From Siphonodentalium dalli (taxonomy: Eukaryota > Mollusca > Scaphopoda > Gadilida > Siphonodentaliidae): DNA of 64,000 nt. The position numbers and the translations under genes are program-made. Shown here in pieces: positions 1 to 64,000 of this stretch. A model generated the notes under the pieces. It saw nothing but the letters and a program-made list of their open reading frames with translations, was not told the DNA's origin and ran no database searches. The DNA lies in assembly GCA_032622095.1 (NCBI GenBank), contig CP136061.1, forward strand, positions 124,001 to 188,000, in the 5' to 3' direction. How positions within the stretch are numbered: position 1 is the stretch's first letter; every line of letters begins with the position of its first letter.

Positions 1-367
1 AAGAAAATCTAGAGCTTTCGTACCTCTGAAACATTTATGGTACTTCATAATTTTGATGATTAAAACAAAGAGAAAGCAGTGCGTGAAGTTTGTATACTTT
101 AATGTTAAGATAACGCAATATACCGGTACCTTTTACAGAATTCCGATAAATACAAATGGATGTGTTTATATTGGGATCCGATCATCGTACTCAATGTTTT
201 ATTTTTGTATGACTTCAATGCATCTTTCTGGGATATTTAATGCTCGTAGAAAATTAGTTCATAGTATTTATTGACCTATTTCGATATGGGGAAAAATTAA
301 AAAGTGATTGATAATTAGGTGCATTTTGGAGCAAAATGGACATGTGCCTTTAATTCAAGGTTAACAA

Positions 368-612
368 AACTGAATAGACATGTACAGGTTGAAACTTATG
401 TTATATCCAGCCCTCGAATTAGCCACAGGAAATTTAATCATGTGGCATGTTAGATTTCACATGTTGCCATGGCATTTCCCCCCCCACCCCAAGGCAAAAC
501 TGAATATATATGTACAGATAGAAACTTATGTTATATCCAACCCTCGAATTAGCCACAGGAAATTTAATCATGTGGCTTGTTAGATTTCACTTGTTGCCAT
601 GGCATTTCCCCA
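368..612. repeat. Tandem duplication, 130-bp period, two copies
   Basis: The phrase CCCTCGAATTAGCCACAGGA starts at 411 and again at 541. The copies stay closely similar from the ACTGAATA motif to the GCCATGGCATTTCCC motif that ends each one. A C-rich stretch (478-489) lies at the junction. Confidence 0.85.
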
Positions 613-1889
613 AGGCATTGCTTATTGGGCCAATTTCGACGACATCATATCCTACCCATCTATTCTGATTATATAACATAGTATGACTCACATAATATGA
701 GAGCATAAATTAAAAAATGCTGCTGGAGGCAATATTGATATCAGCAGAGACATCAGAATGTAAACCACAAATTTTTTGTTTGCCAATTCAAGTTTCAATC
801 ACTGAGTTTTGAAATATACCAAATGAAATGACGATTGCCGATCAAAATCCCTTGGAAGAACAATTTAACCCTCAGCAGACAAACAAAACACTAAAGCAAC
901 TTACAATGATGACCAGTAAATATTTGGTATATACACAATGCTAAATATTTGTATGGATGAAAGAACAAAGTTATTTTGTAAGTCCAAGAAGGTACATCAC
1001 ATTAAGGAAAATCCCACTGTATCCTTTCTCCAATATTGACCTGTCACATTTCCAAAAGATATTCAAATCCCAACTGTTGGTAGTATCTTGGTACTTAAGT
1101 AAGAATTCTAAATGTGATACACATATGGAAACTCTTGCCACAGGGCAATAAATCTGACGAAGAGGCATGGACAAAAACTGTCAGTATCATTCGAACAATC
1201 CTAGTGTATTAGTATTCAACATAAAATTCAAATCTAACCATTGCTACTGGAGTTACAATGCGAAATGTCCGCAGACTGAAAATTCCATCAAATTCTAACA
1301 CCCGGTTTATACGTCATGCAAACGACGTGTCACGCAAGATTTTTTGGATAAAATACTAAGTTGATGATTGCGCACATGTGAAGCACATCAGATAAAACCA
1401 TTTTGCACACCAAATTTTTGCTATCTCCTGTCGATGTGTTGCACTTCGCTGTTTTACACGATGTGCAAGCAATGAGTAGCACACACAAATCTTGCACAAC
1501 ATGTCTTTTGCACCATGCATTTGTAAATTTGAATGGTGAGAATCAAGGCATTTCTTCAGAGTCTGATTCCGCATATAATTTAATTTTGGAACTATTAAAT
1601 GTTGTAAGTAAATGGCAGATGTTATCCTTAAATTGTTTATTATTCCTTATCTGCATTGGTTTATGTGCCAAATCCTCACAAATATATAATCACACGGAAT
1701 GGGGATTTAGGATGAGGTGTTGACACAAAACCAAACTGATCTAAATATTACCATCCAAGGGCCCCTTCAAACCATGTCAGACATTATCATGTTATTTATC
1801 CACCAGTATTTGTTATTGTATAATGAGTTTGTTCCCTTTAAAATCGAGAGGGATATAGCTCTATTGGTTGGTATACAGGAGCCAGTCAC

Positions 1890-2400
1890 GTGTTACTTAA
1901 CACGACGTATAAATAAAATATCAGCAAAATCCAATGATCCACACCTGAGTTACAATGTGAAATGTTCGTATAGACACAAAATGAACAAATTGCTATGTCC
2001 AACAAGCCATAACTCTGGTAAGAATGAATGGGCAAACCCTGTAGTAGGTTGGTATCCTTTCCCAACATTGGGTTATCACCATACCGAAGCACAACCAAAT
2101 CCGATGATCCATGCTTGAGTTTCAAGCGGAAATGTTCGTACTGACACAAAATTCACAAAGTTCTGCAATGGCCATTAGATTACTCTGGTGAAAATGATTC
2201 GAGGTAGCTCGTAGTATGTGCGTATCCTTTCCCACAAGCTGTGCTATCACCATACCAAAGGACAATGAAATCTGATTGTTTGCACCCAAGTTATAAAGTG
2301 ACGTATAGATGGAACCTCGGCTATATGCACCGAACCACCTTCGGGGTTCCAGGCATAAGTGAGCAGCAATGCTAGCCAAATACCACAGGGCTTAAAATCT
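1890..2400. repeat. Degenerate tandem repeat, about 170-bp period
   Basis: AAATGTTCGTA..GACACAAAAT occurs at about 1960 and 2130, and each copy is followed by an ATAACTCTGGT-like phrase and a GTGCTATCACCATACC-like phrase. The same phrases in the opposite orientation recur at 54560-54780 and 56030-56300, so this is a dispersed repeat family and not a coding region. Confidence 0.6.
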
Positions 2401-3564
2401 GACGACAATCAGATTCATGATTCTTAGTTTGATTCTCGTAAGAACAGCCAATTCGCTGTAGAAATGCAATATATTGATTCTCGCTAAATTTTATGGATCT
2501 TAAGATTAAAGCCTATACCAGGGTTTCCGCCAGGGGGAAATAAATGAGTCCGTATTGGAGAAACACATAACGCGACGGGACGACCATGGTTCGTCCTGTC
2601 AGGCGAAAATTTTGTTATTTGACACTTAAAAGTAGCCATTTCCAAAATTTTCCTTGCACCTGAGTGTCCCACAAAGCAATCCAAAGCTACATATATTATG
2701 CAAGTCGATCATTTCTGTGGGTGCATTAATTATGGTATACAAATAATTAATCATGTAATTACGTACGTATAAGACTGCCGTCTGATTGAATACTCTATAA
2801 ATAACGAGCTACGAGTTACAGTGTTTACACATTTATAACTTACAATAAGATATAATGAATATAAACACTAAAAGGCATCTACGCATTGACCAATAATACC
2901 ACGCAAGGAGAATTGAATAAATTATTTTTTAGAATTTCAGGTAGCATCCGTGGAAATTAAACTGACAGGATTATGTACATGTATTCTGTCAATCGTAAAA
3001 CTCTTTGTGCGCTGTGACGTCATACTGCAGGGTTTGTCTGGAGTATATTTTTATAGCGGCGAAATACGAATGGTAGCGAAGTCTTTCACTCGGAACGCGT
3101 AGCTTGTTCAATAGTCTGTATAGGCCAACAACTGACGATTGACCGCAGCTATAGAACAGAGTTTTAGCCAACGTTTTATCAAATATAATTGAGTTTCGGC
3201 TGGAAATGTGAACATGTGCGTCGTTGATTGTGCTTGGGGACCCAGGCGGGACAACGAAACTATTATTGACTGTACTTTGACTTTATCTCCATATTGGGGG
3301 GGGGAGGGTATGTGTTTGTGTTTATCCTCCATGCGTGTAATATGGCTCAAATGAATGGTGTTGTCACTATGAATTCGCGCAATAAAGACAGGACAGGTTC
3401 CGTATTATTGTGAAATAAATCACTTTGGGATTTTGTTGAGTATGCATGGCAATATACGCATAATAATCAACACACGTAGAGAATCACATGTTTTTTACAG
3501 GAACTTCACTGACATCGAACTCAAAACAAATGATAATACAGCAATAAGATAAATGATCAACATT

Positions 3565-3740
3565 GAGTAGTTTCATCCACGAAAATCCCGTGCATAAAAA
3601 TGTCCCGACTCAGCAATTGGGTGTTCTTTCATCCAATTATGTAATTGTACGATAGAACGGGGTCTTCGAGTCTGAGTAGTTTCATCCATGGAATCCCGTG
3701 CACAAAAACATCCATACTCAACAGTCCGGCATTCTTTGAT
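3565..3740. repeat. Imperfect duplication, 109-bp period
   Basis: GAGTAGTTTCATCCA begins at 3565 and at 3674. Each is followed by an AATCCCGTGC..AAAAA segment and a CATTCTTT or GTTCTTTC phrase. Only two copies are seen. Confidence 0.7.
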
Positions 3741-3967
3741 GTTACAGCGACATGTATTACGCTGTATCTAATGTCGCTATTTGACCCGCTTTTTCACCAG
3801 TATTCTGTTTAACTCCCGTTGCAGCCAAAATTTTTTTACGACATATTGCTACTGACATTTGGTACATGCATGAATCAAACAGATCATCTGCGAGGGGAAT
3901 GGGTCCGTGTGACGGACCCGCAGCCGGCCTGGCGGAAACTCTGCCTATACCATATATTTCGACATCA

Positions 3968-4348
3968 TCACTCACCTTTTTTCGTACCTTTTGCAGTATC
4001 ACCGTTTTTCTTTCTCACTGCTTTAGAATCTTTGTGATTGCGATCTTTCACCTCTTTTATTGCCGTGGATGACTTAGAAGCAATAAAGTTTTTCTTCTTC
4101 ATTTTTATAGAAACTTTATGACTTTCATGCACAACATCACTAGGGTCTGAATGTTCAGAATCACTATCCTTTGAAATATAAACTTTCTCTTTTGTGCCGT
4201 CTAACTTTCTCTTCTTTCCAACACTTAGTAATGAAGATTCTTTTGTGTCTCTTTCCACTTTCACATTGCATGCAAAAGGAGTCACTGCTATACATGTTAT
4301 CCTCAGTTTGGTATCCTGTTTTGCCACTAGTTTTGACTGATACTTGTC
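3968..4348 (-). CDS. PAK1IP1: PAK1IP1 exon 9 (last coding exon, basic C-terminal tail)
   Basis: The acceptor TTTGACAG precedes GACAAGTATCAG, and the exon starts in phase 0 after the phase-0 donor of exon 8. It encodes residues 279-404. A last beta-strand-like segment (LRITCIAVTPF) is followed by a tail rich in Lys, Ser and Asp, with clusters such as KKRKLDG and KMKKKN, as expected for a nucleolar protein. The frame ends KKGE-stop at 3968-3970. The bases just before the stop, AAAAG/GTGAGT (GT at 3974-3975), form an excellent 5' splice site, and no canonical poly(A) signal follows within about 1 kb. An additional 3' exon therefore cannot be excluded; the stop-ended form is preferred because it already gives family-typical length. 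Confidence 0.85.
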   Translation of the reverse strand, partial: DKYQSKLVAKQDTKLRITCIAVTPFACNVKVERDTKESSLLSVGKKRKLDGTKEKVYISKDSDSEHSDPSDVVHESHKVSIKMKKKNFIASKSSTAIKEVKDRNHKDSKAVRKKNGDTAKGTKKGE

Positions 4349-7300
4349 CTGTCAAATAGTAAAATTATTAGTTTGGGTTGTTCTACTGGCAAATACTCCT
4401 GATAATATACATTGAATAGAATTGAAGATCTGTTTATTACAGTGACATTGTTATATACATGTTGTATATATAAATGCGTATATAAAACAACAATAAACAA
4501 CAACATCATCCGGCCCATAGGGCCTATATGTCTCTCTATTTACAAATAAATATAATTATTAATTGTGCGGAATAGTAATTTAGCAGTCTGTTGTGGAAAC
4601 TTATCAAATAATTGTTTGGCCATATAAGTAAGAGAGTTCACACTGTTGATATGAAAATTGGCACTACGAAAAAAAGTATGTTCATAAACTGTTATGTGCG
4701 TTGCAGTCCTTCGATTTTGAGGCGCGCAATTGCGCTTGCGCGCCTTGGCGCACGCGGATCTAAAAACCAGCGAGTTATTAAATGCGCACGCCGAAAAATT
4801 TAAATGCGCGCGTCGGAATTTCAGCCAGTGAACGAGATTTTAACAAACAGCACATCAATGGTTAAACGCCGACAAGACTATTCACCGTGTATCTTTCTCA
4901 GTAGCGATGACGTTGATTACGAACATAATAACAAAGATCAAAGCGTCTTTCTCACTCAATGATTGGGGTACACCTCGTCACAACTGCTGCACGTGCGGAA
5001 GTGGACTCATTACCGTGATTAGATTCACCTGGATTGCCAGATAATCGGATTATTGTGGACTAGATATTGTACTACAATATAAACATATGTTTTTATTTCT
5101 GTTTTCACTTTAAGTTGCCAAAGGCACACTTGGAATTACACGTGTGTATCATTATAATTGTGTTTGTCTTTATTCAGTAATCATTTCATCCATGTTAATT
5201 TGAATTGTGCTCCCGCAAAAAAAGGCGCGCGCAAATTCCAAAAGCTCCGAGCGATATATCGCGCACCTACGTTTTCCAAATTCGAAGGACTGGCGTTGCG
5301 CTGAAGTAACAGATGGAATTCGTCCCCCACATACTCTGATAACACATTCGGTCGTCCAGATTCTTAATTGGGGCCTTTTGAGACTTGATATAATTTCGAA
5401 CAAGTATATGTTAACCCTTTCAGTGCCAAGTCCGATTTTTGTATCAACCCATATTTCCTTGATCATTTTTCAAATTTATTGATTATAATAATGTGATACA
5501 TTGATGGAAAGAGCTCTGACTTGGCACTGAAAGGGTTAATACTAGTTGGTATTGGGAATAGTTTTGATCTCATTCACTTTCTCCTGAATATATAATGGGG
5601 AGTTTACAACAACTTTGGTAAATGTTTTATAACTGAATCAATGGCAGTCTTAAATATTGGACCAAATCTAAGTTGATATTGTTCTGATGTTTTGACTTTC
5701 CAGCCAATATCTAGTGTAAAAATATATATCCCCCCCCCCCCCCCCAATTGTTTTGGAGAATATCTGACCAGTCGTTTTTTTTTAGAAATTCCAACTCAAG
5801 TTGGAGAAGGTCCAGTGTTGAAATTTACAAGTTCAACACCCCCCCCCCCCCCCACCAACAAGACCCCCCATTCTTAGTGTTCCACATAAAGATGCATGCA
5901 CCTATATTAATTAAATAAAATTTCAGCCTTGCACGTTGCTTATTTATTTGCTTCCTCCAATGAAAACTTGAGAGGGACGGATGTTTTGTTGACAAAAATC
6001 ACTGGGAGTCGTTTCTATTTCTCTGATGATAGTTGTATTGAAAGTATTGACTAGTATTAATACCAAATGTATGATGTAAAATATCCTGGGTCGATCATGA
6101 GATTTTACTTCTAACTCTGTCCAAGAAGTCATGTTTATGTTTCGACAATTGTGCGGATACCAGAACAGGCATCACAATAACCATCTCAGACTGGATAGGA
6201 CGCATCCTTGTGTAAATGCCGGAGTACTATGTTTATGCACATTCCAGGCAATTTTGCTCTCTCATAAATACAAATCAACATTTATAATAGTCTCAAGCTG
6301 TACTTCCCTGCACATTTATTGAATTTGATCAGGATTTCCACCCTGCATGTTTATTTGTGACTGCACATTTATTTTGAACACTAGAGTAGCCATGTACCAG
6401 AAATGTAACCTACAAATATTCTGAATATGCCTCAGTGAGAGCTTTACGATGAATGGCAACAAGCCATATTTCTGACTAAATCCTGAAAAATTACCCACAA
6501 TTCTGCTGTGGTTAAGGAGTCGATTATTTAGGGCATTATTGTAGGGTCATAGGCATTCAATACCTCTAGTAAAAGGATATAAATTTGTATCAACTAAAAA
6601 TATTGATTTAGAGATACCAAAGTAAACAAAGCCACCAAATAAACAGTCTTGTTGAATCAAGACCAAGATTTCAATTCAATCAACACTAGGTCTAGGGACT
6701 CCAATACTTAAATTTATTGTGATGAACGGGGAAACCCCAGCTCGCGACAGCTCATTAATATTCATGTTTCCAAACAAAGCACTGTTTTGATTGACCTGCG
6801 AGAATATCCACATGATTGTGTTGGTAACAATGACAATTCACTTTTAAAAGCCTCCATCAAGTCAGTTCCGTCAAAGAAAACGGAAACAAACTGAGCTACA
6901 CAATTTAGCCACACATTAATCATAACCTCAAAAGGCAATTGCGAGTAGTGACAAAGTGTATAACAAACAGGAAGGAAATGGTGATATCATATAATGGTAA
7001 ACAAGCTATCTGTTATTTGTAATGTTGTGTGATCACCTTATTAGACATGTGTGTGCAATTTACTATGATTTAGAATATAACTGTATGGTAAAAATCCTTA
7101 TTTGGTGTGCTGCGTGATCTCCTTTATATTTAGACATGCAAACACTGCGGGTGTGCTTGGCTTGTGTGAATAAGTGAAAACGTGTGAATAATAACTGACT
7201 TTTGCAGGAAGCTATTGATTGGTCGATGCATTGCATTCTTCGATGCGATGGCTCTCTGTGAGCAATTTCATTGGCACGATTCCTTCCATTTGAATATTCC

Positions 7301-10300
7301 AAGAAATTTATTCCATGGGAGACTGTAGACCCAATGTTGATTGAAATGAAATCTTGGTCTAGTTTCAACGAGACTGCCAAATGAGATGACTGTTTTAACA
7401 AAATGTTTTATAAGAGCTATTAAAATAAATATATTAAATTTATAACATCATCTTACCACATCTTTCTGGATTTTGTAGACTAATAATTGTCCACTACTGG
7501 AGCCAGTGAAGAGAAGAGGAACAGAATCATCATGTGCCATGTGATGCAGTGTCAATGCTTTAATTCTGCAGGAGAAACAAAACCCAATTGTTATTACATA
7601 CATTTCTCTATAGTATTTTTCTAAATTACTAATGTATTTAATCCTTTCATGACTGAGCTGCCTGGTACAGCTTTACAGATCCTGTACCAGTACATTCTCT
7701 TATATATGTGAGTCTCCCATAGGGAGCCTCACATATACAAGAGAATGCACTGGCTTACAAGGTCAGGCAGATATTGTTAGGTCAATGTATTCTCTTATAT
7801 ATGCGAGGTTCTCTTTGGGAGACTCGCATATATAAGAGAATGCATTGGCACAGGGTTTTTGCTAAATTTCAGGAAGCTACAGTCATGGAAGGGTTAAATA
7901 GGATAATTACATTAGGACTGAAGTGAAAGTAGAGTGTGTAGAAATTTTGTCATTTTGTCATTGACAAAGACTCCCCGAAGTCACTATAAAGTTCCAATCA
8001 ATTAACAAAATTTTCAACTCAAAATGAACAACCAGGTTGATATTTTTTCACCGAGATATTAATCTTGGTTTCCTTATATAATTACACAATATAAAGCCAT
8101 CATAACAATTTACAAGTTTGTGATTCGGTATGATGCTTTGAAACTGTTATTACATTCAGAAACCAGATTATTCCTCAATTATTCACCTAACTATGATCCT
8201 TGATATCTCAGTTTAAAGAGAAATTGATTATAGTAGACACTGTCAAACCAAAATCTAAGCCATGGAGACCAGAATCCAAAATAAACTTTAACTGTATTTG
8301 CTGGGGTTGTAGCCTGCACACCAAACTTTATTCAATTCCGGTCACATCAACTAAAGTTATCCCTGGGAAAACAAAACAAATTCCAACAACGAGCCACAAC
8401 TCTGGTAGAACCAAAATTGAGCTTGACCTGTATTTTGTAGTATTGAACCACAGCTGTTAAGTTTCACGGATTGTCTGTGAGACTCCCGGATAGCCACAAC
8501 AATTCCCCAAATACCGATAACCCCCCAATTCTTTAACAGACTTATTGTGTAGGTTTGGGGCCGATTAGATCGGCCCCTGGCACTCAAAGGGTTAAGCATA
8601 TAAAAATGTTGTAATCATCAGCAGTTAAGATAAAAATTGTATCTCTTCATAGCTGTGTCCACCAGTGTCTGGAATCAACACAGACACATATTGAATTTCA
8701 CTTCAGAATGATATACCTGTTAGTTTCTGTATCTACAGTGAGTTTGTGTTCATCATTCACTATATTGTGTAGCTCAATATTGCCACCATCTCCACCGTAT
8801 GCAATTGTTTCATCCTGTTAAAGAAAGAACAAAAATAAAGTCTGATGGTCTATCTATATAAAAGCCAAGTGTGTGTGTGTGTGTGTCTGTCTGTAACTCT
8901 CACACAATTTTCACGCGTCTAAAAATACATCACCCTCATGTCCGATTGCACCCAAATTTGACCATGTCATGTGGCACATCATAGAATATGACATGCAAAA
9001 TTTCAGGTGAATCAGTATAAGATGACCAGAGATATAACTTGATTCCCGAGCGTTATCAAGGCAATATTTTCACCGATATAATGCGCTTGTCCGATGATGA
9101 ATGTGGTTCCAGTGGCGTCCACTATTAGTTAACCCTTTACCCAACAAACCGGCCAAAACCGGCCAAATAAAGCTTCAACAGCCTAAAATATCTTGGGTCT
9201 GTCTCAATAAAACCATACAAATATGGATATCATTGGAACCGGCTCATTGACCACACTGTGATGGTTATAGTTATGCCCTGTGCCAATGCATTCTCTTATA
9301 TATGCGAGTCGACCATAGGTCGCCTCGCATATATAAGAGAATGCATTGGCCTAAAAAAAATCTTTTTTTTAACACTTTTTACCATTTTTTCTTACATTCT
9401 TTAACAATTTTATAATTTTTAATGTGTTAAGCCAATGCATTCTCTTATATATGCGAGGCGACCTATGGTCGACTCGCATATATAAGAGAATGCATTGGCA
9501 CAGTGCCCTTCTGTTGGGTAAAGGGTTAACACCAAAGCCAAATTACAGACAAACTCCAGGCACCGTTTGCAGGCTTTCTTTATATCGTTATCAGCAGTGA
9601 AAATATTTTCCTGTTTGTCACCCTGTCATATTTGTGGGCAATCTCCTAGAATGTGATATTATAGTTCTTGTGAGGTGTAAAGAATTGTAAGATGATCACT
9701 GAGACAATTGATTTTCGTACAGTAGCCAACCTTATGTTGGGTCTAGGGCTCTTCTGAAACATACGGCAGCTTCCTCAGTTTCAACTTATATATTGTTTGA
9801 TTATCACAATTGGGTATCCTGACTATCCTCATGTGCACATACAGTTGCGTTTATGTAATCACGTGATTTAACTTGGCATTTATTACACGATCCTACCATT
9901 ATTCCATTCAATAAACCCATTCTATAAATTGTGATACTAAACGTTCGTTTAATAACAGGAAATAGTGCCAGGTGACCTTTGACATCCGGTTTACCGTCTT
10001 TTAACATTCCGTACGCTACGTCTCAAAAATACTATGACTTCCACTATTTCTCCAACAAACTATCATGACTGAAGAATTTGAAAAGTTATGTTATTAAATA
10101 TACGCCATTAAAAGCGCCAAATAGTCTTTATTTATCTGGGACTATTTCTTTACGCGGGCAAACAACGAATAGTTACGTGAAACGTCATCGCATGTCTTAT
10201 AGAAGCCGATGTTAGTTTCTCGTTCCATTTGTTGATTTAAGTATGTTTTGTCGATGTTTTGGATCATGTAATAAATAGAATCTACAACTCGTTCCCAGTT

Positions 10301-13300
10301 TATAGCGGAAATTACAAAACTCGTCCAGTAAATTAGGTCTGGACCTCGCCAAATGCTCGGTCCAGACCAAATTTACTGGACTCGTTTTGTAAATTCCGCT
10401 ATAAACTGGGGACTCGTTGTAGATCCTCTATATCTAAAACATATCTAGGTTATCTTAGTTCTGAGGCAATAAATTCGCAAAATTTGAAGGACAATTATAT
10501 CATAATTTTAAGCAAACATTATTTCTTACGCTAAGAACTATTTTGCATGTGGTTCAGTTTTCAGAGTTTGATATAAAGGTCAAAGATTTTCTCAATCAAT
10601 GAAAAATACCATAAAACAAAATAGCATCTGGTCTTGAAATTGAGTTTCAATTAGGCCAAAAAAAAGGGTTTTTATTTTCAAGCATAGCTGCGTCGAAAAA
10701 TATGGCCCGCGTTGGACCATTTCATTTCAATTTTGGATTGGCCAACTCGTAACACGAAAATAGGTAACTGTCAAACAGAAATTAGTTATGTCTGAAATAT
10801 CGAATATGAGCTAAATACAATGGCGTATGTGTGGGTATTCAACAAAAGACCATAGGCAATGATAACTATCAGGTATATTGTCACCACAGGCTGTCCAAAA
10901 CCCCATGTTTATTAGTCAAATGTGAAGAATATTTTGATAAAAGCAGGAAGTTGGATATTGACCTTTGCACAGTAAGTAAGTAACCCTGCAAGATAGTTTT
11001 CCCCCTTGCTATGCTATTAGGTATGGAAGCTATACGCAATGAACCCGACCACAATACAGTTTGAAAGGGGATGTTATTATGATGGTTATTTGAAGTTTTA
11101 TAGTCTAGCATCCATTGGGGTACATATACAGTCTCTAATTAGTCAGCAGAATAAGTGAACCAAGATTTTCTATGATAGTTTGGAAGATCACTTTATCTTT
11201 TCATTTTGACTGTATTTACGTTCCGTATTTTTATATGAATCGGATATGTAGTTCTGAGCATGCATGTGCCGATATTAAAATCATATCAATACATATATCA
11301 TTCTAGGTAATCCCTATATGATGTACTGGTAGTATAATTCATATTTTGTCATTCTTTATATCAGATTAAATTAGTATAAATCCATTACAAAGTTTCCCCT
11401 ACATTTTCTGGACCTGGGAAGGCATAATAACCCATGCTTACTATGCCATTCGGTGGGCAGAAAAGCAAAATAATAAAAATAAAACCCTAGCGCCAACATT
11501 GATTTAAAAAAAAATTGCCTGAGAATCACATATCTATTGGCCTTGGCTAAGTATATAGAGAAAATTGTTTCTCGACAAGCCTGAATTTTGTGAGTCTGAC
11601 ATTTGCAGAATGAGGTCCCCAGAGGGTAAATGCAGTGATGCAGGCTAGCATCACCAAATTCACCCTTTGGGGACCTCATTCTGCTGAAGCCTTATCTGCT
11701 ATGGAAGACCTTTGATCAGATTGAATTTCCCAGTTGAAGTCGGTGATGTTCACCAGTTAGTCACCTCGATTATGAGTTTTATCTTCTGCAAATTGGGGGA
11801 TATAGAAACTGAACAGAAGGGGAAAAGTAACTAAAAACAATGTTAAATTGAGACTATAGATAATTCCCAAAAAATGAGGTCCAAGCAGAATGAGGTCCCC
11901 AGAGGGTGAATTTGGTGATGCTAAATTCACATTCTGGGGACCTCATTCTACAAATGCCAGACACACTAAATTCAGGATTGTTTCTAGGAAATATGCAAAT
12001 ATAAGAAATAAATGCTATGAATGGTGTCTCCATTCCCTGATTTTTTTTGTATATAATCGAGGGTATAAAAAAATAATTTGAGTCAGAAAATCCACTCAAC
12101 AGAAGCTTCTGTCTTCTGTAATTGGCCCCCGAAAAAAAAAATTCGGGGTACTATTAAAATAGCCGGTGTCCGTCCGTCGAGCCGTCGCTCCGTCCGTCCG
12201 GAAATGGTTTCCGAATGATAACTTTAGTTTCAGTTATTAGATCAAAAGCAAATTTCATAGGTCAGTTTATCAGACCAAAATACAGGTCAAGTTCGAATAT
12301 GGGTTTGCTCCGCCCATTTTTGCGAGAGTTATGGCCCTTTTTTTTAATACTTAGAATCTTGTAATTTTCTGGTTTCCGGATGATAACTTCAGTTTGTGTG
12401 ATAATATCTGAACCAAATTTGGTATGTGAGTTTATCAGCCCTATATGCAGGTCAAGTTCGGATATGGGTACAATCCACCCATTTTTGCTAGAGTTATGGC
12501 CCTTTTTCGACTTAGAATCCAGTCAATTTCTGGTTTCCGGATGATAACTTTCGTTTGCATGATCATATCTGAATCAAATTTAGTATGCTAGTTTATCAGC
12601 CCAAAATACAGGTCAGGTTCGAATATGGGTTGGTCTGCCCATTTTTGGGAGAGTTATGGCCCTTTTACGGCTTAGAATCCTGTCAATTTCTGGTTTCCGG
12701 ATGATAACTTTAGATTGTGTGATCATATATGAGTATATATGGTATATGAGTTTATCAGCTCGAAATAAAGATCAAGTTTGAATATGGGTACGATCCACCC
12801 ATTTTTGTCTGGTTGCTTCGGATTTAGGGTCCTTGTTATTTTTTTCAGAAAAGCTGATGCCCCCAATGAAGCCACTTTTTCGGGGGACACTGTGGCTGGA
12901 CGGCCTTTTATTCAAGTGTAACATGTGTCACTAAAACACGCATTCTAATTGGTCAAGAGTCAGGAGTCGTGTAATTTAGTCAACCACACAGATGTTTACT
13001 CAAGATGTTAACAGGAAGTTGTTTGGGCACAATTCTTAGAAATATGCGGGCTGCAGGGTGTGCCGTTTGATTTAAAAAAAAAAATTCAAAATGGCTGCTG
13101 GCAGCCATGTTTTTTAAAAAAAAATTTCAGAAATAATAAAAGGTCGGCCGACAACAGTGTCCCCTGACAATGTGGCAAGTCAATGCCGCTTTGTGTGTTA
13201 ATGAAATTTAAAAAATGTTGAAATGTTCTAAGTCGAAAGGGTTAATAATTCCTAAAAAAAAAAAAATTCCGTCATCTATATACATGTTGCACATCTGCAA

Positions 13301-16300
13301 TATGTGGGTAACAATACTCTGAAGTTTCAAAAATCTACGATCAAAACTGTAGGAGGAGTTGATTACACCATGAAGGTACCCTCATACAGAAAATTATAAA
13401 AAACAAAATTCAAAGTCGAAAGGCCCATAACTCTGGGAAAAATCATTTGATCAAACTCAAATTCGAGCTTGACCTGTATTTTGATATGAACGACCCACAA
13501 AAAACAGAATTTCCAATTAAACAATCCAAACTTGAGTTATCATCCGGAAACCAAAGAAAAAACAAGTAAAATGGAATTTTCTAAGTCGAAAAGCCCATAA
13601 CTCTGAGAAAAATCATCGGATCAAACTCAAATTCGAACTTGACCTGTATTTTGATATCATCCGGAAACCAAAGAAAAAGAGGAAACATTTAATTTTCTAA
13701 GTCGAAAAACGTCCATAACTCAAGGACAATTCATCGGATCAAACTCAAATTCGAACTCAACCTGTATCTTGATATGACTGATCCACATATTTGCAATTAA
13801 TGATTCCAAACTTGAGATATCATCCGGAAACCGAAAAAGTGAGAAATTTTCTAAGTAAAAAAAAAGTTGAAAAAAGGGATTTCAGAGCACCTGTGTTCTT
13901 GGTTGAGACACCTACATACCAAGTTTCAATCAAATCAGATGATCATTACTGGAGTTATAACTCCGGACGGACGGACGGACGGGACACACGGAGCTGATTA
14001 CAATAGTCCCCCGAAAATAATTTTTTCAGGGGACAATCAATGGCTCCCGTTTAGAGGTCAACCCAGAGATCCGTACGCAGTTTGATAATGATCGGATGAT
14101 GGATGTGGCCTGTAGAGTGTGCCAAAAGATTTAGTCACGCAAAGAGTAAAATCCAAGATGGCTGCTGGCGGCCATGTTTTTAACGAATTTCAGAAATAAT
14201 CGATGGCTCCCATCTAGAGGTCACCCCGAAAATCCATATGAAGATTGGGGGCGATTAGATGAGGAATGTGGTCTGTAGGATGTGCCAAAGGATTTAGTCA
14301 TGCATTCAAGATGGCTGCCAGCGGCCATGTTTTTCATCGAAAATCGCTAAAAGTTTACAACTCCCGCTTAGAGGTGATCCTAAACATGCCTGCAAATTTT
14401 CAAAACATTTATCCAATAAAAGTGGGCTGCAGGGTGTGCCAATGGATTCAAATTTGAAATCCGAAATGACAGCTGGTGGCAATATTTTTTAACGAATTTC
14501 GGAAAAAAATTGATGGCTCCCATCTAGGGGGTCACCCCGAAGATCCATATGAAGTTTACTAGTAGTGATGATCAGATGAAGGATGCGGCCTGTAGGGTGA
14601 GCCAAAGGAAAATGTTGATGGATACCAACCCACAGCAATAGCTCAAACTTTACAAGGTAAGGTTGAGCTAAAAGGGATATCTCACTTCATGACACGTAAT
14701 GCCGATAAAAAGCAAATTTCATGCAGTTTCATTCAATTTGTTTTTCTTCAAGAGTGTGGGTATAGCTAGTAATGAAAACTTATCACTCACATCAATGAAG
14801 ACAGCTGAATGAACTCTCTGTTGGCTTTTTATTGAGTGAAGTACACTGGCTGTCTGAAACAAAAATGTTTGTCATTAACCCTTTACCCAACAAACCGGCC
14901 AAATAAAGCTTCAACAGCCTAAAATATCTTCGGTCTGTCTCAATAGAACCATACAAATATGAATATCATTGGAACCGGCTCCTTGACCACATTGTGATAG
15001 TTACAGTTATGCCCTATGGTCGACTCGCATATATAAGAGAATGCATTGGCCTAAAAAAAAATCTTTTTTTAACACTTTTTACCATTTTTTCTTACATTCT
15101 TTAACAATTTTATAATTTTTAATGTGCTAAGCCAATGCATTCTCTTATATATGCGAGGCGACCTATGGTCGACTCGCATATATAAGAGAATGCATTGGCA
15201 CAGGGCCCTTCTGTTGGGTAAAGGGTTAAGTGATGTGCAGCCCTGTTAATTACCATTGACTAAGCCGAGTCAAATGCCTAGTCAAAAAGAAATATCATTG
15301 GGTATATTGTATCCGAAGAAAATTTCAGAACATGCCAACTGAACCTGCCGATGTTTTGTGCAAAATTGAAAAAATTGCTGGAGACATTGACTTATAATGT
15401 CAAACTGTGGAAGTCTTCAGACGTGCAAAAAAAATTTGTTGAATGCCAAGCACAATTGAGGATTATCTTGATAATCAGCAATTTTAAACCATACTGAAAT
15501 AATGTCTGCCATGATGATGGACCAAATTCCAATTGTAAACTGAAGTTATATGTGTAGAGCATGCAACTATGCAGATCCTAGGCATTTTAGCATGCCCTAG
15601 GAACATGTTCTGGCCTAGGGACTTTGCTGGAGACTTCAGGTACTTAACCCTTTCAGTGCCAAGTCCGATTTTTGTATCAACCCATAATTCCTTGATCATT
15701 TTTCAAGGAAATATGGGTTGATACAGAGCTCTTTCCATCAATGTATCACATTATTATAATCAATAAATTTGAAAAATTATCAAGGAAATATGGGTTGATA
15801 CAAAAATCAGACTTGGCACTGAAAGGGTTAAAGCGTGAATATTCTTGCCCAACATACTATGTTCAGATAGGCAAAATACATCAACATTCTTATCGGTATG
15901 TGTAATCTGTAGGACAGGTTATTGGAAAATCCGTTCCAAATGTTCATTATTGATTAATTCAGCCTACATATTTATATTTTTACCTATTTGGTGTTTTCTG
16001 ATATAACACAACCAATGCACAGCCCTCTTAATTCAGATTGTTTGGCTTCGGTAATCCGCTACGGCAACCCTTTGCCGTGGCTCAGTTTGCTTCAGCAAAT
16101 GACATTGCAGATTGCCATAGCCAATTATGAAGGTTGAATGCAGTTTGAGTATTCGACAATAGCAGTTGAATTTTACATTCTTCAAGCGGGCATACTGTCT
16201 CAGAATTGAACTATCACCTTGAAATTCACAAAATGAAATCAAAAGCATACACTGTACCTTTAATAATTAACTTACTAGTAATGAACAGTGCCTGGTTGTA

Positions 16301-19300
16301 TTAACAGTGAATTGCATATACTTGGAGGAAGTATTTCAACAGAAATGAGGCCAACTATTCCAGGTAAAAATTGGATTAAGTTTCTGCATTTTAGAATGGG
16401 TTATAAATGAAACAGTTTCAAGTCATAAGGCTGACCTAGCTGATTTCCTGGTGTAAATTGATGAAGATACAGTATGAGTATTCAATATCATTCAACTATA
16501 TAAACATGGTCAAGAGAGATATTTCTGATGAAGAAGTAGTTCTGAGTCATACAGGAATTAACTTACCTCGACATCATATGCATCAATCTTCATGTTATTT
16601 ATGATGAAGTAGTTCCGAGTCATACATGAATTAACTTACCTCGACATCATATGCATCAATCTTCATGTTATTTATGATGAAGTAGTTCCGAGTCATACAT
16701 GAATTAACTTACCTCGACATCATATGCATCAATCTTCATGTTATTTATGATGAAGTAGTTCCGAGTCATACAGGAATTAACTTACCTCGACATCATATGA
16801 ATCAATCTTCATGTTATTTATGATGAAGTAGTTCCGAGTCATACATGAATTAACTTACCTCGACATCATATGCATCAATCTTCATGTTATTTATGATGAA
16901 GTAGTTCCGAGTCATACATGAATTAACTTACCTCGACATCATATGCATCAATCTTCATGTTATTTATGATGAAGTAGTTCCGAGTCATACCGGAATTAAC
17001 TTACCTCGACATCATATACATCAATCTTCATGTTATTTATGATGATGTAGTTCCGAGTCATACATGAATTAACTTACCTCGACATCATATGCATCAATCT
17101 TCATGTTATTTATGATGATGTAGTTCCGAGTCATACATGAATTAACTTACCTCGACATCATATGCATCAATCTTCATGTTATTTATAATGATGTAGTTCC
17201 GAGTCATACATGAATTAACTTACCTCGACATCATATGCATCAATCTTCATGTTATTTATGACGATGTAGTTCCGAGTCATACATGAATTAACTTACCTCG
17301 ACATCATATACATCAATCTTCATGTTATTTATGATGATGTAGTTCCGAGTCATACATGAATTAACTTACCTCGACATCATATGCATCAATCTTCATGTTA
17401 TTTATGATGATGTAGTTCCGAGTCATACATGAATTAACTTACCTCAACATCATATACATCAATCTTCATGTTATTTATGATGATGTAGTTCCGAGTCATA
17501 CATGAATTAATTTACCTCGACATCATATACATCAATCTTCATGTTATTTATGATGATGTAGTTCCGAGTCATACATGAATTAACTTACCTCGACATCATA
17601 TGCATCAATCTTCATGTTATTTATAATGATGTAGTTCCGAGTCATACATGAATTAACTTACCTCGACATCATATACATCAATCTTCATGTTATTTATGAT
17701 GATGTAGTTCCGAGTCATACATGAATTAATTTACCTCGACATCATATACATCAATCTTCATGTTATTTATGATGATGTAGTTCCGAGTCATACATGAATT
17801 AACTTACCTCGACATCATATACATCAATCTTCATGTTATTTATGATGATGTAGTTCCGAGTCATACATGAATTAACTTACCTCGACATCATATACATCAA
17901 TCTTCATGTTATTTATGATGATGTAGTTCCGAGTCATACATGAATTAACTTACCTCGACATCATATACATCAATCTTCATGTTATCTATGATGATGTAGT
18001 TCCGAGTCATACATGAATTAACTTACCTCGACATCATATGCATCAATCTTCATGTTATTTATGATGATGTAGTTCCGAGACATACATGAATTAACTTACC
18101 TCGACATCATATGCATCAATCTTCATGTTATTTATAATGATGTAGTTCCGAGTCATACATGAATTAACTTACCTCGACATCATATACATCAATCTTCATG
18201 TTATTTATGATGATGTAGTTCCGAGTCATACACGAATTAACTTACCTCGACATCATATGCATCAATCTTCATGTTATTTATGATGATGTAGTTCCGAGTC
18301 ATACATGAATTAACTTACCTCGACATCATATGCATCAATCTTCATGTTATTTATGATGAAGTAGTTCCGAGTCATACAGGAATTAACTTACCTCGACATC
18401 ATATGCATCAATCTTCATGTTATTTATGATGAAGTAGTTCCGAGTCATACAGGAATTAACTTACCTCGACATCATATGCATCAATCTTCATGTTATTTAT
18501 GATGAAGTAGTTCCGAGTCATACATGAATTAACTTACCTCGACATCATATGCATCAATCTTCATGTTATTTATGATGAAGTAGTTCCGAGTCATACATGA
18601 ATTAACTTACCTCGACATCATATACATCAATCTTCATGTTATTTATGATGATGTAGTTCCGAGTCATACATGAATTAACTTACCTCGACATCATATGCAT
18701 CAATCTTCATGTTATTTATGATGATGTAGTTCCGAGACATACATGAATTAACTTACCTCGACATCATATGCATCAATCTTCATGTTATTTATGATGATGT
18801 AGTTCCGAGTCATACATGAATTAACTTACCTCGACATCATATACATCAATCTTCATGTTATTTATGATGATGTAGTTCCGAGTCATACATGAATTAACTT
18901 ACCTCGACATCATATACATCAATCTTCATGTTATTTATGATGATGTAGTTCCGAGACATACATGAATTAACTTACCTCGACATCATATGCATCAATCTTC
19001 ATGTTATTTATGATGATGTAGTTCCGAGTCATACATGAATTAACTTACCTCGACATCATATACATCAATCTTCATGTTATTTATGATGATGTAGTTCCGA
19101 GTCGTACATGAATTAACTTACCTCGACATCATATACATCAATCTTCATGTTATTTATGATGATGTAGTTCCGAGTCATACATGAATTAACTTACCTCGAC
19201 ATCATATGCATCAATCTTCATGTTATTTATGATGATGTAGTTCCGAGTCATACATGAATTAACTTACCTCGACATCATATGCATCAATCTTCATGTTATT

Positions 19301-22300
19301 ATTTATGATGAAGTAGTTCCGAGTCATACATGAATTAACTTACCTCGACATCATATACATCAATCTTCATGTTATTTATGATGATGTAGTTCCGAGTCAT
19401 ACATGAATTAACTTACCTCGACATCATATACATCAATCTTCATGTTATTTATGATGATGTAGTTCCGAGTCATACATGAATTAACTTACCTCGACATCAT
19501 ATACATCAATCTTCATGTTATTTATGATGATGTAGTTCCGAGTCATACATGAATTAACTTACCTCGACATCATATACATCAATCTTCATGTTATTTATGA
19601 TGATGTAGTTCCGAGTCATACATGAATTAACTTACCTCGACATCATATGCATCAATCTTCATGTTATTATTTATGATGAAGTAGTTCCGAGTCATACATG
19701 AATTAACTTACCTTGACATCATATACATCAATCTTCATGTTATTTATGATGATGTAGTTCCGAGTCATACAGGAATTAACTTACCTCGACATCATATGCA
19801 TCAATCTTCATGTTATTTATGATGATGTAGTTCCGAGTCATACATGAATTAACTTACCTCGACATCATATTAGAGGTGCCACGATTATTGATTTTGATAA
19901 TCGATAATCGGTCGTCAATAATCGACTATAATCGATTAATCGTACCTAATATTAATAACATCAGTGGAAGTATACCGTAATATGGCCTATTGCCTGGGTG
20001 CTCGTTAATTCAATAACTGCACTGTCGCTGGTCATTTGAGACATTGGCTGATGTAATTTTTACGTTAATAAAGTGCATCATAAACCACTGTTAATGACTA
20101 ATGAGCACAATGTATTGAATACCAGCACAGTTCTCAGTGATGTTATATGGTTATAATATTTGTGAGTTCATTAGAACGAACGTAGCGATTAATTTAAGTT
20201 TTAGGAATAGCCAAATACATAAACAAACGATACAAAAGTAGGATTGAACAATGGACCGCCGGTTGTTCCTACGGTACATAAAGGAATCAAATGTTATGGA
20301 AACAATAAGTTTCATCAAACTTCCAGAGCGTGGTTGACAATCACAAACGTGTGCCCCACCTGCAAATTGCATGACTCAGAACAATTTTAAGTATTTGATA
20401 AGTCTGTTTCATTCAGCATTCACCACACGATATGCAATAGCCTTTACTAGTAACTTCTAAGTATACATTTCTACTTATAATATCCAAACAAAGTTCACTT
20501 GCAATGCAATTGGGGAGAACATCACTGATTAAAATGCCATATATACATGTACATGTATATTGTTCCCTGGTTTTAGAGAGAATGTCAATCAACTTCCCAT
20601 TGGTCCAATCAGATTCAAGGGCGAGTGCATTCAGTTCATTGAACACGGTGACAGTCGGCACATTTCAAAGACATATTGCCACCTTTCAAGTATATTAAAA
20701 TATACAACGATGTCACAATGTGTTCAAATCTGCAGTGCGGCCAATTTGTAGAATATGCAACGACCCGACGAGAAACCATGTCGCATCGTCAAATGAATTG
20801 CCAACTGTTTGCAACATATATCAGTAGTACTCATGTTATTGGAATCTCTTTGGTACGCGATCAAAGGATGTTAACACCTCGGTTGTAGATAGAACTGTGT
20901 AAAATAAACACGGTATTCAATAATACCCGGCATCTTCTGACATCCGATATAAATAACACAGATTAATCGACGATGGAAATGGTAATCGATTATCGGCTTT
21001 ATCAACGGTTCATCGATTATACGATTAATCGTGGCACCCCTACATCATATGCATCAATCTTCATGTTATTTATGATGATGTAGTTCCGAGACATACATGA
21101 ATTAACTTACCTCGACATCATATGCATCAATCTTCATGTTATTTATGATGATGTAGTTCCGAGTCATACATGAATTAACTTACCTCGACATCATATACAT
21201 CAATCTTCATGTTATTTATGATGATGTAGTTCCGAGACATACATGAATTAACTTACCTCGACATCATATACATCAATCTTCATGTTATTTATGATGATGT
21301 AGTTCCGAGACATACATGAATTAACTTACCTCGACATCATATACATCAATCTTCATGTTATTTATGATGATGTAGTTCCGAGACATACATGAATTAACTT
21401 ACCTCGACATCATATACAGCAATCTTCATGTTATTTATGATGATGTAGTTCCGAGACATACATGAATTAACTTACCTCGACATCATATACATCAATCTTC
21501 ATGTTATTTATGATGATGTAGTTCCGAGTCATACATGAATTAACTTACCTCGACATCATATACATCAATCTTCATGTTATTTATGATGATGTAGTTCCGA
21601 GACATACATGAATTAACTTACCTCGACATCATATACATCAATCTTCATGTTATTTATGATGATGTAGTTCCGAGACATACATGAATTAACTTACCTCGAC
21701 ATCATATACATCAATCTTCATGTTATTTATGATGATGTAGTTCCGAGACATACATGAATTAACTTACCTCGACATCATATACATCAATCTTCATGTTATT
21801 TATGATGATGTAGTTCCGAGACATACAGGAATTAACTTACCTCGACATCATATACATCAATCTTCATGTTATTTATGATGATGTAGTTCCGAGACATACA
21901 TGAATTAACTTACCTCGACATCATATGCATCAATCTTCATGTTATTTATGATGATGTAGTTCCGAGACATACATGAATTAACTTACCTCGACATCATATA
22001 CATCAATCTTCATGTTATTTATGATGATGTAGTTCCGAGACATACATGAATTAACTTACCTCGACATCATATACATCAATCTTCATGTTATTTATGATGA
22101 TGTAGTTCCGAGACATACATGAATTAACTTACCTCGACATCATATACATCAATCTTCATGTTATTTATGATGATGTAGTTCCGAGTCATACATGAATTAA
22201 CTTACCTCGACATCATATACATCAATCTTCATGTTATTTATGATGATGTAGTTCCGAGTCATACAGGAATTAACTTACCTCGACATCATATACATCAATC

Positions 22301-25300
22301 TTCATGTTATTTATGATGATGTAGTTCCGAGTCATACATGAATTAACTTACCTCGACATCATATACATCAATCTTCATGTTATTTATGATGATGTAGTTC
22401 CGAGTCATACATGAATTAACTTACCTCGACATCATATGCATCAATCTTCATGTTATTTATGATGATGTAGTTCCGAGTCGTACATGAATTAACTTACCTC
22501 GACATCATATGCATCAATCTTCATGTTATTTATGATGATGTAGTTCCGAGTCATACATGAATTAACTTACCTCGACATCATATACATCAATCTTCATGTT
22601 ATTTATGATGATGTAGTTCCGAGTCATACATGAATTAACTTACCTCGACATCATATACATCAATCTTCATGTTATTTATGATGATGTAGTTCCGAGTCAT
22701 ACATGAATTAACTTACCTCGACATCATATACATCAATCTTCATGTTATTTATGATGATGTAGTTCCGAGTCATACATGAATTAACTTACCTCGACATCAT
22801 ATGCATCAATCTTCATGTTATTTATGATGATGTAGTTCCGAGTCATACATGAATTAACTTACCTCGACATCATATGCATCAATCTTCATGTTATTTATGA
22901 TGATGTAGTTCCGAGTCATACATGAATTAACTTACCTCGACATCATATACATCAATCTTCATGTTATTTATGATGATGTAGTTCCGAGTCATACAGGAAT
23001 TAACTTACCTCGACATCATATACATCAATCTTCATGTTATTTATAATGATGTAGTTCCGAGTCATACATGAATTAACTTACCTCGACATCATATACATCA
23101 ATCTTCATGTTATTTATGATGATGTAGTTCCGAGTCATACATGAATTAACTTACCTCGACATCATATGCATCAATCTTCATGTTATTTATGATGATGTAG
23201 TTCCGAGTCATACATGAATTAACTTACCTCGACATCATATACATCAATCTTCATGTTATTTATGATGATGTAGTTCCGAGTCATACATGAATTAACTTAC
23301 CTCGACATCATATGCATCAATCTTCATGTTATTTATGATGATGTAGTTCCGAGTCATACATGAATTAACTTACCTCGACATCATATGCATCAATCTTCAT
23401 GTTATTTATGATGATGTAGTTCCGAGTCATACATGAATTAACTTACCTCGACATCATATGCATCAATCTTCATGTTATTTATGATGATGTAGTTCCGAGT
23501 CATACATGAATTAACTTACCTCGACATCATATACATCAATCTTCATGTTATTTATGATGATGTAGTTCCGAGTCATACATGAATTAACTTACCTCGACAT
23601 CATATACATCAATCTTCATGTTATTTATGATGATGTAGTTCCGAGTCATACATGAATTAACTTACCTCGACATCATATACATCAATCTTCATGTTATTTA
23701 TGATGATGTAGTTCCGAGTCATACATGAATTAACTTACCTCGACATCATATACATCAATCTTCATGTTATTTATGAAGATGTAGTTCCGAGTCATACATG
23801 AATTAACTTACCTCGACATCATATACATCAATCTTCATGTTATTTATGATGATGTAGTTCCGAGTCATACATGAATTAACTTACCTCGACATCATATACA
23901 TCAATCTTCATGTTATTTATGATGATGTAGTTCCGAGTCATACATGAATTAACTTACCTCGACATCATATACATCAATCTTCATGTTATTTATGATGATG
24001 TAGTTCCGAGTCATACATGAATTAACTTACCTCGACATCATATACATCAATCTTCATGTTATTTATGAAGATGTAGTTCCGAGTCATACATGAATTAACT
24101 TACCTTGACATCATATACATCAATCTTCATGTTATTTATGATGATGTAGTTCCGAGTCATACATGAATTAACTTACCTCGACATCATATACATCAATCTT
24201 CATGTTATTTATGATGATGTAGTTCTGAGTCATACATGAATTAACTTACCTCGACATCATATGCATCAATCTTCATGTTATTTATGATGATGTAGTTCCG
24301 AGTCATACATGAATTAACTTACCTCGACATCATATGCATCAATCTTCATGTTATTTATGATGATGTAGTGATTCCCAGATGGCGACCACAGAATTATCTC
24401 TGCATCTGTAAGATAACACAGACATACATGATACTGACTGTTCTTAATGTTGGTTTACATCGATGATCTGTTCCATAACTCTACTATAGCAGAGTTTACA
24501 CCCAGATTCATCATTGAATTGGTTTTATCCTAAACATGAACACAGAAAGCTATATTTATTGGAAAGAGTGATATCTTGCAGTCACAATGACTGATTTACA
24601 TTTTATGATAAAATACATATATATTTAGTCCAAGTTACCGTTGATGTAAGCCAACTATTGAAACATGTAGTGATAATACTGGTTGATGTCAAGTATGGTT
24701 GCCTTACTCTTCTCTCATCAGACTTCAGGAGTAAGGTACCGCTCATCTAAAATCACCAAAATGACGGTAATAACATGTCACAATTGAGAAAATAACCCAG
24801 TTTATCCATAGACAAGACAGTCAATGACTGTGGGGTCGCTCACCAGACTGCAAAGACTGATAAGACTGGGACTCTGGAGACCACAACAGTCAGAACGTTT
24901 CATAATCACTTTAAAAGAAGTAGAACTAAACAGGATATGTGGCTAGAGAGACTTCACATATGTAGATTGGTGAAAATCCACCTTGAAATTACCAACTGTA
25001 CACTACTGATCACCCACCTCCTCCAGATCAACAAGACCCCTCCCGACTGGGCTCCAGACTCCCAAGTCTTGGGTTGGAATTTCACAACCGACACCTCAAA
25101 CTTTCTCAATTGTTGGAAATTTCCAATCTCACAAGCGCCTTTTTATAATATCATTTAGACATGTTTGAAGCCCAATTATCCATGGACCCAAAACACCATA
25201 CATGTATGTCAGATTAATCAGTCAGGTGGTTCCAAGGTAGATGTTTTAATGAATTTGGTATTTCAATGATTTTATTAGACACAAAAGTGTTAACTCCTCA

Positions 25301-28300
25301 TAACCCCACCATTTCTTGACAGGTTGACCACATTTTAACAAATCTGAATCTGTCACTAAAGGATCCTCCATACTATATGTAAGCTAAATAGTCCAACCCC
25401 TCTTGAGAAGACATTTTAAGAATAACTATAGAGACATATAGTTATGTCCCTGGTCCCACCCTATTTAACCTGGTGACCCCATCTGAATATATTTGAATCC
25501 CAGACACCAAAGAACCCTTCATACTAATACTAAATATCAGTAAAATAGACCTGATGGTCCTTGTGAAGGAAGCATATTAAGATGGAAACTGTCCTTCGCT
25601 TGGCCCCTATTTGACCAGGTGACTCCATTTAAAAAAATCTAAATTGCAGTCAAACAAGAACATTCCATGCTAAATAAGCCAACTAGTTCTTGCAAACATA
25701 TTTTAAGAATTACTATGTGGTGAAATAGTTATGTCTCTGGCTCTGCCCTTATTTGACTTTGTGATCCCATTTTCACAAATCTGTCACCCACGGTAATTTC
25801 ATACCAAATATAAGCAAAATAGGCCATTTGATTCTTGCATAGAAGACATATCATGAATTACTATGGAGAGAAAGAGTAATGTAGCTGGCCTTGCACCTAC
25901 TTGACCAGGTGACCCTAATTAAACAAATCTGAATCACAATCACCAAAGAAGCCTCAATATTAAATATGAGCTAAATAGAGCTGGTGGTTCTTTCAAAGAA
26001 CACTTTTGCCAAATATGTTCTAGTGAAGTGGAAGTGGGTGTGTTAAATGTCCTGTTGAAAGATTTGAACAATACATGATAGATTGTTGTTGTAATTGGGA
26101 ATTAATGACTTCTAGCAGATCTCCAGGGAATGTTTATAAAAATGTCAGATTTCACTTGACATGTGTAGGCATATCCCGCATACAGTTAGAGCCAAAGTAA
26201 ATGTTTCTTATTAATGATTCACTGTCAAGAATTTGAGTAAATTTTATTTTTGGGACCAGGGTGGTAGAAGCAGTAAACTTTTTTTTGGAGTTATGTCCCT
26301 GGCCACGCCCACATTTGACCCAGTGACCTCATTTGAACAAATCTGAACCCCAGTCACCCAAGAATCCTTCATACCAAATATGAACCTATTTGGCCTGCTG
26401 GTATTTGAGAAGATGTTTAAAAGAATTACTATGGAGGGAAAGAGTTATGGCCCAGGCTTCGCAACTATTTGACCCAGTGACCTCATTTGAACAATTCTGA
26501 AGTGAGTCACCTAGGGAACATCCACACCAAATATGAACCCATTTGGCCTGCTGGTATTTGAGAAGAAGATGTTTAAAAGAATTACTATGGAGGGAAAGAG
26601 TTATGGCCCTGGCTTCGCAACTATTTGACCAAGTAACCTCATTTGAACAAATCTGAATGTGAGTCACCTAGGGAACATCCACACCAAATCTGAACCCATT
26701 TGGTCTTATGGTTCCAGAGGAGATGTTCAAAGAATTGTTGACGGACGGACGTATGGACGGCTCGACGGATGGACGGACGAGGAGTGATGACTATAGTTCC
26801 ACCGGAGACTTTGTCTCAGGTGAGCTAAAAACAAATATCTGTTCTGGATTCCACAAGATTTTCCAACTGTGAAAGTAGTAAATTATAATGCGAATAGGTC
26901 GGTAGACCTCATGTCCGCCTCTAAGTGTCGGCTTGATACGACCGTTGTTTGCGCATAAAAACCTGTCTTTAGTGCTAGTAAACATACATACCAAACTTAT
27001 TTCATTCAGTACACATTTACTAAAGTTATCATCCGGAAACCTCAAATTGGCAAAAATTCTAAGTAAAAAAGGGACATAACTCTGGTGAAAATTGGCGGGC
27101 AGAACCCGAATTCGAACTTGACCTGTGTTTTGCTGGGAGAAAGACACATACCAACTTTGGTTCAGATCAAATAATCCAAACTGGAGTTATCGGTCGGAAA
27201 CCAAAAATGTTAACAGACGGTCAAATTATAAGTTGAAAAAGGGCCGTAACTCATGTAAAAATAATTGGACGGAACCCATATTCGAACTTGTCCTGTATCT
27301 TTAGCTGGGAAACACACATACCAACTTTGGTTCAGATCAAATAATCCAAACTGGAGTTATTGGTCGGAAACCAAAAATGTTAACAGACGGTCAAATTCTA
27401 AGTCGAAAAGGGGGCATAACTCTGGTGAAAATTGGCGGACGGAACCAGAATTCTAACTTGACCTGTCTTTTCTGCTAGTAAACCCACATACCAATTTAAT
27501 TTAATTTGGTTCACTCTAACTAAAGTTATCATCCGGAAACCTCGGACGCACGGACGGACGGACGCACAGGCTGATTATAATAGTCGTCCGAACCCGTTGT
27601 GTCGGCGGACAAAAATATATTTTATCACAATGTTTACATAATTTCAAAAGAAAACAAACTCATTTAACATCGCAACTTTGTAACAGTTCGGGTCATCTCC
27701 GAGCGTAAAGAAACCCAGATCAAACAGAAGTTATTCCTAATTACATGGCATATTCTGTGCGTAATTGAACATGAATGTTAGATTATAATACATCATTATG
27801 ACCGTAAGATATTACTCTTTCCGATAAACATAGCATTTTGTATTGATTTCAATGATAAAGTTGATTAAAATTGATGAAAAATCACAAACTGGATCTGGGC
27901 TTAAAACCATTTCAGTGCCAAGTCCGATTTTTGTATCAACCCATATTTTCTTGATCATTTTTCAAATTTATTTTAGAGCTCTTTCCATCAAAGTATCACA
28001 TTATTATAATCAATAAATTTGAAAAATGATCAAGGAAATATGGGTTGATACAAAAATCGGACTTGGCACTGAAAGGGTTAAAAAGTCTACTATAGAAGAG
28101 TAAGGCAACCATACTTTGTCCTATACCAGTATCATGCCTAACGATTTCACCGGAAGGTTTATGTCAATGGAAACTTGGATTATTGCTCATTCAGACACGC
28201 AAATTAGTTTGTGGTACAAAAAAAAACAGTTTGTGGTACAAACCTGCTTTAAGATTTGTGACGTACGCTGATCGACCTGTCACTAAATTCCATGTGTGGA

Positions 28301-31300
28301 GTTTTCGATCTGTACCAACTGACATGGCTAACTTCCCACTTGGATGAACTGCCACACAACGAACAGCATTTCTGAAAATAGTTTCCAAAAAGGAAGAATA
28401 AAATTGGTTGACCATTTAATTTAATTTAGTTAATGACACTTGACCGGAAAACAATCTGGTCAAAAACTTGAATAAAATTTCTACAAAAATTAAATCTTGA
28501 TTTTTAGACCGACCCTGCAGTATCACAAAAACTGAACATATTGTAAGAATAACTGTCTAAATAACACATAAGCAAGAACAAATTATATAGATAATTTAAA
28601 ACACAGATGGGTTTGAAGGAAACGGCTGTTTTTTTGTTCTTAGAAGAAAAAGACTATTTGTTTGTGTTATCAGACTTTTCTACATTGAAATTCTTGAAAT
28701 AACATCACAGAACAACTAGGATACATTTCTGCAGCTTTTTATTGACTTTATCCAAGGATTTTTATGTGGGAAAATTTTTCATGCAGACAACATTCTCACT
28801 CTCCGCTGTTCGGTGTCATGAACAGAAATAATTAAGATTCTTGGGAACAAGAACATGCATTTTCTTTAAACTCGCGACACGTAAAGGGTTGTTGCATTGG
28901 AATAACATCTGGATAGAGTTAATTTTGTTGTTATCTAGCGCGGATCTGTGTCTTTGACTGCAGCAGTTCGAGGCCTTGATGAGTAATCAATAATCAGGAG
29001 ATAAATCCAAATCGGAGATGTGTGATGATCTAATTTTAAGGCATCTCATGAAGATACTCAATGCATGTGCTCGCACAAGGATCCAACTTTATAAGTCGAA
29101 CTGTCAAAATTGTGTTAAATAAAATGTAATCAACAGTATATAGTTCTCAAACGAGCCTATGGAAAGATTGTTTCCGCAAATTTTTTTCTAAATTCGACAT
29201 CGACTGTATTTTGAATCAGCATAGCTATACATGGGGGACCATATGGACAACCACTATTTGATTATGACCCGATAGAAATATTAGACATTCTTTGGGATCA
29301 AGCTCTTGGATCAAGTTTGAAAGGCTGATGACTACCCTAGATTGCTGGAACTTGCTGTTCAATAACTAAGGAATCTCAATTTCTCAACACAATGTTTGCA
29401 GTTCTCAATGATTGTCCCAGAATTCTACGTCGAAGTGTCAAAACTATATTTTTAAATCACATGTAACCAATATATTAAAATTTATATAGGTATCATAGTA
29501 TCGTACGTCTGTATCAAACGAGCTGTCGAACCTATATGGAAAGACTATTTCTGTAAATTTGTAATTAATTCAACATCAACTGTGTTTCAAATTCTACAAA
29601 GGACATTCGGCTTCATGACTGACAATTCACATTAGTATTAATGTGTCAAATTTGTGTGTCCTGCCAACTATATTACTTATTCTTCAACCTGTGAGAGCAG
29701 GGTGCTCCAAAGACAAAGGAATTTATATACAACAACAACGATGGCCATGTTTTTTAACAAAATATGAACAAATTTAATTGCTCCCATCTAGTGGTCACCC
29801 AGAAGTATTTAGTGACAATCAGATGAGGGATATGACCTGTGGGGTAGTCTCACCTGACGAATAATAGTGCATGCATGATTATTTAATTTCAGTCATAAAT
29901 ACAACCCTGCACTATTATTAGGCAGTGAGACATATAGTGAAATTGCCTGCACTATTATTAATTTCAGCCTCAAATACATGTACAGCCATGTACTATTATT
30001 CGGTCTGCACTATTATTCGGCAGGTGAGAGTATGGAGAAGGATTTAGACATGCAAAGACGCCAAAGAGTAAAATCCAGGATGGCTGCCAGCGGCCATGTT
30101 TTTCATAAAAACATTCAAATTTAATCGCTTGAATTTCAACAAATTTTGGAAAAAATTTATGGCTCCCATCTAGAGCGAATATCTGTATGAAGTTTGGTGA
30201 CAATCCGATGAGAGATGTGACCTGTAGGGTGTGCTTAATGGAATATTTGAAGGACAGCCAACCTATGGCAATAGCTCAAAATTTACTTTGTCAAAGTGAG
30301 CTAAAAACAGGGCCCTGATTTTTCTTCAGCATGGAACAATAAAGAACATTCCTTGTTAGTCTATCCAATTTAAACTAGAGGTGCCACGATTATAGATTTT
30401 GACAATCGATAATCGGGAGTCAATAATCGACTATAATCAATTAATCGTACCTAATACTATCAGTGGAAGTATTCTGTAATATGGCCTATTGGCTGGGTGC
30501 TGGTTAACTGCACTGTCGCTGGTTGTTTGAGGCATCGGCTGATGTCTTTTTTACGTTAATAAAGTGATTCATAAACCACTGTCAATGACCAATGAACACA
30601 ATGTATTCAATACCAGCACAATTCTCGGCGATGTTAAGGTTATAATATTTGTGAGTAAATTAGAACGAACGTAGCTATTAATTTCAGTGTTATGAATAGC
30701 CAAACATACAAACAATATAAAAGTAGGAATGCACGAAGGATGGCCGACGGTTCCTAAAAACTATTAAGTTTCGTCAAGCTTCGAGAGCGTGGATAACAAT
30801 CACAAATGTGTGCCCCCACCTGCAAATTGCAGGACTCCCGTGGCACCCCTAATTTAAAATGCTGGAAAATTTCTATGACTGTGGATTAATATTTCATGTA
30901 TTTTACCCTTTCATAATGGGAGCTGCGCTGGCACAACATTCAAGACCCTGTGCCAATGCATTCTCTTATATATGCGAGTCGACCATAGGTCACCTCGCAT
31001 ATATAAGAGAATGCATTGGCTTACAAATTTTTTATCATTTTTTATCAATTTTTCTTACATTCCTTAACAATTTTTTATCATTTTTTCTTTCATTCTTTAA
31101 CAATTTTTATCATGTTTTATAATTTTTTGTTACATTCTGTAACTAATTTTATCATTTTTCTTATATTCTTTAACAATTCTATCATTTTTTATATCATTTT
31201 TTCTCACATTCTTTAACAATTTTATCATAATTTTTTCTTACATTCTTTAAAGATATATTATGGACTTTTTGAAACTGATAAGTTAGCTTTGAGGTGCTAT

Positions 31301-34300
31301 GTCAACTGGAGGAATGTAGCATTTTAGTAACATTGCCGAAAATTTCAAGCAAATTGACCGTACCACTCCATAGAAATCATCGTCTGAACAACCCTCAATT
31401 GTAAATATTTATTTCTCAATTCGGGATGCAACTCTCTGCGATAAACTAATGAAAACGATTTCACCTTCGAGAATCACTGCAATTAATTAATAAATAAGAA
31501 TGACGATGTGTGTTGCCAATTTGTATATAATATTTGTAAAAATAACTAAATTTGAGCAAGAGTATTCTCCATTTCTATTTTATCACCATACTTTAGTGTT
31601 TCACATCACTTTAACAATTTTTATCATTATTTCTTACATTCTTTAACAATTTCTTTCATTTTTTCTTACATTTTTAACAGTTATAAAAAATAATATAAAA
31701 ATTGTAAGGCCAATGCATTCTTCTATATATGCGAGGCTACCTATGGTCGACTCGCATATATAAGAGAATGCACTGGCACAGGATTTTCACAAAATTTCAG
31801 GAAGCTCCCATCACGAAAGGGTTAATATCGACTTAATTTATCGGTTCTTCCAAAATTACGTAAACATAACTTGAAGGTTCAAATGATAAATTCAAGTAAT
31901 ACAAACTTGTGTCCTTTGAATGATCTCAGGCATTCCCATTTATTGGATTTCCAAATGCACACAGTTCCGTCATCACTACAGCTGAACATATGAGATCCTT
32001 CATAGAATGCGAGCCAGTTAACTGTGCCTGTAACATTACAATTCAATTCAAAATTTATTGCCAATATCTGGATTAAAACCAGGAATGTGACATAAATGTG
32101 GACACACCACAACATAAGTGAACAGGTTTAGAAATAACAATGTATCAGAAACAAAGAACATAAAAAAAAGAAACTTATTAAATGCTAATATAGACGGTCT
32201 AGAAATTTTTAGTTTCTTATTTCAAACATCAAATGGTCCATATGGGGTATATTAGATAATAAATGGTGATAAATTATATGTTTTTATTGCTACATGTGTA
32301 GGCAAGGAAATTAGGAAGAAAACAGGTAGTCCAAATCAATCAATCAACTCAATTAATTTTATTTTTGAACAAAGCAAAACCATTCGGCTCTTAGTTCCCA
32401 TATTACATAATGGAAATTGACATTTTAAACATCACAATCAGTACTTTTTTGTATAGTTCACAAGTCAATGTAAAGTCCATTTATTGCTCCACTATTTCCA
32501 TATTATGTATTATTTTGTTAGATATTTTTCTCTTTGTTTTCTTAGTTCTATCCTAAGTTTTTTCGAGTCATTAAGTTCTTTTCTTGAGCATTCACTGTTG
32601 AAATAAACTTAGTTATGTCCATCGATTTTAGTTTCTCCACTGTTAAACTGAGTTGCCTTTTTTATCATTATATCCTGTAACATAGTTCAGTGAGCTAAAT
32701 GAATTGACACCCCCCCTAATTAATTCAATAGTTTTTTCTCACTGTGCTAACACATCATTGATAATAAAAAATACAGCTACTTTTTCCCTTCTGTTCAGTT
32801 TCTTTATCCCCTTATTTGTAGAATATAAAATGCATAATTGAGGTGACTAATGGGTGAACTTCAACTGGGGAACTTCAACCTGATCCTTGGTCTGCCATAG
32901 CAGTTGAGGCTGCAGCAGAATGAAGTTCCCAGAGGATGATATTGGTGACGCTAGCCCCCAGTGTGGGCTAATGTTACTAAATTCACACTCTGGAGACCTC
33001 ATTCTGCAAATGACAGACACACTATATGCAGTCTTGATTACTATTAATGCATATCAAGTTCATTATAAGAATTAAAGCACTTCTCTGGGGGTATACATAC
33101 CTGTATAACAAATAAACCTGCTCAATAAAGTTGTTTCAATAAATTTAGTATCAAAATAGGCACCCTACATTTTGTCATCCTTTTATATAAATTACATGTA
33201 TTGAATAACGTAGTCCAAGTCTTCTTGTACTAAAACCAGCTAAGATATTGGTATGGCGATTTGCTGGTGTTTAGTCCAAGCCCGCCTGCATAGGCTTCTT
33301 ATAACACGACTTTAGCGTTAGTGACCCGCTCAAATAAAACCACAATTATATGAAATAAAATATCACAATTGCAACAATAAACGGATATTTTCCGCAGAAG
33401 ACTTGCTATTTGATCTGAAACCCACATCAGTTGTGATTTGAACGCGGTAATTTAATGTGAAAAGAGACATTTAACGCAATGTTTACATAATTTTAAAAGT
33501 ATGCGAACTCAGTTGAAAATATTCCGTAGATTTTCGATCAACCACGCACGATGAATTCTCCATTGTAATCGTAATTGTACGTGTCAATAAATAAATAAAT
33601 GCATAGATTAAGTAAATATTGAAGATATAAATGTAATACATTAAATTAATTGCGGGAATTACAACCATCTCACAGTTTAAAACAGTGTAAACACAACGAG
33701 CATTAGAATAATATGGGGGCCGCCATTTTGTTTGTATAGCCAGACCAAACTCCAGACTGTGCCGGAGTTCTTCCGTACGACTTCGGCTTTCGGTTAAAAC
33801 GTAAACAAAATATACAGCGATGTCACAAAATGCGATGTCGGTGACAATCAACCGGAATATTCTATGCGTAATTTAACATGAAAGTTAGATTATTATACAC
33901 CATTATGACCATAAGATGTCACTCTTTCCGATGTATATAGCATCATGTATTGATTTTTTAGGTAAATCAAGTAAAATACACCACAAATTCCCGCCACAGA
34001 TCCTGGGCGCAAGTCGTGTTATAAGAAGCCTATGCAGGCGGGCTTGGACTAAACACCAGCAAATCGCCATACCAATATCTTAGCTGGTTTTAGTACAAGA
34101 CTTGGACTATGAATAACGTTGGCGGATCATTCCCATTTATCAGTGATTAATTCAAGACGAATGAAGGATTTTAAAGATATGGGTGGCGTTGGTGGTGGGT
34201 ATGCTGTTAAAATATTCACCTCCTTCAAAAACCGCCATAAACAGAAAGAATAGTAAAATATAGACAAATCTTGTTCTTATACCAATCAGAAATATGGCAT

Positions 34301-37300
34301 AAACAGTATGTTATTGTCAAATGTTCTTCCTTTGTTATGTAAACAAAAGCAAAAAATCATTACAGAACCTGGCTTTTGTTTAGATCCGGATATGGTAAAC
34401 ATAAAGAGCGTAGATTGTTACTGTTTTCCTGATATGGAAATAATAAAGCGCGTTTATATCATTTGTGTGTGATTAACCAGTAGAATATTGCGCTGTGTTA
34501 TGTAAACAGAAGCAAAACGTCTGTAACACAAGCAGGCTCTTGTTTACGTACACCATCGTACGTCTTGACAACAATATACTATTTACGAACTGATTATGTT
34601 TGGCATATGAACAAAACTATATATATTTTAATATTCCTTCTGTTGATGGCGATTTGAACAAATATGAATATTTCTGCAACAAACGCCGCCCGTGACTTTA
34701 AATAGTAACATATCTGCGTATTTCATATGTCATTTTTAATAAAAGGGTACATTATATGTTAAAGTATTAGCAATATTAGTTGAATCTTCAAACTTGTGTC
34801 ATGGCAGAAAAGTAAACTATTACTATTAGTAATGAAATAACTTTACGTACTCACTCTCTACTGGTGGTATGTGTGTTGGCAAAACAGAATAAATGACCAC
34901 TTGCACACAAGTCTCCCAAAAGTTGGCATTTTTTTTAGGACAATGGCATTATTTTGAATTATTAAATTCCATTATTCATTTGAAAACAAAAATAGTTAAG
35001 ATGCTTCCTCAAAATATGTTCAGACTGGAGACAATATACATGTACTTACCTCAGAGTAAAGCAAATTTGATAATGTGTGATGGACACACAAACAAGTCAT
35101 AGTCCCGTGAAAATGAATTTTTCGGGGGACAGCAAGCAAATAACTTTACACTACACACTCACTTACCGGTATGTGTGGCATAACAGACCTCTTGCATACA
35201 AGTCTCCCAAAAGGTGTTTTTTTTAAAAGGGGTGCTGTACAATAAATCCGGCCATTTATGGGACCATCTCCTATTATACTCAACAGAAAATATCTGATAA
35301 AAGAATTATCATGAGTCAAGAATGAGACTTAAATAAACTCACGTACACAAAGAAACACGTACAAGTATAACAACCTGATAATTATAACGAAAATTAATAA
35401 ATGGCTTTTAACTCATTTTTATTATAATTACTATATTGTTTACATTATTCATAGAGTACATGAGTGTATTTTGCACTCATCCATGACTCAAATTCATTCA
35501 TTTGTTCCATATATTCTGTTGAGTATTAATAGGAAATGGTCCCATAAATGGATGGAATTAGTGTACAGTACCGGCTACCCCATTAAGGATAATAGTATTA
35601 TTGAGAAATATTGAATTCCATTATCCCATTTTGTAAACAAAAATAGTTAAGATGCTTCCTTAAAATACTTTCAGACTTGTTGAGACCATATACTTACCTC
35701 AGAGTAAAGCACATCTGATACTATTAAGTCTTAAGTAATACATGTAATGAAAATTTAATTTCCCTTGAGGGAATAAATTCAAGTGAAATTTTCTGATCGT
35801 ACACAAGTGGGGTACAGCTCCCTTAGTTAAGTTAGTTTGAACTCAAACATGTTCTTTTAGTCATTCTGTTTTAATATGTACCTTGTAAGCCCCAATAAGA
35901 AGTAATTTTAGAGTGATATTCAGTGTTGGAAGAGTATAAAAGGGAAATAGTATGTGGGCAACTTCCGTACCTGAATGCTGCATCAAACATCCAAGTTCTT
36001 GCCTCTTGTCAAGATGGAAAAGACGAATGGTTTCGTCTGTACCACCTGATGCCAGTATGTTTTTACTTGATATGGCAACAGATTTAATTGAACCCAAGTG
36101 GGACTGGTCAGTGAAGCTTGGGTCCAGGCGCCGATTCTGAAATAATTGAGAAAACAAGGCCATAATTAAAAGATTGTTTGTTTCCCCTCGTGGCCTCGAA
36201 TACAACCAAACACAGCTCAAATAATGGGAAATATAACAAATAAAGTTCATAGGCATATTACTAAACAAAGTTAGGTGGATTTTGGGCCTCAATAATGAGT
36301 GTTTTATTAGATGTTTTGTACAACACGTTTGAGTACGGCATCGAAAAGCCAAACACAAACTTCTGCCATGGATTACTCTATATCTGCTTATTGGTGATAA
36401 TTAAAGGTACTCAATCCGTAAAGAGGGTCCCCATCTCAATAGATTCCAACAACAACAATCCGATCAGAGGGTCTTATATTACTATTTCTTTGGCTTTGGG
36501 GGTAAAAAATATTTGATTCGAGTCGAATCAAACAAAGCTCAGAGTTATTAGATATTGATTTTTGAAATTTGTTATTAACTCGAGATGAGTACTATTAACT
36601 GCCGTAATCTGCTCTGGATGTGTACTCCAAATCTATTCAAACAGACAAGGATGGATAACTCTAAAATCAAGTGGTAATTTTAACGCAATTTTGACTGAGT
36701 TCTGGGCCAGATACATGTAGTATTCCCGATAATGAAAAATAATATATTTCTAAAATCGATATCTAACAAATCTGAGCTTTGATGGGTGACTTCCTCGACT
36801 CGAATCAAATATTTTTGACCCCCGAAGCCATTGAAATAGTAATTGAGAGGAGTTTTATCGGATTGAGTACCTTTAACATCTGCAATATTATATTGACGGC
36901 AGGGAGTTGAAGAAAAAACATATTTCCATAAGCATATCAGCATCTCTGTCCCTGGTGTCCCAGGAATTGGTGTCTCACGCCCAGAGCTCTAGTATATTTT
37001 ATTAAAGGGATATCTCCTGCACAGATATATACCATTTCTATGGCCATAAAAAGGGAATTAGGGGTTACCGGGGGGCTTGCTTCCTTCATATTGTGTACTT
37101 ATTGACTTGAAATAGGGGAAAAAACCCTATTTTCATATTATCAGCATCCCTGTCCCCAAGAATGTGTGTCCATCACAGAGATCAAGTATATTTTATAAAT
37201 GAGACATATCCTGCACAGATCTATACCATTTCCATGTCATAAAAGGGATCTAGGGTTACTGGGGGATTACTTCCCTCATATGGTGGGCCTACCGGTATAT

Positions 37301-40300
37301 AGACTTGAGTGATGTGTTTAGGCCTGTGCCATTTAAAATTAATTCAGGGGGGAATCAATGAATATTAATTTTTATTTGGGCTTAAGCGCAAATCATTTGC
37401 GCTTAAGCGTAAATGATTTGCGCTTAAGCGCAAATGAATTGCGCTTAAAGCGCAAATGATTTACGCTTAAGCGCAAATATTTGCACTTAAGCGCAAATGA
37501 TAGAGGTATTAAGCGCAAATATTTGCGCTTCGCTTAAGCGTAAATAAATAATAAATGTGAAAAGGGCCTCCCATACATTTAGGCATTTACCATCTAACAT
37601 CAACATCTGCCTCCACAATTCACCAAACTCGTAAATATCTCCTGCATTGTATAGATTATAATTTACTTATATAGTCTAGTCTGTGCTGGGGGGTGATCGT
37701 CGCACATCGGGGGAATTTATGCGACCATCATTTTCTTATGGGAAAATTACTCTAGTTTTCGAATTCAGAGGGCGCCGAGCCGAGATAGGTGGCAAAATAT
37801 AACTTTTCACTATGTTTCATAGAGTACCCTACCTAAAAAATGACATATTTTCAAAGGTTAACAGGCATTAGCCAACTGGTTAACAGGGCAGCAACATCGG
37901 AAAGATTGTAAACATATTTGCAAAATATGGAACGAATATAGACACTTAATCAGATTCAACATCGTTTTCCTGCTTTCGTTCTGATTTCGTGACGTCATGG
38001 TAAAATATGTAGCGTGACGCGTCAAAAATTCATGGCGATTCAGACAAAGTGTTGTGCGTCAACTCTGTGCAAAGATAGCATATCTGTCGAATTCTTCCAA
38101 TTTATATATTTTTGGAAATGGAAGGGTACCCCCTATATAATGATGTCCATACTTAAATTATATCTTTCCAAGTATTGACATAATAGACAAAAACTTAACC
38201 CTCCCCCCAATTTCACAAATAACCACATATATGTGTCCATGCAGTTTGTGTCCACCAAATAAATTGACAATGCACAGTTTACCTTTTCATATTGTGTAGA
38301 ATCGTACGGCGACACTGATAATGTAAAACATCGTTCAAATCCTAGATTAGGAAGGTAATAAAATCCAAGATGGCGTCCAAGATGGCCGCCAATTTTTATA
38401 TTGACACTCTATACACCAGATGTATGGTAACCGGACTAGATCATCAACTCTGTGCAAATATAGCATATCTGTCGAATTCTTCCAAGTTAAATATTTTTGC
38501 AAATGAAAGGGTATTGCCTACAAAATGATGTTCCTATCTTATTATATATCTCCAAATGGTAAACTAATCGAGAAAAGCTAACCCTCACCCCAATTTCACA
38601 AATATCCACTTAAATGCACCCATGCAGGTTGTTTCCAATTAAATATCGACAATGCACATTTTGTAGTGTCATATAGGGCAGAACCATCCGAGGACATGGA
38701 TAATCTAAGATTCCGTTCAAATCCTAGATTATGAAGGTAATAAAATCCAAGATGGCGTCCAAGATGGCTGCCAAGTTTAATATCGGCACTCTGTGCACAC
38801 TGAGTGTGCACTGTGCACACTGAGTATGCACACCGGTTGTAACTGATCTTTATTTCATAGAGGCTGTATTGTAATATGTATAAGTCAACTAGTTACGTAA
38901 AACCAATGATGCAGACCAAAATGGCCGCCATAAAACTAAAAAATGTTCCGATAAAATTACCTGCTTCCGAGTTGCAATGTTATGTCATCTGCATGTTATG
39001 AGTTTTGTAGCTTATTCGTTCGTGCATATATGTCTGTTGATAATTTGAATGTTGAGAAATTAAATGCTCATTTTATTTCTCAAAATCGACATGCAATGCC
39101 AAATTGCCACAATGGGATAGTGTTTCAACCTGACATCCATTTTGTGGTATACAAGTCAACGTTCTGCTTGGTGATGAAACTGCTGACTTTTATATTAGTA
39201 CAATAAGAATTGAAGCTACAATGCCGACTAAATATATGCATTCAATCCTCAATAACCAATGTAGGTGTCCACGGTAATGACTCATTAGACCCGCTTACAC
39301 AAACCGTCAAGCAATAACAACCAATTTAGAATCCTGATAAGTGCGGGTATGCAAAGAATGGACAATTTATGTTATATATCTCATCAATGTTGTCAATGCG
39401 TACTGGGGTAATTGATTGTCACGTTCATTGGAGTGATGTTCTATTGAAATAACCGAAACAAATCTCAAACAAATCTGACAAAATACGTATCTGTGTCATT
39501 ATATTCTCGCTATGGTCCCATCAGACGTGGATTTATGCTTATTTACTTAAGCAGTTCATTTGAGTATTTGCTTATCTGTACTTAATTATATGCCGCTTGA
39601 TATGTGTGGTTGCAGGTGTATTAATTATTTTATTGAATACACATTGACGACCAATAGTATAATTATTGTCCTGCTAATGTACTATAGATCTTGTATGTCT
39701 GAGTAGTGGCTGATGCCTTCGGCGAGTTATATATATGCATTCGCTTCCATATTATTTTATATCTTCCCGGCTGTCCAGAATTCGCGTTGCTATCACAATA
39801 TATTTATACACATTATATGTATTCAGTATTTAACTTCATACAAGGCATTGGTCATTTTAAATAATATCAAGTTACTTGGAGCTTACCCCAAGAATGTTGC
39901 ACAGAACCAACTTTCAGGTTTGGTTGGAACAGGTAGAATATGATCAAAACTGACCCCTCATTTGTAAATACTAATGCTTTAAATGATAACGGTAAGTGTG
40001 AGGCCGTGGTATTGATTGTGCTAAGTCCCATGAAATTTGGATCCATGAAAGTTGGTCTCACACTGTAGGTATCACACGACTCTCCGTCACACGTACCCAA
40101 CTATGATAATCACGTACAGTACTCGAATGGGATAAAACTATATCATCCAATTTATATATCAGTATGGAGCAATCTCGGCAATTAACCAAAGATGAAAAGT
40201 ACAAGGATTAGAAAGCCACACAGTTAGAAGAAGTGCTCAAAATGTCATATACTCAGTTGCTCAGCATTAGAATGATGCTTGTCATACTACATGTGTCCCT

Positions 40301-43300
40301 TTCACTGATGCTGATCCATTTCAAGCAACGGGATGACAACTCGTTGGTCACATGTTATCAGCCATAGCCGCGAAATTAGTTTTTAATCAAAATAGAGTAT
40401 AACCGCTACAGGTAGGACATTCTCAAGAAATATAGTAGCCGTGGAGTACTTTTATCACAAACAATAATTAGCAGCTCCTTTGCACGATCGCCAATATTCT
40501 GCAATGGAACAACCTACGTATCTGATATATGTCAAATATTCATGATTGTGGTAATTGTCCCCAGGATACATTTTACGATATGCGTGAACCAGTTATATGT
40601 ATCTGACCGAAAGCATATATGCAAGCATGCGATTATCACAAATATCAGATAATGTACATAGTTGTGGTAGTTATTGCGTGCATTCATCTAAGTAGACGTC
40701 CCAGAAAACAATTGATTTAGATCCTTATTTTAGCTTAATATTGAGGAATTTGAAGCCGTAATGGGTCGGTATATTTTGAGTAAGTTTACCTTGTGAGCAC
40801 CATACAATCAAACCAGGTTCCATCGTTGCATGTGGCGACGGTCCTATATTCGACAATGACACACGTTCTTGTTTGAATGTTGGATTGAATGTATGACATA
40901 TATAGACAATCGCAGTCGGACATTTGATGGCTGTTGGACCTATTTGCTCATAATATGGACTCTTCTGCGACATGGGGCAAGGCATATAGTAAACTTACAC
41001 ATAGTATCCCACACATATGAAACTTCGAAAGTAGCAACACCCTTTGCTTCCAGCATATTAAATTAGTAATCTCTCTACTTTCTTATGTGTACACCTGGTA
41101 GGAATTTAGATCGCGATACTTCATGCTTTGAGTTATGGTAATGTACGTGTAAAATTGCACACAAATAATGCAAACATATTTGCCCTTTGAAAACCAGTTA
41201 AGTGTTACATTTAATAAATGGATCTAGTCTCGACTAAGGTTATGCGATTGAAGTTAAGATGTCTTCAAAATTGTCGATTCTAACTCGCCACCTTATTAAA
41301 TCGAAAAAAGAAATATTTCTTATAATTTGAATTTAGTCCCAATATTAATAAAATTCGTCCATTTTTCTATTATATATACCCATGCCATTCAGTGCCATTT
41401 ATGAATTACTTATGATAAACAATTACTTGTTGGGAACAATCACGTATCCAGCTGAAGAGTAATTGGATTGCGTCATATGATTGGTCAGGTCAATTTAATC
41501 CAACAATACTGTCACAGTGAATTAACTATTGCAACTTCTCGGCTTATCGTACTTGGCAGAAATGCCCGCGCACATGTGCCAACCAACTTTTTTTTATAGT
41601 GTTCCCCGAGTTGACAGCTAATGATTAAATTAGGTTCACATAAGACCAGAACATCAACTTAATTGTGTCACCGGCTGTGTAGATCCGATAGATGTATGTT
41701 ACTCATTGCTGATAAGTACCAGCATGATGAAGTCATGTTATCGGTGGTTAAATGTCTAACGAAATTGTCTACGAGTGGATAGGCCTTATCCAATATAAAA
41801 TATGGCAGAAACTTATTATTTCTTCGTCTCTTGACGAAATGGATGATCATCATAACAAAACGCTCAATAGATGTATTAATATATTGCGACAGCGACGTGA
41901 AACCTGAACTGCAGGTGTGAAATAAAATGATATGGAAGTGAGGGCATAAACCTGTGAATTAACTCGTCAACCACCCATGACTATAGTACGTTGGTGGGAA
42001 ATTGATTTAAACTATCGGTTGCAACTGCGAATAGTTCATAAAATGAGTATTTGCAACGAACATGTAACCGTTTATTGTTATCTAAATCTTCAGAGTTGAG
42101 TACTAAACAAATACGAATTAGAACTGCTTATGTAAACACCCATTTCCGTGCGGTGAGGCATCCCGAGGAAATGTAGAGAACACAGTTTTAGTTCGGTCTA
42201 AATTGCTGGTGATTATTGTCCGTTATTACATTGGAACATCGCTTCTTTGAACGTAGAAACCAACTACCATGGTAAGCAGTTGACGACATTAGCGGGGTAA
42301 TGTGAACACAGTTGGCCAACATTTTCGTATAAACAAAATATCCGCAATTATTGTAGGTCCGTTATCTCCAGACGGTTTACGATTGCGGGTCTAATGTGCT
42401 ACTAGCATGGAAAAACTCCTTTATTTATTGATAATTGAATATATAACTATTAGTGCATACACTGCATAGGCATGTTTTAATCGGCATTGTGGCTTCCATT
42501 ATTGCTATACTAATGTGGATGTTTGCAGTTGTAGCATCGTGTAGCAGAACATTGACACATATACCATAAAATGATTGGATGTCAGTTTGAAATTCGGTCC
42601 TATTTAGGCAATTTGACATTAAATGATGTCGTTATTTCGAGAAATTAATGAACAGTTACTATCTTAATGTCCCTAGTTTCTTCAGATACGGATCATGTTG
42701 GACAAAATGTTGGACAAAATGACATATATGTACGAACAAAAAAGCTACAACAGTCATACCATGTGATTTTATTGCAACTCAGAAGTTGGTCGTTTTATCG
42801 GAACAGTTCTGTTTATTTTGGCGGCCATTTTGGTCTTCATCATCGGTTTTACGTCGCCAATTGCCTTATACGTATTAAGATACAGACTCCATCCAAGACA
42901 AGGCCATATTACATAAAGCACTCGCGATGATCTAGTCCGGTTTCCATACATCTGGTGTATAGAGTGTCAATATAAAAATTGGCGGCCATCTTGGCGGCCA
43001 TCTTGGACGCCATCTTGGATTTTATTACCTTCCTAATCTAGGATTTGAACGATGTTTTACATTATCAGTGTCGCCGTACGATTCTACACAACATGAAAAG
43101 GTAAACTGTGCATTGTCAATTTATTTGGTGGACACAAACTGCATGGGCACATATATGTGGTTATTTGTGAAATTGGGGGGAGGGTTAAGTTTTTGTCTAT
43201 TATGTCAATACTTGGAAAGATATAATTTAAGTATGGACATCATTATATAGGGGGTACCCTTCCATTTCCAAAAATATATAAATTGGAAGAATTCGACAGA

Positions 43301-43948
43301 TATGCTATCTTTGCACAGAGTTGACGCACAACACTTTGTCTGAATCGCCATGAATTTTTGACGCGTCACGCTACATATTTTACCATGACGTCACGAAATC
43401 AGAACGAAAGCAGGAAAACGATGTTGAATCTGATTAAGTGTCTATATTCGTTCCATATTTTGCAAATATGTTTACAATCTTTCCGATGTTGCTGCCCTGT
43501 TAACCAGTTGGCTAATGCCTGTTAACCTTTGAAAATATGTCATTTTTTAGGTAGGGTACCCTATGAAACATAGTGAAAAGTTATATTTTGCCACCTATCT
43601 CGGCTCGGCGCCCTCTGAATTCGAAAACTAGAGTAATTTTCCCATAAGAAAATGATGGTCGCATAAATTCCCCCGATGTGCGACGATCACCCCCCAGCAC
43701 AGCCTAGACTAATAGATAGGCCTACCTATATCACACTGTGGCCAGTGGGGCACACTGGAGGCGATGTGGTGTAGGTAGTCGCGAAAATAGGTGAACATTT
43801 TCAAACACGTTTAATGGTTATGTTCAATATATTTATGATATATCTATGTATGAGAGTTATCAATGTACACTATTAATAATACCTCCCCATCCTTCACCAA
43901 TCTGTAACCAAGTAAAGTGTGTTCGTATGTGCCAACTACAACCTCCAT
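3968..43948 (-). CDS. PAK1IP1: PAK1-interacting protein 1 (Mak11-type WD40 protein), nine exons
   Basis: The joined exons encode 404 residues, close to the roughly 390 of vertebrate PAK1IP1. All eight junctions have GT..AG ends and compatible phases, and the total is 1215 nt with one terminal stop. The first six exons carry WD-type blades: a GGTDETIRLFHL strand (residues 53-64), a CSDDGTVCIWKS strand (about 93-104) and a VGTDRKLHTWNL strand (about 137-148). Degenerate blades follow to about residue 275, then a Lys/Ser-rich basic tail (about 290-404). The family acts in the nucleolus in assembly of the large ribosomal subunit; the vertebrate protein also binds and restrains the kinase PAK1. 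Identification rests on recalled family resemblance along the whole length, including the N-terminal VVGTYE..LLGY motif and HPSGKLA..VGTD. Introns are 1.1-9.5 kb and rich in transposons. Codon phases argue against a pseudogene. Confidence 0.93.
4349..7456 (-). other. PAK1IP1: PAK1IP1 intron 8
   Basis: The donor is GTG/GTAAGA at the 7456 end and the acceptor ends GACAG before 4348. It contains a GC-rich, CGC-repeating stretch near 4718-4815 (GGCGCGCAATTGCGC type), a TTAA-flanked MITE (5411-5539), and two C-homopolymer tracts (5730-5745 and 5839-5853). No further gene is seen. Confidence 0.85.
5411..5539. mobile_element. TTAA-flanked MITE, CCCTTTCAGTGCCAAG family (copy 1)
   Basis: The terminal inverted repeats start CCCTTTCAGTGCCAAGTC and end in the reverse complement. 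TTAA at 5411-5414 and 5536-5539 is the target duplication. The element proper is 121 bp (5415-5535). TTAA targets with CCC-starting ends are the signature of piggyBac-type transposons. It has no coding capacity. Related copies are at 15644, 27901 and 58501. Confidence 0.85.
7457..7565 (-). CDS. PAK1IP1: PAK1IP1 exon 8
   Basis: The acceptor TCCTGCAG precedes AATTAAAGC and the donor is GATGTG/GTAAGA. It encodes the end of Arg242 and residues 243-278. The segment LLFTGSSSGQLLVYKI is the c-d strand pair of the last recognisable WD-type blade, with Tyr in place of the usual Trp. The preceding LTLHHMAHDD corresponds to the family's loop before that strand. Entry phase 1/2 and exit phase 0 match exons 7 and 9. 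Confidence 0.92.
7566..8716 (-). other. PAK1IP1: PAK1IP1 intron 7
   Basis: The donor is AACAG/GTATAT and the acceptor TCCTGCAG. It contains a TTAA MITE with two internal hairpins (7638-7897) and the end of another TTAA element near 8530-8595, which reads GGCACTCAAAGGGTTAA. The middle (7900-8460) shows an AACTCTGGTAGAACC..TTGAGCTTGACCTG phrase, a relic of the dispersed ATAACTCTGG repeat family. Confidence 0.85.
7638..7897. mobile_element. TTAA-flanked MITE with two internal stem-loops
   Basis: The ends read TCCTTTCATGACTG and, inverted, CCCTTCCATGACTG, between TTAA at 7638-7641 and 7894-7897. Inside are two long hairpins, about 7690-7753 and 7785-7853. Both stems are built on TTCTCTTATATATG(C/T)GAG with short loops. 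Larger relatives with the same hairpins are at 9129, 14875 and 30902. It is non-coding. Confidence 0.8.
8717..8814 (-). CDS. PAK1IP1: PAK1IP1 exon 7
   Basis: The acceptor CTTTAACAG precedes GATGAAACA and the donor is AACAG/GTATAT. It encodes residues 210-241 plus two bases of Arg242. The peptide DETIAYGGDGGNIELHNI is a WD-type blade strand pair continuing directly from AVFID of exon 6; the family has a D-E..I signature here. It enters in phase 0 and leaves two bases over, which exon 8 completes. Confidence 0.92.
8850..9128. repeat. Microsatellite-headed transposon relic
   Basis: It begins TCTATCTATATAAAAGCC followed by (GT)n and CTGTCTGTAACTC. That layout is typical of a widespread invertebrate repeat (often a Helitron-like end), followed by CACCCAAATTTGACCA..TTTCAGGTGAATC. 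Only one end is recognisable and a TTAA MITE abuts it. The class assignment is tentative. Confidence 0.4.
9129..9529. mobile_element. TTAA-flanked MITE, CCCTTTACCCAACA family (copy 1)
   Basis: TTAA at 9129-9132 and 9526-9529 bounds inverted ends CCCTTTACCCAACA and TGTTGGGTAAAGGG. Two internal hairpins (about 9283-9350 and 9433-9500) carry stems of TTCTCTTATATATGCGAG around the loop core GTCGACC/ATAGGTCGCC. Between them lies an A/T-rich segment of repeated ACATTCTTTAACAATTTTAT. It is non-coding; a shorter relative is at 14875-15229. Confidence 0.85.
10280..10424. repeat. 145-bp near-perfect inverted repeat (foldback)
   Basis: The arm ATCTACAACTCGTTCCCAG, continuing through TATAGCGGAA, TTACAAAACTCG and TCCAGTAAATT to GGTCTGGACC, is mirrored on the other side of a loop of about 13 nt (TCGCCAAATGCTC). 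Mismatches are few. No longer relative is seen in the window. It is either a foldback transposon or a palindrome made by a break-repair event. Confidence 0.85.
11570..11980. mobile_element. Foldback element with paired GAGGTCCCC hairpins
   Basis: Two small hairpins (11608-11685 and 11889-11950) share the arm CAGAATGAGGTCCCCAGAGG. They are arranged head-to-head, and their outer flanks (CCTGAATTTTGTGAGTCTGA at left; its mirror with CAGACACACTAAATTCAGG at right) also pair, making a palindrome with nested palindromes. A third hairpin and part of the same body lie inverted at 32770-33060 in intron 2. Confidence 0.7.
12122..14036. mobile_element. Inverted composite of degenerate 160-180 bp tandem repeats
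   Basis: The outer ends pair: TTGGCCCCCGAAAAAA at left and TTTTTTCAGGGGACAA at right, each next to a TCCGTCC or GGACGGAC run. The left half (12190-12830) carries about four units, each with TTTCCGGATGATAACTTTAG, a CAGGTCAAGTTCGGATATGG phrase and GAGTTATGGCCC. The right half (13380-13985) carries similar units in the opposite orientation. CGGGGGACACTG and CAGTGTCCCCTG near 12885 and 13160 form an inner inverted pair. No intact protein frame is present; it is probably a non-autonomous transposon family. Confidence 0.6.
14040..14690. repeat. Degenerate tandem repeat with GATGGCTGC..GGCCATG motif
   Basis: About four units of roughly 160-180 bp share ATGGCTCCCATCTAGAGGTC, GATCAGATGA..GATGTGGCCTGTAGG and AAGATGGCTGC..GGCCATGTTTTT. 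The block ends in CAATAGCTCAAACTTTAC..TGAGCTAAAA. The same body and end recur at about 29740-30310 in intron 3. Confidence 0.65.
14791..14853 (-). CDS. PAK1IP1: PAK1IP1 exon 6
   Basis: The acceptor TTTTTGTTTCAG precedes ACAGCCAGTG and the donor is ATTGAT/GTGAGT. It is exactly 63 nt, phase 0 at both ends, residues 189-209 (TASVLHSIKSQQRVHSAVF then ID). It continues the strand IDAYDVE of exon 5; the family has I-D-x-Y-x-x-x-T-A-S across this junction, which confirms exon order over the 9.5-kb intron. A MITE target site (TTAA, 14875-14878) lies only 21 nt upstream of the exon in transcript terms. Confidence 0.93.
14875..15229. mobile_element. TTAA-flanked MITE, CCCTTTACCCAACA family (copy 2)
   Basis: TTAA at 14875-14878 and 15226-15229 bounds the same inverted ends as the 9129 copy. 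The first internal hairpin has lost its left half (GTTATGCCC runs straight into TATGGTCGACTCGCATATAT near 15009-15020), while the second hairpin (15133-15200) is intact. On the transcribed strand the right-hand TTAA is the nearest A-containing branchpoint-like sequence (GGGTTAATGAC) to the exon 6 acceptor. Confidence 0.85.
15644..15831. mobile_element. TTAA-flanked MITE, CCCTTTCAGTGCCAAG family (copy 2)
   Basis: TTAA at 15644-15647 and 15828-15831. The ends are CCCTTTCAGTGCCAAGTC and the inverse. It is longer than copy 1 because the sub-terminal AGGAAATATGGGTTGATAC segment occurs in extra inverted copies, so most of the element can fold on itself. Confidence 0.85.
16546..24368 (-). repeat. 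PAK1IP1: 73-bp minisatellite of duplicated exon 5/intron 5 junctions (91 donor sites)
   Basis: Read on the transcribed strand, each unit is 46 nt of the exon 5 end (CTACATCATCATAAATAACA to GATGTCGAG) followed by 27 nt of intron start (GTAAGTTAATTCATGTATGA then CTCGGAA). On the + strand the donor reads ACTTACCTC. The first such site starts at 16561 and the last, the native exon 5 donor, at 24317. After removing the 1180-bp hAT insertion plus its duplication, 6576 bp remain, which is 88 x 73 + 2 x 76, so there are 90 intervals and 91 donors. The two 76-bp units carry an extra ATT (near 19297 and 19664). Rare donor-flank variants: CTCAACATC near 17443, CTTGACATC near 19712 and 24103, AATTTACC near 17509 and 17739. 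No unit has an acceptor-like site. Confidence 0.97.
19871..21042. mobile_element. Non-autonomous hAT-type element inside the array (1172 bp)
   Basis: The terminal inverted repeats are TAGAGGTGCCACGATTA at left and TAATCGTGGCACCCCTA at right. An exact 8-bp target duplication CATCATAT lies at 19863-19870 and 21043-21050, taken from the array unit. Sub-terminal ATCGATAATCGG and ATCGATTAATCG motifs repeat in both orientations. Eight-base duplications and GGTGCCAC-like ends fit the hAT superfamily. Open frames inside are at most 82 residues and show no transposase motif. Confidence 0.9.
24323..24405 (-). CDS. PAK1IP1: PAK1IP1 exon 5 (parent of the minisatellite)
   Basis: The acceptor TTATCTTACAG precedes ATGCAGAGAT and the donor is GTCGAG/GTAAGT. 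Its 83 nt complete Asp161 and encode residues 162-188 (AEIILWSPSGNHYIIINN, MKIDAYDVE). This matches the family's WSP-G..Y-x-I-x-x-x-x-K-I-D-x-Y blade. It is the only copy in the locus with both an acceptor and a donor: the 90 downstream copies lack the first 37 nt and the acceptor. Confidence 0.94.
25280..26830. repeat. Degenerate tandem repeat with TTTGACC..GTGACC motif
   Basis: At least five units of variable length share TATTTGACC(A/C)AGTGACC, CATTTGAACAAATCTGAA, CACCAAATATGAACC..TTTGGCCTG and AAGAATTACTATGGAGGGAA with AGAGTTATGGCCC. The two best copies are at about 26355-26495 and 26496-26625. It ends in GGACGGACG runs and GACTTTGTCTCAGGTGAGCT, a terminus of the AGCTCACC type seen in molluscan repeats. 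Open frames here are by-products of the repeat. Confidence 0.65.
26985..27612. repeat. Tandem ATAACTCTGG..GACCTGT repeat block
   Basis: Three to four units of about 165 bp share TTATC(A/G)(T/G)(C)CGGAAACC, an AATTCTAAGT(A/C)GAAAA phrase, CATAACTC(T)GGTGAAAATTGG and CGAACTTGACCTGT. They end in a CGGACGGACGGACG run and GCTGATTATAATAGTC. This is the same family as the right half of 12122-14036. Confidence 0.65.
27901..28081. mobile_element. TTAA-flanked MITE, CCCTTTCAGTGCCAAG family (copy 3)
   Basis: TTAA at 27901-27904 and 28078-28081. The left end is mutated (AACCATTTCAGTGCCAAG) and the right end is intact (CTTGGCACTGAAAGGG). Sub-terminal AGGAAATATGGGTTGATAC matches the other copies. It sits about 160 nt downstream of the exon 4 donor in the transcript. 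Confidence 0.85.
28244..28371 (-). CDS. PAK1IP1: PAK1IP1 exon 4
   Basis: The acceptor AACTATTTTCAG precedes AAATGCTG and the donor is AAAGCAG/GTTTGT. It completes Lys118 and encodes residues 119-160 plus one base of Asp161. The blade reads GHK-NAVRCVAVHPSGKLAMSV-GTDRKLHTWNL-VTGRSAYV, the best-preserved part of the protein, with the GH and W-N dipeptides of a canonical WD repeat and the family's HPSGKLA.SVGTD signature. Confidence 0.95.
29740..30310. repeat. Degenerate GGCCATG/AGCTCAAA repeat
   Basis: It shares GATGGC(T)..GGCCATGTTTTT, GCTCCCATCTAG and GATGAG.GATGTGACCTGT with 14040-14690, and ends the same way (CAATAGCTCAAAATTTAC..GTGAGCTAAAA). Between 29860 and 30020 four GCACTATTATT or TACTATTATTCGG phrases interrupt it. 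Confidence 0.6.
30376..30851. mobile_element. hAT-type element, deleted 476-bp relative of 19871-21042
   Basis: The ends are TAGAGGTGCCACGATTA and CCGTGGCACCCCTA, flanked by ATTTAAAC (30368-30375) and ATTTAAAA (30852-30859), 7 of 8 matching. The left 400 bp align with the array element (AATCGATAATCGG, ATTAATCGTACCTAATA, GGCCTATTG.CTGGGTGCT). The right part, including the palindromic ATCGATTA block, is deleted. Confidence 0.85.
30902..31825. mobile_element. Large TTAA MITE with two hairpins and a nested insertion
   Basis: The inverted ends CCCTTTCATAATGGGAGCT and AGCTCCCATCACGAAAGGG sit between TTTA (30902-30905, a decayed TTAA) and TTAA (31822-31825). Hairpins at 30952-31020 and 31710-31778 have the TTCTCTTATATATGCGAG stem. 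The centre is a degenerate ACATTCTTTAACAATTTTTATC repeat. A second element (31251-31610) is inserted in it. Confidence 0.8.
31247..31614. mobile_element. Nested TTAA-flanked insertion, about 360 bp
   Basis: It interrupts the ACATTCTTTAACAATTTT repeat of the host MITE. TTAA occurs at 31247-31250 and 31611-31614. The body (31251-31610) starts AGATATATTATGG, ends CCATACTTTAGTGTTTCACA then TCACT, and is unlike the host's repeat. The inverted ends are weak. Confidence 0.6.
31907..32027 (-). CDS. PAK1IP1: PAK1IP1 exon 3
   Basis: The acceptor AATGTTACAG precedes GCACAGTTAAC and the donor is GGACACAA/GTTTGT. It completes Gly78 and encodes residues 79-117 plus two bases of Lys118. The blade reads HSG-TVNWLAFYEGSHMFSCS-DDGTVCIWKS-NKWECLRSFKGHK, with a textbook DDGT..IW strand and the KWECL..GHK spacer characteristic of PAK1IP1/Mak11. 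The AA/A junction codon fits only the GTTTGT donor, not the nearby GTATTA. Confidence 0.95.
32770..33060. mobile_element. Inverted relative of the 11570 foldback element
   Basis: The reverse complement matches 11680-11835 (CTTCTGTTCAGTTTCT, GAGGTGACTAA.GGGTGAAC, CTGCCATAGCAG) and includes a hairpin (32924-33005) with arms CAGAATGA(A/G)GT(T/C)CCCAGAG. The mirrored flank AATGACAGACACACTA follows. Confidence 0.65.
33211..34109. mobile_element. Foldback element with about 100-bp inverted ends and 9-bp target duplication
   Basis: The ends TAGTCCAAGTCTTCTTGTAC and GTACAAGACTTGGACTA begin inverted repeats of about 103 bp that reach ATAACACGACTT / AAGTCGTGTTAT. An exact 9-bp direct repeat TGAATAACG flanks it at 33202-33210 and 34110-34118. 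Long inverted ends with 9-bp duplications are the pattern of Mutator-like elements. No transposase is present. Its interior right part (33840-33980) resembles 27740-27870 in intron 4. Confidence 0.85.
34171..34701. mobile_element. TTAA-flanked MITE, GGCGTTGGTGGTGGGTATG family (copy 1)
   Basis: TTAA at 34171-34174 and 34698-34701. The left end is AGATATGGGTGGCGTTGG and the right end CGCCGCCCGTGACT. The body includes AAAACCGCCATAAACAGAAA, ACCTGGCTTTTGTTTAGATC and GTGTGATTA.CCA.TAG. Sister copies are at 52792, 60878 and 62807. Confidence 0.8.
34839..35725. repeat. Direct duplication (about 240 bp) carrying a GAG/GTAAGT motif
   Basis: Copy 1 is 34839-35080. Copy 2 is 35140-35230 plus 35573-35725, split by an inserted element. 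Both carry ACAAGTCTCCCAAAAG, ACAAAAATAGTTAAGATGCT and, at the end, ATACTTACCTCAGAGTAAA-like sequence. On the transcribed strand that reads CTCTGAG/GTAAGTA, a strong but apparently unused 5' splice site. Confidence 0.7.
35231..35572. mobile_element. 342-bp inverted-repeat element
   Basis: The left end GGTGCTGTACAATAAATCC continues through ATTTATGGGACCAT to TACTCAACAGAA. The right end is its imperfect reverse complement (TTCTGTTGAGTA..GTGTACAGTACC). The arms are about 55-60 bp. No clear target duplication is seen. It splits copy 2 of the surrounding duplication, so it is younger than that duplication. Confidence 0.75.
35971..36136 (-). CDS. PAK1IP1: PAK1IP1 exon 2
   Basis: The acceptor AATTATTTCAG precedes AATCGGCGCC and the donor is CATTCAG/GTACGG. 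It encodes residues 23-77 plus one base of Gly78. After NRRLDPSFTDQSH comes the first WD blade (LGSIKSVAISSKNILASG then GTDETIRLFHL) and the family's HLDKRQELG.LMQHSG linker. Entry phase 0 fits exon 1. An open frame continues upstream into the intron, but that is read-through: the acceptor is strong and the exon 1 peptide is the expected N-terminus. Confidence 0.95.
36401..36876. mobile_element. TTAA-flanked MITE, AGGTACTCAATCCG family
   Basis: TTAA at 36401-36404 and 36873-36876. The inverted ends are AGGTACTCAATCCG and CGGATTGAGTACCT. Homology between the arms continues inward for about 150 bp (GGCTT.GGGGGT.AAAAATAT, TTGATTCGAGTCGA, CAAAGCTCAGA). A left half of the same family lies at 45292-45412, where the right half is missing. 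Confidence 0.85.
37378..37550. repeat. Palindrome cluster of GCGCAAAT/ATTTGCGC
   Basis: AAGCGCAAATNATTTGCGCTT recurs about seven times with small changes, so every unit is self-complementary and the cluster can pair in many registers. It lies 120 bp outside the left arm of the giant inverted repeat. Confidence 0.85.
37672..43711. mobile_element. 6.04-kb giant inverted repeat (foldback element)
   Basis: The left arm 37672-38445 (774 bp) and right arm 42926-43711 (786 bp) are inverted copies, nearly identical; the 12-bp length difference is one extra GGCCGCCAAGAT-type unit at right. Both outer ends read TAGTCTAG(T/G)CTGTGCTGG. Further in, 38880-39340 and 42360-42870 are also inverted copies but much more diverged (shared ACTGACATCCA/CCTGACATCCA, CATTAGACCCGC). 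The left side has an extra direct duplicate of arm sequence at 38446-38800. No clear target duplication (at best ATA) and no transposase frame are seen. Confidence 0.85.
43883..43948 (-). CDS. PAK1IP1: PAK1IP1 exon 1 (start codon exon)
   Basis: The ATG at 43948-43946 opens MEVVVGTYEHTLLGYRLVKD then GE, 22 codons ending in phase 0 at GAG/GTATTA. The VVGTYE..LLGY motif is the recognised N-terminal strand of PAK1IP1/Mak11 proteins, and the next peptide in exon 2 (NRRLDPSF) follows at the expected distance. The context CAAATATGG has A at -3 and G at +4. The 7.7-kb distance from exon 2 is explained by the inserted giant inverted repeat. Confidence 0.88.
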
Positions 43949-43990
43949 ATTTGAGTGGCCATGTGCTTTTATGTGACGTCGTCAATTTGT
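43949..43990 (-). promoter_or_regulatory. PAK1IP1: Possible 5' UTR/promoter segment with CRE-like site
   Basis: TGACGTCG (43974-43981) matches 7 of 8 bases of a CRE (TGACGTCA). An ATAAAAG stretch lies just upstream of the ATG on the transcribed strand. Both could be chance; the transcription start is unknown, and a non-coding first exon further upstream is possible. Confidence 0.25.
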
Positions 43991-46015
43991 GTGTAGAATA
44001 AATAATCAGCACGTGGCGGTGAAATAAAAAAAAAGTGTTAAAATAGAAGGTAGAACATTCAAGGATTTTGTCGAGTTAGCGATATGATCAAACTAAACTT
44101 AGTGTTGTGAATATGCTTTCAGATATTGCAACGCTCACCAGCCTACAATGCTTGTTCACTCAGAAATACTATATCCGGATTACAAGAATCATCCGGGCGG
44201 CTATGCGGTTTTTAGTCAGACAGATTCCGGAGTCCAATCCGTGTTTTAGTCAGACTCAAAATACGAAACTTTCACATCCGAAAAGAGCTGGCCTCCCATA
44301 AACTAGAAATTTCAAATTTTTCAAAGAATAGTTTTAAAACAGGATAAGACACATACCGACAGAATGAGTTCTGCACAGGTTGGCACATTAAGATTGTCAT
44401 AACTTAACCATCATAAATGACATAATATGAAAAAACCAGATTGGGATCTGGGACGTTTTTTACTAAATAACGGGAATACTAGAGTTATATTTCTTTGAAA
44501 AACTCAAAACATTGGGCGACGACGGGGAAGTCGTATGAATGATATTGCCAGCAACTTCCCCTTCATCGCCCAATATTTTGAGTTTTTCAAAGACAACTCT
44601 AGTATGCCTTATATTTTAATAGTCAAAAATCACCTTTATAATAAGCTTAATATGATTACGTCAGTACGTATGGACAACCCAAAACACGTACGTCCATCGG
44701 CAATCTCACACGACTTCCCCGTCAAGAACATTTTGGGCTGAAGTTTGTTAGATAGTGCCGTCCACCTCCCCCAAGCCCACCCACCCTACAAGTGATTTTT
44801 CCTATAGTGTTTTTGAAACGTGTCTCTTTGTGGTGTCATTCTTTTGGTATGCCCGTTATTTCGTAAAGGTGATTTTTTACGAAATAACGGGTATGTTAGA
44901 GTTACATTTCTTTGCAAAACTCAAAACATTGGGCGAGAAATTATCTCGACGGGGAAGTCGTATGATATTGCCCGTCCATCTATAAAATGATAAATGTATG
45001 TTTCATAGGAGTGCCTGTATTTCTCAGAAATTTTCTGGCCAACTTGGGATAAACGATCACGCCAGTGCGTATTGGACCGTAGGACGGCGACATGTCACTC
45101 TATGTCCAAAGGTTCGCTATTCCCAAGGTTCATTATACCGAAGTTTCGCTATTCCCAAGGTTCTCTATATTCCTCAATATTCAGAAGGTTTTTATGACTC
45201 GTTATTTTGAAGTTTCATTCTATTATCTATATTCTAAAGTATTGAGAGGGTTCTTTATCATATTAAAGACTCTTTTTATGAAGGAAATAACTTAAAGGTA
45301 CTCAATCCGATAAGACGCTGCTAAATTACTCTTTCTTTGGCTTCGGTGGGGAAAAAATATTTGATTAGTGTCGAACCCACCCATCAAAGCTCAGAGTAAT
45401 TAGATACAGTCGTTCAGGTAGTAACGGGTCACAGGCAGTAATGGGTCAGTTGCTGTTTATCGTCGTGGCAAAAGTCACAGATACACTTGATCTCCCAAAA
45501 TCCTTTTGATTCTTGAGAATGAATATGTGTTGGAGATCATGTGCAATTTGTGGCGAGTTCTGACGGTAATTTCCGATTTAATTCAATTTTTCTGACGGAC
45601 AGTGGAAACGCATCGGAGGAAAGTAGGTCAACAAAATATGTCAAGTTGCAGATCGGCTGCTGCCAATAAAAAACAGAATAAAGTACACCCAAACTAAGCA
45701 CTGTAAAATATTAACAAATTATTTATTTTTCAACTCCCAGACCCCCACAAAAGTTAAATTTGTCTTATTGTGTAAACATTTAATTTGTTTCGACCTACTT
45801 CCGTTGTCAATAGCGGGTCACATGCGGGTCGCACGTGCTATCACGGAATGGATAAAAACATGTCAATTGAATTCTAATGATTAGCATACATTGGAAATAA
45901 TAAAACATAGTAACATTTCATGCCTTCATTGGCAATTTAAGACATAATATAGGTTGAAATTGTTCTCATAGTTTAATTTTCCAACCAGAATTGAATGAAG
46001 AGTGAATGTTTTTTT
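43991..46015. other. 5' flank with two foldback elements, no gene recognised
   Basis: 44457-44606 is an inverted repeat with arms CTAGAGTTATATTTCTTTGA..ATTGGGCGA. 44840-44990 is a related partial copy preceded by its own hairpin (CCCGTTATTTCGTAAA / TTTACGAAATAACGGG). 45292-45412 is the left half of the AGGTACTCAATCCG MITE. 45100-45210 repeats GCTATTCCCAAGGTTC. 45420-45840 contains several AATGGGTCA or GCGGGTCAC phrases. Confidence 0.6.
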
Positions 46016-46115
46016 NNNNNNNNNNNNNNNNNNNNNNNNNNNNNNNNNNNNNNNNNNNNNNNNNNNNNNNNNNNNNNNNNNNNNNNNNNNNNNNNNNNNN
46101 NNNNNNNNNNNNNNN
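46016..46115. other. Assembly gap (100 N)
   Basis: Exactly 100 N, the conventional placeholder for a gap of unknown length. Sequence on the two sides is not obviously related. Confidence 0.99.
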
Positions 46116-46199
46116 CCTCAGTACTCAGGCCTAATATCCTATATATTCATAAACCATGATTCTATATTCCCGGTATGAGAACATTCAGATTTAACCTGA

Positions 46200-47035
46200 A
46201 AAATTGCGCATAAATCCTAAAATCTAGTGGTCTAATTCCAGTCAAATGCACACGGCTACGGGCAAGAAACCAGGACACACCGGGCTGACCATGGTTGTTC
46301 GCCCCGGTGTGAGAAAATTTTGAAAACTATACAAGAAAATCGCAAAATCCTACCATCTCGACTGGCTTCAACTGAACCTTTCCTAGTGTTGGAAATTTCA
46401 AACCTCATACTCCCCCTCAGGTTGGAAAATTATCCAACTGATGACCATTTCAGTCCACATGTTTGACCAAATGTAGTAAAATATTGTTTTGTTAAATTAA
46501 TTAGCCGTTTTGTATTGGCCACGGGGGGTGGACAATGACACACCCGGGCCGACCATGGTTCGGCCCGGTGTGCGAAAATTTTGAAATCTGGCCAAGAAAG
46601 TCGCAAAATCCTAGCATCTAGACTAGCCTCAAGCCTTCATATAGTTGGAAATTTCAAACCTGACACCTCCACTTAGGTTGGAAATTTTCCAACTGATGAT
46701 AATTCCAATGACAATGTTGACCAAATGTATGACAATATTGTTTTCTTAAATTAACTAGCAGTTTCGACTGCCCACGGGGAAGGGACCGGGACACAAGCTT
46801 TCCAAGTGTTGGAAATTTCCAACCTGTCACCCTCCCTAAGGTTGGAAAAATTTCCAACTATTGGATGACCATTTCAGTCCAGAAAAAACTAGAAAAATAT
46901 GCAAATATTGGTTCGAAAACAATTAATTCCCCAAGAACATTTTCAACCTATTGTTGGTGTGAAATTTCCAACTAATGTTTTGGCAGGTATGAAATTTCCA
47001 ACTGTTGAAAAATTTGACCAAAGTTGGGGGTGATA
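46200..47035. repeat. Degenerate tandem repeat, about 260-bp period, rich in TTGGAAATTTCCAA
   Basis: CGCAAAATCCTA(C/G)CATCT recurs at 46341 and 46602, with CGG(T)GTG.GAAAATTTTGAAA before it and GTTGGAAATTTC..AACCT..CCCTC after it. Three units are visible. Small palindromes GTTGGAAATTTCCAAC are scattered throughout. Confidence 0.75.
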
Positions 47036-47043
47036 CACCCCAA

Positions 47044-47060
47044 CCCCCCCCCCCCCCCCC
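47044..47060. repeat. C homopolymer tract
   Basis: A run of 17 C closes the tandem repeat block. Similar tracts are at 5730-5745 and 5839-5853. Confidence 0.9.
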
Positions 47061-47203
47061 TGTCGCCACGTCTCTGATAATGACACTGATCAGTGTGCAT
47101 TAATTAGTTTGTCTCGTAATTAAGAGCTATGAGATAAAGGGATTAAGGTGTCTGGGCATTGTATAAACACATTTTAACAAACACTGAGTCCGCTTGCATC
47201 ATG

Positions 47204-47204
<1 letters not shown>

Positions 47205-47271
<67 letters not shown>
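47205..47271. repeat. (CT)n microsatellite
   Basis: About 33 CT units, flanked by GCATCATGC and CATGC. The glutamate-arginine frames through it on the other strand are artefacts of the dinucleotide. Confidence 0.98.
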
Positions 47272-47273
<2 letters not shown>

Positions 47274-47592
47274 GCAAAACACCCCGGAGCCACACCCGGA
47301 AGAATTGATGTATAAGGAGTTGTGCAAGCCGCAGGGATGAATATAAGTGTGCCCCCATTGCGGTATACACTGCCCCAAATCATTCAGTGTTCCGGGGTAC
47401 TCGGGCTGGACTAACAAACCAGATTCCACAAAACTGTTGATGCATTCGTATATACATATATGGCGGATGGACCTTCAATCATAACAGTAGAGAATGTGAC
47501 AAATGTTACCGTGGGACATATCAATCCTGACATGCGTTATCCGACCATCGACACCACAGTGAATAAATATAGATAATAAAAAAGCGCACATA

Positions 47593-50035
47593 TTAAAGCT
47601 TGTCTTCCACGAATGGTTCTAATATGGGAGCCATATAACCCAAAAACACATGAATAATTTGCTCCGTGCTCATGTTATCTAGTACATGATCAAATGAAAT
47701 TCCGAATACATTTATGATATCATACCATATATGGTTTCGTATAGATATGAGAAATCTGCACGATTCCACAAGATGCTCCGCTAGATCTGATATGATAACT
47801 TCACGTGTATTGCATTGAGTAAGTCTGTTATTTGATAAACATGTAAGTTGCGCAACAAGCACATATGTATGTTATCGCGTGGATGCTTATGATAAATGCG
47901 TCATAGATTAGAGAAAACAGGTGCTGGATGGATCGCAAAAAAAACGCAAAATTCGGTGTCCGATGATACTCTATTCTCCCAGTCGCGTTGATTGGATACT
48001 TCTGAAACTTTTATAAGTTATTTCCACATTGACGTATTCATAAAGGATGACGTGGCTATAAAAGACACAATATGTTCTGTCAAGTTACGCTGATTCGAAA
48101 CATGCAAAGCATTATTGCAAAATGATTGCGAACAAGTAAGACCAGACAATGCATCCATTATAGACAACATATGAATACTTCTTTCACTCTCTAATAAGGA
48201 GAAACATGACATAATGTACATAATAGTGATAAAACTCTACGTTCAAAGTAAATACGCAGTTATGGTATTCCTATGAAACCCAATACCATATCAGTTCTGG
48301 TTCTTTTCAAGGCGATTGTTGAATTTAGACCGGCGAGTATTTCTGAACCGTACAACCCTTGATTCATAAATTTTCTTAAGAGCTAATAGGTGTCAAACCA
48401 CCTGAGTACACACCACAATTGAACAACATAAAGTCAACTGATCTGATTTTATCAACAATGGTTTCTACGAAAAAGCTCATCAAACGGGACTTATTCAGAG
48501 GTATCCCCAAATGTGTTACTTCATCTGTTTCCATTATTTGGCTTTTTCCAATGTACCAAGATCGTTTTGCTTTAGCGGTTTCATTTCTGTTTCATTAAAG
48601 ACGACAATTTCATTGGGTTAAAGCGATATCTCCACTTATTACGGTATTGTACACACATATCACACATCGATTGAAGACCTTAACTGCGTTAAGGAGAATA
48701 ATGCCATAGCATCAGCATGGGTTACAAAAGAGCAGTTAATGTCGTACACGTGTAGACCAAATCCAGACTCATCTAGTATATTTAATAATTCGTCAATGAA
48801 TAAATTATAGAGAAAAGGTGATATTGTGCCTCCCTACCTGGTTCCATGGCAAATATCTATCCATTTGGAAGTTGAATTCTTGAATAAAGTGATGCATTTG
48901 ATTCCCGTAAGTAAGATGTTGAAAAGTCTTATATAGTGTTTTACCTCGAATGTCGCGTTGGTGCAATTTGAGAAGAAGGCCATTAATCCAAAACATGTAT
49001 ACAGTTTACTTCTCTTTCTGTCGTGTAAGAGATGCAATCAGAAACCAGGTAGGAAGACATCAAACAACTCACCCCCTTTTGAAATCCGTTTTGTAACGGA
49101 TGAGTTTCAAGATTTTTGGGGGCATTATCTTGAAATCGAGTTAAGATAACTCTTTCAAGGAGCTTGTATAATGTCGGCAAAAGGGCAATGGCTCTGTAGC
49201 TATCAAAGTCGTCCTTCGGCTTCCGTCCACCTTTATGCAGGGAAAATATCACTCCTCGTTTAGTATTTATGGGAATGTATTCATGAATCAATATCTGGTT
49301 ATATAGATAGGCGATATGTCCTGACAGGACTTCGACACCAATTGCTGATATTATCCCAACCAGCAGCTTTATTTAGAGAGAGGAGTCCAAAAAGTTAGTT
49401 AATCTCTTGAGATGTGACGGTGTTCATGACTAATATTGTCTATTGGGCTGACGACCGACTTTGATAACTGTTGTGTGATGAAGGAATTTGTTTCATTATA
49501 GTCTAAATCGTTGAATTCTGAGCTCTCAATTGGAAATGAAAAGATAGACTCATAATATGAGGCCCATGCACCGACAATTTCGGATGGATTCCTCAGTATG
49601 TTACCATCATGCTTAAAAAATAGAGCTAGAATTTTACGATTTGAGTTAAAGAGACGAAAAAACGTTTGTTGGTCTACCTCTGCCGAATTATCGACTTCAG
49701 CATTGAATGCATCCATGTATTATCTAGTATATTTTCTATGAGCTTTGCGAAAAGAATTTTTTTATCTTTATAGTTACGGTAATTGACATGTTGGCAGTCA
49801 CGTGGTCGTCCTGCTGATATCCAAATTAATCTAAAATAGTTCATAGAATTGTGATGACTGATTGTTGCAATACGGTTTTGCGTCGAGGAATATCGTTATC
49901 TGATGTAGTTATACATTCAATTAAAGGTGTCATAATAGTTGTCTAGATCTCGACGACTATTGACATTCTTATCTGGAAGCCTCAGTACTATATCGGATTG
50001 GTATTGAACCTGATATGTTACAATAGAGTAAAATA
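47593..50035 (-). pseudogene. Decayed non-LTR retrotransposon (reverse transcriptase ORF remnant)
   Basis: Several frames on the minus strand read in LINE order. 49990-49735: LRLPDKNVNSRRDL, ISAGRPRDCQHVNYRNYKD. 49716-49399: a linker with SAEVDQQTFFRLFN and EIVGAWASYYESIF. 49291-48983: RT blocks GVIFSLHKGGRKPKDDFDSY-RAIALLPTLYKLLERVILTR. 48996-48650: VWINGLLLKLHQR-like, QGGTISP-like, then HADAMALFS where an active RT has a (Y/F)ADD box. 48600-48400: THLGIPLNKS. 47862-47593: a C-terminal AEHLVESCRF..W segment. Frames shift several times and stops intervene. The N-terminal endonuclease part is not found, so the copy is 5'-truncated and dead. Confidence 0.85.
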
Positions 50036-50296
50036 CTTTCCAATTACATCTTTGGTTACGGTCAGACATTTGGAAAATAGCCAACCCAAATGAATGGCAG
50101 AATCCATACAGTAAGGAGTATTGTTAATTACAGTAGACTAACATATTTATTGTGACGTAAATATACAATTAATTGGTACAATACATGATGAAATTATAAA
50201 TGTAATCATATGTCATCAGGGAATTTGGAGTACAAGTTATGCAACTTATTGATGATCCTCACTCTGTGTTGACTTGCTTTCATGAAAAATAGCAAA

Positions 50297-50389
50297 GAGA
50301 TGGTATGGTAGTATACTGATCAGAAAAGAGATGGTATGGTAGTATACTGATCAGAAAAGAGATGGTATGGTAGTATACTGATCAGAAAA
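50297..50389. repeat. 31-bp tandem repeat, three perfect copies
   Basis: GAGATGGTATGGTAGTATAC starts at 50297, 50328 and 50359, each followed by TGATCAGAAAA. Confidence 0.95.
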
Positions 50390-50619
50390 GGATACGATGT
50401 TTGAGTGGTTAAAGATATATTCATGAAAATGTAAGATCCAGTTTAATGCGATGTTGCGTTGTTCACTGGGAAATTTTATCAGCTAAACATGCGACTTGTG
50501 AATATTTTACGTGTCTTACTCTAGACACAAATTGTGAGCATGGTAGATTTCCCCAAAATTGCTTCGGGGCCATGTATACACCTTCAAGTACAGTACAAAT
50601 CAAAAGAAGTGGTATTTAA

Positions 50620-51055
50620 GCGGGCTATTTTCGCACCCAATATCGCAATAATATTGCAACTGGGAACGCTTATAAGTGCGCCGCTTGCGATATTATTGCA
50701 ATATTTTGCGCTTAATATCGCAATATTTCACGCTTAATATTGCTACATCTTGCGCTCAAAATTGTCACATGTAAAGCAAATTATTGCTTCTTCTATATTG
50801 TTTATTTCATAAATAGAGACAATGTTTTAGATTTGTATATAATTGAAGTTGTAAATGCTATATGTACAATATATGTACACTACATGCACAGTATTTATCT
50901 AATATAAATATAACACTATCGGTCTGTGTGAAGTTTTGCGTGCTTAATATCGCAATATTTTGCGCACAATATCGCAATAATAAGTGCGATAGATTTTTGT
51001 TATTGCGCTATAATCGCGCCTTTTTCGAAATTAAGCGCGCTCAATATCGCAATAA
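50620..51055. repeat. AATATCGCAATA-type palindromic repeat block
   Basis: About ten phrases of the form (GC)GCTTAATATCGCAATATT, in both orientations and split by a 200-bp AT-rich spacer (50770-50930). It is similar in style to the GCGCAAAT cluster at 37378-37550. Confidence 0.65.
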
Positions 51056-52791
51056 AGGACCCCCTCAATATACTTCTTTTTCTGACTGGTACTTTACATA
51101 CTCGTTGTGTATTGCTGCAATGGTATCCAGAACAGGAATCGTTCGTAATATAGATAAATATAGTTATAAATTTTTTAAAGCGCTCGTATAGTAGGCGTCA
51201 GATGAAACGACTTGACGAGATAGCTCAACAGAAGTGGATATCTGCTTGCTGCTACATGATCATCCCCATTTTCTATTCTACTCATGTTTTCATCAACAAA
51301 ATGTTGTTCATCATAATTGTAATATTAATTGGGGCAAATAAATATTGTTTAAATCAAACGACCTTATGTCGAGATGTAGGATTGCCACGATTTCAAATAA
51401 ACGAATATTCAATGTATTGCTCATCATCGGTAAACCGAATAACAGGTCGATTACAGAAGTAACCTGAATATTGGAGCTGGTAATTATTCCCAACATGAAT
51501 TCCATGCATTGATTGTGTAAAGAACACTGAAATCAATCATGTTAAGGGTCAAACTCACGTTTTGCCAAAATGTCCTGGTATTACAAAATGGGTTTTCTCA
51601 AAATCTGCCAGGAATTCCTTTGTAAAATTTGGTACAAGCGATCATTGTAACACAGTATTTAAGAACCATCGATATTATTGGATATTATAACTTCATTTAC
51701 TTTACTTTTATGGCATGAACAATTTTTAAAATTTCAGTTTTCAGGTACCAAGAACTTCTGTAAAATATGTTTTTAAAGTGAAGTTCATATATCCATGATA
51801 TCATATCTCAAGATCATGAGAGGAGACTTAACTTTTCTTGACTCGTGAAATTTAATGACTATTTTCATTTAGAAAGGCAACTATCCATAAATAATTTTTA
51901 TATATTTGAGAATTTTCATGTCATGCCTCAATGGAAAATGGGCTGAGATTAATTGTGGGTCATGGGTTCATAACCAAGTGAAAGCTGATCACCATATATG
52001 TTAACACTGTGGCCTAATTCAAGTTGATTACTCCGCTTGAGTAGACCGCACTGCATGTGTTTTCATTGGGCTGGAATATTTGTGACTGCTTTATTCTTCA
52101 TTATAATATATGGGGATATAATGCTATATTATGCAATTAAAAATCTAACTCAACGTTATGATACAAATAAAGCCTCTTCTCATAGAGCAAAGACAATAAG
52201 CTATTTGGTGATTGGAGATTTGTGAGAAATTATTAATTATTCTAGCAGTTCTTGGTACCGAAAGGGACAAAAAATTAAATATTTTCAACCTCTCAAATGT
52301 ATTAAAATCCATTGTTTTTGTTGTTTCTTCATAATTGCTCAGATTCGATATACAATGAAGATGATGATATGAGAAACTCAAGCTGTTTTGCCTGATATAT
52401 GCAGAGAAATTCTTTGTTGAAAATATCTTGCCATTTTGGCTGGATTTATGCAAAACTTGCGTCACTCCCATAAAGGCGAAATGTTAACTAGTGATGAAGA
52501 ATGGCATTATCAGTAGTTGCTGCGTTCAATATAAACTCGCCAATGAGACGCAAGGCCTTCGCGGCGTGTTCATTCCAAATGAAATTTATAATATTGAACA
52601 CTGTAAAACAACTATCATCAACAAATGGATATGAAAATAGATTGACTTTGTTCTAGTACCATTTATAAGTCTGCATTAACGTGATTTCGCATATCGAAAC
52701 CATTGTTAAATAAAAATTACTGTTACAATGTAATTGACGATACAAGCAAAAGTCATTGATGTCCAATATCATATCAAAGTTTAATCAAAAC

Positions 52792-53308
52792 TTAAATATA
52801 CGGGCGGCGTTGGCAGTGGGTATGCTGTTAATATATTCAGCTCTGTCAAAAACCGCCATAAACAGAAAGAATAGTAAAATGTGGACCGACTTTGTTTTTA
52901 TACCAATATGGCATAAACAGTATGTTATTGTCAAATGTTTTTCCTTTGTTATGTAAACAAATGCAAAAAACGTTACAGAACCTGGCTTTTGTTTAGATCC
53001 GGATATGGTAAACATAAAGAGCGTTATTTGTTACTGTTTTCCTGATATGGTAATAATAAAGAGCGTTTATATAATTTGTGTGTGATTATCCAATAGAATT
53101 GCGCTGTGTTATTTAAAAGCAAAACTTCTGTAACACGAGCAGGTTCTTGTTTACGTACACCGTCGTACGCCTTGACGACAATATACTATTTACGCGCTGA
53201 TTATGTTTGGCATATGAACAAAACTATATATATTTTGGTGTTCCTTCTGTTGATGGCGATTTGAACAAATATGAATATTTATGCAACGAACACCACCCGT
53301 GCCTTTAG
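52792..53308. mobile_element. TTAA MITE, GGCGTTGGTGGTGGGTATG family (copy 2)
   Basis: The left TTAA is at 52792-52795; the right one is decayed to TTAG (53305-53308). The body matches the 34171 copy closely (AAAACCGCCATAAACAGAAA, CCTGGCTTTTGTTTAGATCC, ACACC.TCGTACG.CTTGAC). Confidence 0.8.
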
Positions 53309-54450
53309 CGGTAAAAACAATTGTAAGTTCAAAGCATTGAAAACGATTAGCGATGTTTGACAAATCACTGTAATAAAGGATTTGGTTGCATAACAATGGT
53401 TTCAACACGTGAAATCTCGTTATTGGGGAACTATCTATCTCGATTACCACCAAGTCAAATTGTCTCCTAGGTATAATATAATTATGTCGCAGAAGCGAAC
53501 ATGTCGTCTTAAAAGAATATTAAACGTTTATTGCTAAATTATATTAGACACTTGTCGTGTGACCGATGTCTATTCAGACATATAAGTAGCTCAACTTCCT
53601 CTACAGTATCGAAAATGATGAAAATCGTTCGCAATTCGAAGTATATATACAGCTATCCACGGAATTGCTAATTGAATAATAGCTCTGTGGAATAAATTGT
53701 CTGACTCGTGTGTTTGTGTTCGAACGCGAACTCGAGAGATCGTTTTATGTTGCGTATATCAGGGGAGGCACCGGTGAGGTTGGGCGGCCCACTATCGGGG
53801 AACTGTTAAGAAGCAACAATTAAGGACATTGGATCCAATCCTATATGGAGAGAAAATGAGCACGTTTATGATTTAAGACATTTCTGAACTAAATATTATT
53901 ATTGCAGTTAACTTTACGACAGTTTGGTTATCTTTACGACTTATTACCAATGAATTGTTTGTTGATTGTTGGAAATCATCAGTTTACACCACACTTTGTG
54001 TGGCTGACGAGAACTGCTACCTACACTTATATTATATCATGTTGTCCCAGTATTGGTTGTTGTTATTCCGGATAGCAAGAAGTGACTATGCAAGCTTCGC
54101 AAATTGGTTTTCAACACATGCGCACGAGTCAACAACCTGTAGTAGGCTGTACATAGAATTCCTATAGTTATGCAGCCTGACCCAACGCACTTGGTTGCAT
54201 AATTATATAGCACAATGCAGGATCACGAGCAGTCCAATTCACTGAAGCTGTTTAACTTGTATCATATATCAGATAGTGTCTGGTTAGTGATCACCGAGGT
54301 GGTCTGCGACAATTCAAATAGACAGCAAGTGCGACTGTTTCCGGAAAACCATGCATTTGAGCGACCCCATTTCTTTTCACACATGCACGTTGATATTCAA
54401 CTTTGACTTTGGTTTTAACAACCAACGAGGTATCGGGTTGTTTTATTGTG
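53309..54450. other. No feature recognised
   Basis: AT-rich sequence without long open frames, repeats or hairpins that I could identify. The best frame is about 70 residues and resembles nothing known. Confidence 0.5.
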
Positions 54451-54459
54451 CCCCTGACA

Positions 54460-56345
54460 CTCCGAATGAGATTCTGGGTATATAGAGGAGACCTCCGTGA
54501 TTCCTCCCGTCCGTTCGTAACAAACATTTCACAAAACAGCTCAAGTATCGATAGTCCAATTTGGATGTCCTTTAGAATGCCGGCAGACCAGCATTGTGGA
54601 AATGATATCCACATAGTGCAGGTTTTGTACGCACTTTTTTCCAGAGGTATGGCCCTTTGTTGGACTTAGTGTAAAACGCGTCCATAACAAACAGTCCTTA
54701 TTATTGCATTTCGTTGTCCTTTGGAATGGTGATAGCACAGGTTGCGGGAAAGGATATATAGAATACACACGTAGTATTTCTTAATACCAAATTTACACCA
54801 CGAGAGGCATTGATGATATACCGCACGAGCTTTAGCGACTGTGGTGCAACATCAATCCCACGAGTGGTGTAAATGTGGTATTCGGGAACACGTCCTTTCT
54901 TCTCACACTGAGAATGTAATTTGCAATTACCGGATCAAGCAGCATTCAAGCTCACTGACTGGAATGTCACGAATTCCGCTGGTTTCAGAATTTTTGGCCT
55001 GGAATATGATTTGAACAGTTTGATATCCACAAGCGACATTTTCAACGTTTGTTCACTTTGTTGCTCGCTGCTTAATTCTTCAACATTTTCGGATGAGATA
55101 TCAGCAAATCTAACTGGAAGAGCGTCAACATAAGGCTCAATATTCTCAAATATTTCTCGTTGGGTTGTGGCTTAGTAGTGTTCCCACCTGAAAATGTCAC
55201 ATTCTCACTTGGCCCTGCGTGGGTTCATCATTACATCAGTTTGCATATTCTGTGTAGGCATAGCGGAAATTGGAGTGAATTGGGTTTCATTATCTTGACC
55301 AAATTCTGATGCGAAGTGTCTCATAATCGCCTCATCAACAAACATGCCAAATTATTTGCCATGGTGAAACCATCAAACAACGCTAGGCTATTAAAGTATG
55401 TTCAATGTTGACAAATTGCATTCCAACGCAGACGTACAGGCATGGGTTTTTGTTTACAAATCGCCGGCACTTTAATTCCGCATTCGAAACGAAAAACGTA
55501 CCTGGATTAACTCAAATTATATGCATTGTTTTGCGACATGAACCTTTAATCAATTATCAATAACAACCAACTTCTTAATTTACTTGCTAATCTTGTTCAT
55601 TTCTATCGCATTAGTGAGTTTAATATTCAATTGAATCGAAAGTATCCAAAAGTTTTCATCGCGAGGCGCTACGTTTTAAAAAGAGTCATTTTGAGCGAGG
55701 TCAGGGAAGGTTATTGAAAGGTCAACTCGGATGTATTCCACTATGGGTATAAGCTTTAACCATTGAAATGCCATTGAAACGTGTTACCCACAGTATAAAC
55801 GTGTTACCCATGCACGGTCAGACTCCTGTTCACACCTAGTTGGGTGTAATGCACCAATATATTATATTACATGTTGCACACAGTAGCATAAGAAGTAATG
55901 ATATAAATCTACATAGTAAGGGTTTCGTCCATTTATTTGTACCATAGTTACGGCCCTTGTTTGACTTGGAAATTTGTGAACTTTGTGTCCGAAAGACCAT
56001 TTCCGCTTGTAACTCGGGTGTTAATTATCGGATTTCGTTATCCTTGGGCATGGCGATAGCACATGTTGGTGGAAATGATACCCACATACTTCGAGTTTTC
56101 GTCCATTAATTTTTACCAGAGTTACGGCCCTTGTTTGACTTGGAAAGTTGTGAATTGAGGATTCGGGGGTATATAATGGAGACCTTCGTCCGTTCGCCCT
56201 TCATATTGCAGTTGTTGTGCACATTTTTCCAACGTTATGACCCTTTGCCAGAGATATGACCCGGAGTTTTTTTTGTCCGCACTTTTTTTCCAGAGTTAAG
56301 GCCCTTTGCCAGAGTTATGATGCGGGTTAAACTGAGAGAAATTCC
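54460..56345. repeat. Dispersed and tandem GTTA(C/T)GGCCCTT repeats, with a 105-bp hairpin
   Basis: Units with ATGGTGATAGCACA(G/T)GTT, GGAAATGATA(C/T)CCACATA and AGTTACGGCCCTTGTTTGAC lie at 54560-54780 and 55920-56340. At 54783-54886 an imperfect hairpin has arms AATACCAAATTTACACCACG / GTGGTGTAAATGTGGTATT. The spacer (54900-55900) shows nothing recognised. Confidence 0.6.
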
Positions 56346-58500
56346 CACTATTACTTAATTTTCTCTCTAAATATAGCCAATATTGAGCGTACAGTCGGGG
56401 CATTGGCCCACGCTTGGCGTTGCACTTGTACTATCTGAACCATTCGAAGTAAGAGTAACTGGTTTTATGTGACCCTTACTAATGCGTACATTTACACAAA
56501 CAATAATGTTATTCAATGGACATGCAGCCTTATGTCATTCAAGTTCGTGTTTGGAATATGAACGCTTGATCATGATTAACTGGTTTTATGTGACCCTTAC
56601 TAATACGTATATTTATATAAACAATAATGTTATTTAAAGAACATGCAGCCTTATACGATTCAATTTCGTGGTTTGGAATATGACCGTTTGATCATGATTA
56701 ACTTTCAGTCTATCATAATACAGCGATTTACATGCCAGCTCGATAAAAACAAAAGTATAGTCTTACTACAGATAAAGAGTGTCGTAATTTCGTTTCAAGG
56801 TCACTGATCACTGTGCTGAGACTAAAACTAATAGCATCCTAAAGTTGACGTCACACATGATACCAATCCCAGAAGCATTTAATGTGCTGTTGCAATTATT
56901 TAGACCAAGCTTTAAGAGGTAATGGTGTGTCTGACACCGTCCTAACTTCGTCTGGACTCGTCGATCTATTCAGCGCTTTTTAATTAGCTTTCCGGCTCCA
57001 TGCTTTTCGTCTCCATTTGGGGTAAAAAAATATTTAGCCAAATGAAATTTGTATTAGCCAAATTCGAAAAAGATTGGCCATTGGCCAATTTGGCCACCGA
57101 CAGTGCGAACACTGGCGTGTCATCGCCAAATAAGACCACCACTTAAATATCCCCAGTGCTTTTGTGTCCCAGTTGCCTGTACATGCTTAGCCACAACATA
57201 ATTCACAACAACAACTGTGTCATTCAAAGCTGTTCCACGTGGATTATTTTAGCGCCAACCACATAGGTGTTGAGTCTGGAGTTCTTCACTATGGAAGAAG
57301 ATGAAGACTACTTTCTACCTGTAATCATAGTTAACCATTTCCGCCTTTAACTGGAGCTGAATTATTGGCCAAAATCTTCTGTGTGGGCTATCCTGAATTC
57401 ACACCTACCATTCGAACTTATGCTTCTCAGCTTGTCGGCACATATGTCTCATGGCTATTACACACCCGCCTATATTGCTAAAACTTTTTTTTTTTCGACG
57501 AGCTGTAATCCCTGACAATCACCGTGGAAGATAATTATCTCAGAAACACACTTTCATGCTTAAGCAAATATCGTTGTAATAAGTGAAAACTATTCAGCAA
57601 AACTGTAAAAATAAAAAAAAATAGTAGCCACATAGCACCGATGGCGATGCCACATAGGCATAGTTGGCATTTTTGCTGCACCACCATTAACTACAACCAT
57701 TTTTGTGTTGGTGTTGTGTTTTTGGGGCGCCCATCTTCCGTTATTATCGTCAGGAACTTGGTACCGGTATATGTTGGTGGAATAAGAGGAACGTGGCTTT
57801 CAAAGTGCGCAGTAGACATAAAAAAGTCGCACCCACTCGCTTTGTGATTCTTATATTTAGGAATTAAAGGTCGTTCTGTTGTCATTTGTGCGGTAAGACA
57901 ATAATCACAATACATGGTGGATGCATCATTTGGCATAAGTCCATATTTATTCTCGAGATATAAATACGTTTTATACATAGCCGGCCGTTCATGCCATGAG
58001 AAGGCTAGAGAAGCATAAGTTCAAATAGCAGGTGGGGAAATCCACACTACAAAAAAATAGATTTTCTTCATGTGACACGGTCCTAGTCGTTGTGAGCCAT
58101 TCATGAAAACAACGGTAAATGTTGACGTGCACTTTTGTTAATGAAGATGTGAGATGTTTGTTCGTGGCCAACATCAGACAAATGTCTCACCATTGCTACT
58201 AATTATTATATTCTTCTAGAGAAAATGGGTTTGGTTTCCGAAATTATTTCCTGAATCCTATGGTTTCCGTCGTGACTGGGACCAAAATAACAGTTATATT
58301 CGGCTACGGTCGTAGTAATCTCCAGACAAGCTGTCACCCGCAGGTGATCAGATTCGCAATTTGATAGGATATGTGCTTCGGAAACTCTTATTTCACATCA
58401 CTGGTTGGACTATTTCATCAGATGGGTTTACTGTACGTCTAAACGATCTGTGCCATGGCAGTGCATACAAGTCACGTGATTTCGCAATTCTATATATAAC
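56346..58500. other. No gene recognised; one direct duplication
   Basis: ACTGGTTTTATGTGACCCTT with the following 120 bp (AATAATGTTATT, ACATGCAGCCTTAT, TTGATCATGATTA) occurs at about 56458 and 56579. An AT-rich stretch with repeated TTAGCCAAAT/TTGGCCA phrases lies at 57035-57105. Open frames are at most 95 residues. Confidence 0.5.
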
Positions 58501-58584
58501 TTAACCCTTTCAGTGCCAAGTCCGATTTTTGTATCAACCCATATTTCCTTGATAATTTTTCAAATTTATTGATTATAATAATAA
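58501..58584. mobile_element. Left half of a CCCTTTCAGTGCCAAG MITE
   Basis: It starts TTAACCCTTTCAGTGCCAAG and follows copy 1 to AATTTATTGATTATAATAAT, then stops abruptly. The right end and second TTAA are missing. Confidence 0.8.
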
Positions 58585-60040
58585 TGCTGCCACCATTTGG
58601 AACGGAAAGTATTGAAATGGGGATTGATGATATAGTATAATTTCAATTTCAAATAGTTTTATTGCCTTCGTCAAGAAATGACATTAAGACAAAATACAAG
58701 GAACACAACATAATATACATCACGCATGTGCCACGCATCCTGACTTTCCAAAATGATATGGGCCCAAACTGACTATCCCTTCCAGTGTCGGTTTGCGACA
58801 CAATGCAGCAGATAATCAGGTATGGCCCAGTACCATAACATGCATACTTAAAGCCACACACCACCACTAGCAATTCATTTATGTAGTATATAACTGAATA
58901 TGGATTACAAGTATTGCTCTATAGATGCATACATATATACATATCTGATTTGGGGCTTCGTGTGTGTCTACGTTGTTTACAATTATATTAAGAAATTGTG
59001 ATCTGTTACTGGGGTGGTGAAGCTCGGAGATACATGCAGGATCCAGACATATATCAAGTTACAACTTCAACATACAAGCTATAATGCAGCATATCTACAA
59101 ATAAAACGTATTTAGACTCAATGAAACAAAAGATTGTAACTGTTTAAGGAATTATTTAATGCTAGATTACAAGTGCCCCCAAAATGAGACAATGTTTCAG
59201 GTTGAGTTATTAAGATATGCCACTTTAAACTTTAGTAAGATAAATAAAAGTGCTCCGGTTGCAAATTAAATATATATATATATATATATCTGCTTATTGA
59301 CCTATATGTGTTATGGTATAGAAAGTAGAACGAATTATCACATCGCAAGACACCCCATAAGTATGGTACGTGTAGTTAATACAATATATGAAATAAAGAA
59401 TGAGAATAATAATATGAAAAATTAATGTCCCTATTTATGGGCTATTATTATATCAGCATAATGCGCCAAGTAAACATGTATACGTCCTGTCACTGAGTCA
59501 CGGCCACTGTTATCTATTTATTATATGCCAGGCATGGTTGATTGTGGATCGGACGACTTCTGCAGTGCTATAATCATTCCCATTATTGTATTTGCTTCCA
59601 AATCATGTTGTGGAGAATCCATTTTAAAAATGAACAAGAGGTGTGCACTCGCGTGCTAGCATACCCCACCGTGGCAAATTCAACCCGCATTATCCGTAAA
59701 CCCAACAAAAAAGATTTTAACTTTAAAGAAAAATTTGGATTAATAATATCGATATGGTGTCGCAAGAAGCTTGTACAGAAAAAAATCCCAAAAAGAAAAT
59801 CCCAAAATTTTCTAAGTCAAAATAAGTCGAAAATGAAGTGTAATGTTAGGAAAAACAGTCCGAGCCAACCCTGAGCCGCATCATGTAGAGAGGGTGATGT
59901 GATAAGCATGTATACCAAAAATTATTGAAATCGGTTCATATTTGTTAAAGTTATTAAGTCGGACAGAATTTTCTAAGTCAAAGTAAGTCGAAAAGTAAGG
60001 CGTATCTTAAAAAAAGAAAGTCGGACCGCACCGCAATTAG
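58585..60040. other. Unassigned sequence with short AT microsatellite and one repeat block
   Basis: 59269-59289 is (AT)n. From about 59690 a two-unit tandem repeat starts (TTTTCTAAGTCAAA(A/G)TAAGT with CGAAAA, GAAATCGGTTCATA, CATCATG(T/C)(A/G)GAGAG) with a unit length of about 170-180 bp. It runs into the open frame at 60045. Confidence 0.5.
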
Positions 60041-60044
60041 CATC

Positions 60045-60650
60045 ATGCGGAGAGGCGGTCTTAAGGAGATTGCATACAAAAAGTTATTGAAATCGGTTCA
60101 TAGTTACGTGCGCTCGCGCAACAGTATGGCGATCAGACAGATTCGTAGGTTGGTGTCACTCTACTCCGTTTCACTCCATGACGTCACCAAAAACGACGTA
60201 AAACCTCGTGGCGTTCTGACATTTTTACTGTGCCGCGTTTTTGCTATGTTTATTTTATGTGTTGTTTTCGATTATTTGTTGGTCGCCGATATCGCCATTT
60301 GTCGGGATTCCCTGTTTCTATATTTAAAACTGGCATTGAGCCTCGATTTCGATTTTTTCTCCCAGGTCAAAATACGTCAGAGTTATGACAAAAATAGATC
60401 GACCTATATTTTCTCCATCAGAACTCTACATCAAAGAGTCTATAGACTCCTTTGGGACCCACATAGACTCCTTCAATTAGGTATTTTTACTTATAATTGG
60501 GAAGTTTTATCATTTTTGGTTCGTGCGAAGACCTCTTTTTATCGTGCGGGAAAAGAGAGACATTCAAAACGCGATTTCGTAATTCGACGCAATAGGCTGA
60601 TTAGCCTAACCTTCAGCCGAGTTCTGGGTCAAATACGACGAATGACGTAA
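60045..60650 (+). CDS. Uncharacterised 201-codon open frame, probably repeat-derived
   Basis: This is the longest uninterrupted ATG frame in the window. Its first 25 codons lie inside the tandem GAAATCGGTTCATAG repeat, which argues that the frame is part of a transposon-like repeat. The product would be very basic (many Arg/Lys) with two hydrophobic stretches (about residues 57-84 and 90-101). I recognise no domain. Splice sites, coding bias and a poly(A) signal are not evident. It may be a chance frame in a less AT-rich patch. Confidence 0.15.
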   Translation: MRRGGLKEIAYKKLLKSVHSYVRSRNSMAIRQIRRLVSLYSVSLHDVTKNDVKPRGVLTFLLCRVFAMFILCVVFDYLLVADIAICRDSLFLYLKLALSLDFDFFSQVKIRQSYDKNRSTYIFSIRTLHQRVYRLLWDPHRLLQLGIFTYNWEVLSFLVRAKTSFYRAGKERHSKRDFVIRRNRLISLTFSRVLGQIRRMT

Positions 60651-60877
60651 CACAAAACAAAACGCATTTGTTGACACAAACACCGTTTGAAGAGTTTATT
60701 ATTACATAAAATGATCGTTATTGATTAATTATTGATTAATTATTGATATTTATTGTTGCATATTGGCTGCTATCAACATTTACACAGATTGTATTAATTA
60801 TTTCTTATAATTGCTCCTTTGGTCAACTTTGACTATCGGAAAATGAAAATATGCCTTTAAAAAAAATGTAATCGATA

Positions 60878-61348
60878 TTAAAGGTACGGTTGGCCTTGGC
60901 GGTGGGTATCCTGTGAAAATATTTCCAACCGTCAAAAACCGCCACAAACGGGAGGAACATCAAGGTGTAGACAGACTTTGTCCGTATACAAATAGGAAAT
61001 GTCGCGTACACGGCATGTTATTGTCATATGGTTGACCATTGTTATGTAAACAGAAGCATGGGGGTTGCTTTTCTGATGTTTGTTTATATTCTGATGGTAA
61101 ACATAGGGGGCGTTTTTTTGTGGGTGAATTCCTGATATGGAACAAATAAAGAGCGTTTATGCCATTTGTGTGTGATTAGCCAGTAGCATTGTGCTGTCTT
61201 CTGTAACACAATCAGGCTCTTGCTTAGGTACAATATAGTATGTCTTTATGATAACATGCTGTTTACGTGTATATGGACGAGACTGTATGCGTTTTGCTGT
61301 TTTTTCTGTTTACGGTGATTGGACAACTAAGGCCTCACGTGCCTTTAG
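60878..61348. mobile_element. TTAA MITE, GGCGTTGGTGGTGGGTATG family (copy 3)
   Basis: The left TTAA (60878-60881) is followed by AGGTACGGTTGGCCTTGG. The right end reads GGCCTCACGTGCCT, then TTAG (61345-61348), a decayed TTAA. The body shares AAAACCGCCACAAAC, GTGTGATTAGCCAGTAGCAT and AATCAGGCTCTTGCTTAGGT with copy 4. Confidence 0.8.
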
Positions 61349-62806
61349 AGTCTCATCCTTTCGGCAACATGGAATTGGTTTTAATTACTTAAATGATTAA
61401 TATAGTAATTTGCCTTTTTTCTGTGATGAAATGAGAGATGGTAATTGTCTTTTCTTTTCTTTTTTTAACATTAAATTAAATTAAATAAATTAAGTAAAAT
61501 ACAGTGAAAGTATTGTTTTAATTAATTTTTATTACATTTTGGCGCACGTTGGCATCTCTCTGAGTGCATTCTAGTTGTTCGAGTTATGAGGTCGGACGGA
61601 CGGACGGACTGCCGCACGGAGGGAGAAAGTGTGACGGACATACGCAGTCAAAAAGTGTGACGGACAGACGCAGTCAATCCAGTATACCCCCCATTTTCTT
61701 CGAAAGTGGGGGTATAATTAATAGCTATAGATATGTGCATCAGTACATGCTATATTATATTTTGGGTGAAAGATGGGGGCACTCAATTATATGCCTATTT
61801 CCACCAATTTGCTATATGGTTATCTTCATAATAAGTATAATTGTGCGGTTTAAAGATGTCAAAAGTTGCGCCGCTTGAGTCAGGGATAGACGGAGGATAT
61901 GGTCACCAAAATTGATAAAAACAATATGTTTGGCGCCAATTTCCACCAAGTTCATACAGGTACAACGTTATTCTCCAATGATACGAGGAATCAAATACTG
62001 GGTTAAAGACGCCACATTTTGTGCCTATATTTTCGAATGTCTGTCTGTGTTCTATATAACTTCACGGGGGACCATCTAGATGGCACCATAACTGCATGAC
62101 TGGCAGTTTCACTACCATCAAAACTTTAAATCGAACCAGGGGCTCAATTTACCAGCACAATACCAATTTTCCCCATATCCTCTCAAAACTGGTGGTTATT
62201 GCCATAGAAACGGATGTTTATCGGTGAGTCATGACGTGACAAGTGAGGCTAATTAATAAAATTGCAAGTTTTATATCAAAACTTTTTTACATATCAGTCA
62301 TAGTAGAGTCGCTTATGTCAGATTTTGGGCTCCCGTGGGAAATGCATGAATAAATATAGAGACCATGTTCATGAGCCAGTATATGGTCTCTACTTCAGAA
62401 AAAAAAATTGTTAGACCCCCTGGGGTCGCGACTGGGTGGTCTGATGACGTCACAAAGATGGCCGCCATGCTCATTTTTTTAAGTTCGCCATTGTTAGATT
62501 TCATGATAAAAATATAATTTTGATATAAAATAAATGACAATCCTTTTGTACCGTGTATGGTGTGACGCCATGTTATATTTTTATATAAAAATTTGTCCTC
62601 TCGATCAAAGATGGCCGCCAAAATGGCGATCGGAAGTGGGCAATTTATGATTTTCCATACATGTCGCCTACATCATTTCCGATTGTATCGAACTGGTGAC
62701 GATTAGGGAATATACTTCTCTTCAATCTTGATAACAACTCACTTAGGCATCATATTAGTTGATTTCTTGAATCATAACCTTGATTGTCTTCTCAAAATGC
62801 GATGAT
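61349..62806. other. Repeat relics, no gene recognised
   Basis: 61588-61720 holds a GGACGGACGGACGG run, two GTGTGACGGACA(T/G)ACGCAGTCA repeats and a small palindrome CCCCCATTTTCTTCGAAAGT with GGGGG (61686-61711), the terminus of a foldback-like repeat. 62450-62610 contains two GATGGCCGCCA motifs. The rest is AT-rich with no recognised feature. Confidence 0.55.
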
Positions 62807-63309
62807 TTAAAGGTACGGTTGGCCTTGGCGGTGGGTATCCTGTGAAAATATTTCCACCCGTCAAAAGCCGCCACAAACAGAAAGAACAACAAAATGTAGA
62901 CAGACTTTGTCCGTATACCAATAAGAAATATCGCATAGACAGTATGTTATTGTCATATCTTTGACCATTGTTATGTAAACAAAAGCATAAAAAGTAACTT
63001 TTCTGGTGTTTGTTTATATTATGATGGTAAACATAAAGAGCGTTCTTTGTTGGTGAATACCTGATATGGAACGAATAAAGAGCGTTTATGCCATTTGTGT
63101 GTGATTAGCCAGCAGCATTGTGCTGTCTTCTGTAACACAATCAGGCTCTTGCTTAGGTAAAATATAGTAAATCTTTATGATAACATGCTGTTTACGCGAT
63201 GGTCATGGTATATATGAACGAAACTGTATGCGTTTTAATGTTCTTCCCGTTTACGGTGATTGGAACAAATATGAATATTTTCGACAACTAAGGCCTCACG
63301 TGCCTTTAA
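62807..63309. mobile_element. TTAA MITE, GGCGTTGGTGGTGGGTATG family (copy 4, best preserved)
   Basis: Intact TTAA at 62807-62810 and 63306-63309, with ends AGGTACGGTTGGCC and GGCCTCACGTGCCT. It is closely similar to copy 3 over its whole length and more diverged from copies 1 and 2. Confidence 0.85.
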
Positions 63310-64000
63310 AGGAATTGGTATGAATTTCGCTAAAATATACTTTTTTATTTTCTAACTATATCCTTATAGAAATTTAGAAATAATCGATGATGGAAATGGG
63401 TATGATCATTACATAAGGTATTTTCTTCTAACTAGATCCAGAAACTGTCAACTTAATCCAAGATGGCTTCCAAGATGGCGGCCAATATACGATAATACTC
63501 AAATTTTACCCTTTTTCATCCAATTACGTTTCTGTCATGTAGAAGGTGAATGTAGTATACTAATTTGCTTCTTCCAATTAAATATTCGCCATGTTACGGC
63601 ACATTCATAGTAGTTGTCTTTCCGCAATGACTCAATATGCGAGTTCATATGACAATTATTTTCCAAATGAGCATCGTGAAAATTCGCCAAACATTATATT
63701 TGCACACGTCAACTAACATGTCCACAACAGGAGAACGATATCTCGTTGTTAGATATATGAATGAATGTACTCCGATTTAGTTTATCCGGAGTTATTAATA
63801 TCTCATTGTAATCGAGATGGCCGCCAATGTGGCGGAAATGGCGAAATTTGACATTAAAATAGATATATTTCCGAAATATATCACAGCGTGCAAGAAAGGT
63901 ACATACGCATATCATTATCATACATGGGCTTTCGGTGAGAAATATATCAAACTGAAATATATGTTCAAGCAAGTTAAATATATGAACTTGTGCCAAACTC
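63310..64000. other. No gene recognised
   Basis: AT-rich sequence. Two doublets of the AAGATGGC(G)GCC motif (63460-63485 and 63815-63840) are the only noticeable pattern. Confidence 0.5.

Follow-up and report, generated by a model that had tools for sequence, protein, structure and literature searches.

The locus analysed here raises the question of what becomes of a gene when the junction between one of its exons and the next intron is repeated many times over. In the window, which is the whole 64,000-nucleotide stretch of DNA under analysis, a mismatch-tolerant scan found n=91 5' splice donors in a 73-bp tandem array within the gene PAK1IP1 (GT 24322 to GT 16566), 45 on the right and 46 on the left of an inserted element, the same count as had been given by a first-pass annotation made from the letters alone. 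That annotation described an exon-intron junction turned into a minisatellite, and our results agree: the unit consists of the last 46 nt of exon 5 and the first 27 nt of intron 5, and the array is tandem and homogeneous as expected of minisatellites (units of approximately 10-100 bp; mean pairwise unit identity 97.7% over 90 units). The motif GAG|GTAAGT, claimed for every unit, is present as the exact donor GAGGTAAGT in 87 of 91, while the other four depart from it, two carrying AAGGTAAGT and two the weakened GAGGTAAAT. The close fit to U1 that had been suggested was supported, with a duplex of -10.7 kcal/mol for the array donor, the best of the eight donors of PAK1IP1 (next, -8.9). Donors are spaced by 73 bp in 87 of the 90 gaps, by 76 bp in two and by 1253 bp in one, the latter being the sum of 73 bp, a 1,172-bp element and its 8-bp target duplication. 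Given the target duplication and the TIRs, this element is presumably a non-autonomous hAT-type transposon, an assignment in which we rely on the TIR and target-length features that we take to be typical of the group; no ORF of at least 120 aa was found inside it.

The name of the host gene, also proposed in the first-pass annotation, relies on protein matches and on the alignment of homologues. If the first donor is used, the spliced product is an intact ORF of 404 aa whose matches are PAK1IP1 proteins of molluscs (best hit in Pecten maximus, E 2.3e-99; 132 homologues found), while searches of PDB and Pfam returned generic WD40-type matches only. Of the 132 homologues, 13 were aligned, and all of these lack an insertion where exons 5 and 6 meet, homologue P0010 being one residue short there. 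The C-terminal end of the protein is uncertain, since its stop codon coincides in part with a donor-like GTGAGT. Coordinates of all features are collected in Table 1.

Table 1. Position of the PAK1IP1 exons, the repeat array and neighbouring features in the window
Feature	Position	Strand	Remarks
Part of contig C1:100708-170015	1..46015		Aligned blocks follow C3:206579255-206625067
Scaffold gap of 100 N	46016..46115		At the end of contig C1:100708-170015
PAK1IP1 exon 1	43883..43948	-	Contains the ATG
PAK1IP1 exon 2	35971..36136	-	
PAK1IP1 exon 3	31907..32027	-	
PAK1IP1 exon 4	28244..28371	-	
PAK1IP1 coding exon 5	24323..24405	-	83 nt; the 46 nt at its 3' end make up the exonic part of the unit
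PAK1IP1 exon 6	14791..14853	-	Acceptor needing donor 1
PAK1IP1 exon 7	8717..8814	-	
PAK1IP1 exon 8	7457..7565	-	
PAK1IP1 exon 9	3968..4348	-	Ends with the stop codon
Array half, gene-upstream	21042..24369	-	Donors 1-45 (GT 24322 to 21110); 45.6 copies, 98% matches; TRF and donor scan
Array half, gene-downstream	16528..19870	-	Donors 46-91 (GT 19857 to 16566); 45.7 copies, 97% matches; TRF and donor scan
hAT-type element, 1,172 bp, within one unit	19871..21042		Target duplication CATCATAT at both flanks; imperfect TIR TAG(A/G)GGTGCCACGATTA
Exon-side microhomology	24357..24369	-	ACTACATCATCAT, start of first unit
Intron-side microhomology	16528..16540	-	ACTACTTCTTCAT following the last unit; in register with the exon-side copy at 73 bp; shuffle p=0.00065

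On balance, we consider it likely that the array is a young junction VNTR, that the window copy is the second haplotype of a locus on scaffold C3, that the donors are passengers and that the array allele is mildly hypomorphic. The evidence on its origin comes from a second PAK1IP1 copy in the same assembly (C3:206.58-206.63 Mb), which is intact and has one single donor at the exon 5/intron 5 junction (GT C3:206598100). The sequence of this junction is the unexpanded form expected from the ends of the array, and in this sense the C3 copy shows the state "before" a minisatellite was born. Its donor is flanked by imperfect 13-nt repeats at an exact distance of 73 bp, ACTACATCATCAT on the exon side and ACTACTTCTTCAT on the intron side, and the array probably originated from this microhomology. 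Mispairing or recombination between the two repeats would have produced the first tandem copy, unequal exchange and local duplication would have raised the number to 91 units, and the hAT-type element would have inserted into one unit later. A hybrid of the two 13-nt repeats is found in 12 of 90 units (T at -42), all 12 of them with C at -14, although a point change could mimic such a hybrid. Neighbouring units agree at all variable columns in 24% of pairs, compared with 7-18% for units 11 to 45 positions apart, and no clear higher-order period was found over lags 1-45, as similarity just declines with distance. Column counts given over 90 units cover all of the 91 but the one split by the hAT-type element, with three bases removed from each of the two 76-bp units.

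How would such a junction be spliced? The reading frame is kept by donor 1 only, since splicing from any of donors 2-91 (90 of 90) brings a stop after codon 190, 64 nt or more ahead of the next junction. Only 3 of the 91 donors would keep exon 5 within 300 nt, so exon definition would favour donor 1. Some leakage to donors 2-3 would feed nonsense-mediated decay, and with donor 1 favoured the array allele should be functional but mildly hypomorphic, comparable to the long alleles of the junction VNTR of human CBS. Judged from its sequence, the array would carry its donors as passengers or as a mild liability. A different outcome would be a null or strongly hypomorphic haplotype, in which exon 5 is captured, or cryptic exons arise, through downstream donors or through acceptors within the hAT-type element, little normal mRNA is left, and the array allele survives because the other allele is normal. 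When two equal donors are paired, a preference for the intron-proximal one has been reported (PMC6002489), which argues against donor 1 winning, and the stop that follows each alternative donor adds to this possibility. The simple pyrimidine rule also picked out two acceptor-like sites that lie inside the hAT-type element and so ahead of donor 46; the earlier claim that only the first donor belongs to an exon with an acceptor is then valid for donors 1-45, for which exon 5 provides the only convincing acceptor, but it may not extend past the element. The rule (10/16 pyrimidines) is rough and passes only 6 of the 8 real PAK1IP1 acceptors. Against such a null haplotype, the exon lengths suggest that exon definition restricts realistic competitors to donors 1-3, and the array copy has no accumulated frame damage, so we regard it as doubtful. 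Also rather unlikely is a reading in which the 91-donor form is a working allele, donor 1 is chosen over 90 near-identical donors with high fidelity, the copy number tunes PAK1IP1 output, and the terminal 15 codons of exon 5 undergo concerted evolution with the array in the intron.

Other splicing arrangements were considered as well. The idea that every unit carries tandem acceptors or a zero-length exon was rejected for the typical unit by the same rough rule: in the whole span outside the hAT-type element there are only three YAG sites without an upstream AG, and pyrimidines do not exceed 10/16. Intron gain by tandem AGGT duplication does not seem to apply either, as by this rule no AG of the typical unit is usable as an acceptor. 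Recursive splice (ratchet) sites consist of a polypyrimidine tract followed by YAG|GTRAGT; here GAG or AAG stands directly before the GT in all 91 donors and the pyrimidine tract is absent. A structure hiding the donor found no support, single-strand folds being no better than those of shuffled sequences (DNA z -0.52; RNA z 0.89), and no RNA family reached the gathering threshold in the window.

Regarding the relationship between the two copies, we think it quite likely, from sequence comparison, that the 91-donor and 1-donor forms segregate as alleles; otherwise they would be very recent paralogues. Their CDS differ at 9 of 1215 positions and both are intact. The window gene lies on a 69-kb contig (C1:100708-170015) bounded by 100-N gaps (C1:100608-100707 and 170016-170115). 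Over 24 blocks, picked at 600 bp or more and above 94.5% identity, the contig differs from C3 by 557 substitutions in 43,499 aligned bases, or 1.28%, which is a lower bound due to the block selection and includes some C3 stretches counted twice because of an internal duplication in the window contig. Such divergence is an ordinary haplotype difference in a mollusc. An alternative is a true segmental duplication, in which a recent event carried a copy of PAK1IP1 from C3 to the end of C1 and the array expanded in this redundant copy under relaxed constraint. Both copies are in chromosome-scale scaffolds, both have an intact CDS, and the window contig has a private tandem duplication of ~13.8 kb and 609 bp at its end that are unmatched in the 80 kb of C3 compared, all of which would agree with such an event. 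However, homology covers nearly all of one gap-bounded contig, and beyond the gaps the matches to the 60-80 kb of C3 compared are all short and repeat-like. Also, a piece of the next C1 contig (window 55000-56000) recurs over its full length, at ~100% identity, at C3 168.77 Mb, 38 Mb from the PAK1IP1 locus, with a further 58-bp match beyond the query at unchanged offset; this match comes from one 1-kb query of mostly repeat-family sequence (relatives of 80-90% elsewhere) and from the scoring of 40 of 2,054 candidates. For a query on the outer contig (C1:58001-59000), with 40 of 5,238 candidates scored, there was no full-length match elsewhere, and its partial matches were a widespread repeat over 1-436 and, over 431-1000, a 100% match on C2, a result that counts against the haplotype reading. 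The extent of the homology, the match of the next contig and the haplotype-like divergence make a segmental duplication unlikely. As the adjoining contig has its counterpart elsewhere on C3, the window copy is probably a second haplotype that the scaffolder put in the wrong place, at the end of C1.

The first-pass annotation further suggested that the array could retain U1 snRNP, suppress premature polyadenylation, delay splicing or act as a U1 sponge. Such a platform, maintained by selection, would load U1 snRNP, shield the intron, delay splicing or titrate U1. The near-consensus donor in 87 of 91 units and the strength of its U1 duplex are in line with this idea, and as PMC6002489 quotes a U1-protected region of 35 nt, donors that are 73 bp apart could all be bound simultaneously. 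Minority letters are also rarer in donor cells (4/810 versus 91/5,760 elsewhere, 90 units), which favours a platform and counts against the donors being passengers, but we give this difference little weight because cells are passed on when units duplicate, and most of the remaining minority letters lie in four columns. By columns, the donor is as variable as the rest of the unit (2/9 versus 13/64 variable columns, Fisher p=1, 90 units). U1 telescripting platforms consist of strong polyadenylation signals protected by U1 sites. The array span has AATAAA 0 times and ATTAAA 0 times, with four TATAAA and 86 of the weak CATAAA; neither AATAAA nor ATTAAA is there to be suppressed, and telescripting found no support. 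In addition, the near-identical C3 copy manages with one donor. Overall, the results gave no support to a U1 sponge, to U1 retention or to the suppression of polyadenylation, and we consider a selected platform very improbable. An assembly artefact, with a real array that is much shorter, is highly improbable too: the window contig is short and lies among gap-bounded contigs, but an assembler is unlikely to invent 26 distinct sequences in 90 units, an element with an intact target duplication and two 76-bp variant units.

The earlier statement, that no locus was known in which a conserved gene's donor had been amplified to this extent, is not supported as it stands, since the 31-bp VNTR of human CBS is a precedent. 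As described in PMC2630376, it lies at the exon 13/intron 13 boundary, c.1444_1467+7(16_21), with units of 24 exonic and 7 intronic nt in 16-21 copies. PAK1IP1 resembles it in a tandem unit that spans the end of a coding exon and its donor, in invariant unit length with scattered substitutions, and in a host gene that is intact with the first donor. Copy number varies among chromosomes in CBS; here it is 91 versus 1 in two copies of one assembly that are probably alleles. More units were associated with lower CBS activity (PMC5188458, citing Lievers 2001). Size is different, 16-21 units of 31 bp against 91 of 73 bp, and the CBS alleles tabulated in PMC2630376 all have at least 16 units, whereas a single-donor form is present here in the same assembly. 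Another common CBS polymorphism, 844_845ins68, is also a tandem duplication over an exon-intron junction, and one of its two sites is strongly favoured in splicing (PMC2630376). In the case of PMC4974935, a single tandem duplication across an intron-exon boundary duplicated splice signals and made a new intron, which is not expected here as the typical unit has no acceptor. An intronic VNTR of ABCA7 has been reported to influence splicing (PMC5954066). In this sense, the anatomy of a junction VNTR was already known from human CBS, while among the open-access papers searched we found no described junction array with so many units and no matched 1-versus-91 pair. To our knowledge, the CBS array contains no transposon and the ABCA7 unit does not include the gene's own donor.

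Most work on the choice among equal 5' splice sites has used reporters with two sites. The cause of the intron-proximal preference is called unknown in PMC6002489. This assembly seems to offer a matched pair, two copies of one gene ~1.3% diverged with 1 versus 91 near-equal donors, and the nine coding differences, for example at codons 184, 221 and 268, would distinguish the transcripts of the two copies. RNA assigned to each copy in an animal of this kind would reveal which donor prevails, the exon-proximal or the intron-proximal one, how fidelity depends on donor number, and whether CBS-like junction VNTRs reduce expression via decay.

Finally, residue 184 of the window copy is Ala, where all 13 aligned homologues have Ile, Val or Leu. 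This Ala184 is common to 36 other units of the array and absent from the single-donor C3 copy, a distribution which suggests that it may have passed from the array into the coding exon, or in the reverse direction.

A mismatch-tolerant scan of the 73-bp array, whose unit joins the end of PAK1IP1 exon 5 to the start of intron 5, returned the same 91 donors as the first-pass annotation, 46 to the left and 45 to the right of the hAT-type insertion. Its statement that every unit carries GAG|GTAAGT holds for 87/91, the other four donors being AAG|GTAAGT (two) and GAG|GTAAAT (two). The 90 units compared comprise 26 distinct sequences with a mean pairwise identity of 97.7%. Variable columns amount to 2/9 in the donor and 13/64 elsewhere (Fisher p=1), while counting by cells makes the donor less variable (4/810 vs 91/5,760 elsewhere); we do not read this as selection on the donors, since the cells descend by copying from a small number of events, and most of the variation outside the donor lies in just four columns (-42, -14, +13, +20).

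The earlier claim that no described locus had its own donor amplified to this extent gives way to a human precedent. CBS c.1444_1467+7(16_21) is a 31-bp VNTR made of the exon 13 end plus 7 intronic nt (PMC2630376), in which a higher unit number goes with lower activity (PMC5188458). Both units span an exon end and an intron start, and the array is thus an extreme form of a known junction VNTR, with 91 units against 16-21 in CBS. What is unusual here is that one copy has 91 near-perfect donors while another, nearly identical copy in the same assembly has just one.

This second copy was found by searching the 2.23 Gb, 9-contig genome with 191 bp around exon 5; all three candidates were scored, and besides the array a single place, on contig C3, matched the query. 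It is a complete PAK1IP1 locus, collinear with the window from ~45.4 kb to 1 and beyond, with one donor at the junction and an intron 5 of 1,752 nt (9,469 nt in the window). Across 24 aligned blocks totalling 43,499 bases, 557 substitutions separate the two, a lower bound on divergence because blocks were chosen by >=600 bp and >94.5% identity. Both coding sequences are intact and differ at 9/1215 positions (3 synonymous, 6 nonsynonymous). At codon 184 the array copy encodes Ala (GCA), whereas the copy with one donor encodes Val (GTA); the Ala form occurs in 37/90 units, including the coding unit and all 12 microhomology-hybrid units, a pattern for which conversion between array and coding exon is possible.

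The window copy is probably the second haplotype of the C3 locus rather than a recent paralogue. A piece of the neighbouring contig has, among the matches listed, a ~100% full-length match elsewhere on C3, followed by a further 58-bp match at the same offset, so that two or more consecutive contigs at this end of the scaffold appear to be copies of separate C3 regions, as misplaced second haplotypes would. Against this, the query contains much repeat-family sequence, the matches listed for a piece of the outer contig are only partial, and 609 bp at the end of the array contig lack a counterpart in the 80 kb of C3 compared. Past the contig gaps, matches to the 60-80 kb of C3 compared are short and repeat-like only: one under the stricter filter (223 bp at 93.7%), and 373 bp at 83% and 529 bp at 90% under a looser one.

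Regarding the origin of the array, the exon of the C3 copy holds ACTACATCATCAT and its intron holds ACTACTTCTTCAT, at a spacing of 73 bp. Their in-register similarity is unlikely to have arisen by chance (shuffle p 0.00065, computed on the two ends of the array before the C3 copy was known). The hybrid ACTACTTCATCAT, expected from a crossover inside the microhomology, occurs in 12/90 units, 12/12 of them with C at -14, and similarity is higher between adjacent units than between units far apart, in line with local duplication. Mispairing or recombination at the microhomology probably produced the first duplication, and local duplication the further units. The hAT-type element (1,172 bp, 8-bp target duplications CATCATAT, imperfect TIRs) splits one unit and would therefore have inserted later; its first 507 bp have an 80% relative in the window.

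The window gene has 9 exons with GT-AG introns, joining into a 404-aa frame whose product is 39-50% identical to PAK1IP1-type proteins of named molluscs. No insertion at the exon 5/6 boundary was seen in 13/13 aligned homologues, so the most upstream donor (donor 1) joined to exon 6 is predicted to yield the normal protein. Donor 1 is also the only predicted productive one: donors 2-91 all give a stop after codon 190, at least 64 nt ahead of the junction, which makes their RNAs candidates for decay. Exon 5 would measure 83, 156 and 229 nt with donors 1-3 and >300 nt with later ones, which under exon definition would give an advantage to the first few donors. The opposite is predicted from the preference, stated in PMC6002489, for the intron-proximal of two comparable 5' sites, for reasons which that paper calls unknown. 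The same source gives a U1-protected region of 23 nt upstream and 12 downstream, shorter than the donor spacing, so all 91 donors could be bound by U1 at once.

Positions of the features (window coordinates unless a contig is named)
Feature	Position	Strand	Remark
73-bp array	16528-24369 (halves 16528-19870, 21042-24369)	-	
hAT-type element	19871-21042		
Acceptor-like sites	20895, 20269	-	upstream of donor 46
Codon 184	24335-24337		
Relative of hAT-type element	30376-30837		
Scaffold gap	46016-46115		100 N; separates two contigs matching different C3 loci
CT dinucleotide run	47205-47271		perfect, 33.5 units
RVT_1 fragment	48986-49372	-	weak: E 1.5e-4, under Pfam cut-off
Neighbour contig piece	55000-56000		1 kb
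C3 match of that piece	C3:168765639-168766639		
Second match of the 191-bp query	C3:206598002-206598138		97% identical
Contig of window gene	C1:100708-170015		100-N gap at either end
Tandem duplication	C1:100708-~128000 (window 1-~4000)		~13.8 kb
Repeat of contig start	C1:114520-115112		identical to first 593 bp

A cryptic exon could arise from the two acceptor-like sites within the hAT-type element; acceptors were scored by a simple pyrimidine criterion, which only 6/8 real PAK1IP1 acceptors satisfy. The reverse transcriptase (RVT_1) fragment is probably a decayed retroelement. Downstream of PAK1IP1, the array contig carries a private tandem duplication, with main collinear blocks ~95-99% identical and ~280 nt of filler at the junction.
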